Source of the DNA: Caecibacter massiliensis
Lineage (GTDB): Bacteria > Bacillota > Negativicutes > Veillonellales > Megasphaeraceae
NCBI GenBank assembly: GCA_900095875.1
Contig: LT608311.1
Coordinates: forward strand, 2,202,774 to 2,266,773
Reading direction: 5' to 3'
DNA: 64,000 bases
In this document: positions 1 through 64,000 of the stretch, one piece after another
Layout: each line of letters opens with the position of its first letter
Position numbering within the stretch: the first letter of the stretch is position 1
Translations under genes and position numbers: made by a program
Notes under the pieces: generated by a model
Told to the model about the DNA's origin: nothing
Databases searched by the model: none
What the model saw: only the letters and a program-made list of their open reading frames with translations

Positions 1-2
1 CG

Positions 3-527
3 CAAAACATGAGTTGTCGGAATACATCCCTTGGAGTAGATATTTTGCCTTCACAACCACCAATACTTAGTGGACGCAAAATAAAGTTGCCGAAGAGAAA
101 TTTCTTCTCTGATTCGCTTTATTGGCGCAGATTCAGTGACACGTTATCTGATCTCGATGCTCTCTTTCGCGATCAGCGTCACAATCTTGAGACGCGAGAG
201 CGGCGGGAGGATATTATCCTGGATTTTGTTGAAACTGTTTTGTACGAAGCAAATCGTCTACAGAACCTTCCTGCTGGCTGGAGCAAGGAGACTGAGCTGT
301 CAGATGAGCAGGCGACTTGGCTGGATGAAGCCTATGGAAGACAGCGGCAAGCCGATACGGATTGGATTTGGCCGGTTTGCTTGGATTTTTCTCGCTGGCT
401 CGTAAATGCCTACGGGAGGTTCTGTGGCATAGAGAAGCGGAAAGAGATTTCGCTTTCGGATGCAGAGCTGCACTCCTTTGCATCGACGTTGGAGAGCGTC
501 CTGAAGCAGGAGGTGAGAGAAGGATGA
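3..527 (+). CDS. csy1: Csy1 (Cas8f), C-terminal part, cut by the window edge
   Basis: This is the large subunit of the type I-F Cascade complex, which helps recognise the PAM and hold the 5' end of the crRNA. Only about 174 C-terminal residues are visible; the frame is open to the left edge, so the ATG at 9 is internal and the real start lies outside. The assignment rests on position (immediately before csy2-csy3-csy4 and a I-F array) and on the look of the tail (residues QNMSCRN, then WRRF and WPVCLDFSRWL), which fit Csy1 family ends. The stop overlaps the csy2 start in an ATGA junction at 524-527, so the genes are translationally coupled. Confidence is high from context and moderate from sequence alone. 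Confidence 0.85.
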   Translation, partial: QNMSCRNTSLGVDILPSQPPILSGRKIKLPKRNFFSDSLYWRRFSDTLSDLDALFRDQRHNLETRERREDIILDFVETVLYEANRLQNLPAGWSKETELSDEQATWLDEAYGRQRQADTDWIWPVCLDFSRWLVNAYGRFCGIEKRKEISLSDAELHSFASTLESVLKQEVREG

Positions 528-1489
528 ATAGAATTAAAACGTATTTGCTGTTGCGGCAGGTCAAGATTCATAATGCGAATGCATTCAGCAGCCCTCTCAC
601 GATTGGCTTCCCCGCCATGACAGCGTGGCTAGGTGCCATGCACGCGCTTGAAAGAAAGCTTCGTCAGCATGAAGCGCTGTCAGGCATTCGCTTGAAGAAA
701 TTGGCTGTCTCCTGTCATGACTTTGATTTGCAGACCTATAAGGGACCAGGTGACTATGTGAACTCAGTGATTATCACTGCGAATCCCTTGCGAAAAAAAG
801 GTGCTTCCTTTGAGCGGCCACCGTTTATCGAAGAAGCGAGAGTCCATTTGAATGTGTCACTTCTTATCGAAATCGATGGGCTCATGCCGGGCGACTTTCC
901 GGTTTTTGAGGAGAAGGTTACAGAAGCTTTGGAGAGGATGAAGATTGCCGGCGGAGCTGTCCTTGGTTTTTCGCCGATACAAGACGCTATAAATTTAACT
1001 TCGACGCGCCACTCCAGAATCCTCTTGGTTGATGAAAAAAATGAGGAAGATAACCGTCGTGCCATTCGCAGCCTCATGCCGGGATATGTCCTAATAGAGC
1101 GTCGCCAGTTGTTGCAACAAAGACAGGAAGAACTCAATCATCAAGATACCCTGCAGGCGATGCTGGATTTGCTGGCTCTGCACTATGAATACGATGACGA
1201 ACACGATACATGGAATGTACAGCCGCGCAAGGAAAAAGGCTGGTTGGTGCCGATTGTTACAGGATTTAAAGGGCTGACACCACTTGGCCACGTTGCGAAT
1301 CAGCGCGATGCGAGTACGTTGCATCGCTTTGCAGAACCTGTGCTGACCCTCGGCGAGTTCAAGATGGCACATCGGTTTGATTGTGTGGATGATATGATGT
1401 GGCAGTACCATTATGATGAGGATAAAGGTTTATACGTCTGTGTGAATGAGCAGATGGAATCAGATGAAGAGGCTAAAGGAGAGGATTAA
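524..1489 (+). CDS. csy2: Csy2 (Cas5f), type I-F Cascade subunit
   Basis: Csy2 forms the foot of the I-F crRNA complex with Csy1 and binds the 5' handle of the crRNA. The protein has 321 residues, normal for the family, and opens with MNRIKTYLLLRQVKIHNANAF, the usual start before a conserved FP-T/AW-LGAMHALERKL segment. The open frame extends further left to 362, but the ATG at 524 overlaps the csy1 stop (ATGA) and follows a GAGAGAAGG ribosome binding site, so it is preferred. The csy3 start follows 2 bp after the stop. The gene is AT-richer than the housekeeping genes on the right of the window, which suggests acquisition of the whole cas locus. Confidence 0.92.
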   Translation: MNRIKTYLLLRQVKIHNANAFSSPLTIGFPAMTAWLGAMHALERKLRQHEALSGIRLKKLAVSCHDFDLQTYKGPGDYVNSVIITANPLRKKGASFERPPFIEEARVHLNVSLLIEIDGLMPGDFPVFEEKVTEALERMKIAGGAVLGFSPIQDAINLTSTRHSRILLVDEKNEEDNRRAIRSLMPGYVLIERRQLLQQRQEELNHQDTLQAMLDLLALHYEYDDEHDTWNVQPRKEKGWLVPIVTGFKGLTPLGHVANQRDASTLHRFAEPVLTLGEFKMAHRFDCVDDMMWQYHYDEDKGLYVCVNEQMESDEEAKGED

Positions 1490-1491
1490 TC

Positions 1492-2514
1492 ATGGCAAAA
1501 TCAAGCACGAAAGGGTTAGCAACCGTATTGTCTTTTGAGAAAAAAATCGTTCTCTCAGATGGTTTGATGTATGGGACAACTTGGGAAAATCGGCAGACAC
1601 AAGCGACTGCCCTGCCGTTGCATGAAAAATCTGTTCGCGGCACGATTTCCAATCGCCTGAAATCGGCAGTTGCCAATGATCCTGCAAAGCTCAATGCAGA
1701 AGTCGAAAAGCCGAATCTGCAGACTGTTGATGCAGCATCGTTGACCATGGAACAGGATACGCTAAAGGTCACTTTTACGATGAAAGTCCTGCCGGGTGCA
1801 GCTGTTCCCGCAGCCTGCAATGTGGAAAACCACAAGGAAGAAATCTTGAAAATGGGGAAGCGCTATGTTGAGCAATATGGATTTGGCGAATTAGCCAAAC
1901 GATATGCTTTGAATCTTGCTAACGGGCGATTTCTTTGGAGAAATCGCGTCGGCGCAGAAGACTTGGAAGTGCAGGTAAAAGCTGGAAATACGCAGTGGCT
2001 GTTTCATTCATATGATTATTCTCTGAAGGATTTTGATCATGTTGACGAAAAGGTTGAAGCCTTATCGGAACAGATTGAGTCGGCACTGGATGGTAAGCTT
2101 CCGTACTTGCTGTTGGAAGTCACGGCTTTTGCTAAGATTGGCAAGGGACAGGAAGTCTATCCAAGTGAAGAGCTCATTCTTGACAAAGGGAAAGGTAAGA
2201 AAAGCAAAGTGTTATATGAAGTGAACGGTACGGCAGCAATGCATTCTCAGAAGCTCGGCAATGCAATTCGCACGATTGATACCTGGTATAACGAATATGA
2301 AACGGGAAACGGTGTAGGTCCCATTTCTGTAGAACCATATGGGGCTGTGACGAATCTTGGCAAGGCGTTCCGCAATCCAAAAGAAAAATGCGATTTTTAT
2401 ACGCTGTTTGATAAGTATTCACTGGGTGCTGATTTTGACAGTCCGGAAGCTGCTCATTACGTCATGGCTATGCTGATTCGCGGCGGCGTATTTGGCGCAA
2501 GCGGAAAGGAATGA
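1492..2514 (+). CDS. csy3: Csy3 (Cas7f), type I-F Cascade backbone
   Basis: Csy3 is the repeated backbone subunit that wraps the spacer part of the crRNA; six copies assemble per complex in studied I-F systems. The 340-residue protein begins MAKSSTKGLATVLSFEKK and carries the family-typical stretch with GLMYGTTWENR, RGTISNRLK and, near the middle, NGRFLWRNRVGAEDLEV. The C-terminus, with a PYGAVTNLGKAFRNP-like segment and VMAMLIRGGVFG, also matches Csy3. The start lies 2 bp after the csy2 stop with an AAGGAGAGG ribosome binding site. It belongs to one csy1-2-3-4 transcript leading into the CRISPR leader. Confidence 0.95.
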   Translation: MAKSSTKGLATVLSFEKKIVLSDGLMYGTTWENRQTQATALPLHEKSVRGTISNRLKSAVANDPAKLNAEVEKPNLQTVDAASLTMEQDTLKVTFTMKVLPGAAVPAACNVENHKEEILKMGKRYVEQYGFGELAKRYALNLANGRFLWRNRVGAEDLEVQVKAGNTQWLFHSYDYSLKDFDHVDEKVEALSEQIESALDGKLPYLLLEVTAFAKIGKGQEVYPSEELILDKGKGKKSKVLYEVNGTAAMHSQKLGNAIRTIDTWYNEYETGNGVGPISVEPYGAVTNLGKAFRNPKEKCDFYTLFDKYSLGADFDSPEAAHYVMAMLIRGGVFGASGKE

Positions 2515-2519
2515 TAGGT

Positions 2520-3101
2520 ATGTGGTTCTTCCAAGATGTTATATTACGGCCCACAGAAGACATATCCGCTTCCTTCCTTTGGTCCAGAGTCTACCGGCAA
2601 GTTCATTTGGCACTTGTCAACAGCAAGGATGAACAGGGGATAATCCGATGTGGTGTCGCCTTTCCTGAGTATTCCGAGGAGAGTCTGACACTGGGTCATC
2701 GACTTCGTTTGCTCGCTCCAGAAGAATCAGATCTGCAGCGTTTGAATCTGCCTGATGCACTGATGCGTTTTGCCCCAGATTACGTGAAGATTACGACAAT
2801 CCGTCAGGTCCCTATCAGAAAATGTAAGGGATACGTGACATACAGCCGATATCAGCCGGAAGCTACGGTTATGCAGAAAGCTAGACGCTATGCAAAGAGA
2901 CACGGTATTTCAATAGAAGAAGCGCAAAAACTTTTTCCCACGGCTGTCAGTAAGAATCGCTACCCGTATATTCAGCTGGAGAGCATGACCAATCACCATC
3001 GTTTCAGCCTGTTCATCCAGAAGCAGGAAGCTGTAGAGCAGCCATGCAACGGTTTTTCTGCCTATGGATTCAGCAAGAAATCGTCTGTTCCTGATTTCTG
3101 A
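2520..3101 (+). CDS. cas6f: Csy4 (Cas6f), CRISPR RNA endoribonuclease
   Basis: Csy4 cuts the repeat hairpin of pre-crRNA and stays bound to the 3' stem. The residues matching the Pseudomonas aeruginosa active site are present: His in YRQVH (His29 when counted from this start), Ser in IQLESMT (equivalent of Ser148) and Tyr in SAYGFSK (equivalent of Tyr176). A basic segment QKARRYAKRHG fits the RNA-binding arginine-rich helix. I prefer ATG 2520 over ATG 2511 because GGAAAGGA lies 9 nt upstream of it and the catalytic His then falls at the family position. With 2511 the start would overlap the csy3 stop (ATGA). It is followed by the leader. Confidence 0.93.
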   Translation: MWFFQDVILRPTEDISASFLWSRVYRQVHLALVNSKDEQGIIRCGVAFPEYSEESLTLGHRLRLLAPEESDLQRLNLPDALMRFAPDYVKITTIRQVPIRKCKGYVTYSRYQPEATVMQKARRYAKRHGISIEEAQKLFPTAVSKNRYPYIQLESMTNHHRFSLFIQKQEAVEQPCNGFSAYGFSKKSSVPDF

Positions 3102-3231
3102 CCAAAGTTTTTACTATGTACCGAAAAGCCTTGTCAATCAAGGGTTTTGACAAGCGCATAAAATTTTGGTTAAATAAGAGTAGACTGATGCAAGCTTAGG
3201 TAGCATCAGGATATTCGCATAAAAGCCTACT
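3102..3231 (+). promoter_or_regulatory. CRISPR leader
   Basis: This is a 130-bp AT-rich non-coding stretch between csy4 and the first repeat. The perfect repeats lie next to it and the degenerate repeat at the other end (8228-8255), so this side is the leader where new spacers enter and where array transcription should start. A TTGACAAGCG motif at about 3157 could serve as a -35 box. No convincing -10 box was fixed. Confidence 0.7.
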
Positions 3232-6200
3232 GTTAACTGCCGCATAGGCAGCTTAGAAAACATAATCTTTCCTAATTTTGAATCATAAGATGTTAACTGC
3301 CGCATAGGCAGCTTAGAAATATCTGATACCCGTCGCAAATATGTACAACTAGTTAACTGCCGCATAGGCAGCTTAGAAAATGGGGCAGTAGCGTCGTCAC
3401 TAGTGCTAAAGGTTAACTGCCGCATAGGCAGCTTAGAAAATGCTAGGAGCCACACCAGAACAACAGCCATTAGTTAACTGCCGCATAGGCAGCTTAGAAA
3501 GTGATATGGATGAGGAACAACACGTTATCCCAGTTAACTGCCGCATAGGCAGCTTAGAAATACACAGAGAGCAATGGAATTAGGATTGTTCCGTTAACTG
3601 CCGCATAGGCAGCTTAGAAAAATATAAATGCCGACATGATTAGCTACCCCTTGTTAACTGCCGCATAGGCAGCTTAGAAATTAGAAAATTGTAATGGCCA
3701 TTACAAAATGGCGTTAACTGCCGCATAGGCAGCTTAGAAATCTTTTGTCTATCTTATGATATACATAAATTGGTTAACTGCCGCATAGGCAGCTTAGAAA
3801 TTTAATAATTGTAATGGCCGTTACAATTATTAGTTAACTGCCGCATAGGCAGCTTAGAAATGCTGGCACCGCTTGACTCCGAACCCGAATTCGTTAACTG
3901 CCGCATAGGCAGCTTAGAAAGGAATGGCCCTGGTAACGATACTCATACCGCCGTTAACTGCCGCATAGGCAGCTTAGAAATTGCGCGAGCTCCGTAAAGC
4001 CGTCGACATTTTGTTAACTGCCGCATAGGCAGCTTAGAAACGTAATGAATTCAATCAGCCCACTGAACACGCGTTAACTGCCGCATAGGCAGCTTAGAAA
4101 ATTGATGCACACCGGCAAATAGTAGGTGTCCTGTTAACTGCCGCATAGGCAGCTTAGAAAGGGCTCAGTAACTACACATTGCCGGCAGCTACGTTAACTG
4201 CCGCATAGGCAGCTTAGAAAAATATCACAATCCATGCAACGGATAGCACGGCGTTAACTGCCGCATAGGCAGCTTAGAAACATCCGGAAGAGTCCCAACG
4301 GGTATGCCAATCGTTAACTGCCGCATAGGCAGCTTAGAAAGAGCCCTTTCAGACTCGATTCATCTTTCAGCCGTTAACTGCCGCATAGGCAGCTTAGAAA
4401 ATCGGCACGGATGCGGTGCATGACCGACCGCCAGTTAACTGCCGCATAGGCAGCTTAGAAATGTGATTCTAAATATGTAACTGTATTGTAGATGTTAACT
4501 GCCGCATAGGCAGCTTAGAAAAAAACATAAATACCCGTTTTGTGCGATATTGTGTTAACTGCCGCATAGGCAGCTTAGAAATGGAAGCCCCAGAACCAAC
4601 ACGAATGGTTTTAGTTAACTGCCGCATAGGCAGCTTAGAAAATCGGTAATATCTTGCGTAGCGTGCCCCAGAAGTTAACTGCCGCATAGGCAGCTTAGAA
4701 AAGCACCAAAGGCGACTTCCCCATGCCGAAGAAGTTAACTGCCGCATAGGCAGCTTAGAAAAGAAGAAATGGAAGCGGACCGAAAGGAGCAGGGTTAACT
4801 GCCGCATAGGCAGCTTAGAAATACCTCCGGGCAGAGTGTCGGTGATATGTATAGTTAACTGCCGCATAGGCAGCTTAGAAAAGGGAGGCCGACCTGGTCC
4901 GATGTGTTGAGCTGTTAACTGCCGCATAGGCAGCTTAGAAATGTCCGAAAAACCTTTTAGAAATCTTTCCGATGTTAACTGCCGCATAGGCAGCTTAGAA
5001 ACGGCAAAACCCGGGCAGCACTGGAACTCATCCAGTTAACTGCCGCATAGGCAGCTTAGAAATTATCACTGATACGGGCCTGTTCTGCCGGATTGTTAAC
5101 TGCCGCATAGGCAGCTTAGAAAGCATTAGTCCGGACTCACTGAACGGAAATGCATGTTAACTGCCGCATAGGCAGCTTAGAAATTACGGATTGGTCGTGC
5201 GGCATGACGCGGGAAGTTAACTGCCGCATAGGCAGCTTAGAAATATAAATACTCTATACATCCTAAAATGTCAAAGTTAACTGCCGCATAGGCAGCTTAG
5301 AAATTGATAAGCAAGGGAAAGCCCCATGATGCAGAGTTAACTGCCGCATAGGCAGCTTAGAAAATAATTCCCACCTCCTATAAATTAAATGCTTTGTTAA
5401 CTGCCGCATAGGCAGCTTAGAAAATGTCCGCGGTTCCTGTAGTTCCGCTTTCATTTGTTAACTGCCGCATAGGCAGCTTAGAAATTTTTGCACTTAGCGA
5501 AGTCTTGTAAATCCTTGTTAACTGCCGCATAGGCAGCTTAGAAAACGTCATCATCATGCGTCGGCTCTTCGGGAATGTTAACTGCCGCATAGGCAGCTTA
5601 GAAAATATATTGTTACATATGTCAAAAAGTCCTGGCGTTAACTGCCGCATAGGCAGCTTAGAAATAAAACAACGGAATAGTCCGTTCAAATTCATCGTTA
5701 ACTGCCGCATAGGCAGCTTAGAAATGTATGGGTGGCACAGTACGGCTATTTTGAAAGTTAACTGCCGCATAGGCAGCTTAGAAATTATATAAAAATATAT
5801 TTATGTACTTTACTCCGTTAACTGCCGCATAGGCAGCTTAGAAAGCATGGCCATTGGTATTTCTCAGTTCCGGATGGTTAACTGCCGCATAGGCAGCTTA
5901 GAAACAGTGTACTTGTTAATAACGTCTATTTCTTGTGTTAACTGCCGCATAGGCAGCTTAGAAAAGAATGGGTAACAGAAGCCATTTCCCAGGACTGTTA
6001 ACTGCCGCATAGGCAGCTTAGAAATTTATGCTATTGTCGTATATGGCGACATGAAGGTTAACTGCCGCATAGGCAGCTTAGAAATCCTTAAAATGTATCA
6101 AATTCACCAGACGCAAGTTAACTGCCGCATAGGCAGCTTAGAAAAGACGAACAGGAGGTATGAGTTATGCGTGATGGTTAACTGCCGCATAGGCAGCTTA

Positions 6201-6416
6201 GAAAGCCCGGAACGAACGCCGCAGGGCCTTTGCAAGGTTAACTGCCGCATAGGCAGCTTAGAAAATGAAACTGTTACGTTGACACACGACGCTATCGTTA
6301 ACTGCCGCATAGGCAGCTTAGAAATCCTCCTCAAAACGATTTGTACAGTACATCGGGTTAACTGCCGCATAGGCAGCTTAGAAACCGTATCAAGCCAGCT
6401 GACTTTGCATAAATAT

Positions 6417-6658
6417 GTTAACTGCCGCATAGGCAGCTTAGAAATGCACTATGCGATGTTCGGGAAAAACTTGTCGAGTTAACTGCCGCATAGGCAGCTT
6501 AGAAACAAGGCGTCGCATGTAATGGGCGTGTCATACGGTTAACTGCCGCATAGGCAGCTTAGAAATGCACTATGCGATGTTCGGGAAAAACTTGTCGAGT
6601 TAACTGCCGCATAGGCAGCTTAGAAACAAGGCGTCGCATGTAATGGGCGTGTCATACG
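6417..6658 (+). repeat. Tandem duplication of two repeat-spacer units
   Basis: The 121-nt block 6417-6537 (repeat, 33-nt spacer starting TGCACTATGC, repeat, 32-nt spacer starting CAAGGCGTCG) is repeated exactly at 6538-6658. This is a duplication by recombination between repeats, not two independent acquisitions. Confidence 0.95.
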
Positions 6659-7744
6659 GTTAACTGCCGCATAGGCAGCTTAGAAAAAGTTCATTGATTT
6701 GTCCGAACTGGCTCAGTATGTTAACTGCCGCATAGGCAGCTTAGAAAAAACAAAAGGGGAACGTGACGGAGGATGGTATAGTTAACTGCCGCATAGGCAG
6801 CTTAGAAAAAGAGCTTCCTGGCCATGGCCGTGCTGGCCTGCGTTAACTGCCGCATAGGCAGCTTAGAAAATGCCACCTATGCCAGGGCGTGCATGCCATC
6901 GGTTAACTGCCGCATAGGCAGCTTAGAAAATCTTTTAAGGCCTCGGCAATGTTAGGATACTTGTTAACTGCCGCATAGGCAGCTTAGAAAGCATGACGTG
7001 CTAGATGGCGTACATGAATACCGTTAACTGCCGCATAGGCAGCTTAGAAATGGGTATACCGGCAGTTCCTTCCTCTGCTGTAGTTAACTGCCGCATAGGC
7101 AGCTTAGAAAATATGTATACCGATGTACCCATAGGTACCCCGGTTAACTGCCGCATAGGCAGCTTAGAAAATGATAGAATACCTGGGACACACCATTTAC
7201 CTGTTAACTGCCGCATAGGCAGCTTAGAAAAGTACGTAAGAGTGAAGACAAGAAAAGATATCGTTAACTGCCGCATAGGCAGCTTAGAAAGGTAGGACTT
7301 CACTCGTAATCCAGTGCTTGAAGTTAACTGCCGCATAGGCAGCTTAGAAATTCCCGGCGTATGGTACCGGGCAAGTGATGTAGTTAACTGCCGCATAGGC
7401 AGCTTAGAAAAAATGTATTGTCCCGAAAACGTGTCATTATTCGTTAACTGCCGCATAGGCAGCTTAGAAATCTCTTTCACTTTTTTAAAAATTGTAATGG
7501 CCGTTAACTGCCGCATAGGCAGCTTAGAAATTTAAGCCCTTATAACTCTCATAGTATCGCATGTTAACTGCCGCATAGGCAGCTTAGAAAGTACATGATA
7601 TAGTTACTCATACTCTTTCACTCGTTAACTGCCGCATAGGCAGCTTAGAAAACCAGTTGTGAACCGCATCATAGATAAAGGAGGTTAACTGCCGCATAGG
7701 CAGCTTAGAAATTGTTATAGACCGCCGTCATAACCCCGTTTTTT

Positions 7745-8106
7745 GTTAACTGCCGCATAGGCAGCTTAGAAAAGGTGTGACCGGAACACGATGTGATGTA
7801 TCTCCGTTAACTGCCGCATAGGCAGCTTAGAAAATAAGCCATACGAAGTAGGTTGCCGTTGTTGTGTTAACTGCCGCATAGGCAGCTTAGAAAAACAGGT
7901 GTTGTGTCTGCAAAAAAAGTCATAAGTTAACTGCCGCATAGGCAGCTTAGAAAGTCGTGATGAAATGAAAAATATTCCCTATATCGTTAACTGCCGCATA
8001 GGCAGCTTAGAAAAGGTGTGACCGGAACACGATGTGATGTATCTCCGTTAACTGCCGCATAGGCAGCTTAGAAAATAAGCCATACGAAGTAGGTTGCCGT
8101 TGTTGT
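7745..8106 (+). repeat. Duplicated spacer pair in order A-B-C-D-A-B
   Basis: Spacer A (7773-7805, starting AGGTGTGACC) and B (7834-7865, starting ATAAGCCATA) occur again at 8014-8046 and 8075-8106. Two unique spacers, C (7894-7925) and D (7954-7985), lie between the copies. The order suggests a four-unit duplication followed by loss of the second C-D, or an unequal exchange. It lies near the old (trailer) end of the array. Confidence 0.95.
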
Positions 8107-8379
8107 GTTAACTGCCGCATAGGCAGCTTAGAAATTCCCGCCAGTCCACTTTATCCAGATCTTCATTGTTAACTGCCGCATAGGCAGCTTAGAAAATATG
8201 GCGCGTGTGTCCGGGAATCCAGTAGTCGTTAACTGCCGTATAGGCAGTTTAGAAAGTAGACAGCTCCTTTACCAGTGACAGCGATTCGTTAGCCGTTCTT
8301 ATCGACTTTTGCGCTCGGAGATTTTGCCGTTGGTAGAAATCCCTTAGTGTAACATAGTTCTAAGTGAGACTTGCCAGAA

Positions 8380-8439
8380 AGAAGACCCTGATAATAATGA
8401 TAGGTCATTGCACCGATTTCATTATTATCAGGGTCTTCT
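8380..8439. repeat. Perfect 21-bp inverted repeat beyond the array
   Basis: The left arm 8380-8400 (starting AGAAGACCCTG) and the right arm 8419-8439 (ending CAGGGTCTTCT) are exact reverse complements around an 18-nt loop. There is no T-run, so it is not a classic terminator for the long crRNA transcript, although it could still stop or stabilise it. A MITE-like remnant is the alternative. The stretch 8256-8379 between array and hairpin shows nothing I recognise. Confidence 0.8.
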
Positions 8440-8875
8440 ATGAAAACTATTGTAGCAGAAATCACCAGAACAATAAAAAATTCAGGTATAGTGATAGTGT
8501 CAGGAGGGTGTAGGCATTTTTAGGGATGAGAAAAAGACTTTGGTATAAAGCTGCATAATATGCTGATGGCCACCGTTTTCTACTAGTCGCATCCATCCGC
8601 CCATCAAGGTGGATTCACGGTCTGGCATAGGATTTGCTTTTTCAGGAATGTAGGTGCAGTCCTTTAATTTCCGAAAATTCCATTCTTTTTTTAAGATGTC
8701 CTGATTGATGTTCACGCGAGTTCGACACATGCAACCGGGAAAGAGTGACACGAAGTCTACTATAAGGTTTTATAAGCATTTTTTATTTTAAAAGTGTCAA
8801 AGAGGGAATTTTACATGATTTTTACGAAGAAGCAAGGAACCGGTCAGATTTTTCTATCGATTCCCGGCAAGATGA
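8440..8875. other. Non-coding stretch, nothing recognised
   Basis: This is AT-rich DNA between the array hairpin and the purH promoter. A minus-strand frame of 83 codons (8500-8751) is the only open frame of size. It has no clear ribosome binding site and no family I recognise, and could be debris of a transposase. Confidence 0.4.
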
Positions 8876-8905
8876 TTGACAGTGCCGCGATTCCCCTTGT
8901 ATAAT
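8876..8905 (+). promoter_or_regulatory. Sigma-70 promoter of purH
   Basis: TTGACA at 8876-8881 and TATAAT at 8900-8905 are separated by 18 nt. Transcription would start near 8912, just before the ZTP aptamer. Confidence 0.85.
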
Positions 8906-8917
8906 AGACGTGAAACA

Positions 8918-9012
8918 TGTGACTGACGGAAAGTGGAGCATACCACGGGGAGCATGATTCGATATAGCCGACCGTCTGGGCGAAGGTTCCCGGAAGTGTC
9001 GGTATTTTTTTT
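8918..9012 (+). ncRNA. ZTP (pfl) riboswitch with transcription terminator
   Basis: The leader shows the diagnostic pfl elements: an early GACTGACGG segment, a GTGGAGCATACCAC hairpin with GGGGAGCA after it, and the 3' core CCGACCGTCTGGGCG. The sequence from CCGAC (about 8968) to GTCGG (about 8998-9002) followed by TATTTTTTTT forms the terminator that competes with ligand binding. ZTP riboswitches sense the purine intermediate ZMP/ZTP and switch on purine and folate genes. Here it lies directly upstream of AICAR transformylase, the enzyme that consumes ZMP. Exact ends are approximate. Confidence 0.88.
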
Positions 9013-9035
9013 ATCTGCGTACGGAGGTAATAACG

Positions 9036-10211
9036 ATGAAAGAACTGCAATTAAAATACGGCTGCAATCCCAATCAGGCTTCGGCCAGAGTGTATATGAA
9101 AGACGGCAGCGACCTTCCTTTTGATGTCTTAAATGGCCGCCCCGGCTATATCAACCTGCTCGATGCGTTCAACAGCTACCAGCTGGTCAAAGAACTGAAG
9201 GAAGCGACGGGCCTTGCGGCAGCAGCTTCTTTCAAACACGTCAGCCCCGCCGGTGCAGCCGTAGCGACGGACATGAGCGATACCCTGAAAAAAATCTACT
9301 GGGTCGATGACTTGGCCCTGTCCCCGCTGGCCTCGGCCTATGCCTGTGCCCGTGGTGCCGACCGCATGAGCTCCTACGGCGATTTCGTCGCCCTGTCCGA
9401 CGTCTGTGACGTCGAAACGGCAACCCTCCTCAAACGGGAAGTATCGGACGGCGTTATCGCTCCGGGATACACCGACGAAGCCCTGGAACTGCTCAAGACA
9501 AAGAAAAAAGGGAAATACTGCGTCCTCCAGATGCATAGCGATTATACGCCGGCTCCTATCGAATCGAAAGAAGTATACGGCGTCACCTTCGAACAGGAAC
9601 GGAACAACGCCAAAATCACGGCAGATCTCTTCAAGGAAATCCCGACGAAAAACAAGAATCTCCCGGCATCGGCAATCCGCGACCTCATGATCGCCCTCAT
9701 CACGTTGAAATACACCCAGTCCAACTCCGTCTGCTACGTCAAAGACGGCATGACCATCGGCGTCGGTGCCGGACAGCAGTCCCGTGTACACTGCACCCGC
9801 CTGGCAGGCAACAAAGCGGACATCTGGTGGCTCCGCCAGAACCCGAAAGTCCTGGCCCTGCCCTTCCGTGACGACGTGCGCCGTCCGAACCGGGACAATG
9901 CCATCGACGTCTACATTTCCGATGACTACGAAGACGTCCTGGCCGACGGCATCTGGCAGGATCTGTTTACGGAAAAACCGGAACCGCTCACACGGGAAGA
10001 AAAGAAAGCCTGGATTGCCCAGCTCCACGGTGTAGCCCTGGGCAGCGACGCCTTTTTCCCCTTTGGCGACAACATCGAACGGGCCCATCGTAGCGGTGTA
10101 GACTACATCGCCCAGGCCGGCGGCTCCATCCGTGACGACAACGTCATCGAAACCTGCGACAAATACGGCATAGCCATGGCCATGACCCACCTGCGCCTGT
10201 TCCATCACTAA
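9036..10211 (+). CDS. purH: AICAR transformylase, stand-alone (no IMP cyclohydrolase domain)
   Basis: The enzyme formylates AICAR (ZMP) with 10-formyl-THF in late purine synthesis. The 391 residues cover only the transformylase part of PurH: the start MKELQLKYGCNPNQ matches the beginning of the AICARFT domain, with ASFKHVSPAGAAV, NSVCYVKDGMTIGVGAGQQSR, SDAFFPFGDNIERA and the C-terminal AQAGGSIRD motifs. The N-terminal MGS-like IMP cyclohydrolase domain is absent, so that step must be encoded elsewhere. Such short forms are known in several Firmicutes. Ribosome binding site CGGAGG lies about 9 nt before the ATG. The gene is monocistronic, with its own promoter, ZTP riboswitch and terminator. 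Confidence 0.95.
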   Translation: MKELQLKYGCNPNQASARVYMKDGSDLPFDVLNGRPGYINLLDAFNSYQLVKELKEATGLAAAASFKHVSPAGAAVATDMSDTLKKIYWVDDLALSPLASAYACARGADRMSSYGDFVALSDVCDVETATLLKREVSDGVIAPGYTDEALELLKTKKKGKYCVLQMHSDYTPAPIESKEVYGVTFEQERNNAKITADLFKEIPTKNKNLPASAIRDLMIALITLKYTQSNSVCYVKDGMTIGVGAGQQSRVHCTRLAGNKADIWWLRQNPKVLALPFRDDVRRPNRDNAIDVYISDDYEDVLADGIWQDLFTEKPEPLTREEKKAWIAQLHGVALGSDAFFPFGDNIERAHRSGVDYIAQAGGSIRDDNVIETCDKYGIAMAMTHLRLFHH

Positions 10212-10240
10212 TATATATCATCTATGTAACATCGACACAG

Positions 10241-10279
10241 AACTCACGACTGGAAACGCTTCCAGCCGTGAGTTTTTTT
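10241..10279 (+). terminator. Terminator of purH
   Basis: The hairpin ACTCACG-CTGGAA/TTCCAG-CGTGAGT with an ACGC loop is followed by seven T. The next 240 bp up to the MNT gene is AT-rich with no other gene. Confidence 0.92.
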
Positions 10280-10522
10280 GCATGCGGGAAAGGGATAGTT
10301 TCAAGTTTAAAGAAAAAGCTGCAGGGCCGGGATGGGTAGTAAAAAATGGAGCATTTCACTGATAAAAAGCTGACACTAACGCAGTGTTTCTTAGTGTTGA
10401 GTAGAGAAATCCGTAATGATATAATAAATATAACTATTATATAGAAATGACTATATCGCATTTATGAGGCAATGAGATACGGATATATACCGTTTTATAC
10501 AAACATATTTCAGGTGATGTAT

Positions 10523-10834
10523 ATGACAGATACAATGGATATACAGAAAACAGGACTCAGTGAAGAATTAATAAAAGAAATAGGTACCATTGCCAGCAAA
10601 TGGGGAGTGCAAAAAGTTATTCTTTTTGGGTCCCGGTCACGGGGAGATTATGGACGTGCCAGTGACATAGACCTTGCTGTCTCTGGGGGGGATTTCACAC
10701 AATTCTGCCTGGATGTGGAGGAAAACACATGGACATTATTGAAATTTGATATCATTAATCTGGATAATCCATTGGAACCAGAATTTCGGACTATGATTCA
10801 GAAAGAAGGTGTCACGCTTTATGAAAAAATATGA
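10523..10834 (+). CDS. MNT-type nucleotidyltransferase antitoxin
   Basis: This is a minimal nucleotidyltransferase of about 103 residues with the signature GSRSRGDYGRASDIDLAV (GS-X-RG-X-DxD), the metal-binding core of MNT antitoxins. In HEPN/MNT pairs this protein neutralises the HEPN ribonuclease by AMPylating it. I take ATG 10523 because CAGGTG lies 6-7 nt upstream; the open frame reaches back to 10472. The start of the HEPN gene overlaps its end by 14 nt, so the two are coupled. It sits between purH and an insertion sequence, in an AT-rich defence island. Confidence 0.85.
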   Translation: MTDTMDIQKTGLSEELIKEIGTIASKWGVQKVILFGSRSRGDYGRASDIDLAVSGGDFTQFCLDVEENTWTLLKFDIINLDNPLEPEFRTMIQKEGVTLYEKI

Positions 10835-11225
10835 AAATTTTTGTTCCAATCTGGCCGTACTGGCCAGTGCCGGAAAGGAAGATTTAGATAACGAATTTAT
10901 ACTCAGCGGCATTATCAACAAATTCTCCCTGCAATTTGAATTGACGTGGAAATTATTAAAGGAATTATTGAAATATGAAGGCCGTAATGCAGCTCATAGT
11001 GGTTCACCGCGGGAAATCATTAAGGAAGCGTACGCCGTCTATGATTTTGTCGATCCGGACATTTTTCTGGTGATGCTCAGAGATCGAAATGACATGACAC
11101 ATCTTTATGATGGTAAAGCAGCTAAGCGCCTGGTAACGAAGATTATCCAAGTATATATTCCTGCTTTCCAGAATCTAAAAAAACACATTGATGAACAATA
11201 CGGAGACATACTTCCAGGCCTTTAA
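10821..11225 (+). CDS. HEPN-family toxin (HI0074-like partner of MNT)
   Basis: This is a 134-residue helical protein of the nucleotidyltransferase substrate-binding (HI0074/HepT-like) family. It carries the HEPN R-X4-6-H motif as RNDMTHLYD near residues 90-100, which is the ribonuclease active site in HepT toxins. Ribosome binding site GAAGGTG lies about 10 nt before ATG 10821; a longer frame begins at 10809. The pair with the upstream MNT gene is a likely toxin-antitoxin module, with possible roles in phage defence or element maintenance. The members are intact, with no stop or frame break. Confidence 0.85.
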   Translation: MKKYENFCSNLAVLASAGKEDLDNEFILSGIINKFSLQFELTWKLLKELLKYEGRNAAHSGSPREIIKEAYAVYDFVDPDIFLVMLRDRNDMTHLYDGKAAKRLVTKIIQVYIPAFQNLKKHIDEQYGDILPGL

Positions 11226-11381
11226 CCTAATCCGCCAGAAGTCCTCCACCTCTCAGGTGGGGGATGAAGGCGGGTATGGCGAATTTACGTAAGTAATTGA
11301 GCCATACCATTGCTCTGTAGATGGTTCTGTAGATAGTTCTGTAGTATAATCAGTCGTATATGAGAAAGGATTGATTATACT

Positions 11382-11560
11382 ATGAAATTGGATAGCAATA
11401 ACCATTCAGTATTCTTACTCTATTAGCATCTTGTTTTGGTGGTAAAGTATCGCCGCAAAGTATTCTCTATACAGAACTATTAAAATTCATCAATGCTTAT
11501 AAAAGTGCCAGCTCTAGGCTGATCAAAAAAGATTTTCCAGAGGTTAGGCGTAAATTGTGA
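11382..11560 (+). pseudogene. tnpA: TnpA (Y1 transposase) remnant
   Basis: The frame starts MKLDSNNHSVFLLY, meets a TAG stop at the position before HLVLVVKYRRKVF (the metal-binding HUH would follow), and after an internal deletion continues in another frame as FINAYKSASSRLIKKDFPEVRRKL before a stop at 11558-11560. Both halves are characteristic of IS200/IS605 TnpA. The middle and the C-terminal part, with the catalytic Tyr, are gone, so it cannot be active. Confidence 0.85.
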
Positions 11561-11592
11561 ATACATAGAACATCAAGGCAGGTGAGATTATA

Positions 11593-12702
11593 GTGAATAA
11601 GGCATACCGATACAGGCTCTATCCAACGGCTGAACAAAAAATTATGTTTGCCAAGACTTTCGGCTGTGTCCGATTCATCTATAACAAGATGCTTGGAGAC
11701 CGCCTTGATTACTATAAGGAAACCGGTAAGAAACTGAATAATACTCCTGCACAGTACAAGGAAGAATTCCCTTGGCTGAAAGAAGTGGACAGTCTTGCTC
11801 TTGCCAATGCACAGATGAACCTGAACAAGGCATATAACAATTTTTTTCGCAACCGAAAACATTTTGGCAAACCGCACTTCAAGTCTAAGAAGACAGGCCA
11901 CTGCTCATATTCTACGAACAATCAGAAAGGCTCTGTCCGATTAGAAGGAAATAAGGTTAAATTGCCTAAAGTTGGTTGGGTAAAATTATGTCTGCATCGT
12001 CCCCTGATGGAAAACAGCACGATAAAGACCGTTACCATAAGCAGAACACCTTCAGGAAAATTCTATATCAGTATTTTGGTGGAGTACGAAAACCAAATAC
12101 TCCCTATAATGCCGAAGAAATTTCTTGGGCTTGATTTTGCCATGCACGGTCTATATGTTGCTTCTGACGAAGATGATGCGAATTATCCAAACTTTTTGCG
12201 TAAAACCGAGAAGAGATTGGCTCAAGCACAAAGAAAACTATCCAAAAGGCAAAAAGGAAGCCACAATCGTGAAAAGCAAAGGCTTCGCGTAGCTGTGCTT
12301 CATGAGAAAATTGCCAATCAACGCCGCGACTTCCTGCACAAAAAAGCCCGCTACTTGGTAGACCACTATGATGCCATAGGTATTGAGGATATCAGCGTCA
12401 AGGCGATGGCTAAACGCAAGAAAGGCGGTAAATTCAGTTTTGGTAAGTCCGTAGCAGATAATGGCTGGAATATGTTCACAAATATATTGGAATACAAATT
12501 AGCATGGCAAGGAAAACAGCTTGTAAAGGTAGACAAGTGGTATCCAAGCAGTCAGCTATGTCATGTTTGTGGCTTCCAAAACGATGCAACTAAGGACTTA
12601 TCTGTAAGGGAATGGGATTGTCCTAAATGTGGCAGTCACCATAACCGAGATAAGAACGCTGCGATAAATATACGAGAAGAAGCTAGGCGAATATCTGCCT
12701 GA
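11593..12702 (+). CDS. tnpB: TnpB, RNA-guided nuclease of an IS605-type element
   Basis: TnpB is the ancestor-like relative of Cas12 that cuts DNA guided by an omegaRNA made from the element's right end and so preserves the element. The 369-residue protein starts at a GTG (NKAYRYRLYPT after it) behind GGTGAG. RuvC residues are intact: Asp in GLDFAMHG (about 180), Glu in IGIEDISVK (about 265) and Asp in HNRDKNAAINI (about 353). A zinc finger CHVCG...CPKCG lies between the last two. It ends in EEARRISA just before the right-end hairpin region. All catalytic features are present, so the nuclease is probably functional although its tnpA is dead. Confidence 0.93.
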   Translation: MNKAYRYRLYPTAEQKIMFAKTFGCVRFIYNKMLGDRLDYYKETGKKLNNTPAQYKEEFPWLKEVDSLALANAQMNLNKAYNNFFRNRKHFGKPHFKSKKTGHCSYSTNNQKGSVRLEGNKVKLPKVGWVKLCLHRPLMENSTIKTVTISRTPSGKFYISILVEYENQILPIMPKKFLGLDFAMHGLYVASDEDDANYPNFLRKTEKRLAQAQRKLSKRQKGSHNREKQRLRVAVLHEKIANQRRDFLHKKARYLVDHYDAIGIEDISVKAMAKRKKGGKFSFGKSVADNGWNMFTNILEYKLAWQGKQLVKVDKWYPSSQLCHVCGFQNDATKDLSVREWDCPKCGSHHNRDKNAAINIREEARRISA

Positions 12703-12842
12703 CATAACGCATAAAGTACCGTGGGTCGCACGGAAACTTACGCCTGTGGAGAGAGTGTAAGTCGCCACAACTCTTCAGAGTCAGTGGTGCTGTTCTCGTT
12801 GAAGCAGGAAGCCCCCGCCTCTATAGACGGGGGTACGTTCAC
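12703..12842 (+). ncRNA. Right-end omegaRNA (reRNA) scaffold of TnpB
   Basis: The region after the tnpB stop has GC-rich short stems (for example GTACCGTGGGTCGCACGG and GTGTAAGTCGCCACAA) and ends with the hairpin 12812-12834 plus TACGTTCAC, the layout of TnpB guide-RNA scaffolds. The guide would be the flanking bases from about 12843. The 5' limit of the RNA may lie inside tnpB. Inferred from family layout. Confidence 0.65.
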
Positions 12843-12869
12843 TATCAGAACTCTGGTACTGCTGACATG

Positions 12870-12910
12870 CCCACGAAGCTCATTATGGAGAGCTTTGTGG
12901 GTATTTTTTA
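12870..12910 (+). terminator. Terminator downstream of the IS element
   Basis: CCCACGAAGCTC and GAGCTTTGTGGG form a 12-bp stem (one G-T or mismatch) followed by TATTTTTTA. Confidence 0.8.
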
Positions 12911-12952
12911 TGAAGCTGGAAAAATCAGCCTTGTACAAGAGTTTGCATGCAA

Positions 12953-12974
12953 CTTAGTTGAACTATCAACTAAG
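12953..12974. repeat. Palindrome CTTAGTTGA-ACTA-TCAACTAAG
   Basis: A perfect 9-bp inverted repeat with a 4-nt loop and no T-run. It shares the TAGTTGA half-site with the palindrome at 13250-13271, which suggests a dimeric repressor operator rather than a terminator. Confidence 0.7.
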
Positions 12975-13061
12975 CTACATACAGCAGGGGGAGTGGTGCT
13001 TGCAGGGATACTGTATGAAGGAAAAGCGGCGTACCCTTTTGAAGCTGGATGTGTTATAATA

Positions 13062-13188
13062 AAAACGAATTTTCAGGAAAAATGGAAAATCCGCCCCGCA
13101 AACTGCCTCATAGACCTGCATAAATACAGGCTTCGTAAGGGGTGCTGTACATTACCTTAATCCCCGCAAGGGGACGGGCTTTTTTGTA
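13062..13188 (+). ncRNA. Possible small structured RNA ending in a terminator
   Basis: A TATAAT at about 13055 precedes a stretch with several stems: ATTTTC/GAAAAT (about 13070-13091), CCCC at about 13097 with GGGG at about 13140, CCTG-CATAAATA-CAGG (about 13115-13130), and a final TCCCC-GCAA-GGGGA stem followed by CGGGCTTTTTT at 13160-13187. There is no open frame with a ribosome binding site. The whole looks like an independent small RNA, but I do not recognise the family, and the -35 box is weak. Confidence 0.45.
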
Positions 13189-13201
13189 ATGGCCATTACA
13201 A
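13184..13201. repeat. 18-bp palindrome shared with CRISPR spacers
   Basis: TTGTAATGGCCATTACAA is its own reverse complement. The same 18 bp sits inside the spacer at 3681-3712, a one-base variant in the spacer at 3801-3832, and the left half in the spacer at 7471-7502. It overlaps the T-run of the small RNA terminator. It may be an operator or an element end. Confidence 0.85.
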
Positions 13202-13249
13202 TTTCCTTTTATGAGTTTTTTTTTATCCTCATACGGTGGCTATGTGTTA

Positions 13250-13271
13250 TATAGTTGAAGTTTCAACTATA
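13250..13271. repeat. Palindrome TATAGTTGAA-GT-TTCAACTATA
   Basis: A perfect 10-bp inverted repeat with a 2-nt centre, of a shape bound by MarR-type or similar dimers. It is the second TAGTTGA palindrome in 300 bp, and lies 0.5 kb upstream of hsdR. The remaining 13272-13764 holds no gene or clear promoter that I could identify. Confidence 0.7.
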
Positions 13272-13764
13272 TTGGCAAAGGTTGGAGAGCGGTGTTGTGG
13301 TGGGGCAGTGGTATAATTGTATGTTATATTGGACAAGGGTTCCTAGTGGAGTTGTGCCAATGTAAAGAGCGCCTGTCATGTATGGAAATTTAGCTATAGG
13401 TAAAACTGTTTTGGTACTGACATAGAGAAAATCATGTGTTTGCTTGATTATGGCTTTTAAGTTCAGTATAATCGATGTATAAAAATGATTTTTTTAGATG
13501 ACAGGTATTTTTTTCATGGTATTTAGTATAGACATGTGAAAATCGTAGAGAGGTTGAAATATAAAAAACTATAGCCGATAATTGATACTCAATCAATTTC
13601 CATTATGAAGCTTGAAAAATGAAAACATCTATACGAAATTATAGAGAAGATGTGTATCGTTGCACTCTGTAAAAGCCGTTTGGGCAATGATCCGGCCGTT
13701 TCTTTATCCAAAAGTGATAACTATGCTGGAACCATAGACAAAGATGCACAATCGGTGAAAAGGG

Positions 13765-16700
13765 ATGATAAAATTGGCGAATTTTGAGAGTAAAGAATAT
13801 CCAAGTCTGGCAAAATTAGCGGATAGCGCAGAATTCCTGATGTATTCTGATGCCAAGAGTAGTCTGACGATTTTTGGCTCATTCGCTGAACAATTAACAA
13901 AACTGATTTTCCGCTTAGATGGAATGAAAGACTGGAATTTACAGCAGAATGAGCGTATTTTACGTATGCAGGCTTCCAGTAATGAATATCCATCCAGTGT
14001 GACCGCTTCTTTGGATAAGATTCGCCGGTTACGCAATAAAGCTTCTCATGAAGATGATTTTCACCCTTCTCTTGATGATGCTCTATTTATCGATCGTGCC
14101 GCATTCTTTGTTTGGTGCTGGTTCCTTGAAACGTTCACACAAGATGAGATAAAGCCTTATGAGAAACCCGTAAACCAGCAGACCGTTGTTGCCAATCAGC
14201 AAAAGAAAATTGAACAGTTGACTGCTGAAATCGAGAAGCTCCAGCAGATTCAGCCTATACAGGTACCAGAAAATGTCCGTGCTGAACGCCGGCGTAAAAA
14301 TAAAAAATTTGCGGCAACGAACGAATTAACAGAAGAACAGACGCGGGAAATCATTGACCAGCAGCTTCGGGATGCGGGATGGGAAGCCGATACAAAAACG
14401 CTTAATAATTGGAAAAAAGGCACACTTCCACGAAAGGGGCATAATATGGCTATTGCCGAGTGGAAACTGCCTCATAGCAGGGAACGTGCGGATTATGTCC
14501 TTTTCAGTGGCGAACGTGCTGTGGGTATCATTGAAGCCAAAAAGTATGGAGAAACGGTAGCAGCAAGTGCTCTGAACCAGGCCTATGATTACTATAAACA
14601 TCTAAAAAAGGCAGAAAATGTTGTGGCTGAGGGTCGGAAACCCTATGCAATGGACGGTGCTGTATTTTTGTTTGGCACCAACGGCCGACCGTATTTATCT
14701 CAGATGAAAAGCCAGTCCGGAATCTGGTTCCGTGATGTGCGCAATAAAAATCATCCGGACTGCCCCCTGGAAAGCTGGCTAACGCCGGATGATATCAAAA
14801 TGAAAGAAATGGCCCGTCCCGAAGAGGATGCAGATTCCGCTTTAAAAAATGACGATTACTATCCTGATTTTGCCGGACGGTATTATCAGAAGCTGGCCAT
14901 TCAGGAAATCGAAAAAGCCATAGGCGAGCACAAAAATCGTATCCTGCTGGCCATGGCAACTGGGACAGGGAAAACACGTACGGCCATAGCCCTGATGTAC
15001 CGGCTGATTAAGAATAAACGGGCCCGCCGTATCTTATATCTCGTAGATCGTCAGTCCTTGGCACAGCAGACGGCAGATGCCCTCAAAGATAACAAAGTGG
15101 ATGGCCAGTCTATTAGCAGTATATATGGTGTAAAAGAATATGGAGATAAAAGTCCGGAAGCCAATACCCGTATCCACATCGCTACCGTACAAGGACTCGT
15201 ACAGCGGCTGTTTAATAACGAGGGGGAACTTCCCCAGCTTTCTCCGGGAACATATGATTTCATTATCGTCGATGAAGCTCACCGCGGCTATCTGGAAGAC
15301 CGCGAGATGAGCGATGAGGAAATGGAACATTATGATCCCAGCGAATATATCAGTCAATACCGCCGTGTCATCGACTATTTTGATGCCGTAGCGATTGGCA
15401 TGACGGCAACGCCGGCATTAAATACGGTCAATATCTTTGGCAATCCTGTCTATAGTTATACCTACAGGCAGGCTGTCCTTGATGGCTATCTGATGGATCA
15501 TAATGCCCCCTATGTCATTAAAACAGAACTTTCAGAGCAGGGCATTCATTTTCATAAAGATGAGGAAGTCGAAATCTTTCATGAACCCGATGCGTCTATA
15601 AAAAAATATCAGTTACCGGATGATATGGATTTTGATGTCGATTCGTTCAATACGAAAGTGGTGACAGAATCTTTCAATCGTGTAGTTTGTCAGGCTTTGG
15701 CAGAACGGCTCGATCCGCTGGATTGTGAACTTGGCAAGACACTGATCTTTGCCGCCCGTGATTCTCATGCCGATATGATCGTATACCTTTTGCAGGAGGC
15801 TTTTGCCAAAGCCGATAAGCCCTTACCGGCTGATGCCATCATGAAAATTACGGGACACGACCGCCATAGAGAACAGCATATCCGAGAATTTAAAAACGAA
15901 GAATTCCCGAATATCGTGGTTACCGTTGACCTTTTAACGACGGGCATTGACGTCCCATCCATCATGAACCTCGTGTTCATGCGTCGCGTGAAGTCCCGTA
16001 TTTTGTTTGAACAAATGATTGGCCGTGCTACGCGCCTATTTCCAGGCATGGACTGCTTCAATATCTACGATGCGGTAGGACAGTTCGCCAGCATGGAAAA
16101 AGTAACCGATATGAATGCGGTCATTCGTGAAAAGAACGTAAATCGTTCCGTGGAAGATCTCTTTCAGTTAGTTACGGGAGCGGAAAATGATGGAGACTTT
16201 GAGGAATATCGGGATCAGCTGATTGCCAAAGTTCAGCGTAAATTACATCGGCTCCATGATAAAGACCGCAAATCGCTGGAAACAGCGACGGGGACTATGG
16301 ATCTGTTTGAATGGGCCAGGTCTTTGGAAACAAGCAGCAAAGAAAAACTGATAAAAGAAGGGCAGACCATCCTGCTCATAGATTCTTTCCGCAGGGATTC
16401 CCAAAAGGTCTTTATTTCCCACCAGGATGATAAGCTGGTAAGTGTTCATCAGAGTTATGGGAAGACAGGAGAAGAACCCGGCGATTATCTGGAAGAATTT
16501 AATGCGTTCATCAAGAATAACGTTAATGCCATTGCGGGAATCGGTGTCATCGTGAATCGTCCGAGAGATTTGACATTAAAAGAGTTACAGCAGATTAATG
16601 CTATACTTCAGACAAAAGGCTTCCGGGAACGCGATTTGCAATCTGCATGGCGGCAGGTGAATAAAGAAGCGACAGCGGCTAATATTATCAGTTTTATCCG

Positions 16701-16983
16701 CCAGGCCGCCCTGGGTACCCCACTGGAGTCAGAAGATGCGCTGGTGGAACGTGCTATGAATAAGGTCTATGGCTTGGCAGACTGGACGCCGACGCAGATG
16801 AAATGGTTGGAACGAATTAAAAAGCAGCTGCTTCAGAACAATGTTCTGGGACCTAATGCCCAGGTAGCTTTTGAATCCAACGAAGCCTTTCGCAGTCATG
16901 GTGGCTATAAAAGAATGCAGAGTGTTTTTAAAGACAAAACCGATGAAATTATCGACGTTATTAATGATATCATATTTGCTTAA
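13765..16983 (+). CDS. hsdR: Type I restriction enzyme, R subunit (HsdR)
   Basis: This is the motor and nuclease subunit of a type I restriction system. The 1072 residues contain: a helical N-terminal domain (1-125) like DUF4145, a coiled coil (about 140-175), a PD-(D/E)XK nuclease core with Asp about 242 and EAKK at 256-259, and a superfamily 2 helicase with Walker A ATGTGKT (about 398-404), DEAH (about 502-505), GMTATP (about 545) and QMIGRATR (about 750-757). The C-terminal part fits the HsdM-binding domain of EcoEI-type enzymes. Start ATG 13765 follows AAAAGGG. hsdM starts 15 bp downstream. There are no breaks, so it should be active. Confidence 0.95.
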   Translation: MIKLANFESKEYPSLAKLADSAEFLMYSDAKSSLTIFGSFAEQLTKLIFRLDGMKDWNLQQNERILRMQASSNEYPSSVTASLDKIRRLRNKASHEDDFHPSLDDALFIDRAAFFVWCWFLETFTQDEIKPYEKPVNQQTVVANQQKKIEQLTAEIEKLQQIQPIQVPENVRAERRRKNKKFAATNELTEEQTREIIDQQLRDAGWEADTKTLNNWKKGTLPRKGHNMAIAEWKLPHSRERADYVLFSGERAVGIIEAKKYGETVAASALNQAYDYYKHLKKAENVVAEGRKPYAMDGAVFLFGTNGRPYLSQMKSQSGIWFRDVRNKNHPDCPLESWLTPDDIKMKEMARPEEDADSALKNDDYYPDFAGRYYQKLAIQEIEKAIGEHKNRILLAMATGTGKTRTAIALMYRLIKNKRARRILYLVDRQSLAQQTADALKDNKVDGQSISSIYGVKEYGDKSPEANTRIHIATVQGLVQRLFNNEGELPQLSPGTYDFIIVDEAHRGYLEDREMSDEEMEHYDPSEYISQYRRVIDYFDAVAIGMTATPALNTVNIFGNPVYSYTYRQAVLDGYLMDHNAPYVIKTELSEQGIHFHKDEEVEIFHEPDASIKKYQLPDDMDFDVDSFNTKVVTESFNRVVCQALAERLDPLDCELGKTLIFAARDSHADMIVYLLQEAFAKADKPLPADAIMKITGHDRHREQHIREFKNEEFPNIVVTVDLLTTGIDVPSIMNLVFMRRVKSRILFEQMIGRATRLFPGMDCFNIYDAVGQFASMEKVTDMNAVIREKNVNRSVEDLFQLVTGAENDGDFEEYRDQLIAKVQRKLHRLHDKDRKSLETATGTMDLFEWARSLETSSKEKLIKEGQTILLIDSFRRDSQKVFISHQDDKLVSVHQSYGKTGEEPGDYLEEFNAFIKNNVNAIAGIGVIVNRPRDLTLKELQQINAILQTKGFRERDLQSAWRQVNKEATAANIISFIRQAALGTPLESEDALVERAMNKVYGLADWTPTQMKWLERIKKQLLQNNVLGPNAQVAFESNEAFRSHGGYKRMQSVFKDKTDEIIDVINDIIFA

Positions 16984-16998
16984 TAGAAAGAGAAGATT

Positions 16999-18447
16999 AT
17001 GACCAATCAGGAAATTGTACAACGTTTGTGGAATGAATGTAATGTCCTTCGGGATGATGGCATTACCTATCAGGATTATGTGACGGAACTTACGTATATT
17101 TTGTTTCTCAAGATGAGCAAGGAGCAAGGACAGGAAGAAGGAATCCCGGAGCAGTATCGTTGGGATGAGCTGAAAAATAAAGAAGGGTTGGAACTCAAGA
17201 ATTTCTATAAGCAGATGCTTTTGGACCTGGGCAATGAACGAAAGACACCCAATTCAAAAGTAAATGCCATATATAAAGATGCGTCAACCAGTATTGATGA
17301 ACCAGCCAATCTGGAAAAAATCATCAAAGATATTGATGAGCTCGACTGGTTCTCGGCTAGAGAAGAAGGGCTGGGAAATCTGTATGAAGGGCTTCTGGAA
17401 AAAAACGCCAGTGAAACCAAGTCCGGCGCCGGCCAGTATTTTACGCCGCGTCCTCTCATCAACATGATGGTGCGTATGGTGGACCCCAAACCGGGAGAAC
17501 GGCTCTGTGATCCGGCAGCAGGGACTTTCGGCTTTATGGTAGCTGCCAATGACTACCTGAAAAAGCAGACCGATGATTATTTTGACTTGTCTGATGAGGA
17601 GCAACAATTCCAACGGCATGAAGCTTTTTCCGGTATGGAGCTAGTCCCGACTACTCATCGTCTGGCTCTTATGAATGAATATTTGCATGATATGGACGGA
17701 CGCTTGGAACAGGGCGACAGCCTTTCAGCGGCGGGGAAATGGATGAAGGACTTCGACGTCATTTTGACCAATCCACCATTTGGTACGAAAAAGGGCGGTG
17801 AACGGGCTACCCGTGACGACCTTACTTATGCCACATCGAATAAGCAGCTCAATTTCTTGGAAATCATTTACAATGCCCTCAATCGAAAAGGGACAGCTCG
17901 TGCCGCTGTCGTAGTTCCGGATAATGTCCTCTTTGCCGATGGCGCAGGCGAACAGATTCGTCGTGACTTGATGAATAAATGCAATCTCCACACCATTCTG
18001 CGCCTTCCGTCAGGCATTTTCTACGCCCAGGGCGTGCAGACCAACGTCCTGTTCTTTGACCGTGGGACTACAGACCAAAATAATACAGAGGAAATCTGGA
18101 TCTATGATATGCGCCATAAAATGCGCACTTTTGGCAAGCGCTCTCCCCTGAATGAAAAGGACTTCGCTGAATTCGAGAAACTGTACTGCCCTGACAATCG
18201 TACAGAACGTAAAGAGACGTATGATGCAGAAACCAACCCTGAAGGACGGTGGCGCAAATTTACGAAAGCGGACATCGAGGGTCGTCCCAATACCAGTCTC
18301 GATATTTCCTGGATGACCGATGAAGAAGAAGCGGATACCCGCAGCCTTTCTGAAATCCTGACGGCCATGCAGGAGAAATCCGAAGAGATTGCCCAGGCCG
18401 TAGCCGTACTCAACCAGGAATTGGCGGGGGTGGATCAGGATGACTAA
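16999..18447 (+). CDS. hsdM: Type I restriction modification methyltransferase (HsdM)
   Basis: This N6-adenine methyltransferase subunit protects host DNA and, with HsdR, forms the restriction complex. The protein has 482 residues with an N-terminal helical HsdM_N domain (WNECNVLRDDGITYQDYVTEL), the AdoMet site preceded by GQYFTPRPLI, motif I DPAAGTFGF (about 171-179) and the catalytic motif IV NPPF (about 257-260). Ribosome binding site AGAAGA precedes ATG 16999, 15 bp after hsdR. The end overlaps the hsdS start by 8 nt, typical for strict co-expression of M and S. Confidence 0.96.
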   Translation: MTNQEIVQRLWNECNVLRDDGITYQDYVTELTYILFLKMSKEQGQEEGIPEQYRWDELKNKEGLELKNFYKQMLLDLGNERKTPNSKVNAIYKDASTSIDEPANLEKIIKDIDELDWFSAREEGLGNLYEGLLEKNASETKSGAGQYFTPRPLINMMVRMVDPKPGERLCDPAAGTFGFMVAANDYLKKQTDDYFDLSDEEQQFQRHEAFSGMELVPTTHRLALMNEYLHDMDGRLEQGDSLSAAGKWMKDFDVILTNPPFGTKKGGERATRDDLTYATSNKQLNFLEIIYNALNRKGTARAAVVVPDNVLFADGAGEQIRRDLMNKCNLHTILRLPSGIFYAQGVQTNVLFFDRGTTDQNNTEEIWIYDMRHKMRTFGKRSPLNEKDFAEFEKLYCPDNRTERKETYDAETNPEGRWRKFTKADIEGRPNTSLDISWMTDEEEADTRSLSEILTAMQEKSEEIAQAVAVLNQELAGVDQDD

Positions 18448-19879
18448 GAACCTCCACATCGACACCCAAGCCATGCGGGCCAAAATCCTCGACCTGGCCA
18501 TACAGGGGAAACTTACGGACCAGCGGGCAGAAGACGGCAACGCACAGGACCTCCTGAAAGAGATACAGGCAGAAAAAGAAAAGCTCATCAAAGAAAAGAA
18601 AATCAAGAAAGAAAAAAAACTACCGGAGATAATGGAAGAAGAAAAAACATTTGATATTCCAGAGAACTGGATGTGGGTGAGAATCGGAAACATATTTACA
18701 TTACAATCAGGAAAAAGTATAAAGGCAAATGAAATTTCTGTGAAACAATATGATGAGTATAGATATCCTTGTTTTGGAGGAAATGGAATTCGTGGGTATG
18801 TTAAGGCTTTTAATCGAGAAGGAGATTATCCAATCATAGGACGTCAAGGTGCTTTATGTGGTAATATTAATTTTTCATCAGGTAAATTTTATGCGACAGA
18901 ACATGCTGTAGTTACGGATGGATATTCAAAAGTAAATGCATATTGGGCGGTTATATTTTTAAAGGCTTTAAATTTGAATCAATATGCAACAGCGACTGCA
19001 CAACCAGGATTATCTGTTACTAAAATAAATACAGTGTTAATTCCTCTTCCTCCTCTGGCCGAACAAAACCGCATTGTCGGCAAGGTATCCGCTCTTTTTG
19101 CCCAGCTGGACTCTATCGATAAAGCCTATGAAGAATACCAGGAACTGCAGCAAGCTATGAAATCCAAACTGCTGGACCTGGCCATACAGGGAAAACTTAC
19201 CGACCAGCGGGCAGAAGACGGCAACGCACAGGACCTCCTGAAAGAGATACAGGCAGAAAAAGAAAAGCTCATCAAAGAAAAGAAAATCAAGAAAGAAAAG
19301 CCCCTGCCAGCGATTACGGAAGAGGAAAAGCCCTTTGAAATTCCGAAAAACTGGGAGTGGGTGAGACTGGGGGACTTAGGGGCGCCTATACAATATCCTT
19401 TTGCAGATGGACCGTTTGGTAGCAATTTAAAAAAAGAGCATTACACAACGAACCGAGAAGTACGCATTATTCAGTTAAGTAATATAGGAGAAAATGGTTG
19501 GCGAGATGAGAATGTAAAATATACAACCTTTGAGCATCTCAAATTAATATCAAGGAGCGAAGTCGATCCCGGCGATATTGTTATTGCTAAAATGATGCCA
19601 GCTGGACGAGCTATTATTGTTCCCGATAAGGATCCTAAATATGTGTTGTCTTCTGATGCCGTAAAGTTTGTGCCAAACAAGCATTTATATTTGCCTTTTG
19701 TCATCAACTGCATTAACTCGCCTGTATTTCAAAATCAAGTCACAGCTAATGTGCAAGGTACAACACGGAAGAGAACCAGCTTGTCCAAATTAAAGAATTG
19801 TTTATTGCCGATTCCCCCGCTGGCAGAACAAAAACGTATTGTTTCTAAATTGGATAAGCTTTTGTCGCTAGAAATTTAG
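18440..19879 (+). CDS. hsdS: Type I restriction specificity subunit (HsdS)
   Basis: This subunit sets the bipartite DNA target. The 479 residues contain two target recognition domains (about 65-210 and 295-450). Each is preceded by the same conserved region, RAKILDLAIQGKLTDQ (about 12-27) and SKLLDLAIQGKLTDQ (about 239-254), followed by a charged LKEIQAEKEKLIKEKK helix. Each half ends in a PPLAEQ-RIV-K motif. The TRD coding segments are clearly AT-richer than the conserved regions, a sign of TRD exchange. The end (DKLLSLEI) is somewhat short but plausible. The start overlaps hsdM. The internal DNA repeats are listed separately. Confidence 0.95.
   Translation: MTKNLHIDTQAMRAKILDLAIQGKLTDQRAEDGNAQDLLKEIQAEKEKLIKEKKIKKEKKLPEIMEEEKTFDIPENWMWVRIGNIFTLQSGKSIKANEISVKQYDEYRYPCFGGNGIRGYVKAFNREGDYPIIGRQGALCGNINFSSGKFYATEHAVVTDGYSKVNAYWAVIFLKALNLNQYATATAQPGLSVTKINTVLIPLPPLAEQNRIVGKVSALFAQLDSIDKAYEEYQELQQAMKSKLLDLAIQGKLTDQRAEDGNAQDLLKEIQAEKEKLIKEKKIKKEKPLPAITEEEKPFEIPKNWEWVRLGDLGAPIQYPFADGPFGSNLKKEHYTTNREVRIIQLSNIGENGWRDENVKYTTFEHLKLISRSEVDPGDIVIAKMMPAGRAIIVPDKDPKYVLSSDAVKFVPNKHLYLPFVINCINSPVFQNQVTANVQGTTRKRTSLSKLKNCLLPIPPLAEQKRIVSKLDKLLSLEI
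18491..18615 (+). repeat. hsdS conserved-region repeat, copy 1
   Basis: 125 bp inside hsdS, matching 19175-19299 at 123 of 125 positions by my reading. The copies are 684 bp (228 codons) apart in the same frame. Confidence 0.92.
19175..19299 (+). repeat. hsdS conserved-region repeat, copy 2
   Basis: Partner of 18491-18615. Recombination between the copies would delete or swap one recognition domain without breaking the frame. Confidence 0.92.
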
Positions 19880-19977
19880 TTATGACGCTCAATTTTTGTA
19901 TGTTTATGCAGTTACTCTTTAGACACTCAATTATTAAAATTTGCAATCTGGAGTGTTATAACTAAGTAATATTAAGA

Positions 19978-20015
19978 ACGAGAGGCGTGCTATTCTTGAT
20001 TAGCACGCCCCTCGT
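19978..20015. terminator. Hairpin after hsdS
   Basis: ACGAG-A-GGCGTGCTA pairs with TAGCACGCC-C-CTCGT around an 8-nt loop. The T-run is poor. It lies between the plus-strand hsd operon and the end of the minus-strand block, and may serve both. The rest of 19880-20126 is AT-rich with no gene. Confidence 0.75.
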
Positions 20016-20126
20016 TTGGCTTATTAATGCTGTTTACAGCAATTTTTGATATTATTTTTCGTTTTAGTTAAACACTTAAAATTTTAATGTATTTTTAATG
20101 ATGAATGGGAATATTGGCCTGGGATA

Positions 20127-20339
20127 CTAGCCAATACGCTGGATTTTAGCGTTTTTTGGGATGTAGTACTCGAGATATCGCTGTCCTTTGGTGAAGCAGG
20201 TTGTGCCCAGGATGCAGCGATTTTTTTCCATATTGTAGAAATAGATGGTTTTCTGGTCTTCCATAATGGTTATGTGCATGCCTCCTATCAGTTCTTTTCG
20301 TTCTTCCGTTGTCAGGCTTCCCCATGTTCTTCCTACCAT
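20127..20339 (-). CDS. Small protein of unknown function
   Basis: This is a 70-residue protein, MVGRTWGSLTTEERKELIGG..., with a beta-rich middle (TIYFYNMEKNRCILGTTCF) and a basic tail. I do not recognise a family. The start overlaps the end of the sigma-factor gene by 7 nt and follows a perfect AAGGAGG about 9 nt upstream, which makes it a real gene coupled to the sigma factor. It may be a partner or regulator of that factor, but this is inference from position alone. Confidence 0.65.
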   Translation of the reverse strand: MVGRTWGSLTTEERKELIGGMHITIMEDQKTIYFYNMEKNRCILGTTCFTKGQRYLEYYIPKNAKIQRIG

Positions 20340-20932
20340 GTCTGATTTCCTCCTTGCAAGTATGTCTGTAGTGTTTTTTTGATGGTCTGGTACCGCTTGC
20401 AGACGGCCTGCCGTGAGATGCCCAGTTGTTCCGCAATTTCACGGAATGGGCGCTTTTCCAGTGCGTAGCGGTATAAGATGTCCCGGTCCCTTTCGGAAAG
20501 GCGTCTGAGGGCCATTTCCAGTTCTGGAGACAATGTACGGGACAGTACGACGTCTTCGGCTGCCGGTGCGGTACTGCGGGTTTCGGGCAGATCGGTCAGG
20601 CTATCGCCGTCGCGGATGGTCTGATCAATGTTGCGGTAATAGTACTGGTAACGTTTCCATGCGTTGCGGATGGCGCCGCGGGCGTATTTTGTGAAATGAT
20701 AGCTCAGGTCCCGGGGGTGGAGCAGGGGACGGCTAAGGTCATAGGCGCCAATGCCATGATACAGGCCTTCTTCGGCGGCGGCAAGGGCTTCGTCATAGGA
20801 AATGCGGCTGCAGAAGCGGCCCGCCTCTTTGCAGGCGAGACTGTGATAGATGCGCAGGACGGCCGATGTGGCTTCATCCTGCCATTTGGGGAGCCGGGCC
20901 AGATACAGCCAGGGGCGTACAGGTTCGGTCAT
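20333..20932 (-). CDS. Sigma-70-family RNA polymerase sigma factor-like protein
   Basis: This is a 199-residue protein that resembles small sigma-70-family factors of phages and plasmids. It has a region 2-like helical part (YDEALAAAEEGLYHGIGAYDLSRPLLHPRDLSYHFTKYARGAIRNAWKRY, shortened here to its key idea: bulk-type FTKYARGAIRNA helix) and a C-terminal region 4 helix-turn-helix, FREIAEQLGISRQAVCKRYQ. I use ATG 20932, preceded by AAAGGAG; the frame extends upstream to 20995 without a binding site. It is the second-to-last gene of the minus-strand block and could direct transcription of element genes from non-standard promoters. It could also be a transcription activator of the ArpU type. Confidence 0.7.
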   Translation of the reverse strand: MTEPVRPWLYLARLPKWQDEATSAVLRIYHSLACKEAGRFCSRISYDEALAAAEEGLYHGIGAYDLSRPLLHPRDLSYHFTKYARGAIRNAWKRYQYYYRNIDQTIRDGDSLTDLPETRSTAPAAEDVVLSRTLSPELEMALRRLSERDRDILYRYALEKRPFREIAEQLGISRQAVCKRYQTIKKTLQTYLQGGNQTW

Positions 20933-21011
20933 GATGATTCTCCTTTCGTACAAATCGGGCGCGAAAAGAAAACCCCGGGCATTCAGGACGCCCAAGGTTT
21001 TCTCTATGCGC

Positions 21012-21236
21012 TTATTCCAGCGTTTCTACCTGACGGGTGACGACCTGGGAGCTCTTCAGCGCCATCAGGTCCCCGTTGGCAGTAGCAAATATCTTGCCGT
21101 CGATGACGGCTTTGACTGCGTTGTCTACGGCCTCTTTATCAAGGTCCGGTTTCGGGTTGCGGATGCTGTATGATACGGTCTTACCCTTCGGGTCGATCAG
21201 TACCAGACTAAGCGTCCGGGTTTCTTTTTTAGCCAT
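21012..21236 (-). CDS. DUF2922-family small protein
   Basis: This is a 74-residue protein, MAKKETRTLSLVLIDPKGKT..., matching the DUF2922 pattern: a beta strand with TLSLVLID, then SIRNPKPDLDKEAVDNAVKAVI, IFATANGDLMAL and a final VVTRQVETLE. The function of the family is unknown; its genes commonly sit next to DUF1659 genes in Firmicutes, as here. I start at ATG 21236, which follows AAAGGAG; the longer frame reads through the upstream intergenic repeat and is rejected. Confidence 0.8.
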   Translation of the reverse strand: MAKKETRTLSLVLIDPKGKTVSYSIRNPKPDLDKEAVDNAVKAVIDGKIFATANGDLMALKSSQVVTRQVETLE

Positions 21237-21244
21237 TTCTTTCT

Positions 21245-21460
21245 CCTTTCCGCCGGCCGCACGGCTGGCGGCTTCTTTCACCTGCCTCACCCGATTTGGC
21301 ACCATCTGCCGCGTCGTCGTCAGTCGCCATAGCGCCGCTATGACTCCCTCCATCCTCCTTGCAGTTGGTACCATCTCGTGCGATTCAGGTTAGAAAGCGC
21401 CGCCCGTCGTGTGGCCTATATGCTAATTTTTTGTAAAAATAATCGGTTCGACGTACTGGC
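21245..21460 (-). repeat. Intergenic repeat, copy R1 (type A)
   Basis: It contains GGCACCATCTGCCGCGTCG, the hairpin CATAGC-GCC-GCTATG, TCCATCCTCCTTGCAG, ACCATCTCGTGCGATTCAGG, GTCGTGTGGCC, ATTTTTTGTAAAAATA and CGGTTCGACG. It lies just upstream of the DUF2922 ribosome binding site (minus-strand view). A short run of heptamers (CCTACGG type) follows at 21465-21492. Confidence 0.85.
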
Positions 21461-21496
21461 TTCGACGAACAACCTACGGCCTACGATTTACGGCCT

Positions 21497-21712
21497 TTAT
21501 CCTTCAATGACGTTTTCGGTGACTTCGGAGATGCGGATGAGCGCATCTTCCTGCAGTCCGGCCAGTGCTTCTGCTGCGCCGTAGACGGCAGTAGCATCGG
21601 CATTGCCCTTCAGATTCTTGAAGGTGATCTGACGGGTCTTTTCGTTGTCGTCGGCGTCCCGGTAGGATACGACGAGTTTCAACTTATTGGATAAGTTACT
21701 ACGTTCTGCCAC
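21497..21712 (-). CDS. DUF1659-family small protein
   Basis: This is a 71-residue protein starting at GTG 21712 (AERSNLSNKLKLVVSYRD follows) behind GAGGAGG. The pattern NKLKLVVSYRD...RQITFKNLKGNADATAVYGAAEALAGLQ fits DUF1659, a short family of unknown function seen in Firmicutes beside DUF2922. The upstream extension to 21805 is the intergenic repeat read as protein and is not used. It lies between repeat copies R1 and R2, so each of these two small genes carries its own repeat in front. Confidence 0.8.
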   Translation of the reverse strand: MAERSNLSNKLKLVVSYRDADDNEKTRQITFKNLKGNADATAVYGAAEALAGLQEDALIRISEVTENVIEG

Positions 21713-21721
21713 TATAATTCC

Positions 21722-21935
21722 TCCTCTCCGGCCGCACGGCTGGCGGCTTCTTTCACCTGCCTCACCCGATCTGGCACCATCTGCCGCGTCGTCGTCAGTC
21801 GCCATAGCGCCGCTATGACTCCCTCCATCCTCCTTGCAGTTGGTACCATCTCGTGCGATTCAGATTAGAAAGCGCCGCCCGTCGTGTGGCCTATATGCTA
21901 GTTTTTTTGTATAAATAGTCGGTTCGACAAACCGG
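21722..21935 (-). repeat. Intergenic repeat, copy R2 (type A)
   Basis: Nearly identical to R1 over about 200 bp, with the CATAGC-GCC-GCTATG hairpin and ACCATCTCGTGCGATTCAG core. It ends CGGTTCGACAAACCGG, and lies upstream of the DUF1659 gene. Confidence 0.9.
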
Positions 21936-21954
21936 ATTTGATGAACGAACTACG

Positions 21955-22060
21955 AACTACAACCAACGGCCCCGCCGACGATTCAGGCGGGAAACCGCCA
22001 TCGGTCGTGGGTCCTAATTGCTAATTTTTGTATAAATAGTCGGTTCGACGATCCGGCTTC
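21955..22060 (-). repeat. Intergenic repeat, copy R3 (type B core only)
   Basis: A shorter variant with ACGGCCCCGCCGACGATTC, GGGAAACCGCCATCGG, TCGTGGGTCCTAATTGC, ATTTTTGTATAAATAGTCGG and TTCGACGATCCGG, followed by heptamers ATCAAAC TTCAAAC. It lies downstream of the amidase gene in the direction of transcription. Confidence 0.8.
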
Positions 22061-22125
22061 ATCAAACTTCAAACTGCCTTTTCTCTCCCTTTCCACTAAC
22101 CACCAGCCGCTAACGGCGGCCCTTC

Positions 22126-22662
22126 CTACGCCGCTTTTCCTTCCAACTGGCCCATGTACTGGATGATGCCCGTTGCTATGGCGTCGGCTGTCTGGCCTTT
22201 CCTGGCCTGATAACGCTGTATGTCGTCATCGTTGTCGATGAAGCAGACTTCTACGAGTACGGCCGGCATGGATGTGCTGTTGATGACCAGGAGGTTCATG
22301 TTTTCCTTGATGCCCCGGTCGGGCAGTTCCAGCGCGGCGCAGAGGTTCTGCTGTATGGCGTGGCCTGCCATGACGCTGTGCGGGGTATAGCTCACGAAGG
22401 TCTCCGTGCCCGTGGCGTGCCTGTTGAAGGCGTTGAAATGGATGGACACGAAAAGGTCGGCCTGCCAGCGGTTGGCATTGCAGATGACGCCAAAGAGGTC
22501 GTCGTTCTGCTCGACGATATTGCGGATCCGGTGCTGGTCGAGGCGTTTCGAGACGAGCCAGGCAAGTTCCCGGGCCAGCTGTGCTTCTGTCAGGGCCAGA
22601 TGGTCATTGACGGCTCCCGGGTCACGGAACATATCATGGCCGGGATTGAGGTAAACAAACAT
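22126..22662 (-). CDS. N-acetylmuramoyl-L-alanine amidase (Amidase_3), endolysin-like
   Basis: This zinc amidase cleaves the bond between muramic acid and L-alanine in peptidoglycan. The 178 residues form a single Amidase_3 domain: NPGHD with the first zinc His (about 9), a Glu in the LALTEAQLAREL helix, SIHFNAF with the second zinc His, and the catalytic Glu in AVLVEVCFIDN. There is no signal peptide or wall-binding domain, as in phage endolysins that need a holin or other export. ATG 22662 follows AAAGGAG. The start lies inside the end of the preceding small gene (29-nt overlap). The context argues for an element-borne lytic or muralytic function. Confidence 0.9.
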   Translation of the reverse strand: MFVYLNPGHDMFRDPGAVNDHLALTEAQLARELAWLVSKRLDQHRIRNIVEQNDDLFGVICNANRWQADLFVSIHFNAFNRHATGTETFVSYTPHSVMAGHAIQQNLCAALELPDRGIKENMNLLVINSTSMPAVLVEVCFIDNDDDIQRYQARKGQTADAIATGIIQYMGQLEGKAA

Positions 22663-22909
22663 ATTCGCTCTCCTTTCTTCGGGGAAATTCGACGCGCCTG
22701 CGCTCAGCAGGCTTGCGGGAACGCATATTGAGTGTCACTTCGTCGCCGATGGCGATGCCCGTCACCGGCCGGGATGAAGCCGCCGGACAGGGACAGGTGG
22801 CACTGGTACGACAGGCCGCATAGGGCCTGAGCGATACCAGCATCTCGATAGCCTGACGCACGAAATAGACGATGCGTTCTTTGGGAAAATGTCGGATAAA
22901 TGGATTCAT
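22634..22909 (-). CDS. Small protein of unknown function
   Basis: This is a 91-residue frame, MNPFIRHFPKERIVYFVRQAIEM..., ending in a very basic tail (RSRKPAERRRVEFPRRKE). The N-terminal half looks like a coded amphipathic helix and the centre is Cys- and Ala-rich. AAAGGAG lies 8 nt upstream of ATG 22909; an ATG at 22915 is too close to it. The 3' end overlaps the amidase start by 29 nt. I recognise no family. It could be a lysis accessory protein because of its coupling to the amidase, but no membrane segment is clear. Confidence 0.5.
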   Translation of the reverse strand: MNPFIRHFPKERIVYFVRQAIEMLVSLRPYAACRTSATCPCPAASSRPVTGIAIGDEVTLNMRSRKPAERRRVEFPRRKESEYVCLPQSRP

Positions 22910-22974
22910 AAGCATGTCTCCTTTCACTCTATAAGGGGGACGGATTTCGTCACTTGGCAACCAATCGGCCACAC

Positions 22975-23180
22975 GGCAGGAAACTTCTTTCCCCTGCCTC
23001 ACCCGATCTGGCACCATCTGCCGCGTCGTCGTCGGTCACCATAGCCCCGCTATGGCTCCCTCCATCCTCCTTGCAGCTGATGCCATCTCGTGCGATTCAG
23101 GATAGAAAGCGTTTCCCGTCGTGTGGCCTGTAATGCTATTTTTTGTAAAGATAGTTGGTTCGACGAACCGGCAGTGTAGC
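22975..23180 (-). repeat. Intergenic repeat, copy R4 (type A)
   Basis: It has the hairpin CCATAGC-CCC-GCTATGG, CTCCATCCTCCTTGCAGC, GCCATCTCGTGCGATTCAGG, GAAAGCG and GTCGTGTGGCC, then ATTTTTTGTAAAGATAG and TGGTTCGACGAACCGG. It lies upstream of the 22909 gene, and is followed at 23248-23275 by heptamers ATCAAAC ATCAAAC TTCAAAC. Confidence 0.88.
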
Positions 23181-23316
23181 AAGCTACCCCTGCGAAGGAC
23201 CGCTTCTCAGGGACGGCAAAGATACCCTGCACGTCGAACCGGCTTCGTCAAACATCAAACATCAAACTTCAAACTGCCTTTTCTATCCCTTCCCACTAAC
23301 CACTGACCGCAGTCCA

Positions 23317-23805
23317 TCACAACTCCAGCCTTCCTTCCTCGTACCGTGCATAACGTCGTTGCTCGTGGTGGAGCAGGCGCAGGATGTGGATGATGTCGGC
23401 CTGCCATTTCCGGAGGGGCTGTTTCATCCGGTCGTATTCGCTCTGGCTGCGGTAGCCGTGCCCGCCGATGACGGGGCGGATGATGTAGCCATAGGCGGCA
23501 TCGGGGATGAGGATAGCACCGCCGGCCCGCAAAAAGCACAGGCAGTCCGCCAAGTCCGTACTGACAAACATGGCGTGGAAGAAGAACCGTTCCCAGATGG
23601 CCGAGTCTTCGGGGTGGTATTGCCGGAAATCGTCCGTATATTCGCTGACCGGCCAGTCCTCCGGCTCTGCCACGGCTTCGACTTTCTCGATAAGTTTTAT
23701 TGTCAATGTGCGGATATCCCTGTCGGCACGCAGCCGGGACTGGCGCCGGGTCATGGCCTCCAGTACAATGGCAAATGCCGACCGGGCCCGCTGTTGCAGA
23801 TCCAT
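23317..23805 (-). CDS. Protein of unknown function
   Basis: This is a 162-residue protein, MDLQQRARSAFAIVLEAMTRR..., largely helical, with a central segment FFFHAMFVSTDLADCLCFLRAG and GAILIPDAAYGYIIRPVIGGHGYR. It looks like genuine coding sequence and has GAGGAG 8 nt before the ATG. No family is recognised. The overlapping frame 23255-23830 in another phase is Arg/Pro-rich and is a shadow. The gene stands between repeat copies R4 and R5, alone in its own repeat-bounded unit. Confidence 0.7.
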   Translation of the reverse strand: MDLQQRARSAFAIVLEAMTRRQSRLRADRDIRTLTIKLIEKVEAVAEPEDWPVSEYTDDFRQYHPEDSAIWERFFFHAMFVSTDLADCLCFLRAGGAILIPDAAYGYIIRPVIGGHGYRSQSEYDRMKQPLRKWQADIIHILRLLHHEQRRYARYEEGRLEL

Positions 23806-23821
23806 AACACCGTCTCCTCGT

Positions 23822-24025
23822 TGGACCCACGGCCGATGCCTTGTTTCCCCTGCCTCGCCAGTGGGACTGTCATCTGCGGCGTCGTCGTCAGTCAGCGTAG
23901 CCCTGCTACGCCTCCTTCCATCCTCCTTGCAGCTGACGGCCCCGCCGACGATGCCGGATGGAAACCGTCATCGGTCGTGGGTCCTGTATGCTGATTTTTG
24001 TATTAAAACATGATGTTCGACGAAC
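23822..24025 (-). repeat. Intergenic repeat, copy R5 (type B)
   Basis: The hairpin here is GCGTAGC-CCT-GCTACGC, a compensated change relative to CATAGC/GCTATG in R1 and R2. After CCTCCTTGCAGC it carries the type B core ACGGCCCCGCCGACGATGCC, GGATGGAAACCGTCATCGG, TCGTGGGTCC and TGCTGATTTTTGTATTAAAA, ending TTCGACGAACCGG. It lies upstream of the 23805 gene. Confidence 0.88.
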
Positions 24026-24054
24026 CGGCTGCGGCCTGCGGCCTGCGAACGGCG

Positions 24055-24195
24055 GCCTTTCGTAGCTCCACTACGCCTCCTTCTTCCGCCTTGCATCTGG
24101 TACCATCTCGTGCGATTCAGGTCGGAAAGCGTCTCCTGTCGTGCAGCCTAATGCTGATTTTTGTGTAAAAATAGTCGGTCCGTCGAACCGGCTTC
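24055..24195 (-). repeat. Intergenic repeat, copy R6 (type A)
   Basis: It has CGTAGC-TCC-ACTACG, CCTCCTTCTTCCGCCTTGC, ACCATCTCGTGCGATTCAGG, GGAAAGCG, TGTCGTGCAGCC, ATTTTTGTGTAAAAATAG and CGGTCCGTCGAACCGG. There is no gene between it and R5 or R7. Confidence 0.85.
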
Positions 24196-24227
24196 GATGA
24201 ACGAACTACGGCCAACGACCTACTGCC

Positions 24228-24368
24228 CTTCGTAGCCCTGCTATGGCTTCCTTCTTCCGCCTTGCATCTGGTACCATCTCGTGCGATTCAGGATAGAAAG
24301 CGTCTCCTGTCGTGCGGCCTAATGCTGATTTTTGTATTAAAACATGATGTTCGACGAACCGGCTTCAT
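24228..24368 (-). repeat. Intergenic repeat, copy R7 (type A)
   Basis: It has CGTAGC-CCT-GCTATGG, CTTCCTTCTTCCGCCTTGC, ACCATCTCGTGCGATTCAGG, TGTCGTGCGGCC, ATTTTTGTATTAAAAC and TGTTCGACGAACCGG. It directly follows R6, so R5-R6-R7 form a gene-less stack between 23806 and 24368. Confidence 0.85.
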
Positions 24369-24440
24369 CAAACATTAAACATCAAACATCAAACTATCTC
24401 TTCCCACTAACCACCAGCCGCTAACGGCGGCTCTTCCCGC
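24365..24440. repeat. Heptamer repeats (AAACATC and CTAACCA types)
   Basis: A run of units AACATTA AACATCA AACATCA is followed by CTAACCA CCAGCCG CTAACGG. The period is 7 nt with the invariant AAAC or CTAAC part. The same types recur at 22065, 23248, 26811, 26902, 27617, 45372 and 58034. Confidence 0.75.
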
Positions 24441-24443
24441 GCG

Positions 24444-24514
24444 GGCCAGTTCCCGTGACCGGGTTTGAGCGGGGGAGTCTTCAAACTCCCCGCTCTTCCC
24501 GTCCGGGACTGGCT
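24444..24514. other. Long two-part hairpin downstream of the primase gene
   Basis: An outer stem GGCCAGT-TCCCG with CGGG-ACTGGC encloses an inner stem GAGCGGGG-GAGT/AACTCCCCGCTC with a CTTCA loop. It lies about 95 bp beyond the primase stop. It could be the transcription stop of that gene, or, given the neighbouring replication gene, part of an origin. No iterons were found. Confidence 0.55.
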
Positions 24515-24608
24515 GCCTGTTTTGAGGGGTTCAGGTGTCCAAACTCTATATAAGCCTGTGAGGCCCCATTATTTTGGACCCCTTTTCAGCAACATTTTCT
24601 ATCCGGTT

Positions 24609-26663
24609 TCATCGTTTTTTCTTATAATTTATATAAACGAATCCATTTTCATCACGCTCCATATGTTCGCTGGCATCTATATATCTTCGGATTGTGTTAC
24701 GGCTCAGATGCATGGCGTTTACTAAGTCTATTATTTTTACTACTTGTTTTTCTTTCTGGATTTCATCAAAGATTTCTCTCATGAGGTCTTGTCGCAATTC
24801 TTTGTTTGTTTTTTTATCCGAATTGATCATTATCCGTCCCCGGCCCAAATCGTCGAGGTCTTCGTTCCAGGCGGCGATTTCTCCCGTCGTGTCTATATGG
24901 TGGATGGGATAGTCGAAGGTGATGTAAAAGGGCGGTGGCGAGGCGAATTCGCGCAGGATGGCTTCAATCCTAAAGGCCGGCGGGGCCCCGACAGGGCTTT
25001 TGACGTCGAGCATGTCGAGGATGGCGTCGGCGTCACGGGAAAAGACTCCTGAGCCCGATGCCCGGTCCTGTGCTTTTTTGACAGTCTGGCTGCCTTTGCT
25101 GTAGTGATGGCAGTAGATGACGGCGCACTGTTTCTGCGTCGATAGCCGGTCCAGCTGGTTGCAGAAGATGCCCATGTCGTGGGCGCTGTTTTCGTCGCCG
25201 TCGGTGATTTTGTAAATCGGGTCGAGGACGATGGCCGCAAAGTCTTCGTGGTGAATCCGGCGCAGGAGTTTGGGGAGCAGTGTCTCCAGCGATTCCGAGT
25301 AGCCGCGCAGGTTCCACAGGACGACCTGATCCGTCCGGGGATTTGTGATGGCCATGGCCTTGTAGATGTCGGCAAAGCGGTGATAACAGGAGTGTTCGTC
25401 CAGTTCGAAATTGATGTACAGGACCTGCCCCTGGGCGCACTGGTACGTATCCATCCAGCGCCGTCCTTCGGCAATGGAAATGCACAGTTCGATGAGGGCA
25501 AAGGATTTCCCCGCCTTGCTGGGTCCGGCGACCATCATCTTGTGTCCGCGCCGCAGGAGCCCTTCGATGAGGACCGGCCGCAGGGGCGGCATGTCGTCCC
25601 AGACAGCAGAGAGACGCTGCAGCGGCGGCAGGTTGTCGCGGCTGTTCTCGGCGTATTCGTACCATTCGTCGAAGGTCCGGGTGCCCGGCGTAAAGGGGAT
25701 GAGGTACTGCTTGTGTCCGCTTCGCCAGATGCCGGGCAGGCGCATGAGGCGCGACGGGTTTTTATTTTGCATGTCTACAATAAACCCCTGACGGCGGCAA
25801 TACTGATAGAGGTAGTCTACGCGCCGGCTGTAGAGGTCCGGGTCGCTGCCGGCGTCGATGCGTACGACGGCATGGATGCTTTTTCCAGCACTGTTTACAA
25901 GCGCAACTGTGGGCAATCTGAGGCTGCGTATCCATGAGAGCTGCTGCTGTAAGGAAAGTTCATCCGATTCTACCAGTGTATAGCGGTACTCGCTGACGTT
26001 CTCGTTGCGGATACCCTTGCCGTCCAGAGGGTTGATGCGTACCCAGGCACCGGCAAGAGGGTCATAAGACCCGAGGGCTTTTTCCACATCGCCATAGGTA
26101 TCGATGGCCTTCAGGATATCGTCCTGCGTGCGGAAATAAATGCCCCGGCCACGGGGAATATAGCGGTGTTTATGCTGATAGGAACGCATAGAAAACCCGA
26201 CGAATTCACCGGGCCGGAACAGGCGGGAGAGAAAGGTCTTCGTCTCCCTGAGGCCGTCCCAGGGATCCGGCGGCTCTGTAAGGGGATTGTCCCTGCCGTC
26301 ACGAGACAGGGCAGGAACCGTGTCCATGCGCTGGGGAAGTTCCTCGTCGGCTGATACGATGGAAATGGGCGTATCCAGCGTCCAGACTTCATCGGGGTCA
26401 CTATATCCCCGGTCGCGGGCCATCTTGACCAGCGTCGCCCCGGTCACGCAGGCCCCGGAAGACTTGCGGAACGAGGCCCATTTGCAGGCACACTCCCCGT
26501 CATGGAAGCGCGCCATATCGCGGCGGCTCCAGCTCTCCCAGAGAGACAGGGGGAACTGCTCATACTTGAGGGCCATGCCGACCTCGCACCATTCACTGTA
26601 CGTACAACTGGCCGGATCGATGGCATCCAGTAATTCGTGTATATGAGTTGATATATAAGAAAT
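24609..26663 (-). CDS. RepA/primase-like AAA ATPase of a mobile element, apparent ATT start
   Basis: This large protein resembles helicase/primase replication proteins of plasmids and phages. The N-terminal helical part (PriCT-like: TYSEWCEVGMALKYE, SLWESWSRRD, ECACKWASF) is followed by a primase-like region with SRLMRLPGIWRSG, then a RecA-like ATPase with Walker A AGPSKAGKSF (about 376-385), FELDE, VLDPIYKI and HHYSKG, and a C-terminal helix-turn-helix (LVNAMHLSRNTIRRYI). The first ATG is 26576, but the conserved N-terminus continues upstream in frame to 26663. There AAAAGGAGG stands 7 nt before an ATT, with no ATG, GTG or TTG available. I therefore annotate 684 residues with an ATT start; the ATG form would have 655. 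Confidence 0.82.
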   Translation of the reverse strand: MSYISTHIHELLDAIDPASCTYSEWCEVGMALKYEQFPLSLWESWSRRDMARFHDGECACKWASFRKSSGACVTGATLVKMARDRGYSDPDEVWTLDTPISIVSADEELPQRMDTVPALSRDGRDNPLTEPPDPWDGLRETKTFLSRLFRPGEFVGFSMRSYQHKHRYIPRGRGIYFRTQDDILKAIDTYGDVEKALGSYDPLAGAWVRINPLDGKGIRNENVSEYRYTLVESDELSLQQQLSWIRSLRLPTVALVNSAGKSIHAVVRIDAGSDPDLYSRRVDYLYQYCRRQGFIVDMQNKNPSRLMRLPGIWRSGHKQYLIPFTPGTRTFDEWYEYAENSRDNLPPLQRLSAVWDDMPPLRPVLIEGLLRRGHKMMVAGPSKAGKSFALIELCISIAEGRRWMDTYQCAQGQVLYINFELDEHSCYHRFADIYKAMAITNPRTDQVVLWNLRGYSESLETLLPKLLRRIHHEDFAAIVLDPIYKITDGDENSAHDMGIFCNQLDRLSTQKQCAVIYCHHYSKGSQTVKKAQDRASGSGVFSRDADAILDMLDVKSPVGAPPAFRIEAILREFASPPPFYITFDYPIHHIDTTGEIAAWNEDLDDLGRGRIMINSDKKTNKELRQDLMREIFDEIQKEKQVVKIIDLVNAMHLSRNTIRRYIDASEHMERDENGFVYINYKKKR

Positions 26664-26680
26664 ATGATCGCCTCCTTTTT

Positions 26681-26707
26681 GGACCCACGGCCGGAGGTCG
26701 TGGGTCC
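26681..26707 (-). promoter_or_regulatory. Hairpin directly upstream of the primase ribosome binding site (repeat copy R8 fragment)
   Basis: GGACCCACG and CGTGGGTCC form a 9-bp perfect stem with a GCCGGAGGT loop, about 5 nt upstream (minus-strand view) of the Shine-Dalgarno of the primase gene. The sequence is shared with the type B repeats (GGACCCACGGCC, TCGTGGGTCC). It may limit or tune translation of the replication gene. Beyond it (26708-26810) are a GGCCCC/GGGGCC hairpin and no gene. Confidence 0.6.
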
Positions 26708-26810
26708 TGTATGCTGATTTGATGAAAATGAGGCCCCTTCCGCCACTCCGGGGCCCTCCTTCCCCTCACGGGGACGGCAAAGATCCCCAGTCCGTCAAAC
26801 CAGCTGCTAG

Positions 26811-26950
26811 TTGCTAACCGCTGACTGCTAACTGCTGCCTGCGATTTTCATATCAAATCGTTAAGTAACAGGCTATACCCATGCAGGGAGATCCTGCCTT
26901 TTCTGACCACTAACCACTGATCACTAACCACTGACCTACGGCCTACGACG
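26811..26950. repeat. Heptamer repeats (CTAACYR and GAACNAC types)
   Basis: Runs such as GCTAGTT GCTAACC GCTGACT GCTAACT (26811-26845) and CACTAAC CACTGAT CACTAAC CACTGAC (26902-26935), then GAACGAT GAACGAA, continue into the end of the DUF669-like gene. The period is 7 nt. The rest of 26708-26986 holds no gene. Confidence 0.7.
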
Positions 26951-26986
26951 AACGATGAACGAACTACTAACTACGACCCTTCCCTG

Positions 26987-27409
26987 TCAGAACGGGGCCG
27001 GTTCGTCTGTCGGGACGATGTAGCGGTCTATCTGATTGTATTTTTTCCCGTTGTATTCCCGGAGGGAGATGCGGGCGCGCCCTTGTTTTGCTATGAGTTT
27101 CTTCCATTCGATGGTGATTTTGTCACCGACCCGGGCCAGTCCCAGTGTCCGGGCGAAGCTGGAGAGTTTGTACCGCATTTTCCGGCAATAGTAGAAGCGG
27201 TCGATGATTTCCGTTTCTCCCTCATCGGTCACGACGGATAGTCTCGCCTCTACCATGGGGCACGAAGGAATCTTGCTGCTGCCTTCATAGGTCGAAAAGG
27301 CCACATCCCGTACGGTGAAATCGTATTCACCCGGTGCCAGTTCCAGATATTCCGGCTCGTCCATAATTTCAATAGCCTCGTCAAAAGATAATACGTCATT
27401 CAGTTCCAT
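26987..27409 (-). CDS. DUF669-like phage-type protein
   Basis: This is a 140-residue protein, MELNDVLSFDEAIEIMDEPEYLELAPGEYDFTVRDV..., resembling DUF669 phage proteins. These usually sit in replication or recombination clusters and are thought to bind single-stranded DNA: a beta-rich core, LAPGEYDFTV near the N-terminus, and ending KYNQIDRYIVPTDE. The ATG at 27409 follows AAAGGAG; the longer frame to 27532 runs through the promoter. It is the first gene of the minus-strand block, driven by the promoter at 27485-27514, and precedes the primase-like gene, consistent with a replication module. The family call is by pattern only. Confidence 0.65.
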   Translation of the reverse strand: MELNDVLSFDEAIEIMDEPEYLELAPGEYDFTVRDVAFSTYEGSSKIPSCPMVEARLSVVTDEGETEIIDRFYYCRKMRYKLSSFARTLGLARVGDKITIEWKKLIAKQGRARISLREYNGKKYNQIDRYIVPTDEPAPF

Positions 27410-27484
27410 GTCACAGATTCTCCTTTCAAGATGTGAAATTATTTTGCATGATACGTTTGCACATGCTACAAACGTGATGAATAA

Positions 27485-27514
27485 ATCATAGCAAAAGGGG
27501 AGAGAACCTGTCAA
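27485..27514 (-). promoter_or_regulatory. Promoter of the minus-strand element operon
   Basis: On the minus strand TTGACA (27514-27509) and TATGAT (27490-27485) are spaced by 18 nt. It is placed to drive the DUF669-like gene, the primase gene and possibly the rest of the block. Confidence 0.8.
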
Positions 27515-27616
27515 AAAGGAACAAGGGCTCAACAGCCTTATTTTTTCTAATGCTGATGCAGTGTTAATACTGTATATTTATTTTATTAAATTGTATAATA
27601 TTATAATATAGCCACT

Positions 27617-27700
27617 AGCGGCCAGCTGTTGACTGCTAACCCTTCCTCATGCGACGAACGATCAACGACCAACGACCAACGGTCCTTCCCGGCCTACGGC
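27617..27700. repeat. Heptamer repeats at the right border of the element
   Basis: Units of the GACTGCTAAC, CGAACGAT and CAACGAC CAACGAC type run between the AT-rich promoter zone and the TlpA-like gene. No gene lies in 27410-27793 apart from the promoter at 27485-27514. Confidence 0.6.
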
Positions 27701-27793
27701 CCTTTCCGCCTGCCAATTCCACTTCTTTCTCTGGCCTTACTATGGTACAATTATTTACATAATATGTTATGTTATGGGCATGGAGGAAATGAT

Positions 27794-28363
27794 ATGAAAG
27801 ACATGTGGAGGAAACTGCCACTCAGGAAGAAAGTTGTTGTGCTGCTGACGTTGCTTTGCATTGGCCTGACCATCGGGTATCTGCCGGAGCCGTATCCCCA
27901 TGTCCTGACGAAGGAGGAAATCAAGGAGGCCGAAGCGGTATCCCGCTCGCAGACGGAGGTGCTGGCCCACAATGTGTCCCTGACCGACCAGGCCGGTCAT
28001 TCCGTGTCGATCCAGTCGCTATATAATAAGAAGCCCGTATTCCTGTATTTCTGGATGAGCTGGAGCGATATGGCCGCAAAAGAGCTGCCGGTTCTGGATG
28101 AGATGTACCGGGAGCAGGGCCGGGAGGTGTATTTTGTCGTCGTCTGCCTGGATCGGGGAGAGGCGGCGCGGCAGCAGATTGAGTCTGCCTGGCCGTACGA
28201 TATGCCCTTGTATTTTGCCAGTATGGAAACGGCCGGTATATATAATGTATATGAAGTGCCCCAGTGGTTCATGATTGGCCGCGGCGGGACAATCTTAGAT
28301 AAGCATGCAGGCAGTCTGGACCGGAAGCAGCTGGCGTATTCGCTGGCCCGGAGCCTGAAATGA
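27794..28363 (+). CDS. Membrane-anchored TlpA/ResA-like thioredoxin-fold protein without CXXC
   Basis: This 189-residue protein has an N-terminal membrane anchor (KKVVVLLTLLCIGLTIGYL, about 12-30) and a thioredoxin-fold domain of the AhpC/TSA-TlpA type outside. The active-site region reads FWMSWSDMAAKELP where relatives have W-C-x-x-C; both cysteines are replaced (Ser and Ala), so it cannot be a normal thiol oxidoreductase. The rest of the fold is preserved, including VVVCLDRG and the cis-Pro segment VYEVPQWFMIG. ATG 27794 follows GGAGG; the frame upstream is unsupported. YfcE follows after 12 bp. It may have a binding or chaperone role. Confidence 0.8.
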   Translation: MKDMWRKLPLRKKVVVLLTLLCIGLTIGYLPEPYPHVLTKEEIKEAEAVSRSQTEVLAHNVSLTDQAGHSVSIQSLYNKKPVFLYFWMSWSDMAAKELPVLDEMYREQGREVYFVVVCLDRGEAARQQIESAWPYDMPLYFASMETAGIYNVYEVPQWFMIGRGGTILDKHAGSLDRKQLAYSLARSLK

Positions 28364-28375
28364 GGAGGATGTACT

Positions 28376-28924
28376 GTGACGAATATAGTGATAGCTTCAG
28401 ATATTCATGGTTCGGCTTACTATTGCCGACTGCTGATGGAAGTGGTGGAACGGGAACGGGCCGGACGGCTGCTGCTCCTGGGCGATATTTTGTATCATGG
28501 GCCGCGCAACGACCTTCCCCGGGAGTACGATCCCAGGGCGGTCATAGCCATGTTGTCCGGTCTTACGGTCCCCGTTTCTTCTGTACGGGGAAATTGTGAT
28601 GCCGATGTCGATCAGATGGTACTGCCCTTTCCCATCCTGTCTGATTCGTGCCTGCTCCTCGTAGTGGATCGGACGATTTTTGCCACTCATGGCCATGTGT
28701 TCCACAAGGACCACCTGCCGCCCCTTTCCCAGGGCGATGTCCTCCTTCATGGCCACACGCACGTGCCGGCCTGGGAGGAGCTGGACGGAGGCGTATTGTA
28801 CCTGAATCCCGGTTCGGCCGCTCTTCCCAAGGAAGACAGCCCTCATTCGTACCTGGTCCTTTCCGGCCGGGACGTGATCTGGAAAGAGATGGATGGTACG
28901 GTGTTCCACCGGCTGACGTTGTGA
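28376..28924 (+). CDS. yfcE: YfcE/MJ0936-family phosphodiesterase
   Basis: This is a metal-dependent phosphodiesterase of the calcineurin-like superfamily. The 182-residue protein carries all metal-binding motifs: ASDIHGS (about 7-13), LLLGDILYHG, VRGNCD (GNCD), ATHGH and HGHTHVP, followed by LNPGSAALP. This matches the YfcE group, whose physiological substrate is not settled. The start is a GTG at 28376 with GAGGAGG 8 nt upstream. It is 12 bp behind the TlpA-like gene, so the two are probably co-transcribed, but no functional link is evident. Confidence 0.92.
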   Translation: MTNIVIASDIHGSAYYCRLLMEVVERERAGRLLLLGDILYHGPRNDLPREYDPRAVIAMLSGLTVPVSSVRGNCDADVDQMVLPFPILSDSCLLLVVDRTIFATHGHVFHKDHLPPLSQGDVLLHGHTHVPAWEELDGGVLYLNPGSAALPKEDSPHSYLVLSGRDVIWKEMDGTVFHRLTL

Positions 28925-29083
28925 AAGCGGGGAAAAATGGCACATTGCTCTGCTGTAAAGGATAGAAATGCGGTGTAAAACATGGTACAATATCATTTGT
29001 GCTTTGTAATTTGTCTGATTACATGATTTGCGATATTCAGTGAGAGGGGCTGCCGCCATGGCAGAACCGGAGGGGGATATACG

Positions 29084-30271
29084 ATGGCAGATAAAAAAAT
29101 GTATGAATTGGGGGCCGTGCGCTCCAAGTTTAGTGAATTATTCGAATATGGACAGGCCCAGGCGGCGAAAATCGGCTGGGAACATATTTATGATTTCAGT
29201 CTGGGAAATCCGTCGATTCCCGCACCGGATTGCGTCAAGGAAGCCATCATCGACATGCTCGATCATAAGACGAGCCGGGAAATCCACAGTTATACTAATG
29301 CCCGGGGCCTGCTGGAAGTACGCCAGTATCTGGCCGATTATATGAATGAAACTTATGATGCCGGCGTCGGACCGGACAATTTCCATCTCACCGTCGGGTC
29401 TTCGGCTTCCCTGGCGGTCATCATCCGGGCCCTGCAGGAAGATACGAGCGATGAGTTCATCGTCATTGCGCCGTTCTATCCGGAATACCGCATCTTCATC
29501 GAACCCATCGGATCCAAATGCGTCGTCGTTCCGCCCGATACGGAGCATTTCCAGTTGTCCATCGAAGGGGTGGCAAAGGCTATTACGCCGCATACGCGGG
29601 CAATTATCGTCAATTCGCCTAATAATCCGTCGGGGACAGTCTATTCGGAAGATACGATCCGCAGGCTGGCGGCCCTTTTGAAGGAGAAGTCGGCAGAAAT
29701 CGGTCATCCTATTTTCCTTATTTCCGATGAACCGTACCGGGAAATCGTCTACGACAATCTCCCCATTCTCTATCTGCCGCATTATTATGACAATACGATT
29801 GTGACCTATTCGTACAGCAAGTCCCTGAGCCTGCCCGGTGAACGGATCGGCTATATCCTCGTGCCGCCGACGGTGGACGATCATGCATATCTCATGACGG
29901 CCATCCTGGGGACGGCCCGCATGTATGGCTATGTCTGCGCGCCCAGTACGTACCAGCGGGTCATTGCGGCCGTACGCGGGGCGACGGCGGACATCAGTGA
30001 GTACGACAAGAACCGTCATCTTATCTATGATAATCTGACGAAGATGGGCTACGACTGTGTTTATCCGTCGGGAGCGTTTTATTTGTTCGTAAAAGCGCCT
30101 GATGGAAATTCGCTGCAGTTCATGGAAAATGCCAAGAAATTTAATATCCTCCTGGTGGCAGCTGATGAGTTTGCCTGCCCGGGATATGCCCGCATTTCCT
30201 ACTGCGTCGATGCCGATATGATCCGCCGCAGCCTGCCGGCATTCAAAAAGTTGCTGGCATTGTACAAATAG
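29084..30271 (+). CDS. PLP-dependent aminotransferase, class I/II
   Basis: This is a 395-residue fold-type I aminotransferase of the aspartate aminotransferase superfamily. Visible features are DFSLGNPSIPAP near the N-terminus, IHSYTNARGLLEVRQ, the NSPNNPSGTVY loop, SDEPYREIVYD (Asp for the pyridine nitrogen), the PLP lysine in SYSKSLSLPGERIGY (about Lys246) and the carboxylate-binding Arg in ARISYC. Substrate preference cannot be told. It begins 10 bp before a thioredoxin-reductase-like gene ends up downstream, forming a two-gene operon. ATG 29084 follows GGAGGGGG. It is unlike the second aminotransferase at 34866, so the two are not recent duplicates. Confidence 0.92.
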   Translation: MADKKMYELGAVRSKFSELFEYGQAQAAKIGWEHIYDFSLGNPSIPAPDCVKEAIIDMLDHKTSREIHSYTNARGLLEVRQYLADYMNETYDAGVGPDNFHLTVGSSASLAVIIRALQEDTSDEFIVIAPFYPEYRIFIEPIGSKCVVVPPDTEHFQLSIEGVAKAITPHTRAIIVNSPNNPSGTVYSEDTIRRLAALLKEKSAEIGHPIFLISDEPYREIVYDNLPILYLPHYYDNTIVTYSYSKSLSLPGERIGYILVPPTVDDHAYLMTAILGTARMYGYVCAPSTYQRVIAAVRGATADISEYDKNRHLIYDNLTKMGYDCVYPSGAFYLFVKAPDGNSLQFMENAKKFNILLVAADEFACPGYARISYCVDADMIRRSLPAFKKLLALYK

Positions 30272-30280
30272 GAGGTACTT

Positions 30281-31162
30281 ATGACTGATGTCATCATTAT
30301 TGGCTCCGGCCCGGCCGGCGTTTCGGCTTCGCTCTATGCCCGGCGGGCAGGGCTGTCCGTAGAGGTGCTGTCCAAAGGCACGGGGGCCCTGGAAAAGGCG
30401 GAGCTCATTGAAAATTATTACGGATTTCCCGAACCGGTCAGCGGAGCTGAGCTGGCCAGCCGGGGGATAGCCGGGGCACGGCGCCTCGGCGTCCTTTTCA
30501 AGGAAGCGGAAGTCGTCTGGATCGGCATGGATGATACGCTGACTCATTTTGTCGTGGAAACGACGACGGAGAAAATCGAAACGCGCAGCATTATCCTGGC
30601 GACTGGTGCGGCCCGTCAGAGTCTTCCCATCCCGGGGCTCCGTGAGCTGGAAGGAAAGGGTGTCAGCTACTGTGCTATCTGCGATGCCTTTTTCTACCGG
30701 AAAAAGCCCGTCGTCGTCCTCGGCGGCGGAGAATACGCCCTGCACGAAGCGCAGGTGCTGCTGCCTGTTGCCTCTTCAGTCACACTTTGCACTAATGGCA
30801 GCGATGCGCCTGCCGGTGTACCGGAAGGGCTGGCTGTATGCACCCAGCCCGTAGAGGCCGTAGAAGGCACGGACCGCGTATCGGCAGTCCGTCTGGCGGA
30901 TGGCAGCCAGATTGAAGCGGCCGGTGTATTTGTCGCCAGTGGTGTGGCAGGAAGTGCGGACCTGGCCCGTAAAATCGGGGCGCCCCTTTCGGGCTCGCAT
31001 ATCCTCGTCGATGAACACATGGCGACGGCCGTTCCAGGCCTGTTCGCCGCCGGCGATGCCACAGGTGGTCTGCTGCAGATTGCCAAGGCCGTGTACGAAG
31101 GAGCCCAGGCCGGTATCAGCGCAGCTGCCTATGTGCGCAAACAAAAAGGCATTTCGCAATAA
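30281..31162 (+). CDS. Thioredoxin reductase-like FAD/NAD(P) oxidoreductase
   Basis: This 293-residue flavoprotein resembles thioredoxin reductase. It has the N-terminal FAD motif IIGSGPAGVSASLYARRAG, ATGAARQ, the redox motif SYCAICDAFFYR (Cys about 131 and 134), a second nucleotide-binding motif VVLGGGEYALHEAQ and the C-terminal GLFAAGDATGG. It is shorter than typical TrxB, and the NADPH motif is slightly degenerate (GGGEYA for GGGDSA), so it may be a TrxB-like enzyme with another partner such as a small disulfide protein. GGAGG precedes ATG 30281, 9 bp after the aminotransferase. A strong terminator follows. Confidence 0.85.
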   Translation: MTDVIIIGSGPAGVSASLYARRAGLSVEVLSKGTGALEKAELIENYYGFPEPVSGAELASRGIAGARRLGVLFKEAEVVWIGMDDTLTHFVVETTTEKIETRSIILATGAARQSLPIPGLRELEGKGVSYCAICDAFFYRKKPVVVLGGGEYALHEAQVLLPVASSVTLCTNGSDAPAGVPEGLAVCTQPVEAVEGTDRVSAVRLADGSQIEAAGVFVASGVAGSADLARKIGAPLSGSHILVDEHMATAVPGLFAAGDATGGLLQIAKAVYEGAQAGISAAAYVRKQKGISQ

Positions 31163-31172
31163 TAGGGCCTAA

Positions 31173-31206
31173 AAAGGAGCTGTCCTCACTGCGGCAGCTC
31201 CTTTCT
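31173..31206 (+). terminator. Terminator after the TrxR-like gene
   Basis: AAAGGAGCTG and CAGCTCCTTT form a perfect 10-bp stem with a 12-nt loop, followed by CTCTTT. Confidence 0.85.
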
Positions 31207-31260
31207 CTTTATAAATTATTTAAAACGTAGTGAAATATTTTATGCTATCAGGTGAATATA

Positions 31261-32460
31261 GTGAATCAGCAGAATCGCATTTGGAACGGGAATTTTATTC
31301 TTATTACAGTAGGGAACGGCTTGTTGTTTGTCAATTTTCATATGCTCGTCCCGACCATTGCCATGTACGCCGCTTCCATCGGGTCCAGCGGCGGTGAAAT
31401 CGGCATCATTGCCGGTATCTTCGCCCTGTCGGCCATCGTTGTGCGGCTGTTTACGGACGCCCTCGTAGGCAGACTGGGGAAGAAACGCTGTCTCTTCCTG
31501 GGACTTTTGACGTCCCTCGTCGCCACGGCGGGATACGGGCTGTTCCCGACATTCGGCGGACTTCTGACGGCCCGTATCCTCCATGGATTTGGCTTTGGGC
31601 TGTCTACGACGTTCGCGGCGGCCCTGGCCGTCGAGGTCATACCGCCGGAGCACCGCGGGGAAGGCGTCGGGTATTTCGGTCTGGGCAACACGATTTCCAT
31701 GGGCTCGGCACCGGCTGTCGGGGTGGCGGTCTTCTCGGCATTTCCGCCGCAGATATTGTTTGCCCTGGCTTCGGCGGCCTGTATCGTGTCCATGACCCTG
31801 TTCCTGCTGGCACGGGTTCCGGAACGGCCGGCAGGGCAGGTGAAGAAGGAACGGATTTCCCTTCTGCATCATTTCTTTGAAGAAGGGACGGCCGTGCCGG
31901 GCGTTATTTCCTTCCTCTTTGGCTTCGTCTATGCGTCGGTCAATACGTACCTGCCGCTCATGGCGGAAGAAGCGCACATCGCCTATGCCGGCCTGTTCTT
32001 TGTGTCTGGCACGTTATTCGTGTTTCTCTCCCGGGTAGTTGGCGGCAAAGTCTATGACCGTCACGGCCCGTTTTCCGTCATGTTTCCCGGCGTACTCCTG
32101 TACAGTGTGGCCATTTTCATGATTTGTACGGTTCATTCACCAATCTATCTGCTGTGTGGTTCGGTTTTCTATGGCCTGGGTGCCGGACTTCTCATGCCGG
32201 CCATCATGACCTGGCTGTTTAATGTGGTGGCTCCGGCGCGGCGCAGCAATGCCAGTGCGACCTATTACAACACCATGGACCTGGGAACATGCCTGGGCAT
32301 TGTCCTCCTGGGGACCCTGGCCGGCCATGTGGGATACGTGGCTATCTTCTATGGCGTCCTGGCCGTCATGGGGCTGTACATTGCCTTTACGCTCTGGGCA
32401 TGGAAAAGCGGCCATATGACGGACCGGCGCACGCCGCCATCAGGCTCTCCGGTGCCATAA
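31261..32460 (+). CDS. Major facilitator superfamily transporter
   Basis: This is a roughly 399-residue permease with about 12 hydrophobic segments. It has the MFS motif A between segments 2 and 3 (TDALVGRLGKKRCLFLG) and a motif C-like glycine-rich stretch (HGFGFGLSTTFAAALAVEV), resembling drug and metabolite efflux members. The substrate is unknown. I prefer GTG 31261 (NQQNRIWNG follows) because CAGGTGA is 6-7 nt upstream; GTG 31252 overlaps that site. The 3' end overlaps the convergent EamA gene by 21 bp. Promoter details are unclear in the AT-rich stretch behind the preceding terminator. Confidence 0.9.
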   Translation: MNQQNRIWNGNFILITVGNGLLFVNFHMLVPTIAMYAASIGSSGGEIGIIAGIFALSAIVVRLFTDALVGRLGKKRCLFLGLLTSLVATAGYGLFPTFGGLLTARILHGFGFGLSTTFAAALAVEVIPPEHRGEGVGYFGLGNTISMGSAPAVGVAVFSAFPPQILFALASAACIVSMTLFLLARVPERPAGQVKKERISLLHHFFEEGTAVPGVISFLFGFVYASVNTYLPLMAEEAHIAYAGLFFVSGTLFVFLSRVVGGKVYDRHGPFSVMFPGVLLYSVAIFMICTVHSPIYLLCGSVFYGLGAGLLMPAIMTWLFNVVAPARRSNASATYYNTMDLGTCLGIVLLGTLAGHVGYVAIFYGVLAVMGLYIAFTLWAWKSGHMTDRRTPPSGSPVP

Positions 32461-33300
32461 CTCGGACAGGGCTACGCCGCCCAGGACGAGGACGGCCCCC
32501 AGCCACTGCACGGCTGTCAGGACTTCGCCGAGGAGCAGTCCCGACAGGGCCAGGGCCGTCAGGGGTTCGATGTAGCCGCAGATGGAGACGGTCTGGGCAG
32601 ACAGGTTTTGAATACCGGAGAAATAGAGAGAGTAGCCGATACCCGTATTTACGATGCCCAGGCAGAGAATGCAGGCGATGGCCGTGCCGTCCAGTGCGGC
32701 CGGGCCGGAGGACATGGTACAGGTCACGAGGCCTACGACAAGGGAGGCGACGAGCAGCTGGCAGGCAGGAGATATGATTCCGCTTATGCCGGCTGTTTTT
32801 TTCATGGCGACGATGAGCAGGGCAAAGCACAGGGCGCACAGCAGGCCACACACGAGTCCCCATGAGAGGCCGTTGGCCTGAAAATCGGCGCCATTGATGC
32901 AGATCATGCCACCGGTGACGATGATCATGCCGGCCACTTTGGGCAGGGTGAACGGTTCGTGAAAGACGAACCGTGACAGAATCATGATGAGGACGGGGCC
33001 GAAATAGCAGATGAGTGTGGCCAGGCTGACGCCAATCTGCTGGTAGGCTTCGTACAGGAAAAGCCAGTTCCCGGCCAGGAATATGCCCGACAGTACCAGC
33101 CAGACGAGGGAACGGCGCGGCGCCGTAAAGAGTACGTGCCACTGCCGGCGGCAGAGGGCCAGGATGAACAGGAAGGTCCCGCCCAGGACCGTACGGCACA
33201 ATACGATTTCATAGCTCGATAAGGGAATATGGCTGGCAATGATGCCGTTGGTGCCAAAGATGACTGTCGCCAGAATGAATTTGATATATGAGTCTTTCAT
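32440..33300 (-). CDS. EamA-family (DMT) transporter
   Basis: This 286-residue membrane protein has ten predicted segments in two EamA repeats; the first begins YIKFILATVIFGTNGIIASHI and the second covers GLSWGLVCGLLCALCFALL. Family members export amino acids, nucleosides or drugs; the substrate is unknown. ATG 33300 is preceded by an AGGAGG-type site on the minus strand (GATACGATG start region with GGAGGATAC). It is transcribed away from alr, so 33301-33526 is a divergent promoter region. The 3' end overlaps the MFS gene on the opposite strand. Confidence 0.9.
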   Translation of the reverse strand: MKDSYIKFILATVIFGTNGIIASHIPLSSYEIVLCRTVLGGTFLFILALCRRQWHVLFTAPRRSLVWLVLSGIFLAGNWLFLYEAYQQIGVSLATLICYFGPVLIMILSRFVFHEPFTLPKVAGMIIVTGGMICINGADFQANGLSWGLVCGLLCALCFALLIVAMKKTAGISGIISPACQLLVASLVVGLVTCTMSSGPAALDGTAIACILCLGIVNTGIGYSLYFSGIQNLSAQTVSICGYIEPLTALALSGLLLGEVLTAVQWLGAVLVLGGVALSELWHRRA

Positions 33301-33526
33301 CGTATCCTCCTATTACACCCGTGTAGTATCATATATACTGTATTGTAACAAAGAATAGGGAAAAAGGGTTAAGGGTTCATACATTTTTTTTGTATTCTGT
33401 AAATTGTATACATAAGTAAAAGGAAAAAGAAATAGTGGTTTTACGTTTCAGTTATATCGTAAGTGTGATAAAATAGACCGTAGATGTACAAAAATCCCAT
33501 ACTACGAGAGGAAAGAAGCTGAGTAT

Positions 33527-34729
33527 ATGATGGATGTCTACAGCACGACTGAAAATTTTACGCGCCGCGCCCTCTGGGCCCAGATCGACCTCGACGCGGC
33601 CGCTCATAATATGCAGGTCATCCGCCGTCATGTCGGGCCGGATGTACGGATTGCGGCCGTTGTCAAGGCCAATGCCTATGGCCACGGTGCCGTCGAACTG
33701 GCCCGTACCTTTGCGGAAAACGGGGCCGACTGCTTTGCCGTTTCCAGTCTGGATGAAGCGGTGGAACTGCGCCGTTATGCGGGGATTACCAAGAATATAT
33801 TCATCCTCGGCCATACGGACGGCCGGCGGACGGAGGAACTCCTGGCCTATCATATTGAGCCAGCCGTGTTCAATCTGAAGAATGCCGAATACTTTTCGTC
33901 GGAAGCGTCCCGCCTGGGCCAGACCCTGCAGGTTCATATTGCCATTGATTCCGGTATGAGCCGTATCGGATTCCTGCCCGATGAGGAAAGCATTTCCGTC
34001 ATCAAGGAAATTGCCGCCCTGCCGCGCATCGAAATCCGGGGGATATTTACTCATTTTGCTGTGGCCGATGAGAAGGACAAGACCTTTACGCATGAACAGT
34101 TCAAGCGGTTTATGTGGGTCTGCAGCCGCCTGGAAGATGAAGGAGTCCATATCCCCATACGCCACTGCTGCAACAGTGCGGCGACGCTGGAACTGCCCCG
34201 GTATCATCTCGACATGGTCCGTCCCGGCATCATCCAGTACGGCTGCCAGCCGAGCCATGACGTATCTCTTGCCGGGTTTGATTTCCGGCCGGTCATGTCC
34301 CTGCGCTGCTGCGTGGCCCACGTCAAGCTCATCGATGCCGGGGCGACGGTCAGCTATGGCCGTCATTTTACCTGCGACCGGCGGCGCAAGATCGCGACGC
34401 TTCCTGCCGGGTATGCCGATGGCTACATGCGGGCCTTGTCGGGGAAGACCGACGTCCTGTTCCACGGTCACCGCGTCCCCCAGGTCGGCACGATCTGCAT
34501 GGACCAGTGCATGATCGACATCACGGGCGAAGCGAACTGCCGGGCCGGCGATGAAGTCGTGTTATTTGGCCGCCAGGGCGATCAGTTCATCCCCATTGAA
34601 GAACTGGCCGACAAAGCTGGGACCATCAATTACGAAATCATGTGCAACATCAACCGCCGGGTGCCACGGGTCTATATCCGCAACGGCAGGGTGGTGGAAC
34701 GGGAAGAATATCTCTTTGACAAACCTTAA
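33527..34729 (+). CDS. alr: Alanine racemase
   Basis: The enzyme makes D-alanine for peptidoglycan by interconverting L- and D-alanine with PLP. The 400-residue protein has the PLP lysine in VVKANAYGHGA (Lys47), the dimer partner tyrosine in TVSYGRHF (about Tyr276), the PLP-phosphate arginine region RPGIIQYGCQP and CMDQCMIDI near the C-terminus. The length is a little above the usual 360-390. ATG 33527 is followed immediately by a second ATG (33530), with AGAGGAAAGAAG upstream. A promoter lies in the AT-rich stretch before it (GATAAAAT at about 33465). It is probably monocistronic. Confidence 0.95.
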   Translation: MMDVYSTTENFTRRALWAQIDLDAAAHNMQVIRRHVGPDVRIAAVVKANAYGHGAVELARTFAENGADCFAVSSLDEAVELRRYAGITKNIFILGHTDGRRTEELLAYHIEPAVFNLKNAEYFSSEASRLGQTLQVHIAIDSGMSRIGFLPDEESISVIKEIAALPRIEIRGIFTHFAVADEKDKTFTHEQFKRFMWVCSRLEDEGVHIPIRHCCNSAATLELPRYHLDMVRPGIIQYGCQPSHDVSLAGFDFRPVMSLRCCVAHVKLIDAGATVSYGRHFTCDRRRKIATLPAGYADGYMRALSGKTDVLFHGHRVPQVGTICMDQCMIDITGEANCRAGDEVVLFGRQGDQFIPIEELADKAGTINYEIMCNINRRVPRVYIRNGRVVEREEYLFDKP

Positions 34730-34865
34730 AAGTTTCGCAGGATAAACGATAAACCTAAAATATAAACCTTGCAATCGGCAAGTATAAGGTATACTATAAA
34801 GATATAAGATACGTGCATATCCAGTATGCGCAGAGAGAAATAATCTGAATAAGGTGGTGCGTGTT

Positions 34866-36038
34866 ATGAATTGGGATGACAAGATTTCGAAAAACGTGCA
34901 GGCTATCAAACCGTCGGGGATCCGTAAGTTCTTCGATATTGCCAATCAGATACCAGGCGTGCTGTCCCTGAGTATCGGCGAACCGGACTTTGCGGCACCG
35001 GACAAGGTATGTGAAGCGATGAAAGCCAGTATCGATGCGCGGCAGACCAGCTATACGGCAAATTCGGGCCTCATCGAACTGCGGCAGGAAATTGCAAAAT
35101 TATTCCATGACCGCTATGGCGTTGATTACGATCCGGTCGATGAAATCATGGTGACTGTCGGGGCTTCGGAAGGGCTGACAATGGCTCTTCTGGCACTGAC
35201 CGAACCGGGGGATGAAGTCATCATTCCCGACCCGGCGTATGTAGCTTATCCGGCGGCCGTAAAAGCTGCCGGCGGCATTCCCGTTTTCGTGCCGACCTAT
35301 GCCAAAGATGATTTCAAAGTGACGGCAGACGCGCTGGAACAGGTCGTGACGCCTAAAACGAAGGCACTCGTCATGGGTTACCCCAATAACCCGACGGGGA
35401 CGGTCATGACCCGGGAAGAACTGCTGCCCATTGCGGAATTTGCCAAGAAGCATGACCTGGTCGTCATGAGCGATGAAATCTATTGCGAACTGGTGTACGG
35501 CGATACGAAATTCACGTCCTTTGCCAACCTGCCGGATATGCGCGAACGGACGATTGTACTCAACGGCTTCTCCAAGGCCTACGCCATGACGGGCATGCGC
35601 CTGGGCTATGTCTGTGCCCCGCGGGACGGCCTGGCCAATATCCTGAAGCTGCACCAGTACATGATCATGTGTGCCAATACGCAGGCCCAGTACGGCGGCA
35701 TCACCGCTCTCCGGGACTGCGCCGCTGACGTGGAATCGATGCGTCAGGAATACGATGCACGGCGTAAAGTCATTTATAAAGGCCTGGTCGATATGGGTCT
35801 TCCCGTTTTTGAACCGAAAGGCGCTTTTTACATCTTCCCCGATATCAGCTGCACGGGTATGAACAGTGAAGAATTCTGTGAAAAACTGGTCAAGGAAGAA
35901 AAAGTAGCCGTCGTTCCCGGCACGGCATTTGGTGCCTGCGGAGAAAATCATGTCCGCATTTCCTACGCTGCTTCCATGGAAACCATCAAGGAAGCATTGA
36001 AGCGGATGGCACGGTTTGTTGAAAAGTACAGAAAATAA
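34866..36038 (+). CDS. PLP-dependent aminotransferase (aspartate/aromatic type, PatA-like)
   Basis: This 390-residue class I aminotransferase has SLSIGEPDFAAPDKV, YTANSGLIELRQEIA, PNNPTGTV, SDEIYCELVYG, the PLP lysine in NGFSKAYAMTGMRLGY (about Lys236) and HVRISYAAS with the substrate Arg. It groups by pattern with PatA and archaeal-type aspartate aminotransferases. ATG 34866 follows AAGGTGG; the GTG at 34854 overlaps that site and is not used. A promoter-like TTGCAA (34769) and TATACT (34790) precede it. A good terminator follows, so it is monocistronic. Confidence 0.93.
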   Translation: MNWDDKISKNVQAIKPSGIRKFFDIANQIPGVLSLSIGEPDFAAPDKVCEAMKASIDARQTSYTANSGLIELRQEIAKLFHDRYGVDYDPVDEIMVTVGASEGLTMALLALTEPGDEVIIPDPAYVAYPAAVKAAGGIPVFVPTYAKDDFKVTADALEQVVTPKTKALVMGYPNNPTGTVMTREELLPIAEFAKKHDLVVMSDEIYCELVYGDTKFTSFANLPDMRERTIVLNGFSKAYAMTGMRLGYVCAPRDGLANILKLHQYMIMCANTQAQYGGITALRDCAADVESMRQEYDARRKVIYKGLVDMGLPVFEPKGAFYIFPDISCTGMNSEEFCEKLVKEEKVAVVPGTAFGACGENHVRISYAASMETIKEALKRMARFVEKYRK

Positions 36039-36051
36039 TATGGGATGATCA

Positions 36052-36090
36052 GAGGCTGCCCCGGGTTGTGTAACGGGGCGGCCTCTTTTT
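36052..36090 (+). terminator. Terminator after the second aminotransferase
   Basis: GAGGC-TGCCCCG and CGGGGCG-GCCTC form a stem with a 10-nt loop, followed by TTTTT. Confidence 0.88.
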
Positions 36091-36187
36091 GGCCATGCAG
36101 GAATATGATACAATATATATAACGAGTTAGAGACCGACACGGGCCATCAGGTCTGTGGAAGAATTGGAACAGGGGAGGACGGAGTAT

Positions 36188-37714
36188 ATGGGAATGAAGT
36201 ATTATCTCGGATTTGATGCGGGGACGCAGAGCGTAAAGGTAGCGGTATATGATGAAAACATGGAGGAAATTGTCATGGCGACGGCCAAGACGACCTTGTC
36301 CTATCCACAGCCCGGCTGGGTACAGATGGATATCGATGAATATTACCGCCTGATCAAGCAGTGCATGCGCGTCTGCAGCGACGGCATGAAGGAAAAGGGG
36401 ATTTCTCCTTCGGGCGTGCGGGCCATCATGGGCGATGGCATCATCTGCGGCATTGCCTGCATAGACGAAGATGGCCATGCCCTGACGCCGTACATCAATT
36501 ACCTCGACAGCCGGACAGCGGAAGATGTATCGCAGCTGAAAGAGCAGCATCTTGATATCTGGGCCAGGGAAACGGGCAATGCCGAACCGAACGTCATGTT
36601 CCCGGCCATGTTTGCCCGCTGGTTTTTGCAGAACGTGCCGGACGTACGGGAAAAAGGCGTCAAGTTCGTCCATAACTGCCAGTATATCCTCCTGCACCTG
36701 GCCGGCCTTTCCGGGAACGATGCCTTCATCGACTGGGGGACCATGTCCGGCTGGGGGCTCGGCTACGATGTGGTGAACAAGTGCTGGTCGGAGGAGCAGC
36801 TCCGTATCCTGGGCATTCCCCGGTCGTATATGCCGCGTATCGTAAAGCCCTGGGATATCATCGGCCATCTGTGTGAAGCCGATGCGGCGGAAACGGGATT
36901 TCCCGCTGGCATCCCCATCTGCGCCGGTGCTGGCGACACCATGGAATCGATGATGGGCAGCGGCATCCTGGAAGCCGGCCGGGCCGTCGATGTGGCCGGG
37001 ACCTGTGCCATGTTTTGCGCGGCTACGGATGGCATTATTCCTGAACTGTCGGCGCCGGGTACGGGACTGGTCTTTAATTCGGGGACTCTTCCCGGCACGT
37101 ATTTTTACTGGGGCATGGTGCGTACGGGAGGGCTGGCCCTGCGCTGGTTCAAGGATAACATTGCCCGCAAGGCCGATGATGATGCCTATTACGGAGAAAT
37201 GGACGACCTGGCCCGGCGTCATCCCGCAGGCTGCGGCGGCGCCATGTTCATCCCGTACCTGACCGGTGGCAATGGCGATTATCCTAATGTACGCGGTACC
37301 TTTACGGGCCTGACCCTGGACGACGACCAGGGGGCATTGTGGCGCTGTGTGCTGGAGGGCATCGGCTACGACTATATGGAAGTCACCGACCGCTATCGCA
37401 GCGCTGGTATTGATCTCACGCAGCTGACCATCACCGAAGGCGGCAGCCGCGACCGGCTGTGGAATCAGATCAAGGCCGATATGCTCGATACCCGTGTCGT
37501 GACCTTGAAGGTCGCCGGCGGGGCCGTGCCGACCAACTGCCTGGTGGCAGCCTTTGCCGCCGGGGATGTGACCGACCTGAAAACAGCGTTGCAGCAGCAG
37601 CTGGCCGTCAGGGAAGAGTTTGTGCCCTGCCGTGATCATACGGCCCTGTACCGGAACCAGTATGAACGCCGCAAGGGACTGTTGGAAGCCTTAAACAATA
37701 TCAAAAATTTATAA
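36188..37714 (+). CDS. FGGY-family carbohydrate kinase (xylulokinase-like)
   Basis: This sugar kinase of the FGGY family has 508 residues. The N-terminal ATPase motif is YYLGFDAGTQSVKVAVYD, the substrate-side Asp is in YLDSRTAEDV, and the C-terminal half has GAGDTMESMMGSG, DVAGTCAM and the FGGY-type signature near EGGSRDRLWNQIKADML. It is closest in pattern to XylB, but no xylose isomerase or pentose transporter is nearby, so the substrate is open. I take ATG 36188 behind GGAGGACGGAG; ATG 36194 is possible, and the longer frame to 36155 is not supported. A terminator follows at 37747. Confidence 0.9.
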   Translation: MGMKYYLGFDAGTQSVKVAVYDENMEEIVMATAKTTLSYPQPGWVQMDIDEYYRLIKQCMRVCSDGMKEKGISPSGVRAIMGDGIICGIACIDEDGHALTPYINYLDSRTAEDVSQLKEQHLDIWARETGNAEPNVMFPAMFARWFLQNVPDVREKGVKFVHNCQYILLHLAGLSGNDAFIDWGTMSGWGLGYDVVNKCWSEEQLRILGIPRSYMPRIVKPWDIIGHLCEADAAETGFPAGIPICAGAGDTMESMMGSGILEAGRAVDVAGTCAMFCAATDGIIPELSAPGTGLVFNSGTLPGTYFYWGMVRTGGLALRWFKDNIARKADDDAYYGEMDDLARRHPAGCGGAMFIPYLTGGNGDYPNVRGTFTGLTLDDDQGALWRCVLEGIGYDYMEVTDRYRSAGIDLTQLTITEGGSRDRLWNQIKADMLDTRVVTLKVAGGAVPTNCLVAAFAAGDVTDLKTALQQQLAVREEFVPCRDHTALYRNQYERRKGLLEALNNIKNL

Positions 37715-37746
37715 AATAGTTCGTGAATGTGTACAAATTCACAAAT

Positions 37747-37780
37747 AAGAACCGGATATTTTTCCGGTTCTTATTTTATT
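37747..37780 (+). terminator. Terminator after the FGGY kinase
   Basis: AAGAACCGGA and TCCGGTTCTT form a perfect 10-bp stem followed by ATTTTATT. Confidence 0.9.
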
Positions 37781-37957
37781 GTTATGTATGTTGTACATTA
37801 CTGGTACAAAGTTATCTGGCCATGCCTAAAGTTCATTGATTTATGGAAATCGATGATTAAACAACATAAATGCATGGAAAAAGGCCGTTTTAATGCCGTA
37901 TATAAAAGGTAAAATAGGCAATGATTCTGTAAAGTTATGAAAATGTCTGTTTTTTTA

Positions 37958-37986
37958 GTGGACTTTTTTTCCAAACGTGTTATACT
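37958..37986 (+). promoter_or_regulatory. Probable promoter of hbd-crt
   Basis: TGGACT (37959-37964) and TATACT (37981-37986) are 16 nt apart. This leaves an A/T-rich leader of about 90 nt before hbd. The region 37781-37957 between terminator and promoter shows no gene. Confidence 0.55.
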
Positions 37987-38081
37987 ATGAATGTAAGCAG
38001 TGCATCTTATATTTACCAAAAAGTGATTTTTTTTTGAGACAAAAAGTGAAAAAAATCACGCTAATAAAGGAGGAGTTTCAA

Positions 38082-38939
38082 ATGTTCAAAAAAGTCATGG
38101 TTATTGGTGCAGGTACGATGGGTTCCGGTATTGCTCAGGTATTTGCTGAACACGGTGTAGATGTTATCCTGAACGATATCAAACAGGAATTCATCGATGG
38201 CGGCATGAAAAAAATCGACAAACAGCTGACCAGAAAAGTTACGAAAGGTAAAATGACGGAAGACCAGAAAGCTGAAATCATGGGCCGTCTGACCGGTATC
38301 GTAGAAATCACGGAAGACAACATGAAAGATGTTGAACTCGTTGTCGAAGCTGCTATCGAAGACGAAAAGATCAAATGCGGCATCTTCAAGAACCTCGATG
38401 AAAAATGCCCGGCTAATACAATCCTCGCTTCCAATACGTCTTCCCTGCCTATCACCAAGATTGCTACGGCTACGAAACGTCCGGAAAAAGTTATCGGCAT
38501 GCACTTCTTCAATCCGGCTCCGGTCATGAAACTGGTCGAAATCATCAAAGGTATCGCAACTGACGATGCTACGACGAAAGCCGTTGTAGAATGCGCTGAA
38601 GGCCTTGGCAAATCCCCTGTTGAAGTTGAAGACTTCCCGGGCTTCGCTGCCAACCGTGTCGTCGTTCCGATGCTGAATGAAGCATGCTATGCCCTCATGG
38701 AAGGCGTTGCTTCCAAAGAAGGTATCGACGCTGTCTGCAAACTCGGCTACAACCATCCGATGGGACCGCTCGAACTGTGCGACCTGATTGGTAACGATGT
38801 CGTTCTCCACGTTATGGAAGTTCTCTATGAAGGCTTTGGCGATCCGAAATATCGTCCGTGCCCGCTCCTCCGTAAATACGTTGCTGCCGGCTGGCTCGGC
38901 CGCAAGACGGGCAAAGGCTTCTACGATTACAGCAAATAA
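38082..38939 (+). CDS. hbd: 3-hydroxybutyryl-CoA dehydrogenase
   Basis: The enzyme reduces acetoacetyl-CoA to 3-hydroxybutyryl-CoA in butyrate and chain-elongation metabolism. The 285-residue protein starts with the NAD-binding loop [20 protein letters not shown], has the catalytic His in [16 protein letters not shown] (about His140) with PGFAANR after it, and ends [13 protein letters not shown] as family members do. The ATG at 38082 follows a perfect AAAGGAGGAG; the upstream frame to 37977 is ignored. The codon use is highly biased toward a few codons (AAA, GAA, GGC, CTC), as expected for a highly expressed gene. crt follows 45 bp downstream. Confidence 0.97.
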
Positions 38940-38984
38940 TGCCCGCTGGATAGCTTGATACTGACCTTAAGGAGGATTCTACCT

Positions 38985-39767
38985 ATGGAATTTGAAAACA
39001 TTCTCTTCACCGTAGAAGAAGGTATTGCTACAATTACGATCAACCGTCCGAAACAGGCTAACGCCCTGAACGCCGCTACGGTCCGTGATATTGAAAAAGC
39101 CGTTGACTACATTGCCGGCTCGAAAGACGTACAGGTAGTCATCATTACCGGTGCTGGCGACAAATTCTTCGTTGCTGGTGCAGATATCAAAGAAATGGCT
39201 GATTACAACCCGAAACAGGCTGGTGACTGGGGCACATATGGTGCTGGCGTCATCACCAAGATCGAAAGACTGCCACAGCCGGTTATCTGCGCTGTAAACG
39301 GCTATGCTCTGGGTGGCGGCTGCGAAATCTCCATGGCCTGCGATTTCCGTTATGCTTCGGATAACGCCGTATTCGGCCAGCCGGAAGTCGGCTTGGGCAT
39401 CATCCCCGGCTTCGGTGGCACACAGCGTCTTGCCCGCCTCGTAGGTCCTGGCATGGCAAAAGAAATCATCCTGAGCAACCAGAATATTGATTCGGCTGAA
39501 GCTCTCCGCATCGGCCTGGTCAACAAAGTCGTTCCTCAGGCTGAATTAATGCCGGCTGCCATCAAGACCGCTAAGAAAATCATGAAACAGGGTCCTGTAG
39601 CAGTACAGATCGCTAAGAAAGCTATCAACAACGGCTTACAGTGCGACATCATTACAGGTATCCAGTTCGAAAGCAATGTCTTCGGCCTCTGCTTTGCTAC
39701 AAAAGATCAGAAGGAAGGCATGAAAGCGTTCATGGAAAAACGTAAAGCCGATTTCAAAGGCGAATAA
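38985..39767 (+). CDS. crt: 3-hydroxybutyryl-CoA dehydratase (crotonase)
   Basis: The enzyme dehydrates 3-hydroxybutyryl-CoA to crotonyl-CoA, the step after hbd. The 260-residue crotonase fold shows the oxyanion-hole motif AGADIKEM, GGGCEISMACDFR with the first catalytic Glu (about 113) and FGQPEVGLGIIPGFGGTQRL with the second (about 134), plus the C-terminal KKAINNG helix. AAGGAGG precedes ATG 38985. It shares biased, high-expression codon use with hbd and ends at a strong terminator, so hbd-crt form an operon. Thiolase and acyl-CoA dehydrogenase genes are not in the window. Confidence 0.96.
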   Translation: MEFENILFTVEEGIATITINRPKQANALNAATVRDIEKAVDYIAGSKDVQVVIITGAGDKFFVAGADIKEMADYNPKQAGDWGTYGAGVITKIERLPQPVICAVNGYALGGGCEISMACDFRYASDNAVFGQPEVGLGIIPGFGGTQRLARLVGPGMAKEIILSNQNIDSAEALRIGLVNKVVPQAELMPAAIKTAKKIMKQGPVAVQIAKKAINNGLQCDIITGIQFESNVFGLCFATKDQKEGMKAFMEKRKADFKGE

Positions 39768-39788
39768 CCGGTTTTTCTACAAGGTAAT

Positions 39789-39826
39789 AAAAATACAGTG
39801 TCAGCGATGGCACTGTATTTTTTTTG
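39789..39826 (+). terminator. Terminator of hbd-crt
   Basis: AAAAATACAGTG and CACTGTATTTTT form a 12-bp stem with a 10-nt loop and a run of nine T. Confidence 0.95.
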
Positions 39827-39897
39827 ACCATAAAAGTCAAAAGAATAGTATGAGAGAAAAATATTTTTGACTTTTTGACTTTTTTGGCCTAAAATCA

Positions 39898-39926
39898 TTG
39901 ACAAATCGGCTCAATCATGCTATCTT
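39898..39926 (+). promoter_or_regulatory. Promoter of the hrcA-grpE-dnaK-dnaJ operon
   Basis: TTGACA (39898-39903) and TATCTT (39921-39926) have 17-nt spacing. The CIRCE operator follows at 39938, covering the transcription start region. Confidence 0.85.
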
Positions 39927-39937
39927 TTATATAGTTG

Positions 39938-39964
39938 TTAGCACACCAATAAAAAGAGTGCTAA
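39938..39964 (+). promoter_or_regulatory. CIRCE operator for HrcA
   Basis: TTAGCACAC-N9-GAGTGCTAA is the CIRCE inverted repeat with one mismatch in the left arm (ACAC for ACTC). It overlaps the start of the heat-shock operon that encodes its own repressor, so autoregulation by HrcA is expected. Confidence 0.92.
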
Positions 39965-39991
39965 AACAACGCGGCATCGAGGTGACAGGAA

Positions 39992-41032
39992 ATGAATTTG
40001 GATGAAAGAAAACAAAAAATATTGCAAGCTATCATTCAGGATTACATCACGTCTGCCGAACCTGTCGGGTCCCGGACCATTGCCCGGAAGTATAATCTGG
40101 GCGTCAGTGCCGCAACAATCCGTAACGAAATGTTTGACCTGGAAATGATGGGCTATCTGGAACAGCCCCATACGTCGGCTGGCCGGATTCCATCCATTAA
40201 AGGGTATCGGTTCTACGTCGATTGCCTGGTGAAACCAGAAAAGGTGACAAATGATGAAAAGAAATTTGTCGAAACATGGTTTCAGGACAAGGTAAGCGAT
40301 GTCGATCAGATATTTCAGAATACGGCGAAGGGACTGGCCAGGATTACGCACAATGTGACCCTCGTCATGACATCGCAGCAGCCAGGTTCCCGGCTGAAAT
40401 ACATACGGTTCCTGCCGCTGGATCACCGGCGCGCTATCATGATTGTCGTTACCGATTCCGGGCAGATTGAAAACTGTATTTATTCCAAACCGGATGGCGT
40501 CGATGTGGACGAACTCAACATCGTCGCTGAGAAATTGACGAATTTCCTGTCCGGCGTGCCCATGGCCAAAATCAACATGGACATGCTGCAGCAGTTCCAC
40601 GACGATGTGGTAGATGACCTTGATTTGTACCGGACTGCTTTCCGCTCACTTCACAGGGCGTTCCGCCGTCAGCAGCAGTTGTATAAAGGCGGGACGATGG
40701 AACTCCTGAATAAGCCGGAGTTCAAGGATGTCGATAAGGCGAAAAGCCTGTTTACCATGCTGGAGGAACAGGATATTGTAGCCAATATCCTGCATGATGA
40801 GGGAGAACAAACGGACAAACCGGTAACGGTGCGTATCGGTGAAGAAACTAAATTATCTCCGATTAATGACTGCAGCATTATTGAAGCGACCTTTATGGCC
40901 AATGATGTAGTCCTCGGTAAGATTGCTGTTTTGGGACCGGCCCGCATGGAATATGCCCGGATCATTGGCTTACTCGATTTTATGAAACAGCATGTGACCC
41001 ATATTCTGGAACATTACCAGGACGATAAATAG
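39992..41032 (+). CDS. hrcA: Heat-inducible transcription repressor HrcA
   Basis: HrcA binds CIRCE and represses the dnaK operon; its folding depends on GroEL, which links repression to chaperone load. The 346-residue protein has the N-terminal winged helix (QDYITSAEPVGSRTIARKY, then SAATIRNEMFDLEMMGYLEQPHTSAGR, given here as separate parts of one domain) and the C-terminal LGPARMEYARIIGLL segment. Ribosome binding site GAGGTGACAGG precedes ATG 39992. It is the first gene of the operon behind the CIRCE site; grpE starts 14 bp later. Confidence 0.96.
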   Translation: MNLDERKQKILQAIIQDYITSAEPVGSRTIARKYNLGVSAATIRNEMFDLEMMGYLEQPHTSAGRIPSIKGYRFYVDCLVKPEKVTNDEKKFVETWFQDKVSDVDQIFQNTAKGLARITHNVTLVMTSQQPGSRLKYIRFLPLDHRRAIMIVVTDSGQIENCIYSKPDGVDVDELNIVAEKLTNFLSGVPMAKINMDMLQQFHDDVVDDLDLYRTAFRSLHRAFRRQQQLYKGGTMELLNKPEFKDVDKAKSLFTMLEEQDIVANILHDEGEQTDKPVTVRIGEETKLSPINDCSIIEATFMANDVVLGKIAVLGPARMEYARIIGLLDFMKQHVTHILEHYQDDK

Positions 41033-41046
41033 GAGGGATGCAGGTC

Positions 41047-41661
41047 ATGAGTAAAGACAAGAAAAAAGAAGAAAAAGAAAAACAGACGACGACAGAGGCT
41101 GTGGAAGAAACGAAACAGCCGGCTGATGAAATAGCAGAAGAAACAGCGGCAGATGATGGTGCCGGTGCCGGACAGGCGGACAGCCAGAAGGCACAGCAGC
41201 CGGATGCCAGCGCACAGGCAGAGGCGGCAGCAGCGGAAATGAAATCGCGCTACTTGCGCCTCCAGGCCGATTTTGCCAATTTCAAGAAGCGGACTGCAAC
41301 AGAAAAGCAGCAGATTTCTGAAGTCGTCAAAATGGATGTCCTCCAGAACATCCTGCCGGTCATCGATAATTTCGAACGGGCCCTGCAAGTGCCGCAGGAT
41401 TCCCTTTCCGATGAGCTCAAATCGTTTGTAGATGGCTATACCATGATTTACAAACAGCTCATGACGGTTCTCGAAAAAGAAGGTGTTACGAAAATTGATG
41501 CCGTAGGCAAACCGTTTGATCCGAATTATCATCAGGCAGTCATGCGGGTCCCCAGCGATGAATACGACAATGACGTCGTTGTGGAAGTCCTGCAGGAAGG
41601 ATATCTGCTGGGCGACAAGACATTGCGCCCGGCAATGGTTAAAGTTGCATTTAACGGTTAA
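41047..41661 (+). CDS. grpE: Nucleotide exchange factor GrpE
   Basis: GrpE releases ADP from DnaK. The 204-residue protein has a long acidic, Gln- and Ala-rich N-terminal tail (about 1-65), a coiled coil with [15 protein letters not shown] and the C-terminal beta domain with [18 protein letters not shown] and [20 protein letters not shown] prefer ATG 41047 because AGGAGGG (41031-41037) is 9 nt away; ATG 41038 abuts that site. It stands between hrcA and dnaK in the usual order. Confidence 0.95.
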
Positions 41662-41696
41662 GTATCGTAGAAAGTATAAGATTGGAGGAATTACTT

Positions 41697-43559
41697 ATGT
41701 CTAAAGTAATTGGTATTGATTTAGGTACGACAAACTCGGTTGTAGCTGTTATGGAAGGCGGCGAACCGACGGTTATCACGAATACAGAAGGGTCCAGACT
41801 GACGCCGTCTGTCGTTGGTTTTTCCAAGACCGGTGAACGCCTGGTCGGCCAGTTGGCAAAACGTCAGGCTGTTTCCAACCCGGAAAACACGATTTCTTCC
41901 ATTAAACGTCATATGGGTGAAAATTACACCGTCGATATCCAGGGCAAGAAATATACGCCTCAGGAAATTTCGGCCATGATCCTGCAGAAACTGAAGGAAG
42001 ATGCTGAAAGCTATCTCGGTGAAAAAGTTACCCAGGCTGTCATCACCGTTCCGGCATACTTCAACGATGCCCAGCGTCAGGCCACGAAAGATGCTGGTAA
42101 AATCGCTGGCCTCGATGTACTCCGTATCGTCAACGAACCGACGGCTGCAGCCCTCGCTTATGGCCTGGATAAAGGCGGCGACGGCAAGATCCTCGTATTC
42201 GACCTCGGCGGTGGTACTTTCGATGTTTCCATCCTCGAACTGGGCGACGGTGTATTCGAAGTAAAGGCCACCAACGGGAATACCCACCTCGGCGGCGACG
42301 ATTTCGATAATAAAGTCATGAACTGGATGATCAGTGAATTCAAGAGCCAGACCGGCATTGACCTGTCGCAGGATAAGATGGCTGAACAGCGTCTGAAAGA
42401 AGCTGCTGAAAAAGCCAAGATTGAATTGTCCACGGTCCTTTCGACCAACATCAACCTGCCGTTCATCACGGCCGATGCCACGGGCCCGAAACACCTCGAC
42501 CTGACGCTGACCCGTGCTAAATTCAACGAACTGACGGAAGACCTCGTACAGGCTACGATGGAACCGACCCGTAAAGCTATCGCCGATTCAGGTTTCTCTA
42601 TCAATGAAATCGACAAGATTATCCTCGTCGGTGGTTCCAGCCGTATCCCGGCTGTTCAGGAAGCCATCAAACAGGTACTGGGCAAAGAACCGAGCAAAGG
42701 TGTCAACCCCGATGAATGCGTTGCTGTCGGTGCTGCTATCCAGGCCGGTGTCCTCGTCGGCGATGTCAAAGACGTACTGCTCCTCGATGTAACGCCGTTG
42801 TCTCTGGGGATTGAAACGCTGGGCGGTGTCTTCACCAAGATCATCGACCGCAACACGACCATCCCGACTTCGGGAAGCCAGATTTTCTCGACAGCCGTTG
42901 ATAACCAGCCGTCTGTCGATGTCCACGTCCTGCAGGGCGAACGGGAAATGGCCGCCGATAACAAGACACTGGGTCGTTTCGAACTGACCGGTATCCCCGC
43001 TGCTCCCCGTGGAGTACCCCGTATCGAAGTTACGTTCAATATCGATGCCAACGGTATCGTAAACGTAGCAGCCAAGGATTTGGGCACGGGCAAGGAACAG
43101 AAGATTACCATCAAATCGTCTTCCGGCCTTGACAAGAGCGAAATCGACCGCATGGTCAAGGAAGCCGCTGCCCACGAAGCAGAAGATAAGAAGCGCAAGG
43201 AAGCTATCGAAGCCAAGAACAATGCTGATTCCCTGATTTATCAGGCTGAAAAGACCATCAAGGATCTGGGCGACAAAGCCGATGCTTCCAAAGTTTCGGA
43301 AATCAAATCGAAGATTGCCGACCTCAAAGAAGCCGTCAAGACGAACGATGTCGATAAGATCAAAGCCGCTTCGGAAGCTCTGACCAAACCGCTCTACGAT
43401 CTGACCAGCGATATGTACAAACAGGCCGATGCTCAGCAGCAGGCTGCCCAGCAGCAGGCCGGTGCACAGCAGAGTGCCGGTGCACAGCAGCAGGAAAACC
43501 AGAACGGTGAAAAAGTTGTCGATGCCGACTACAAAGTTGTCGATGACGACCAGAAGTAA
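41697..43559 (+). CDS. dnaK: Chaperone DnaK (Hsp70)
   Basis: This is the ATP-driven folding chaperone. The 620-residue protein starts [21 protein letters not shown] and includes the phosphate-2 motif [16 protein letters not shown], the adenosine motif [16 protein letters not shown], the interdomain linker [11 protein letters not shown] and the C-terminal lid. The tail is unusually rich in Gln and Ala (repeated QQQAG units at about 583-602) before the acidic VVDDD end. ATG 41697 follows TTGGAGGAA; the frame before it is unsupported. Codon use indicates strong expression. dnaJ follows 26 bp later. Confidence 0.98.
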
Positions 43560-43585
43560 GTTGTAAGTAAAGAGGGGCTGCCCAT

Positions 43586-44812
43586 ATGAGCAAAAAAGAT
43601 TATTATGAAGTACTTGGCGTTCCCAGGGACGCCAGCGAAGCGGACATCAAAAAAGCGTTTCGCAAACTGGCAATAAAATATCATCCAGATAAAAACCGGG
43701 ACAACCCTAAGGCTGCAGAAGAAAAGTTCAAGGAAGTCAACGAAGCCTACAGCGTCTTGTCCGATAAGAACAAGCGTGCCCAGTACGACCAGTTCGGCCC
43801 CGATGCGTTCCAGAATGGCGCAGGCGGAGCCGGCGGCTTCGGCCAGGGAGGCTTTGGCGGATTCGGCGGATTCGGTCAGGGCGGATTCAGCTCTGGCGGT
43901 TTCGGTGGATTTGGTGATATCTTTGATTCCTTCTTTGGCGGCCAGGGCAGCCGACAGTCTAATGGTCCGGAACGGGGAGCTGATCTCCGCTTCGATGTGG
44001 ACATTACATTCAAACAGGCTGCCTTCGGGACGGAAATGGAAATCCAGGTGCCGAAGAATGAAACGTGTGAACATTGCCACGGCAACGGTGCCGAACCGGG
44101 CAGCAAGGTAGATACCTGTCCGGTCTGCCACGGCACAGGCCAGCAGCGGGTCGTACAGAATACGCCTTTTGGCCAGATGGTCAACGTCAGGACCTGTTCC
44201 CATTGTGGCGGGACTGGCAAGATTATCCATGAAAAATGCAAGAAATGTCACGGCGAAGGCACAGTGAAGGTACGCAAGAAACTGAAAATCAAGATTCCTG
44301 CTGGTGTCGATGATGGCGCACGCCTGCGCGTAGCCGGCGAAGGCGAACCGGGCGTACGCGGTGGTGGCCATGGCGATCTGTATGTGTACATATTCGTGCG
44401 CCGCGATCCGCAGTTTACCCGTCAGGGCAACGATGTCGTGTCCCAGCAGACCATTACCTTTGCACAGGCGGCGCTGGGCTGCACCATCCGCGTGGAAACC
44501 ATCGACGGGCAGGTCGATCTGAAGGTGCCGGCCGGTACCCAGAGCGGCACTATTTTCCGGATCAAAGGGCACGGCGTACCCTATCTGGGCTCCAATGGCC
44601 GCCGCGGTGACCATCATGTGCAGGTCAACATTACGACGCCGAAGCGCATGAACGCCAAACAAAAAGAACTCCTGAAAGAATTTGCCCGGGCTGGTGGAGA
44701 AACCTGGGTGGGGGAGTCTAAAGAAGAAGGTTTCTTTGAAAAAGTAAAAAAGAAAGTGACCGACTTCATCCGCTCCATGAATAACTCCGGTACGATTGCC
44801 GGAAATGCATAA
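43586..44812 (+). CDS. dnaJ: Chaperone DnaJ (Hsp40)
   Basis: DnaJ delivers substrates to DnaK and stimulates its ATPase. The J domain carries HPD at about 33-35 (KYHPDKN). A long Gly/Phe region (about 75-125, with GGFGGFG units) follows, then four zinc modules [24 protein letters not shown] and CKKCHGEG and the C-terminal substrate-binding domains. With 408 residues it is longer than common DnaJ (about 375), mainly because of the Gly/Phe region and the tail after TPKRM. GAGGGG precedes ATG 43586. It is the last gene of the operon, with a terminator at 44824. Confidence 0.97.
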
Positions 44813-44823
44813 TTTGCCACAGG

Positions 44824-44865
44824 ACACTGCCGGTACAGGTATCATCTGTACGGGCAGTGTTTTTG
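44824..44865 (+). terminator. Terminator of the dnaK operon
   Basis: ACACTGCC-GGTACAG pairs with CTGTAC-G-GGCAGTGT around a short loop, followed by TTTTGTTTTG. Confidence 0.9.
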
Positions 44866-44989
44866 TTTTGTCCGGAAAATTTTTTTCCGGTCCGGCAGGA
44901 TTTTTTCCCATGACGGCGAATATTATAATAAGAATAATTTGTCTCTCGCAGAGAGCCTTATTTCCATTACACGTTAGGAGGATCATACC

Positions 44990-45370
44990 ATGTTTGCAGA
45001 TAAAGACGATAAGAAGTTTACCCTGGCAGAAAAGAACGAAATCGGATTCAGGAAAGAATTGTATCAGAACCTTCTGGCCGAAGGCGAACAGGTACTGCTC
45101 GAATTCAACGCCCAGCGCAATGTAGTCGTGCTGACGGACCGGAAAATCATCGGCGTCCGCGTCGAAGCCTATACGGCACGGCACAAAGCGGCCCTGGTCA
45201 TCCCGTACAGCAAGATTACGGCCTATTCGGCAGAAGTGAGCGATAATTCGGAAATGGATACGGAATTCAAAATCTGGGCTCCGTCCATTGACTGCTGCAC
45301 CTTCCGCGTACTGGAAGACACCATCGACATGAAAGAAATCCTGCACATACTGGTCACGTATATCGGATAA
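44990..45370 (+). CDS. Bacterial PH-domain protein (DUF1696-like)
   Basis: This is a 126-residue soluble protein fitting the bacterial pleckstrin-homology family PF08000 (bPH_1, formerly DUF1696). It has an N-terminal helix, then a beta-barrel pattern: EQVLLEFNAQRNVVVLTDRK, IIGVRV, AALVIPYSKITAYSAE and FKIWAPSIDCCTFRVLE. Members are thought to assemble into rings, but their roles are not known. Ribosome binding site TTAGGAGG precedes ATG 44990. It stands alone, between the dnaK operon terminator and a heptamer repeat tract. Confidence 0.8.
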   Translation: MFADKDDKKFTLAEKNEIGFRKELYQNLLAEGEQVLLEFNAQRNVVVLTDRKIIGVRVEAYTARHKAALVIPYSKITAYSAEVSDNSEMDTEFKIWAPSIDCCTFRVLEDTIDMKEILHILVTYIG

Positions 45371-45371
45371 C

Positions 45372-45441
45372 AAAAACACTAAACGTCAAACACTAAACTT
45401 CAAACACTAAACTTCAAACATCAAACTTCAAACATCAAACT
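45372..45441 (+). repeat. Heptamer repeat tract, about nine units of AAACNYC
   Basis: Units run AAACACT AAACGTC, AAACACT AAACTTC, AAACACT AAACTTC, AAACATC AAACTTC and AAACATC AAAC with perfect 7-nt spacing. It lies between the stop codon of the PH-domain gene and a GC-rich hairpin, and is the clearest example of the heptamers in this window. Confidence 0.95.
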
Positions 45442-45446
45442 CACCG

Positions 45447-45489
45447 GAAGGCTGTTGCATGACAGGTTTTGCTCCATGCAGCAGCCTTC
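45447..45489 (+). terminator. Hairpin terminator beside the heptamer tract
   Basis: GAAGGCTGTTGCATG and CATGCAGCAGCCTTC form a near-perfect 15-bp stem with a 13-nt loop. The T-run is weak (TACGTTATCTTTCT). Confidence 0.75.
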
Positions 45490-45524
45490 TACGTTATCTT
45501 TCTATTTCCATGTGAAATATGCAC

Positions 45525-45556
45525 TTGACAAGTATACTTATAAAGTGTACTATAAT
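45525..45556 (+). promoter_or_regulatory. Probable promoter of cysE
   Basis: TTGACA (45525-45530) and TATAAT (45551-45556) are 20 nt apart, longer than ideal. An AGTATACTT...AAGTGTACT imperfect palindrome lies between and may be an operator. Confidence 0.55.
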
Positions 45557-45593
45557 AGTTATATTTATATTTATGCGATAAGAAGGGTTGAAC

Positions 45594-46553
45594 ATGGGCG
45601 AACTGATTTCAAAAAACATACAAGGCGTTGTCGACAGCATCCTGGCGGACTACAATCACGACGGGCAGCGGGAAATCGATAAACTGGACATTTTCAATAA
45701 ACCGAATAAAAAGGTCATTGTCGATATCATTACCAAACTGCTGCGGATCATTTATCCGGGATATATCAAAGACAAGACCTACCGCTTCTATGACATCGGC
45801 AACAATCTGACCGTCGTCATCGAAGATGTGGCCTATAATCTCTGCAAGCAGATTACCATCGCCCTGAAATATAAGGGGATGACCCAGAACGTCAAGATTG
45901 ATAACGTGGAACAGCGGGCCGAACAGGCGACACTGACCCTGCTCAAGACAATTCCCAAAATCCGGGAATATATCGAAACGGATATCGAGGCGATTTACGA
46001 AGGCGATCCGGCAGCGGAAAGCAAGGCGGAAGTCATCTTTTCCTATCCCGGCCTGTTTGCCATTTCCGTCCACCGCGTGGCCCATATCCTGTATAAAATG
46101 CAGATTCCCATCATCCCCCGGGTCATGTCGGAATACGCTCATGGCATGACGGGCATTGAAATCAATCCCGGTGCAGAAATAGGGAAGTATTTCATGATCG
46201 ACCACGGCACGGGCATCGTCATCGGGGAAACGACGGTAATCGGCGAACACGTCAAACTCTATCAGGGCGTTACCCTGGGGGCGCTTTCCCTGAAAGATGG
46301 CCGCAAGCTGGCCCACAAGAAGCGTCACCCGACCATTGAAGACCATGTGACCATTTATTCTGGTGCTTCCATCATGGGCGGCGATACGGTCATCGGCCAC
46401 GATTCGGTCATCGGCGGCAACGTATTTATCACCAAATCGGTAGCGCCGGGGACCAAGGTCAGTGTCAAGAATCAGGAACTGCGCTTCGATGAAGATAAAC
46501 AGGCCGTCAAGAACGTCGATGAAAACGACGAAACGTGGTTTTATATTATATAA
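45594..46553 (+). CDS. cysE: Serine O-acetyltransferase (long, EpsC/CysE type)
   Basis: The enzyme acetylates L-serine to start cysteine synthesis. The 319-residue protein has a helical N-terminal part (1-180) and a left-handed beta-helix (about 185-295) with AEIGKYFMIDHGTGIVIGET, the catalytic His in that motif, VKLYQGVTLGALS and GASIMGGDTVIG. It is longer than Escherichia coli CysE (273) because of the N-terminal part, as in a clade of anaerobe enzymes. ATG 45594 follows AGAAGGG; a TTG at 45588 is the alternative. No cysK is adjacent. A terminator follows. Confidence 0.9.
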   Translation: MGELISKNIQGVVDSILADYNHDGQREIDKLDIFNKPNKKVIVDIITKLLRIIYPGYIKDKTYRFYDIGNNLTVVIEDVAYNLCKQITIALKYKGMTQNVKIDNVEQRAEQATLTLLKTIPKIREYIETDIEAIYEGDPAAESKAEVIFSYPGLFAISVHRVAHILYKMQIPIIPRVMSEYAHGMTGIEINPGAEIGKYFMIDHGTGIVIGETTVIGEHVKLYQGVTLGALSLKDGRKLAHKKRHPTIEDHVTIYSGASIMGGDTVIGHDSVIGGNVFITKSVAPGTKVSVKNQELRFDEDKQAVKNVDENDETWFYII

Positions 46554-46593
46554 GCGGTGTTCCTTTAGCGGTACAGAAACGGGGGAGGACCGG

Positions 46594-46622
46594 AAGAGCT
46601 GTCTCAGGACGGCTCTTTTTTC
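46594..46622 (+). terminator. Terminator after cysE
   Basis: AAGAGCTGTC-TCAG-GACGGCTCTT stem (one G-T pair) followed by six T. Confidence 0.9.
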
Positions 46623-46733
46623 GTCGCCAGAAGGCGGGGAAAATATGGTATAATAGTAAATAAATCAGTGGACGGCAGGCGATGCATCCGGGCCGCCTGC
46701 TGGATGAATTGCCGAAGCAGACAGGAGAAAGAT

Positions 46734-47612
46734 ATGGAATATAAAGAAATAGATGTGTTTGTATCTCCGGAATTTACCGATGTAGTCTCTCTTATTTTGT
46801 GCGACTGTGGCAGCCAGGGATCGGTTATCCACGATGAGGAAACGTACGATGATCTGATCCGCATCACGGCCTATTTTCCGGCAGACGACGACAAGGCCGA
46901 ACCGGCCGTCCGGCAGGGCATGAAGGCGCTGCAGGAACGGAATCCCCGCATGGGACGCTGGCATATCATGACCCGTAAGACGAGCGATTCCGACTGGCTG
47001 TACCGCTGGCAGGATTACTTTCACGCCACGAAGATTTCCCCCCGTCTCTGGGTATCGCCATCGTGGGAAACGGCTGAACCGGGGCCGGTCGAAGCGGTCA
47101 TCCGCATCGACCCGGGTGTCGCCTTTGGCAGCGGCCTTCATGCGACGACGGCCATGTGCGTGTCTTATCTGGAACAGGTCATACAGCCGGGACAGCTCGT
47201 CTATGATATCGGGACCGGCACGGGAATCCTGGCGATTGCGGCGGCCCGGCTGGGTGCCGGTCATGTGACGGCCGTCGATCTCGACCAGAAGGCCGTGGAT
47301 CAGGCTGTAGTCAACGTGGAACTCAATGAACTGAGCGACTGCGTGGAAGTCATGCACAGCGACCTCCTCGGCGCCATATCGGACAAGGGGGAGAAAGCCG
47401 ATGTCGTCACGGCCAATCTGGTCACCAACGCCGTCCTATCCCTGCTGCCCGACCTGGGCAGCTATACCCATGCCGGTTCCTATGTCATCGTCAGCGGCAT
47501 CATTGATGACCGCATAGGGGAAATACGAGACATGGCAGGACAGACGGGATATGAATGGGTGTCAGATACGCTGCAGGATGGCTGGTATGCCGTTTTGCTC
47601 AGGAGGAACTAA
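46734..47612 (+). CDS. prmA: Ribosomal protein L11 methyltransferase
   Basis: The enzyme trimethylates ribosomal protein L11. The 292-residue protein has the PrmA N-terminal domain (MEYKEIDVFVSPEFTDVVS), a linker with WQDYFHATKISPRLWVSPSW, the substrate segment DPGVAFGSGLHATT and the AdoMet loop VYDIGTGTGILAIAAARLGA; the NxxY-like motif is TANLVTNA. AGGAGA precedes ATG 46734, and the frame upstream to 46668 is unsupported. TATAATAG at about 46648 may be the promoter. The stop overlaps the rsmE start (TAATG), so the four genes prmA-rsmE-mtaB-hinT form one operon for translation-linked modification. Confidence 0.95.
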   Translation: MEYKEIDVFVSPEFTDVVSLILCDCGSQGSVIHDEETYDDLIRITAYFPADDDKAEPAVRQGMKALQERNPRMGRWHIMTRKTSDSDWLYRWQDYFHATKISPRLWVSPSWETAEPGPVEAVIRIDPGVAFGSGLHATTAMCVSYLEQVIQPGQLVYDIGTGTGILAIAAARLGAGHVTAVDLDQKAVDQAVVNVELNELSDCVEVMHSDLLGAISDKGEKADVVTANLVTNAVLSLLPDLGSYTHAGSYVIVSGIIDDRIGEIRDMAGQTGYEWVSDTLQDGWYAVLLRRN

Positions 47613-48340
47613 TGCGCAAGGTATTCGTCGATTTTCCCATTACATCCGCTTTTTACTTGTCGGCGGACGATTCCCGCCACATCATTACGGTGCTGCGCAA
47701 ACGCCAGGGGGACTCTATCGCTGTGACGGACGCAGCCGGCGTGACTTATGACTGCCGCATCCGTGAGGCCGACAGTCAGCGGGCGCTCCTCGAGCCCCTG
47801 GAGAAGACCGGGCAGAAAGACGGGTCTGCCGGCCGGGTGATCCTGGCGGCGGGACTACTCAAAAATGACAAGTTCGAATGGGTCGTCCAGAAGGCCGCCG
47901 AGCTGGGGGCCAGCATGATCGTTCCTGTACAAATGGAGCATTGTGTAGTAAAATTAAACGACACGCGCCGCAGGGACCGGCGCCTCCGCTGGCAGCGCAT
48001 TGCCCAGGAAGCGGCCAAACAGTGCGGCCGCGATGATATACCGGAAGTAGCAGATGTCCTGTCTTTTCCAGAATTACTGAAAGCGTACGGAACGATGCCC
48101 TTTATCATTCCCTTTGAGAAAGAAACGCGGCCACTGCGCGATTGTTGTGCCGCCGTGCAGACCGGGGACGTGGTCATCTGCATCGGACCGGAAGGCGGAT
48201 TTGCCAGGGAAGAAATAGAAAGGGCCGTTACGGAACTTGCCAGCTGCCAGACCGTTTCCCTCGGTCCCCGCATACTGCGGGCGGAGACGGCGGCCGTAGC
48301 GGCCCTTGCCATCATTATGTATGAAAGAGGATTCAGATAA
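47612..48340 (+). CDS. rsmE: 16S rRNA m3U1498 methyltransferase
   Basis: The enzyme methylates U1498 of 16S rRNA. This SPOUT-class protein of 242 residues has an N-terminal PUA-like part (FYLSADDSRHIITVLRKRQGD), then AAGLLKNDKFEWVVQKAAELGA, KQCGRDDIPEV and the trefoil-knot AdoMet motif IGPEGGFAREEIERA with LGPRILRAETA. The ATG at 47612 shares one base with the prmA stop and follows AGGAGGAAC. The same TAATG junction joins it to mtaB. The prmA-rsmE-mtaB order is common in Firmicutes. Confidence 0.96.
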   Translation: MRKVFVDFPITSAFYLSADDSRHIITVLRKRQGDSIAVTDAAGVTYDCRIREADSQRALLEPLEKTGQKDGSAGRVILAAGLLKNDKFEWVVQKAAELGASMIVPVQMEHCVVKLNDTRRRDRRLRWQRIAQEAAKQCGRDDIPEVADVLSFPELLKAYGTMPFIIPFEKETRPLRDCCAAVQTGDVVICIGPEGGFAREEIERAVTELASCQTVSLGPRILRAETAAVAALAIIMYERGFR

Positions 48341-49656
48341 TGCCAACTATTGCCTTTGTGACCCTGGGATGCCGGGTCAACCAGTACGATACAGACAGTA
48401 TGCGCGGCCTGTTTTTAAAGGAAGGCTATGAGGAACGGGATTTCCGCGATGCTGCCGATGTCTACGTCATCAATACCTGTTCGGTCACCCAGGTAGGTGA
48501 AAAAAAATCGCGGCAGCTTATCCGCCGTGCTAAGAAAGTCAATCCGTCAGCCGTCGTCGTTGTGACGGGATGTTATGCCCAGCTCAAGCCGGAGCTGTTG
48601 TCATCCATGCCCGACGTCGATGCCGTCATAGGCACCAACGAACGGCACCGCATCGTTCCCATGGTGCAGATGCTCCTGGGACGGGGCGGCGGGGCGGCTG
48701 TGACGGCCGTCCACGATGCCCGCAGCGCCGATGCCTTCGAGGAAATCCCTCTGTATCCCTCGGCAGTCGAACATACGCGGGCGGATCTCAAAATCCAGGA
48801 AGGGTGCAATAATTTCTGTTCGTACTGCATCATTCCCTACACCCGCGGCGCCCTGAAGTCACGCCAGCCCGATGCCATCATCGAAGAAGCCCGGCGGCTG
48901 ACACAAGCGGGGTTCAAAGAACTGGTCCTGACCGGTATCCACCTCGGCGCCTACGGCAGGGAGCTGCCAGACCATCCGGGCCTGGCCCTGGTACTGCGGC
49001 GCCTCCTGGCAGAAACGGACGTACAGCGCATCCGCCTCGGGTCATTGGAATCTCTGGAAGTAGACGATGAGCTCATCCATGTCATGAATCAGTCGGACCG
49101 CATCTGCCCCCATCTGCACCTGCCCCTGCAATCGGGTTCTGACGCCATATTGAAAGCCATGAACCGCAAATATACAAAAGAGGAATTTATCCATCTTATA
49201 GAGACACTGCGCAGCCGTATCCACCACCTGACGGTCTCGACCGACCTCATCCTGGGATTTCCCGGTGAAACGGATGAGTTGTTTGAGGAAACACTGGAAA
49301 CGCTACAGAAGCTCCGCTTTTCCCACATCCACGCCTTTCCCTATTCGCCCCGGCCGGGAACGCCCGCCGCGGCTATGGAAGACCAGGTAGATCCGGCCGT
49401 CAAGAAACGGCGGGTAGAAATCGTACAGGATCTGTCGGCCCGGCAGAAAGACCAGTGGCTGCAGGAGATGATTGGCCAGACCGTCCGGGTGCTGATTGAA
49501 AAACAGGAAGGCCCGGAAGGAGAAGGCTTTTCGGAAAACTATGAACGGGTCTGCGTCAGCGGCCTTGCACCCCATCAGGAAGGTTCCATCGTTCCCGTCG
49601 TGCTGACGGGAGCCTGCGACCATAGATTAACAGGCATCATTAAGGAGGAGATTTAA
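48340..49656 (+). CDS. mtaB: tRNA t6A37 methylthiotransferase MtaB
   Basis: This radical-SAM enzyme adds a methylthio group to t6A37 of tRNA. It has 438 residues: an N-terminal UPF0004 domain with cysteines in TLGCRVNQ, NTCSVT and TGCYAQ that bind one [4Fe-4S] cluster; the radical-SAM motif CNNFCSYCIIPYTRG; then LPLQSGSD and LGFPGETDE; and a C-terminal TRAM domain from about 375. The start codon overlaps the rsmE stop by one base. The gene is intact, and hinT starts next to its stop. Confidence 0.96.
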   Translation: MPTIAFVTLGCRVNQYDTDSMRGLFLKEGYEERDFRDAADVYVINTCSVTQVGEKKSRQLIRRAKKVNPSAVVVVTGCYAQLKPELLSSMPDVDAVIGTNERHRIVPMVQMLLGRGGGAAVTAVHDARSADAFEEIPLYPSAVEHTRADLKIQEGCNNFCSYCIIPYTRGALKSRQPDAIIEEARRLTQAGFKELVLTGIHLGAYGRELPDHPGLALVLRRLLAETDVQRIRLGSLESLEVDDELIHVMNQSDRICPHLHLPLQSGSDAILKAMNRKYTKEEFIHLIETLRSRIHHLTVSTDLILGFPGETDELFEETLETLQKLRFSHIHAFPYSPRPGTPAAAMEDQVDPAVKKRRVEIVQDLSARQKDQWLQEMIGQTVRVLIEKQEGPEGEGFSENYERVCVSGLAPHQEGSIVPVVLTGACDHRLTGIIKEEI

Positions 49657-50001
49657 ATGGAAGACTGCTTATTTTGCAAGATTGCTGCTGGTGAAATCCC
49701 CAGCACGAAAGTGTATGAAGACGACGATTTCTATGCCTTCAAAGATATTGCTCCCGTAGCACCGGTACACGTCCTGGTCATCCCCAAGAAACACATTGCC
49801 AGTATCGCCGCCCTGACGCCGGACGACGCCGACGTAGCCGGCAAGATGCTCTATGCTATCCAGAAAGTAGCCCAGGTACTGGGCCTCGACAAGGAAGGCT
49901 ACCGCGTCGTCTACAACACGGGTGAAAAAGCAGGCCAGACGGTCCATCACATGCACGCCCACATTCTCGGCGGCAAGGAAATGGCATGGCCGGGAGTATA
50001 A
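49657..50001 (+). CDS. hinT: HIT-family nucleotide hydrolase (HinT-like)
   Basis: HinT-like proteins hydrolyse purine phosphoramidates. The 114-residue protein begins MEDCLFCKIAAGEIPSTKVYE, has the HVLVIPKKHI strand and the histidine triad HHMHAHILGG near the C-terminus; it ends MAWPGV as usual. AAGGAGGAG precedes ATG 49657, directly after the mtaB stop. It closes the prmA operon. Confidence 0.95.
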   Translation: MEDCLFCKIAAGEIPSTKVYEDDDFYAFKDIAPVAPVHVLVIPKKHIASIAALTPDDADVAGKMLYAIQKVAQVLGLDKEGYRVVYNTGEKAGQTVHHMHAHILGGKEMAWPGV

Positions 50002-50087
50002 GACCTGCCGGGGAAAATCCCGGGCCGGTCCGGCGGAGACACCGGAAGAGTTCCGCCCGCCGCAGACAGGTCGCTGGCGGAGGCAGG

Positions 50088-50156
50088 ATGATACGCATCG
50101 TTTCCCTGCTGTTACTGGCGGCTATCATGGCTTTCCTTATATTCCATATGAGATGA
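50088..50156 (+). CDS. Possible 22-residue membrane peptide
   Basis: The frame MIRIVSLLLLAAIMAFLIFHMR is almost a single hydrophobic helix with positive residues at both ends. GGCGGAGGCAGG precedes the ATG, although the spacing is short. It lies between hinT and a terminator. It may be a real small membrane protein or a chance frame. No family is recognised. Confidence 0.3.
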   Translation: MIRIVSLLLLAAIMAFLIFHMR

Positions 50157-50158
50157 TC

Positions 50159-50194
50159 CATACGGCTGCAGTACGGCTGCGGCCGTATTTTACT
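50159..50194 (+). terminator. Terminator after hinT
   Basis: ATACGGC and GCCGTAT form a stem with a second inner GCAG-type pairing, followed by TTTTA. Confidence 0.65.
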
Positions 50195-50314
50195 GCCCCG
50201 GGGAAAGAACCGGCCCGGTGACGGCAGGTGTTTGTGTTTTTGTGTCGAATACTATACATAGCGGTTCTGTGTTGGCATACACAGGATAATCTGAAGTACG
50301 GGCAGGTGACGCAT

Positions 50315-52018
50315 GTGTACATACGATATATACGCATTGAAAATTACCGGAATTTCCGGGATGTAGAAATGACGTTCCACGAAAAGGCGAACTATCTCGT
50401 CGGGGAAAATGCCATCGGCAAGAGCAGTTTCCTGAGGCTGCTGAAGCTCATGAGCGAAGGCTGCGGCATTACAGAAGATGACTATGATTCAGTACTGCAG
50501 CCTATTGTCATCACCCTGGAACTGCAGCTCCTCGACAGCGATAAAGAGGCCTTTGCCGATCTTCCGGAAGAGCATATGACCTCTATCCGGGTGCGCATGG
50601 AAAAAAACGTAGAGGAAATCTATCCCCGGCTCTATGATGAACAGACGGGGGAACAACTGCCGCTGGATGTCATCCGGCGCATCCGCTACGTGTCCTATTC
50701 TTCGTCCCTTCCCCAGGAATACGCGGCCCCGGCACGGGTATACCGGGCCATTGAAGACATGCTTACCTCGTGGGGACAGACGCAGATTGCGGAGTTTACG
50801 CCGGAACTGCAGAATTTCATCCGCCATGAAGCCCGGTACGGTCATTTCGATTCGTCTTATTACGTTGATATCTTCCTCTTGTCCTGTCTGTTGCGCCGGC
50901 AGGACCGGTCCCTGGCGGATAACATGAAATTCATTTCCCTCGTCGCCCTGGAACTGATTACCCAGATTTATATCATGTGCCAGAGCAAGGCCGTTCCCAT
51001 CGAGCACAATCTGATCGTCGATGAAAAAGGACGGCGCTGGCTGCCGCTCATCACGTCCATCGACGAACCGGAAATCCATCTTCATCCGTATATGCAGCGG
51101 TCTATCCTCCATTATTACAAGCAGCTCCTCAGCAACGAGGATCCCCGCTTTGCCGAACTGCTGAAGGGGTTGTTCCACATAGACGGCCTTCGGGGCCAGT
51201 TGTTCGTCGTCACCCATTCTACGGATGCCCTGGTCGATGACTACCGCAACATCGTCCGCTTTTACCGCCATGACGGCGGTCAGGTCCGGGCGGCCTGCGG
51301 GGCGACGATTCATTTCAGTGAAGAAATCGAAAAGCACCTGATCATGCACTTCCCCGAAGTGAAGGAAGCACTTTATTCGCGGAGTGTCATCATCGTGGAA
51401 GGGGAAACGGAGTATGGCTGTTTTTCTCTCTTCGGCACGACCCTGGGACTTCCCTTTGATTACTACGGCATCTGCCTGATCAATGCCCGCGGGGAAAGTT
51501 CCATTGCCAAGATCCGGAAATTGCTGCAATTCTTCCATATTCCCACGGTAGTGTTGTATGACGCCGATGTGAAAGGCAGCAAGGGGCATGAGAAGAATAC
51601 GTTTTTCACCGACGGCATCTGCTTCGAAATGGATCTGGTGAAGACGATGATTTCCCACGGGAAACGGCGCGAGCTGGACCGCATCATCGATACGGCCAAT
51701 GGCGAACATGCCCGTGCGACGACGGACATGCTCAAGAAGGCATGCCGTAAGCTCGACCTCAATTATCACGACTACCCGCCCCGCATGCTCTGGCATGTGA
51801 ATCCCCGCAACCAGGATGCGCTCTGCGTCTACTATTTTTCCTGGCTGTACAGCAATAAGGGGGTCATCCTGGGACGGCTCATCGGCCAGTCCCTGAAAGC
51901 CGGACTCATTCCCCCGGCCTTTGTCCGTACCATCCGGGCGGCCGGCGATCTGGCACGGGTTACCCTCCGGCGGGAAGAAGAGGGTCGCCGCTATGAAGAG
52001 GAGAAAGAAGAACGGTAA
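50315..52018 (+). CDS. OLD-family ATP-dependent endonuclease (AAA + TOPRIM)
   Basis: This 567-residue protein pairs an SMC/ABC-like ATPase with a C-terminal TOPRIM nuclease domain, the layout of OLD-family nucleases. It has IENYRNFRDVEMTF at the N-terminus, Walker A GENAIGKSS (about 30-38), Walker B with DEPEIHLHP (about 250), an H-loop TTHSTDAL-like VVTHSTDALVDD, and the TOPRIM motifs VIIVEGETE (about 360) and YDADVKG (about 416). The GTG at 50315 follows GCAGGTGA; the frame to 50228 is not used. topB starts 28 bp later. OLD enzymes act in phage defence or DNA repair. No helicase partner as in Gabija is nearby. Confidence 0.85.
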   Translation: MYIRYIRIENYRNFRDVEMTFHEKANYLVGENAIGKSSFLRLLKLMSEGCGITEDDYDSVLQPIVITLELQLLDSDKEAFADLPEEHMTSIRVRMEKNVEEIYPRLYDEQTGEQLPLDVIRRIRYVSYSSSLPQEYAAPARVYRAIEDMLTSWGQTQIAEFTPELQNFIRHEARYGHFDSSYYVDIFLLSCLLRRQDRSLADNMKFISLVALELITQIYIMCQSKAVPIEHNLIVDEKGRRWLPLITSIDEPEIHLHPYMQRSILHYYKQLLSNEDPRFAELLKGLFHIDGLRGQLFVVTHSTDALVDDYRNIVRFYRHDGGQVRAACGATIHFSEEIEKHLIMHFPEVKEALYSRSVIIVEGETEYGCFSLFGTTLGLPFDYYGICLINARGESSIAKIRKLLQFFHIPTVVLYDADVKGSKGHEKNTFFTDGICFEMDLVKTMISHGKRRELDRIIDTANGEHARATTDMLKKACRKLDLNYHDYPPRMLWHVNPRNQDALCVYYFSWLYSNKGVILGRLIGQSLKAGLIPPAFVRTIRAAGDLARVTLRREEEGRRYEEEKEER

Positions 52019-52045
52019 TATATATTTGACAGAGGATATTAGGTA

Positions 52046-54178
52046 ATGACGACACTGTTTATCGCTGAAAAACCGAGTATGGCCCGGGAACTGGCCCGCT
52101 GTCTGCCTCCACCGCAGCAGCGGGGCAATGGCTTCATCCGCACGGGCGGGGGTATCGTGACCTGGGCATACGGCCACGTCCTTCAGCAGGCGGAACCGCA
52201 GGACTACGATGGCCGTTATAAGACGTGGCGCGCAGAGGACCTGCCCATCATACCGCAGACGTGGAAACTTCTGGTCAGCCCGGCGAGTAAGGACCAGTTC
52301 CGGATCATCTGCCAGCTCATCGAACAGGCGGATACGCTGGTCAACGCCGGCGACCCGGACCGGGAAGGGCAGCTGCTCATCGATGAAATACTGGACTATA
52401 TCGGCAATACAAAGCCCGTCCGGCGCATCCTCCTCAATGCCCTCGATGAAAAAAGCATTCATGAGTCCCTGGCGGATTTGCGGGATAACGGCGATTTCCG
52501 CCACCTGAAAGAATCGGCCCTGGCCCGCAGCCGGGCCGACTGGCTCATCGGTATGAACCTGTCCCGGGCGTACACCCTGGCGGCCCGCCGGCAGGGGCAT
52601 AAGGTGGTCCTGCCCATTGGCCGGGTAAAGACGCCGACCCTGGCCCTGGTCGTGCGCCGCCAGCGGGAACTGGATGATTTCAAGCCCGTCACCTATTACG
52701 TCGTCAAGGCTGATTTCCGTCATCCAAACGGCCTGATCACGGCGCAGTGGCAGCCGAAGGATACGCAGGCCGGCCTCGACCCGGAAGGGCGGGTCATCGA
52801 CAAGGCTCAGGCAGAGGAACTGCTCTCCAGGCTGGAGGCTGATCCCGGCGGGACGATTGCCGAACGGAAGAAGACGAAGAAAAAAGAAGCACAGCGACTG
52901 CCCTTATCCCTCTCAGCCCTTCAGGTACTGGCAGGCAGGCGCTACGGGTACAGCCCGCAGCAGGTCCTGGATACGGCCCAGCAGTTGTACGAACGGAAAC
53001 TGACGACCTATCCCCGGTCTGATTGCGAATACCTGCCGCTTAACCAGCGTAAGGACGTGCCGCGCATACTGGACAACCTGCGGCAGATACAGGCAGGACA
53101 GCTGCCGGGCTGGGTTTCCGGCGCCGACCCGTCCATCAAGAGCCGGGCCTGGAACGACAGCAGGATTACAGCCCACCACGCCATCATTCCGACGACGGTG
53201 CGTTGCGATTTTGCCCATCTGAACGCAATGCAGCAGCATGTGTATTATCTCATTGCCCAGGCTTATATCGCCCAGTTCTATCCCCTGTACGAATACGACC
53301 AGACGAAGATTACCATCGAAGCGGCAGGAGAACAGTTCGCCGCCCATGGCAAAATCGTAACCCAGTGGGGATGGAAAGAGCTGTACCGCAACGATAAGAA
53401 TCAGGAAGACGACGAAGCCAAAGGAGACCTGCCGGCCGTCCGCAAGGGGGACAAGGTCCGCTATGAAAAGGGGAACGTCGATCAGAAGCAGACGAAGCCG
53501 CCACCGCGGTTCACGGCGTCTACGCTTTTGGCTGCCATGAAGGAAATATATAAATATGTTAAAGACGATTCCCTGAAGAAGAAACTGAAGGAAGTGCAGG
53601 GCATCGGCACGGAAGCGACGCGGGCCACCATCATCAGTGAGCTCATCCAGCGTAAATTTCTCGTCGAAGAGGGAAAGAAGAAATATCTGAAACCGACGGA
53701 TATGGCCTATCTCCTCGTCGATGCCCTGCCCGATGCCATGGTCTATCCTGACGAAACGGCCATCTGGGAAGACCGGCTGTACAAGATGAGTGAGGGAAAG
53801 GACAGCCTCGATGCTTTCCTGGCCGATCAGATTGCCTTCCTGAAAACACTCATCGCCGCCGCAGGAAAAGCCGATATGGGCCGGCAGAAAGGCGAAGGCA
53901 GGCGCTGCCCGAAGTGCGGCAGCATGATGATCCTGCGCCATGGCAAGTACGGCGATTTTTACGGGTGCAGCCAGTATCCGTCCTGCCGGGCCACGGAGCC
54001 GGTGGAGGCGGCATCCCCGGCGGACATCGATAAGACCTACAAGTGCCCGCGCTGCCGGGATGGCTATTTCCAGAAGCGGGAAGGGCCGTATGGTGTCTAC
54101 TGGACTTGCAGTACGCCATCGTGCCATACGCGGTGTGCCGATGTAGACGGCGTGCCCAGTCTCTATCATAACAAATAG
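52046..54178 (+). CDS. topB: DNA topoisomerase III
   Basis: This type IA topoisomerase has 710 residues. The TOPRIM domain is at the N-terminus (LFIAEKPSMARELA, NAGDPDREGQLL), IGRVKTPTLALVV follows, and the catalytic Tyr is in KLTTYPRSDCEYLP (about Tyr321). GIGTEATRATII lies in the later part, and two zinc ribbons are at the end (CPKCGSMM...CSQYPSC and CPRCRDGYF...CSTPSC). The start is ATG 52046 after AGAGGATATTAGG. The close spacing to the OLD-family gene suggests co-transcription. Chromosomal and mobile-element forms look alike; nothing here marks it as element-borne. Confidence 0.94.
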   Translation: MTTLFIAEKPSMARELARCLPPPQQRGNGFIRTGGGIVTWAYGHVLQQAEPQDYDGRYKTWRAEDLPIIPQTWKLLVSPASKDQFRIICQLIEQADTLVNAGDPDREGQLLIDEILDYIGNTKPVRRILLNALDEKSIHESLADLRDNGDFRHLKESALARSRADWLIGMNLSRAYTLAARRQGHKVVLPIGRVKTPTLALVVRRQRELDDFKPVTYYVVKADFRHPNGLITAQWQPKDTQAGLDPEGRVIDKAQAEELLSRLEADPGGTIAERKKTKKKEAQRLPLSLSALQVLAGRRYGYSPQQVLDTAQQLYERKLTTYPRSDCEYLPLNQRKDVPRILDNLRQIQAGQLPGWVSGADPSIKSRAWNDSRITAHHAIIPTTVRCDFAHLNAMQQHVYYLIAQAYIAQFYPLYEYDQTKITIEAAGEQFAAHGKIVTQWGWKELYRNDKNQEDDEAKGDLPAVRKGDKVRYEKGNVDQKQTKPPPRFTASTLLAAMKEIYKYVKDDSLKKKLKEVQGIGTEATRATIISELIQRKFLVEEGKKKYLKPTDMAYLLVDALPDAMVYPDETAIWEDRLYKMSEGKDSLDAFLADQIAFLKTLIAAAGKADMGRQKGEGRRCPKCGSMMILRHGKYGDFYGCSQYPSCRATEPVEAASPADIDKTYKCPRCRDGYFQKREGPYGVYWTCSTPSCHTRCADVDGVPSLYHNK

Positions 54179-54252
54179 CTTGCACAGGCTCTTTGTGCTG
54201 GGCTATAATAGACAAAACGGAACTACTACATTTCCTGAAGAAAGGTGAAATT

Positions 54253-54777
54253 ATGATATTATCGGGCAAGGAAATCGTCAAACATCTGGGCAGGGAGATC
54301 ATCATCACGCCCTTTCATCCGGAACGGGTCAACCCCAATAGCTACAATCTGTCCTTATACCACGAACTGATGGTGTACGATCATCACGAACTGGATATGG
54401 CCAAACCCAATCCGGCTTCCACTATTTACATCCCCAAATCGGGATATGTCCTCCAGCCCAATAAGCTCTATCTGGGCCGGACCAACGAATACACGAAGAC
54501 CGATGGCTACATCCCCATGCTGGAAGGCCGTTCTTCCGTAGGACGTCTGGGCGTGTTCATCCACGTCACGGCGGGATTCGGCGATGTGGGATTTGCCGGC
54601 TACTGGACACTGGAAATCTTCTGCGTCCAGCCGATCCGCATTTATCCTGATGTGGAAATCTGCCAGATTTACTATCACGATATCGATGGAGAATACGATA
54701 CTTATCACGGCGGCAAGTACCAGAACAATACGGGCATCCAGCCCAGCATGCTCTGGAAAGACTTTGAAAAGAAATAG
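54253..54777 (+). CDS. dcd: dCTP deaminase
   Basis: The enzyme deaminates dCTP to dUTP for thymidylate synthesis. The 174-residue trimer-forming protein has MILSGKEIVKHL, NPNSYNLSLY, the catalytic EGRSSVGRLGVFIHVTAG motif (Ser, Arg and Glu in place) and GFGDVGFAGYWTLEI. AAAGGTGAAA precedes ATG 54253; the longer frame to 54193 is unsupported. A bifunctional dCTP deaminase/dUTPase cannot be excluded, because no separate dut gene is visible. The peptidase gene follows 11 bp later. Confidence 0.95.
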   Translation: MILSGKEIVKHLGREIIITPFHPERVNPNSYNLSLYHELMVYDHHELDMAKPNPASTIYIPKSGYVLQPNKLYLGRTNEYTKTDGYIPMLEGRSSVGRLGVFIHVTAGFGDVGFAGYWTLEIFCVQPIRIYPDVEICQIYYHDIDGEYDTYHGGKYQNNTGIQPSMLWKDFEKK

Positions 54778-54788
54778 CAGGTGAGAAC

Positions 54789-55775
54789 ATGTTGCGTGAA
54801 ATTTCCTTACAGGATATACAGGGCTTTTGTATCGGCAGCAGTGAAGATGCGGCCGGAGGAACGGGATGCACCGTCCTCATTTGTCCCGATGGGGCGCCAT
54901 GCGGACTGGACGTGCGCGGTGGCGGCCCGGCCAGCCGGGAGACGGAACTGCTCAATCCCCGGGCGGCAGCGGAACGCATCCATGCTGTACTCTTAAGCGG
55001 TGGCAGTGCCTTTGGCCTCAACGCGGCAGCTGGCGTCATGCAGTATCTGGAAGAACACGATATCGGCTTCGACACGCGGATCTGCAAGGTCCCTCTCGTA
55101 CTGGCATCGTGTATTTACGATCTGGGCTGTGGCAGCAATGTGCGGCCTGATGCGGCCATGGGATATGAAGCCTGTGTACAGGCCGAACAGAATCATACCC
55201 TCATGGGCAATCACGGCGCCGGTACGGGAGCGACAGTCGGGAAATGCTGCGGCCCTTCCTATATGATGAAATCCGGCCTGGGAGTTTATGCCGTACAGAC
55301 CGGGGATCTGCAGGTCGGCGCCGTCGTGGCCGTCAATGCCCTGGGCGACGTGCTCGGGGAAGACGGCCAGATCCTGGCAGGCATGCGCAGCCGTGAAGGC
55401 AGGGGATTTGCCGATACGCGCCGGGTGCTCCTGGAAGAATACGGCACGACGGACACGCTGTTCTCCCAGCGCCAGGCCGCCGGCGGGACGACCAACACGA
55501 CTATCGGGGCCGTCGTGACCAACGGGGCCTTTGACAAGGCCCATATGGGAAAAATCGCAGCACTTGCCAGCAACGGTCTGGTGCGGACCATCCGGCCGGT
55601 CAATACGACGGCCGACGGCGATGCCCTGTACGCCCTCAGCGTAGGAAATGTGCTGGCAGAGCTCAACACCGTCGGCACCCTTGCTGCCTATGTGGTAGAA
55701 CAGGCCATACGCCGGGCTGTCAGCCATGCCCAATCGGCATACGGCATTCCGTCCCTTCACGACTGGCCACGATAG
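54789..55775 (+). CDS. P1 family peptidase (DmpA/S58 fold)
   Basis: Peptidases of this family are self-cleaving N-terminal nucleophile-type hydrolases related to DmpA and BapA that release N-terminal residues from peptides. The 328 residues show LLSGGSAFGLNAAAGVMQYLEE, VGKCCGP and the cleavage region GGTTNTTIGAVVTNGAF, where the Thr before or in NTTIG is expected to become the nucleophile. CAGGTGAGAAC precedes ATG 54789. It is probably co-transcribed with dcd. The substrate is unknown. Confidence 0.88.
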   Translation: MLREISLQDIQGFCIGSSEDAAGGTGCTVLICPDGAPCGLDVRGGGPASRETELLNPRAAAERIHAVLLSGGSAFGLNAAAGVMQYLEEHDIGFDTRICKVPLVLASCIYDLGCGSNVRPDAAMGYEACVQAEQNHTLMGNHGAGTGATVGKCCGPSYMMKSGLGVYAVQTGDLQVGAVVAVNALGDVLGEDGQILAGMRSREGRGFADTRRVLLEEYGTTDTLFSQRQAAGGTTNTTIGAVVTNGAFDKAHMGKIAALASNGLVRTIRPVNTTADGDALYALSVGNVLAELNTVGTLAAYVVEQAIRRAVSHAQSAYGIPSLHDWPR

Positions 55776-55809
55776 GACGGGGCGGCAGACGATCAACGAC
55801 ACTTCTCCC

Positions 55810-55838
55810 TTGACGGCACGGGTGATTTATGATACGAT
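55810..55838 (+). promoter_or_regulatory. Promoter of rnpB
   Basis: TTGACG (55810-55815) and TACGAT (55833-55838) with exactly 17-nt spacing place the start near 55846. Confidence 0.75.
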
Positions 55839-55845
55839 TACGCAG

Positions 55846-56190
55846 ATGAGTATGAATGACAATCGCTGGCCTCCGGGTCAGAGGAAAGTCCGAGCTCCGC
55901 AGGGCAGGATGCCGGATAACGTCCGGCGAAGGTGACTTTAGGGATAGTGCCACAGAAATGTGTACCGCCGCGCAAGCGGTAAGGGTGGAACGGTGCGGTA
56001 AGAGCGCACCAGCAGTGCAGTAATGTACTGGCTAGGTAAACCCCATCTGGAGCAAGACCGAATAGGGAAGGGATGAAGCGGCCCGCTGATCTTCCGGGTT
56101 GTGTCGCTTGAACATGCTGGCAACAGTATGTCTAGATAGATGATTGTCGCTGCCGCAAGGCAGAACAAAACTCGGCTTACTGATTACTCA
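55846..56190 (+). ncRNA. rnpB: RNase P RNA (type A)
   Basis: This is the catalytic RNA of RNase P, which matures tRNA 5' ends. The conserved regions are clear: GAGGAAAGTCCGAGCTCC near the 5' end (CR I), AGGGTGGAACGGTGCGGTAAGAGCGCACC in the specificity domain (read in two halves), GGTAAACCCC (CR IV) and the 3' part ending AGAACAAAACTCGGCTTAC (CR V), with ATGACAATCG and ATGATTGTCG pairing as P1-P2-type ends. The length and layout fit the ancestral type A rather than the Bacillus type B. Ends are approximate. Confidence 0.96.
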
Positions 56191-56205
56191 TCATACCACG
56201 ACAGG

Positions 56206-56246
56206 AAAAGGCTGTTGCACCATCTGCGGTGTGGCAGCCTTTTTTG
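56206..56246 (+). terminator. Terminator of rnpB
   Basis: AAAAGGCTG and CAGCCTTTT with an inner TTGCACC/GGTGTGG pairing, followed by TTTTTGG. Confidence 0.88.
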
Positions 56247-56319
56247 GTGTATTCTGCCGGTCTGGATGACCGGAGACAGATTATAGCCAGTATAAATTTC
56301 GTCAGGCATGACAAAATTT

Positions 56320-56348
56320 TTGTATACATTTTTTTGATACTTTACAAT
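56320..56348 (+). promoter_or_regulatory. Promoter of lysC
   Basis: TTGTAT (56320-56325) and TACAAT (56343-56348), spacing 17 nt. The roughly 80-nt leader has no lysine riboswitch that I can recognise. Confidence 0.6.
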
Positions 56349-56435
56349 AGGCGTAGTGCATGATATCATGGCAGGAGGTAGTCGTTTAGCGACGTATACT
56401 ACAGGCTTTAATTCAATAAAAGCGAGGGATATAAG

Positions 56436-57659
56436 TTGGCATTAATTGTGAAGAAATTTGGCGGCAGCTCAGTAGCCACGCCGGATAAGATGCGCGCTAT
56501 CGTACAGCGCGTGCTCAAAGGATCCCAGCCCGATGACAAAATCGTCATCGTCGTATCAGCTATGGGTAAGTCAACGGATAAACTGATTGAACTGGCCAGC
56601 CAGATCACATCGAAAACATATGGCCGTGAAATGGATATGCTTCTTTCTACGGGGGAACAAGTCTCCATTGCGCTGATGGCCATGGCTTTCCAGGAAGCCG
56701 GCCACAAGTCGATTTCCTTTACGGGTGCCCAGGCGGGCATCACTACCAGTGACGCCTTTAACAAGGGCCGTATCCTGGACATCCAACCGGACCGCATCTT
56801 AAAAGCGCTGGATGAAGGAAATATCGTCATCGTCGCCGGGTTCCAGGGCATTACGGATTCGGGCGATATCACCACACTGGGCCGGGGCGGCTCGGATACG
56901 ACGGCTGTCGCTATCGCCGGTGCCATCCATGCCGATGTGTGCGAAATCTACACGGACGTAGAAGGCATCTATACATCGGATCCCCGCGTCGTGCCCAATG
57001 CGCAGAAAATGAAAGAAATTACCTACGGAGAAATGCTGGAAATGGCCAAACTCGGCGCTGGCGTCATGCAGCCCCGGGCCGTTGAAATGGGCAGCCGTTT
57101 CAATATCCCCATCCATGTCCGTTCCACATTTTCCGAAAACGAAGGTACTATCATACAGGAGGCTTATTCCATGGAAATCAAACAGTATCTGATCCGCGGC
57201 GTCGCAGAAGATAAAAATGTTGCTAAAATCACCGTTCTGGGAATCCCCAACAAACCGGGCTACGCGTATAAATTGTTTGAAACACTGGCCAATGCCAACG
57301 TAGTTGTCGATATGATCGTCCAGAGTGTCCGCGTTGCCAACGAAGGCGTAACGGATATTACCTTTACGATTTCCCGGGATGAACTGGCGTCTGCCAAAGA
57401 CGTACTGGAACAGATTAAAGGGATGATGCCTGTCGAAGATATCCTCATCGATGACAAGATGGCGAAAGTCTCCGTCGTCGGTGCCGGCATGGCCGGCCAT
57501 CCGGGCATTGCTTCCGGCATGTTCGGCGTCCTGGGCAAAAACAATATCAACATTGAAATCATTTCCACTTCGGAAATCAGCATCACCTGCCTCATTTCTG
57601 AAGACCAGGTAGATACAGCTGTCCGTGCCATCCACGCCTATTTCTTTGACGAAAACTGA
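56436..57659 (+). CDS. lysC: Aspartate kinase (alpha subunit; internal beta start)
   Basis: The enzyme phosphorylates aspartate at the entry to lysine, threonine and methionine synthesis. The 407-residue protein starts at TTG 56436 (ALIVKKFGGSSV follows) after CGAGGG. The kinase domain has KFGGSS, STGEQVSIALMA, GFQGITDSGDITTLGRGGSDTT, and two C-terminal ACT domains (about 265-340 and 345-407; KPGYAYKLFETLA, GHPGIASGMFGVL) bind effectors. An AGGAGG at 57158 and ATG at 57171 in frame allow a 162-residue beta subunit covering the ACT domains, as in Bacillus. The next gene starts 7 bp after the stop. Confidence 0.96.
   Translation: MALIVKKFGGSSVATPDKMRAIVQRVLKGSQPDDKIVIVVSAMGKSTDKLIELASQITSKTYGREMDMLLSTGEQVSIALMAMAFQEAGHKSISFTGAQAGITTSDAFNKGRILDIQPDRILKALDEGNIVIVAGFQGITDSGDITTLGRGGSDTTAVAIAGAIHADVCEIYTDVEGIYTSDPRVVPNAQKMKEITYGEMLEMAKLGAGVMQPRAVEMGSRFNIPIHVRSTFSENEGTIIQEAYSMEIKQYLIRGVAEDKNVAKITVLGIPNKPGYAYKLFETLANANVVVDMIVQSVRVANEGVTDITFTISRDELASAKDVLEQIKGMMPVEDILIDDKMAKVSVVGAGMAGHPGIASGMFGVLGKNNINIEIISTSEISITCLISEDQVDTAVRAIHAYFFDEN
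57158..57173 (+). promoter_or_regulatory. Internal ribosome binding site and start for the lysC beta subunit
   Basis: AGGAGG at 57158-57163 stands 7 nt before ATG 57171, in frame with lysC codon 246. The product would be the regulatory ACT-domain half (MEIKQYLIRGVAED...), as known for alpha2-beta2 aspartokinases of Bacillus. Confidence 0.75.
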
Positions 57660-57666
57660 GGCATCC

Positions 57667-57966
57667 ATGTCTGTGCTGGATAATTTTGTGGAAGAAATGC
57701 TTCAGGTAGAAGTCCCTAAACGCGTTCTTCTGGAACGCATGCTGCATGGCCTTCAGGTCGAAAAGCCGCCACAGTTCAAGATACCGGCGCCGCAGTATAC
57801 GTTTGAATCCAATCTGCATGGCCTGCGGTATGATTATCAGAAAAAGGAAGTCACTATTTCGTATAAAGTGGCACCTAACGTATATGATGATGTGACCGTC
57901 GCCTTTGCCACGTTCAAGGTGCTGTTGGAAGGCATTGCCGTCTGTATCCGCATGCAGAAATGGTAA
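57667..57966 (+). CDS. Small protein of unknown function downstream of lysC
   Basis: This is a 99-residue protein, MSVLDNFVEEMLQVEVPKRVLLERM..., with a helical N-terminus and a beta-rich C-terminal half (YDYQKKEVTISYKVAPNVYDDVTVAFATFKVLLEG, read here as successive strands and a helix). I recognise no family. It starts 7 bp after lysC with GAGG upstream of ATG 57667, so it is translated with lysC. A terminator follows at 57984. There is no signal peptide. Confidence 0.7.
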   Translation: MSVLDNFVEEMLQVEVPKRVLLERMLHGLQVEKPPQFKIPAPQYTFESNLHGLRYDYQKKEVTISYKVAPNVYDDVTVAFATFKVLLEGIAVCIRMQKW

Positions 57967-57983
57967 AGAGCATGGGTCAGAAG

Positions 57984-58025
57984 AGAGGCTGCCGCATTAA
58001 GGAAATACTTAATGCGACAGCCTCT
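57984..58025 (+). terminator. Terminator of the lysC operon
   Basis: AGAGGCTGCCGCATTAAG and CTTAATGCGACAGCCTCT form an 18-bp stem with one mismatch and a GAAATA loop; then TGTCGTTTT. Confidence 0.88.
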
Positions 58026-58033
58026 TGTCGTTT

Positions 58034-58062
58034 TAAGCATCAAACGTCAAACATCAAACAAG
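58034..58062 (+). repeat. Short heptamer tract (AAACRTC type)
   Basis: GCATC AAACGTC AAACATC AAAC follows directly after the lysC terminator, the same arrangement as at 45372-45489 in mirror order. Confidence 0.8.
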
Positions 58063-58100
58063 ATTTAAAACGGGAACATGCCCGTCTGGGAGGACTCTGT

Positions 58101-58460
58101 ATGACTTGTGGAGTAGATATTGTAGAAATCGGGCGCATGGAAAAACTGGTCTGTACCCGCGGCCAGTCCCTGCAGCGCTTATTTACGGAACAGGAAATTG
58201 CCTACTGCCGCAGCCGGGGAAAGGGACAGTATGCTTCCTTTGCCGCCATGTTTGCTGCCAAAGAGGCATTCTGGAAAGCCTGCCGCACGGGCTTCCGCAA
58301 AGGGGCCTGGACCGATGTGGAAGTGCGGCACGATGAGCTGGGCGCACCCTCCTTTGTCCTGCACGGAGCCTGTGCGGTACTGCTGGAGAAACGAGGGGAG
58401 TTGTCCTTGTCCCTGGCACATGACGGCCAGTATGCCATCGCCCAGGTCGTCTGGCTGTGA
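58101..58460 (+). CDS. acpS: Holo-[acyl-carrier-protein] synthase
   Basis: The enzyme transfers 4'-phosphopantetheine from CoA to acyl carrier protein. The 119-residue protein has the metal-binding Asp in CGVDIVEIGRM (about 6) and the Glu in FAAKEAFWKA (about 56), LGAPSF in the middle and SLAHDGQYAIAQVV at the end, all as in AcpS. GGGAGG precedes ATG 58101. Upstream in-frame starts read through the terminator and are rejected. The next genes (M23 peptidase, nnrD) have their own promoter, and the acpS-nnrD neighbourhood is common in Firmicutes. Confidence 0.94.
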   Translation: MTCGVDIVEIGRMEKLVCTRGQSLQRLFTEQEIAYCRSRGKGQYASFAAMFAAKEAFWKACRTGFRKGAWTDVEVRHDELGAPSFVLHGACAVLLEKRGELSLSLAHDGQYAIAQVVWL

Positions 58461-58550
58461 CGATAATTCCTTAGAGTGGAGATTAAGTTTCTATTCCCGA
58501 TGTGCTATAATAGAGGCGTTGAATTCATAGCACATAAAGGAGAAGATAGT

Positions 58551-59483
58551 GTGTACAAGAAATTTCTGATCTGGCCTCTCATTGTCGTGGCCAGCCTGCT
58601 GCCCGTGGGAATTTCCCAAGGGGCATCTAAAACGAATATTACCAATGTCCGCGTCGTGACCCGCAACGATGCCGATACACCCTTTGTCCGTACCGTCCTG
58701 GATGTCACCGGGCCGGTCCAGCCGCGGTTTGCCATCGATAAAAGCGGCTACAATATCGTCGTCACGATTCCCAATACCAACCTGAGCCGGAGCATCAATC
58801 CCCGCCCCCAGGTAAATCAGAACGTCATTTCACGGCTGGAACTGGGAAATAAGGGCCCTCATGCGGAGGTCCGCATCCGCGTGCCCAAAGCGGTGAATAC
58901 GAAAGATCTGAAAGTCTTTACGCTGGATGGCAATGCCAGACAGAAAATCAGCAACCGCGTCGTCATCGATGTGAACGACAAGTCAGGCAAGGTACAGCAA
59001 TGGAGCCACTGGCACGATTCCAAAGACAGCATTTCCAAGCCGTTCAGTGAATCTATCAAAAAAGATTTTAAAGGGCGCAAACCCTTTGCCGGGCCGGGCA
59101 GGGGTGATATGATCTGGCCTGTGAAGGGCGTCATTACATCTCCCTTCGGATACCGCATCCATCCCATTTATGGCCGGCAGATCCTTCATTCCGGTATGGA
59201 TATCGGCGTGGATTACGGTACGCCAGTCAAGGCAGCCATGGGTGGCGTCGTCGTCGAAGCCGACTGGATCAGCGGCTATGGCAATGCCGTCGTCATTGAT
59301 CACGGCAATGGCATGACGACCTTGTACGGCCATAATGAACGCCTCAATGTCATAACCGGGCAGACCGTAAAGCAGGGAGACATCATTGCTTATGCCGGTT
59401 CTACGGGAAATTCGACAGGGCCCCACGTCCATTTTGAAATCCGCGTCAATGGGGAAGCCGTTGACCCGGCGTTATACTTGTAA
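58551..59483 (+). CDS. AMIN-domain M23 peptidase (secreted wall hydrolase)
   Basis: This secreted zinc endopeptidase acts on peptidoglycan. The 310-residue protein starts at GTG 58551 after AAAGGAG and has a signal peptide (YKKFLIWPLIVVASLLPVG, cut near QGA-SK). An AMIN domain (about 25-150, VRVVTRNDADTPFVRTVLDV) targets the cell wall or septum, and a C-terminal M23 domain (about 190-310) carries the zinc ligands in HSGMDIG and HVHFEI. Its AMIN half closely resembles that of the amidase at 62157 (shared TRNDA..PFVRTVLDV and VVIDVNDKSGKV-Q-W), so the two arose by duplication and domain swap. TATAATAG at about 58506 may be its -10. Confidence 0.92.
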   Translation: MYKKFLIWPLIVVASLLPVGISQGASKTNITNVRVVTRNDADTPFVRTVLDVTGPVQPRFAIDKSGYNIVVTIPNTNLSRSINPRPQVNQNVISRLELGNKGPHAEVRIRVPKAVNTKDLKVFTLDGNARQKISNRVVIDVNDKSGKVQQWSHWHDSKDSISKPFSESIKKDFKGRKPFAGPGRGDMIWPVKGVITSPFGYRIHPIYGRQILHSGMDIGVDYGTPVKAAMGGVVVEADWISGYGNAVVIDHGNGMTTLYGHNERLNVITGQTVKQGDIIAYAGSTGNSTGPHVHFEIRVNGEAVDPALYL

Positions 59484-59502
59484 TCACCTTAAGGAGGTTC
59501 TC

Positions 59503-61158
59503 ATGCAAAAACTCAATACGGCGGCCCAGATGCGGCTCATGGACCAGACGGCCATGCACGGCCAGTATGCCATCGCGCCGGCGGTCCTCATGGAAAATGC
59601 CGGCCATGCCGTCGTTACCCATGCAGAAACAGCCGTTCATGGCTGGCAGGGTAAGGACGTTGTCATCTTGTGCGGTAAGGGAAATAACGGCGGAGACGGC
59701 TTTGTCATCGCCCGTCATCTGCTGAACCGCGGCGCCCGGGTATACGTCTATGTACTGGGAACGGTGGAATCGTATAGCCCGGAAGCCCGGGCTCATCTCC
59801 ATACGCTGCAGGAACTGGCCGATGAAGAAACGTGCCTCATCGATTACTTTGCGCCATCGGACAAGGCATGGGACAGGCTGTACCGGCGCCTGTCTTCCAG
59901 CCAGGTCGTCATCGACGCCATTCTGGGAACGGGATTCCACGGCACGCTGCGCATGCCCGTGAGCCGGATAGTCAATATGGTCAACGAAGTGGCCGCGTCG
60001 GGTACGCTCCGGGTCATTGCCGTCGATATCCCGACGGGCGTCAATGCCGATACGGGCGATGTCAGCGGCAGTGGCGATGAAGAGGCGGCCGGGCCGGTTT
60101 TTGCCGATATGACCGTCACCTTCGGTGTCTGGAAACGGGGACTGCTCCTGTATCCGGGACGCACTTGTTCCGGTGTTGTCGTCTGCGACGATATCGGCAT
60201 GCCCCGGCCGCTTTTGACCGGACGGGAAGACGATGGGGCGTATATGCTGGAAGAAAGCGACATATCGGAAGTCCTGGTGCCGCGCAGTCCCGATTCCCAT
60301 AAGGGAACGCATGGCACGGTCGCTATCGTGACCGGCAGCAGTGATATGGCCGGAGCGGCCCTGATGGCTGCCCGCGGCGCTCTTCGCAGCGGAGCAGGTA
60401 AGCTCTTTTTGCGGGTGCCGGCGCGTACGGCGCCTTACTGCATTGGCCGGCAGGCTGAAGCTATGGTGCGCGGCGTCGGAACGGGCAATCATTTTACGGC
60501 AGCCGATGCGGCAGAAATCATCGAAGAAAGCCGGAACTGGTCGGTACTGGCCATGGGACCGGGCATGGGAAAACAGGAAGATACCAGGATGTTCCTGAAA
60601 GAAGTCATTGCCCACACGTCGTGCCCGCTGGTACTTGATGCCGATGCCCTGAACCTTCTGGCAGGAGAACGGGATTTCATTGCACCTTACGGCGGACGCA
60701 TCATCATGACGCCCCATCTGGCAGAGTTCAGCCGTCTCAGCGGACTGCCCCTGGCGGATATCAAAAAAGACTGTATCGCTGCAGCTAAACAGTTTGTCCG
60801 GGAATGGCAGGTAACGCTGGTCCTGAAAGGGGCGCCGACCGTCATCGTCTCGCCCAGGACACTCCACGCCTACGTCAATCCCGGCGGCAATGCCGGCATG
60901 GCCTGTGGCGGCATGGGAGATATCCTGACGGGCATGGTAGCGGCCCTAGCCGTACACGACGGCATGACCAGCCTGACTACGGCAGCCTGCGCGGCGGTGT
61001 GGCTCCATAGTGCCGCCGGTGATATCTGCCATGATACGTATGGCTCCTATGGATTCTTGCCTATGGAAGTGGCCGATGCCGTTCCCCGGGTCATTACCCG
61101 CCTGGAAGACAACCGCCCGCTGCCCGTGTTGCAGCGGCCTCTGGTGACGGAGGCATAA
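59503..61158 (+). CDS. nnrD: Bifunctional NAD(P)H-hydrate epimerase/dehydratase
   Basis: This enzyme repairs hydrated NAD(P)H. The N-terminal YjeF_N epimerase domain (about 1-220) has AVLMENAGHAV, CGKGNNGGDGFVIARHL and VDIPTGVNADTG. The C-terminal ADP-dependent dehydratase domain (about 235-551) has HKGTHGTVAIVTGS, AMGPGMG, LVLDADALNLL, LKGAPTVI and AGMACGGMGDILTGM. The total is 551 residues. AAGGAGG precedes ATG 59503, 19 bp after the M23 gene; earlier in-frame starts lie inside that gene. The lipoprotein gene follows after 3 bp. Confidence 0.95.
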   Translation: MQKLNTAAQMRLMDQTAMHGQYAIAPAVLMENAGHAVVTHAETAVHGWQGKDVVILCGKGNNGGDGFVIARHLLNRGARVYVYVLGTVESYSPEARAHLHTLQELADEETCLIDYFAPSDKAWDRLYRRLSSSQVVIDAILGTGFHGTLRMPVSRIVNMVNEVAASGTLRVIAVDIPTGVNADTGDVSGSGDEEAAGPVFADMTVTFGVWKRGLLLYPGRTCSGVVVCDDIGMPRPLLTGREDDGAYMLEESDISEVLVPRSPDSHKGTHGTVAIVTGSSDMAGAALMAARGALRSGAGKLFLRVPARTAPYCIGRQAEAMVRGVGTGNHFTAADAAEIIEESRNWSVLAMGPGMGKQEDTRMFLKEVIAHTSCPLVLDADALNLLAGERDFIAPYGGRIIMTPHLAEFSRLSGLPLADIKKDCIAAAKQFVREWQVTLVLKGAPTVIVSPRTLHAYVNPGGNAGMACGGMGDILTGMVAALAVHDGMTSLTTAACAAVWLHSAAGDICHDTYGSYGFLPMEVADAVPRVITRLEDNRPLPVLQRPLVTEA

Positions 61159-61161
61159 CTC

Positions 61162-62073
61162 GTGTATCCCTGTAAGGGAAAAGGACTGTTCCGTATCGCT
61201 CTGATACTGGCGACAGTCCTTGTTTTTTGTCTGGCAGGCTGTACATCGGATACGCGCGATGACAGCAATCTGCACATTCACGTCCTGTCGGCCGGGCAGG
61301 CAGATGCTGTACTCATACGGCATAAGACAGGTGATTTCCTCATCGACTGCGGGGACAGCGACGGCACGGACCGGCTTTTGTCCCAGCTGCAGCAGTTCCA
61401 CGTGCGCCAACTGGAAGCGCTGATCCTGACCCACCCTCACGAAGACCATATTGGCGGTGCGCCGGTGTTATTAAAAACACTGCCGGTCGCCTGCATTTAC
61501 GACAACGGTCAGGAATCGGATTCTCCCGTATATGCCCACTACCGTAAGATAGCTGTCCAAAAGGGGATTGACTGTAAAACACTGCAGCGCGGACAGGTAC
61601 TGTCCTGGACGGACGGGCTGACTCTGGAAATTGTATCGCCACCCGCACGGGGAGAACGGGGATACGGGGCGCTCCAGTCTTCCCAGGGCAGGGAGAATAA
61701 TTTTTCTCTCGTCTGCCGCCTGGAATACGGGACTTTTTCTATGCTGTTCATGGGCGATGCGGAAAAGGAAAGTGAACGGGTCCTGCTGCAGTACATGACA
61801 TCCGGGGCGCTGAGGACGACGATCCTGAAAAACGGCCACCACGGCAGCCGTACGGCCACGACAGAAGAACTGGTAAAAGAAGCGGCCCCGTCGGCAGCGG
61901 TCATTTCCTGCGGAGCCGGCAATTCCTTCGGATTTCCTCACAGGGAAGTCGTCTCTCTCCTTGCGGCATATCGTATACCCATCTATCGTACCGACCGGGA
62001 CGGGACCATTTCGATTGATAGCGACGGTACATCCTATACGATAAAAACGGCACATGGAGATAGAACTTTGTGA
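61162..62073 (+). CDS. ComEC-like metallo-beta-lactamase-fold lipoprotein
   Basis: This 303-residue protein has a lipoprotein signal (LVFCLAGC lipobox near residue 29) and one metallo-beta-lactamase domain of the ComEC/Rec2-associated type: HVLSAGQADAVLI, FLIDCGD, LTHPHEDHIGGAP, FMGDAEKESE, LKNGHHGSRTATTEE and SFGFPHREV. The membrane channel domains of ComEC are absent. Related stand-alone proteins are secreted nucleases or hydrolases of unclear substrate. The GTG at 61162 follows GGAGG 7-10 nt upstream and is 3 bp behind nnrD, so it belongs to that operon. A role in DNA degradation outside the inner membrane is possible but not shown. Confidence 0.88.
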   Translation: MYPCKGKGLFRIALILATVLVFCLAGCTSDTRDDSNLHIHVLSAGQADAVLIRHKTGDFLIDCGDSDGTDRLLSQLQQFHVRQLEALILTHPHEDHIGGAPVLLKTLPVACIYDNGQESDSPVYAHYRKIAVQKGIDCKTLQRGQVLSWTDGLTLEIVSPPARGERGYGALQSSQGRENNFSLVCRLEYGTFSMLFMGDAEKESERVLLQYMTSGALRTTILKNGHHGSRTATTEELVKEAAPSAAVISCGAGNSFGFPHREVVSLLAAYRIPIYRTDRDGTISIDSDGTSYTIKTAHGDRTL

Positions 62074-62156
62074 CGGATTTGTGATAATTCAGAACTTAAA
62101 ATAGAGCAGGAGGTATGGTATAATAGTAACGTTCATTTGTAAAGGAGAAGATACAA

Positions 62157-63311
62157 TTGCTGAAAAAATTATGTATGATACCGCTATTGGCGATTGCCTG
62201 CCTGCTGCCGCTCGTTTCCGTCCAGGCTGCCGCCAATACGGAAATTACCAGTGTCCGCGTAGCGACACGCAATGATGCCAATAAACCCTTTGTCCGGACC
62301 GTCCTCGATGTGTCCAGAAAGGTTACACCCCGTCTGTATATCGATAAGAGCGGCAGATACGTGACGGTCACGCTGCCCAATACGAAAATCGATAAAAATG
62401 TGCAGAAGCAGTACGATGCCAATTCCAATGTCGTATCCCGTATCTGGCTGACCCAGCGTTCGTCCGGTACGGACCTGAATATCAAGGTTCCACGCCAGGT
62501 CACGGCTCAGGATGTAAAGGTATTTACCCTGCCGGGAGATAAGAAAGCCAACCGCTCAGACCGGGTAGTCGTCGATGTCAATGACAAATCCGGTAAAGTA
62601 AAACAGTGGAAACACTGGGGCAATGAATCTATCGGCATTCATTCCTCGCAGAATACAAAGAGAACTAAAACGGGCGGTTCATCCGTTACGGTGCCATCCT
62701 ACGGCGGCAGTGCCAGCTACAGCCTGACCAAGGGGCTGAAAGGCAAGACCATCTGCATAGATCCCGGCCACGGTGGCAGTGATACGGGAGCCCTCGGCGC
62801 GTTCAGCCAGGAAAAGAATATTACCCTGGCCATTTCCAAAAAAGTACAGACTCTCCTGCAGCAGGCCGGGGCCAACGTCATCATGACCCGCACGACCGAT
62901 GTCGATGTGTATGCACCGAATGACGGGGCTGTAGAAGAACTGCAGGCCCGCTGCAATATCGCCAATGCGGCCAAGGCCGATGCCTTTGTCTGCATCCACA
63001 TCGATTCTTACTCCTCGGCTGATGCCGGCGGCGTAACGGCTTATTACAACAGCAAGACATCCCATGATGCCGGCCTTGCCAAGTATATTCATAATCAGAA
63101 TATGAAGGCGACGAATTTCCAGGACCGGGGCGTGCGGACGGCTAATTTCTACGTCCTGCTCCACACGAACATGCCGGCAACCCTGCTGGAACTGGGCTTC
63201 ATTTCCAATCCGGGTGAAGAAAAAGCCCTGAACTCGGAAGCACAGCAGCAGAACTTTGCCGAAAGCATCGTAAAAGGTCTGGCCGATTATTTCGACAACA
63301 ACGGCATATAA
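62157..63311 (+). CDS. AMIN-domain N-acetylmuramoyl-L-alanine amidase (AmiC-like)
   Basis: This secreted cell-wall amidase has 384 residues starting at TTG 62157 (LKKLCMIPLLAIACLLPL follows) after AAAGGAG. It has a signal peptide to about residue 25, an AMIN domain (about 26-155), a Ser/Thr-rich linker and an Amidase_3 domain (about 195-380) with zinc ligands in IDPGHGGSDTG, the Glu of SQEKNITL and IHIDSYS, and the catalytic Glu in LLELGFISNP. This is the architecture of daughter-cell-separating AmiC. It is paralogous to the M23 protein at 58551 in the AMIN half. TATAAT at about 62119 is the likely -10, and a terminator follows. Confidence 0.93.
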   Translation: MLKKLCMIPLLAIACLLPLVSVQAAANTEITSVRVATRNDANKPFVRTVLDVSRKVTPRLYIDKSGRYVTVTLPNTKIDKNVQKQYDANSNVVSRIWLTQRSSGTDLNIKVPRQVTAQDVKVFTLPGDKKANRSDRVVVDVNDKSGKVKQWKHWGNESIGIHSSQNTKRTKTGGSSVTVPSYGGSASYSLTKGLKGKTICIDPGHGGSDTGALGAFSQEKNITLAISKKVQTLLQQAGANVIMTRTTDVDVYAPNDGAVEELQARCNIANAAKADAFVCIHIDSYSSADAGGVTAYYNSKTSHDAGLAKYIHNQNMKATNFQDRGVRTANFYVLLHTNMPATLLELGFISNPGEEKALNSEAQQQNFAESIVKGLADYFDNNGI

Positions 63312-63341
63312 CAGACGTATAGCGCAACTGAACGATGGCAG

Positions 63342-63395
63342 ATGCCCCTGTCAGCCCGTGCGGAAAGCCGGACTGACAGGGGCATTTGTTTATGC
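63342..63395 (+). terminator. Terminator after the AMIN amidase
   Basis: ATGCCCCTGTCAG and CTGACAGGGGCAT form a perfect 13-bp stem; TTTGTTTATG follows. Confidence 0.88.
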
Positions 63396-63495
63396 TTGTT
63401 TTTTTAATTTATATATACTCATACCTTTCAATTTTTGCTATAATAAATAAATGAAATACGTTGCAGGTGCAATATACTGCAAGGAGGGGAAGGGT

Positions 63496-64000
63496 ATGAT
63501 CAAGCGCAATATAGTTCTCGTAGGCATGATGGGCAGTGGCAAAAGCCATATAGGACGCAAACTAGCCGTTCGTCTGGGATGGCAGTTTGTCGATACGGAC
63601 CGCCGCATTGAACGCCAGATGGGACAGTCTATTGCTGACTTTTTTGAACGGGCAGGAGAAAAGGTGTTCCGTGAACGGGAAATCAATGTGCTGCAACAGG
63701 TCAGCCGCTACCATGAAGCGGTTATTTCTTTTGGCGGGAATTTCCCCATGAATATCGAAACATACCGTATCCTCCATCGTCATGGGTATATCGTGGCCCT
63801 CCGTTCCCAGCCGTACCGCGTGGAAGAGCGGGTGGGACGCCATATTGGCAAGAGGCCGACGGTAGACTATGACAATCTCCATGCTTTTGTAACGCGCATG
63901 GATGCCCAGTGGAAGCATGTATATCCGTACTGTGATTATGTCGTCGATACGACAGATTACAGTGCTGAAGAAATTGTAGATATTATTGTAAAACGAATTA
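63496..64000 (+). CDS. aroK: Shikimate kinase, cut by the right window edge
   Basis: The enzyme phosphorylates shikimate in aromatic amino acid synthesis. The visible 168 residues begin IKRNIVLVGMMGSGKSHIGRKLA with the Walker A motif GMMGSGKS (about 10-17), then the shikimate-binding Asp in DTDRRIE, FRERE, a Gly-rich loop SFGGN (commonly GGG) and the LID region HIGKRPT. The frame is open at position 64000, so only the last residues are missing. AAGGAGG precedes ATG 63496, and TATAATAAAT at about 63438 is the likely -10. Confidence 0.88.
   Translation, partial: MIKRNIVLVGMMGSGKSHIGRKLAVRLGWQFVDTDRRIERQMGQSIADFFERAGEKVFREREINVLQQVSRYHEAVISFGGNFPMNIETYRILHRHGYIVALRSQPYRVEERVGRHIGKRPTVDYDNLHAFVTRMDAQWKHVYPYCDYVVDTTDYSAEEIVDIIVKRI

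Follow-up and report, generated by a model that had tools for sequence, protein, structure and literature searches.

Why should three otherwise different spacers of one CRISPR array contain the same palindromic sequence? The question is raised by a type I-F locus at the beginning of the window, by which we mean the whole 64,000-nucleotide stretch of Caecibacter massiliensis DNA analysed here. The gene order Cas8f-Cas5f-Cas7f-Cas6f is that of type I-F CRISPR-Cas: the C-terminal part of cas8f (csy1; 9–527, PADLOC Cas8f, E 3.1e-29), a gene that begins upstream and is cut by the window start, is followed by cas5f (csy2; 524–1489, PADLOC Cas5f, E 1.2e-98), cas7f (csy3; 1492–2514, PADLOC Cas7f, E 6.2e-138) and cas6f (csy4; 2511–3101, PADLOC Cas6f, E 3.3e-50), all on the plus strand. 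A cas1_YPEST gene (I-F type Cas1, E 4.4e-141) lies about 4.3 kb upstream of the window, at C2:2197601–2198506; two adjoining partial cas1_YPEST matches at G000:C2:172277–173010 (model positions 1–110 and 93–249) are perhaps a broken second cas1. The part of the window ahead of the array contains no Cas2-3 fusion. The array itself (3232–8255, plus strand) comprises 84 repeats of 28 nt, the last of which (8228) carries two changes, and 83 spacers, 67 of 32 nt and 16 of 33 nt. Its leader end is presumed to be at 3232, and spacers are numbered from this cas-gene side. Seventy-nine of the spacers are distinct, and two pairs of neighbouring spacers are each duplicated within the array (window about 6445–6658 and 7773–8106): copies of the pair starting with TGCACTATGC and CAAGGCGTCG stand in tandem, and those of the pair starting with AGGTGTGACC and ATAAGCCATA are separated by two spacers.

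The shared motif is the 13-mer AATTGTAATGGCC, found in spacers #8 (3681–3712), #10 (3801–3832) and #71 (7471–7502). Spacer #8 holds the perfect 18-bp palindrome TTGTAATGGCCATTACAA at 3689–3706, spacer #10 holds the one-base variant TTGTAATGGCCGTTACAA at 3809–3826, and spacer #71 stops at the motif centre and retains half the palindrome; the perfect, variant and half forms described in the initial annotation are all confirmed, positions included. Spacer #9 (3741–3772), which falls inside the range 3681–3832 assigned there to the motif, is without it, yet it matches exactly the phages described below. All 11-mers common to any two of the distinct spacers belong to the palindromic motif. In 200 dinucleotide-preserving shuffles of each spacer, the longest word common to at least three spacers measured 7–10 bases, against 13 in the array, which bears out the earlier claim that this degree of sharing is not expected by chance. 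The resemblance between #8 and #71 alone, 15 bases, is not extreme, as a pair of spacers sharing 15 bases also appeared in two of the 200 shuffles. This is the one observation in keeping with a fortuitous likeness of unrelated spacers, an explanation already refuted by the three-spacer word and by the repetition of the motif in the very phages that these spacers match, and to which we assign virtually no probability.

Phages carrying the palindrome and the protospacers

Where does the palindrome come from? Its exact form occurs in only two IMG/VR contigs, here called phage A (IMGVR_UViG_3300021400_000335, 43.3 kb) and phage B (IMGVR_UViG_2841216226_000004, 43.4 kb), which at up to three mismatches carry seven and five copies, respectively. 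A looser pattern retrieves 26 stretches from IMG/VR, five of them in A or B and one (L067) in a third record, which is a fragment of this phage and has the copy located near the capsid gene. Each of the 20 further contigs shows a single copy within the DNA examined, 13 of these copies in an open frame and seven outside; no homology to proteins of A or B was detected among them, except for three contigs matching one protein (dUTPase-like by reading).

Phage A encodes a single-subunit RNA polymerase of the T7 type (Pfam RNA_pol, E 5.1e-89), a T7-like DNA polymerase and a tyrosine integrase (PF00589, E 1.5e-27). Phage B resembles A by similarity, and its integrase is 97% identical. Judged by their genes, both are probably temperate T7-like phages carrying an integrase. 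The polymerase of phage A shares 33.5–36.7% identity with named phages among the 15 matches listed, the G+C content of A is 39% compared with 51% in the window, and flanking host DNA is absent from both phage records. Two copies of a transposase pair, IS3-like by reading of the proteins, interrupt at 16065–17257 and 25923–27115 of phage B (L026, L027) genes that are continuous in A.

Further members of the family proved elusive. Protein searches with the integrase and with the primase-helicase each matched A and B only, a DNA search with the first 5.6 kb of A found no match among 50,697 phage records, and two gapped patterns built around the spacers brought up no additional phage with the site in the DNA examined. 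Judged by its DNA polymerase, MT835557.1 (49%) is the nearest gut phage, and it has neither the palindrome at up to one internal mismatch nor a spacer match at up to seven mismatches. The phage polymerase had no match in 15 genomes of the host genus, in a search that was run without a positive control and shows little. Among 72,556 plasmid records, 31 match the 5.6-kb region, and the 20 listed do so only through the SprT-like gene. The suggestion that the motif is repeated in the targeted phages or plasmids thus holds for phages, with seven and five copies per genome, and finds no support for plasmids among the matches listed.

Which spacers derive from such phages? When the 79 distinct spacers are all aligned to A and B with gaps allowed, and one shuffle per spacer serves as control, six of them stand out from background, namely #8–10 and #71–73. 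Their best scores are 22–32, against at most 16 for the remaining real spacers and a shuffled maximum of 19. Spacer #9 matches A 2584–2615 and B 2300–2331 at 32 of 32 positions, upstream of the gene for a ribbon-helix-helix (RHH) protein and with a CC PAM, and spacer #73 (7591–7623) has two mismatches in 33 to B 1775–1807 (minus strand), also with a CC PAM. Spacer #72 (7531–7562) has five mismatches to A 1736–1767, with CC one base off. The three motif spacers, for which a CC PAM had been anticipated, give a mixed picture. Spacer #8 has gapped matches at A 3126 and 4602, in both of which the CC is exact after gapped alignment, and one at B2515 without CC; spacer #10 matches A 1856–1887 (minus strand) at 32 of 32 positions with CC one base off; and spacer #71, a relative of A 1869–1900 and B 1755–1786 (minus strand; gapped score 26 in A, five mismatches in B), has no CC PAM. 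All six spacers are read on the plus strand of the window.

The six protospacers span A 1736–3157, or extend to 4633 if #8 derives from A4602, and all of them lie within one control region of about 1.4–2.9 kb between the integrase and RNA polymerase genes. Five are wholly outside predicted genes, and 21 bases of the #73 protospacer fall in the beginning of a B gene. The protospacers of #8, #10 and #71 are located at copies of the palindrome outside predicted genes; the opposite outcome named in the initial annotation, protospacers scattered in unrelated coding sequence with no common site, did not occur. Given the region, the preference for intergenic targets is modest: gene-free stretches make up 10% of A but 39% of A 1205–5454. 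The clustering of the spacers in the control region is not modest: for the remaining 73 distinct spacers, no position in either phage gives a score beyond background. A and B are not the source phages, and these alignments detect only spacers from parts that the sources have in common with them, so the location of most matches outside genes could partly come from only such parts being shared.

Role of the site in the phage

What could the site be doing in these genomes? The initial proposal, in which the targeted phages would carry repeats of a regulatory or recombination site, is supported, at the level of sequence, by the copies in A and B. We consider it likely that the shared motif is a repeated, operator-like 18-bp site of T7-like integrase phages and that the array remembers the control region of these phages twice; the site itself is probably a phage operator. 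Seven of the 12 copies (A1862, A3134, A4610, A9335, B1748, B2523 and B7120) stand 21–31 bp upstream of a gene start predicted by our own ORF script. The copy A1862 begins two bases after a TATAAT, and B1748 follows the same TATAAT; a promoter-like AAGACA-17-TATAAT precedes A1862. Such promoter-like matches are barely above chance in A 1–10000 (49 found versus 40.5 expected in shuffles, s.d. 6.3), and the position of the site counts for more than the score. By eye, a further copy with two mismatches (A5477) overlaps the putative start codon of the RNA polymerase gene; the earlier start chosen by the script places it within the gene. The remaining copies occupy other boundaries: A1400 and B1278 lie between the integrase and the early genes, and the pair A23031 and B22310 is flanked by two late genes, which by reading encode scaffold and capsid. 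This last pair stands 82–84 bp from the next gene and adjoins a terminator-like hairpin (by eye), which speaks against an operator.

The copies differ in where they depart from symmetry. The centre of A9335 has three changes, likewise a point against an operator; the imperfect half is on one side in A1400, A1862 and A23031 and on the opposite side in B1748. Since either half can be the imperfect one, orientation seems irrelevant, which is what a DNA-bound dimer would lead one to expect. A protein would thus recognise the site as a dimer; bound at A1862 or B1748 it would block transcription, and it would keep the early genes off in lysogeny. Repeated repressor sites are known from temperate phages, as in the lambda operators and the stoperators of mycobacteriophage L5, which likewise consist of one short palindrome or near-palindrome repeated in intergenic parts. 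We know of no operator that the 18-bp palindrome itself matches.

Which protein could recognise it? Family scans covered 16 of the 52 predicted proteins of A and two of the 53 of B. One candidate DNA-binder is the 52-aa RHH protein (weak match to phrog_876, E 6e-5; a PDB sequence search returned nothing at E up to 0.1), whose candidacy for the palindrome is weakened by the different palindrome flanking its own gene: its candidate operator, GTATATC-N4-GATATAC, occurs twice exactly and once with one mismatch, always beside that gene. The control region of the RHH gene (A 2574–2809 and B 2299–2518) contains GTATATCCAGTGATATAC twice and one variant, the latter covered by spacer #9. A second candidate is an 83-aa HTH_17 protein at the right end of A (E 1.4e-13), which we take to be excisionase-like. 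Ten other phage proteins compared with Pfam at E up to 0.5 included no transcription regulator. A function of the palindrome as promoter of the phage RNA polymerase was set aside, as a different repeated motif, TTAATTGT[CG]GCA, fits that role better; this candidate promoter is present at five places in A and six in B, all on the plus strand.

The closest known parallel is found in LUZ100 and its relatives, T7-like phages with temperate features. According to the published account (PMC10134795), these phages also combine a single-subunit RNA polymerase with a tyrosine integrase. Regulators of lysogeny whose sites lie on either side of the RNA polymerase promoter have been proposed for T7-like phages, and a regulator is believed to keep the polymerase gene in check by binding sites near its promoter. 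LUZ100 differs in having a MarR-like regulator, whereas none appeared among the scanned proteins of A and B, which possess instead the small RHH protein, with a candidate operator beside its gene, and, separately, the repeated 18-bp palindrome.

Could the palindrome instead be a recombination or boundary sequence at which cassettes are exchanged, flanking swapped modules and for that reason common to the spacers? Comparison of A and B over their 60 longest alignments provides several points in favour of this. Despite a likeness of about 95% in most aligned blocks, the two genomes are mosaic early on; similarity ends 25–27 bp past A1862/B1748, and the genes behind differ; and A3134 and A4610 bracket about 1.5 kb with three genes (83 aa, SprT-like and 98 aa) that are unaligned in B, where the single copy B2523 aligns with both. 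However, the segment of A absent from B runs from about 2803 to 4600, its left end being away from any site, and the pairs A1400/B1278, A9335/B7120 and A23031/B22310 sit inside continuous similarity. A 64-bp direct repeat at the ends of the A cassette (3066–3129 and 4540–4603, 97%) could mediate swapping alone, and a promoter module travelling with each cassette would give the same picture. That the site travels with the cassettes as a control element is simpler than that it helps their exchange, and we regard the latter as unlikely.

Two probable episodes of spacer acquisition

How did one control region come to be represented so often in the array? The phage-matching spacers form two consecutive trios. 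The older, #71–73, maps to A1736–1900 and B1775–1807; the newer, #8–10, maps in order from older to newer to A1856, A2584 and A3126 (or A4602). These observations fit best with two acquisition episodes from one phage family, the second proceeding via imperfect matches of the first, and the order and position of the spacers suggest that uptake was probably by priming. Under such a scenario, trio #71–73 would have been acquired first, later phages would have diverged at those targets, and the imperfect matches of #71–73 would then have primed the nearby uptake of trio #8–10. The motif would be common to spacers of both trios since the site is repeated in the region, not through a Cas preference for palindromes.

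Precedents exist in type I-F systems: two reports describe priming, through which several spacers are added from the vicinity of the primed site and from both strands (PMC4117759), and one-base slips of the machinery at the PAM (PMC5059440). The type I-F system of Pectobacterium atrosepticum, for which primed adaptation is described, is like the present one in its Cas8f-Cas5f-Cas7f-Cas6f genes, 28-nt repeats and 32/33-nt spacers, as well as in the one-base slips, the clustering of new spacers near earlier targets on both strands and the CC/GG PAM, which is exact here for three of the six spacers (PMC4117759, PMC5059440). It differs in that priming is in our case read off a natural array. Clustering would likewise follow from some property of the phage, for instance which of its ends is the first to enter.

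Another possibility is that Cas1-Cas2/3 or a host nuclease prefers palindromes, which would turn the site into an acquisition hot spot. Three of the six phage-matching spacers do overlap a copy; the other three do not, and the positions of #8, #9 and #73 are explained by their CC PAMs. Moreover, an 18-bp palindrome without a loop forms only a weak hairpin. We consider such a preference highly improbable. The earlier statement that the memory samples a regulatory site repeatedly therefore needs rewording in favour of repeated sampling of the region: the control region was sampled twice, and half of the six spacers are without the palindrome. Selection need not act on the motif as such, and the resampling covers the whole control region.

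Copies in cellular genomes and a presumed relic array

Does the palindrome also belong to the host? At up to two mismatches, the 2.65-Mb genome has no copies beyond those of the array and a fourth exact one at 13184–13201, and a much looser pattern adds one place, C2:427474. The original count of three spacers is right for the I-F array and overlooked this fourth copy. With one copy outside the array, a host-wide repeat is rejected for this genome. A widespread bacterial site is not supported either, as TTGTAAYGGCCATTACAA is found in only six stretches of the genome collection (Pelagibacteraceae, Pseudobutyrivibrio, Pedobacter, two in one Bacteroidales MAG and one in another bacterium), none of them in a record named for this genus; the collection possibly omits records very close to the genome of the window. 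A search for a REP element with GGGACGG ahead of the palindrome was negative in all 15 genus genomes, its pattern being too narrow to dispose of such elements.

The fourth copy occupies the first spacer slot of what is presumably a relic array. A presumed leader and repeat of a second CRISPR kind extend over 13078–13180 on the plus strand, with the repeat core ATCCCCGCAAGGGGAC at 13160–13175, and the palindrome starts eight bases after this core. The stretch 13078–13177 is 74% identical over 101 bp (E 3e-8) to one end, presumed to be the leader side, of a four-repeat mini-array in a related genome, G009. At up to one mismatch, the core ATCCCCGTAAGGGGAC is present once in this genome and 59, 19 and 43 times in G009 and two other related genomes, G012 and G013. 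The repeat-like score near the 13184 copy is 17 (background: 1% level 14, 5% level 10, 10% level 9), and a weaker second repeat-like stretch can be seen by eye at about 13225–13241. Because the palindrome stands in the first spacer slot after the sole repeat core, the copy plausibly represents a fossil spacer that belonged to a different CRISPR kind. Considered as a self-target, it offers no CC PAM to #8 or #10, the two spacers examined. The surroundings contain several further elements: a palindrome pair TAGTTGA-N4-TCAACTA on either side of the copy (12953–12974 and 13249–13272), a TnpB/Cas12f-like ORF near the relic array (11593–12702), and a type I restriction-modification operon (R, M and S; 13765–19879) some 560 bp past it.

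Close variants of the motif, TTGTA[CT][CT][AG]GCCATTACAA, are present at 10 places in the chromosomes of G009, G012 and G013, including four pairs at matching places in two genomes. A reversed control pattern is absent from these genomes, a looser search giving one occurrence in G013. Such a distribution would speak for a host protein that binds the site, the host copies being its native sites, and for a phage that uses or titrates this factor. We find this quite unlikely: the genome of the window has one copy outside the array, 11 of the 15 genus genomes have no variant at up to two mismatches, and the flanking genes have no common theme by eye. In addition, four of the 10 sites are near second-kind repeats (within about 3.3 kb, in a search allowing up to nine mismatches in 31), so that some may not be native regulatory sites. 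The variants also count against the operator reading preferred here, since several of them lie between genes that look convergent by eye, a position ill suited to an operator.

Is there then a connection between the palindrome and the second CRISPR kind? When the window is included, such repeats accompany five of 11 loci and are missing from six. Two variant sites are less than 400 bp from second-kind arrays (L079 and L081), and L033 and L035 seem by eye to abut repeat-like stretches. Against the background levels given above, the scripted repeat score reaches 13 at L079 (the L035 locus) and 12 at L081 (L034), the repeat match of the latter being located 39 bp past its site; L080 (L033) scores 9, and the remaining seven variant loci 6–9. 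The second-kind repeat family is present in number in six of the 15 genus genomes, three of which have no palindrome variant at up to two mismatches. The link between the palindrome and these repeats is suggestive only. It is very doubtful whether the palindrome marks the edge of second-type CRISPR loci in the genus, with phage copies drawing on or occupying a host factor and the I-F spacers targeting the mimic. At about 2310–2800 of L034 (G012:C1), consecutive repeats carry a hairpin insert of about 45 bp, which the preceding repeats are without.

We return, then, to a repeated, operator-like phage site as the likely source of the shared motif. That the spacers share a repeated phage site is a real and well-supported observation, and its first reading was essentially right. 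The parts are of known kinds; what makes the case interesting is that a single control region was sampled twice and that a fossil record may exist. Open-licence PubMed Central, searched by titles and abstract starts, yielded no paper with a title on the site, which is a weak indication. The finding links the array to a little-known family of T7-like, probably temperate phages, from which immune memory was taken twice out of one control region. If needed for control, a site with several copies in each phage genome could not easily be altered in all of them, and may therefore be a durable target. If the link to the fossil array is true, one phage site would have been recorded by two CRISPR systems.
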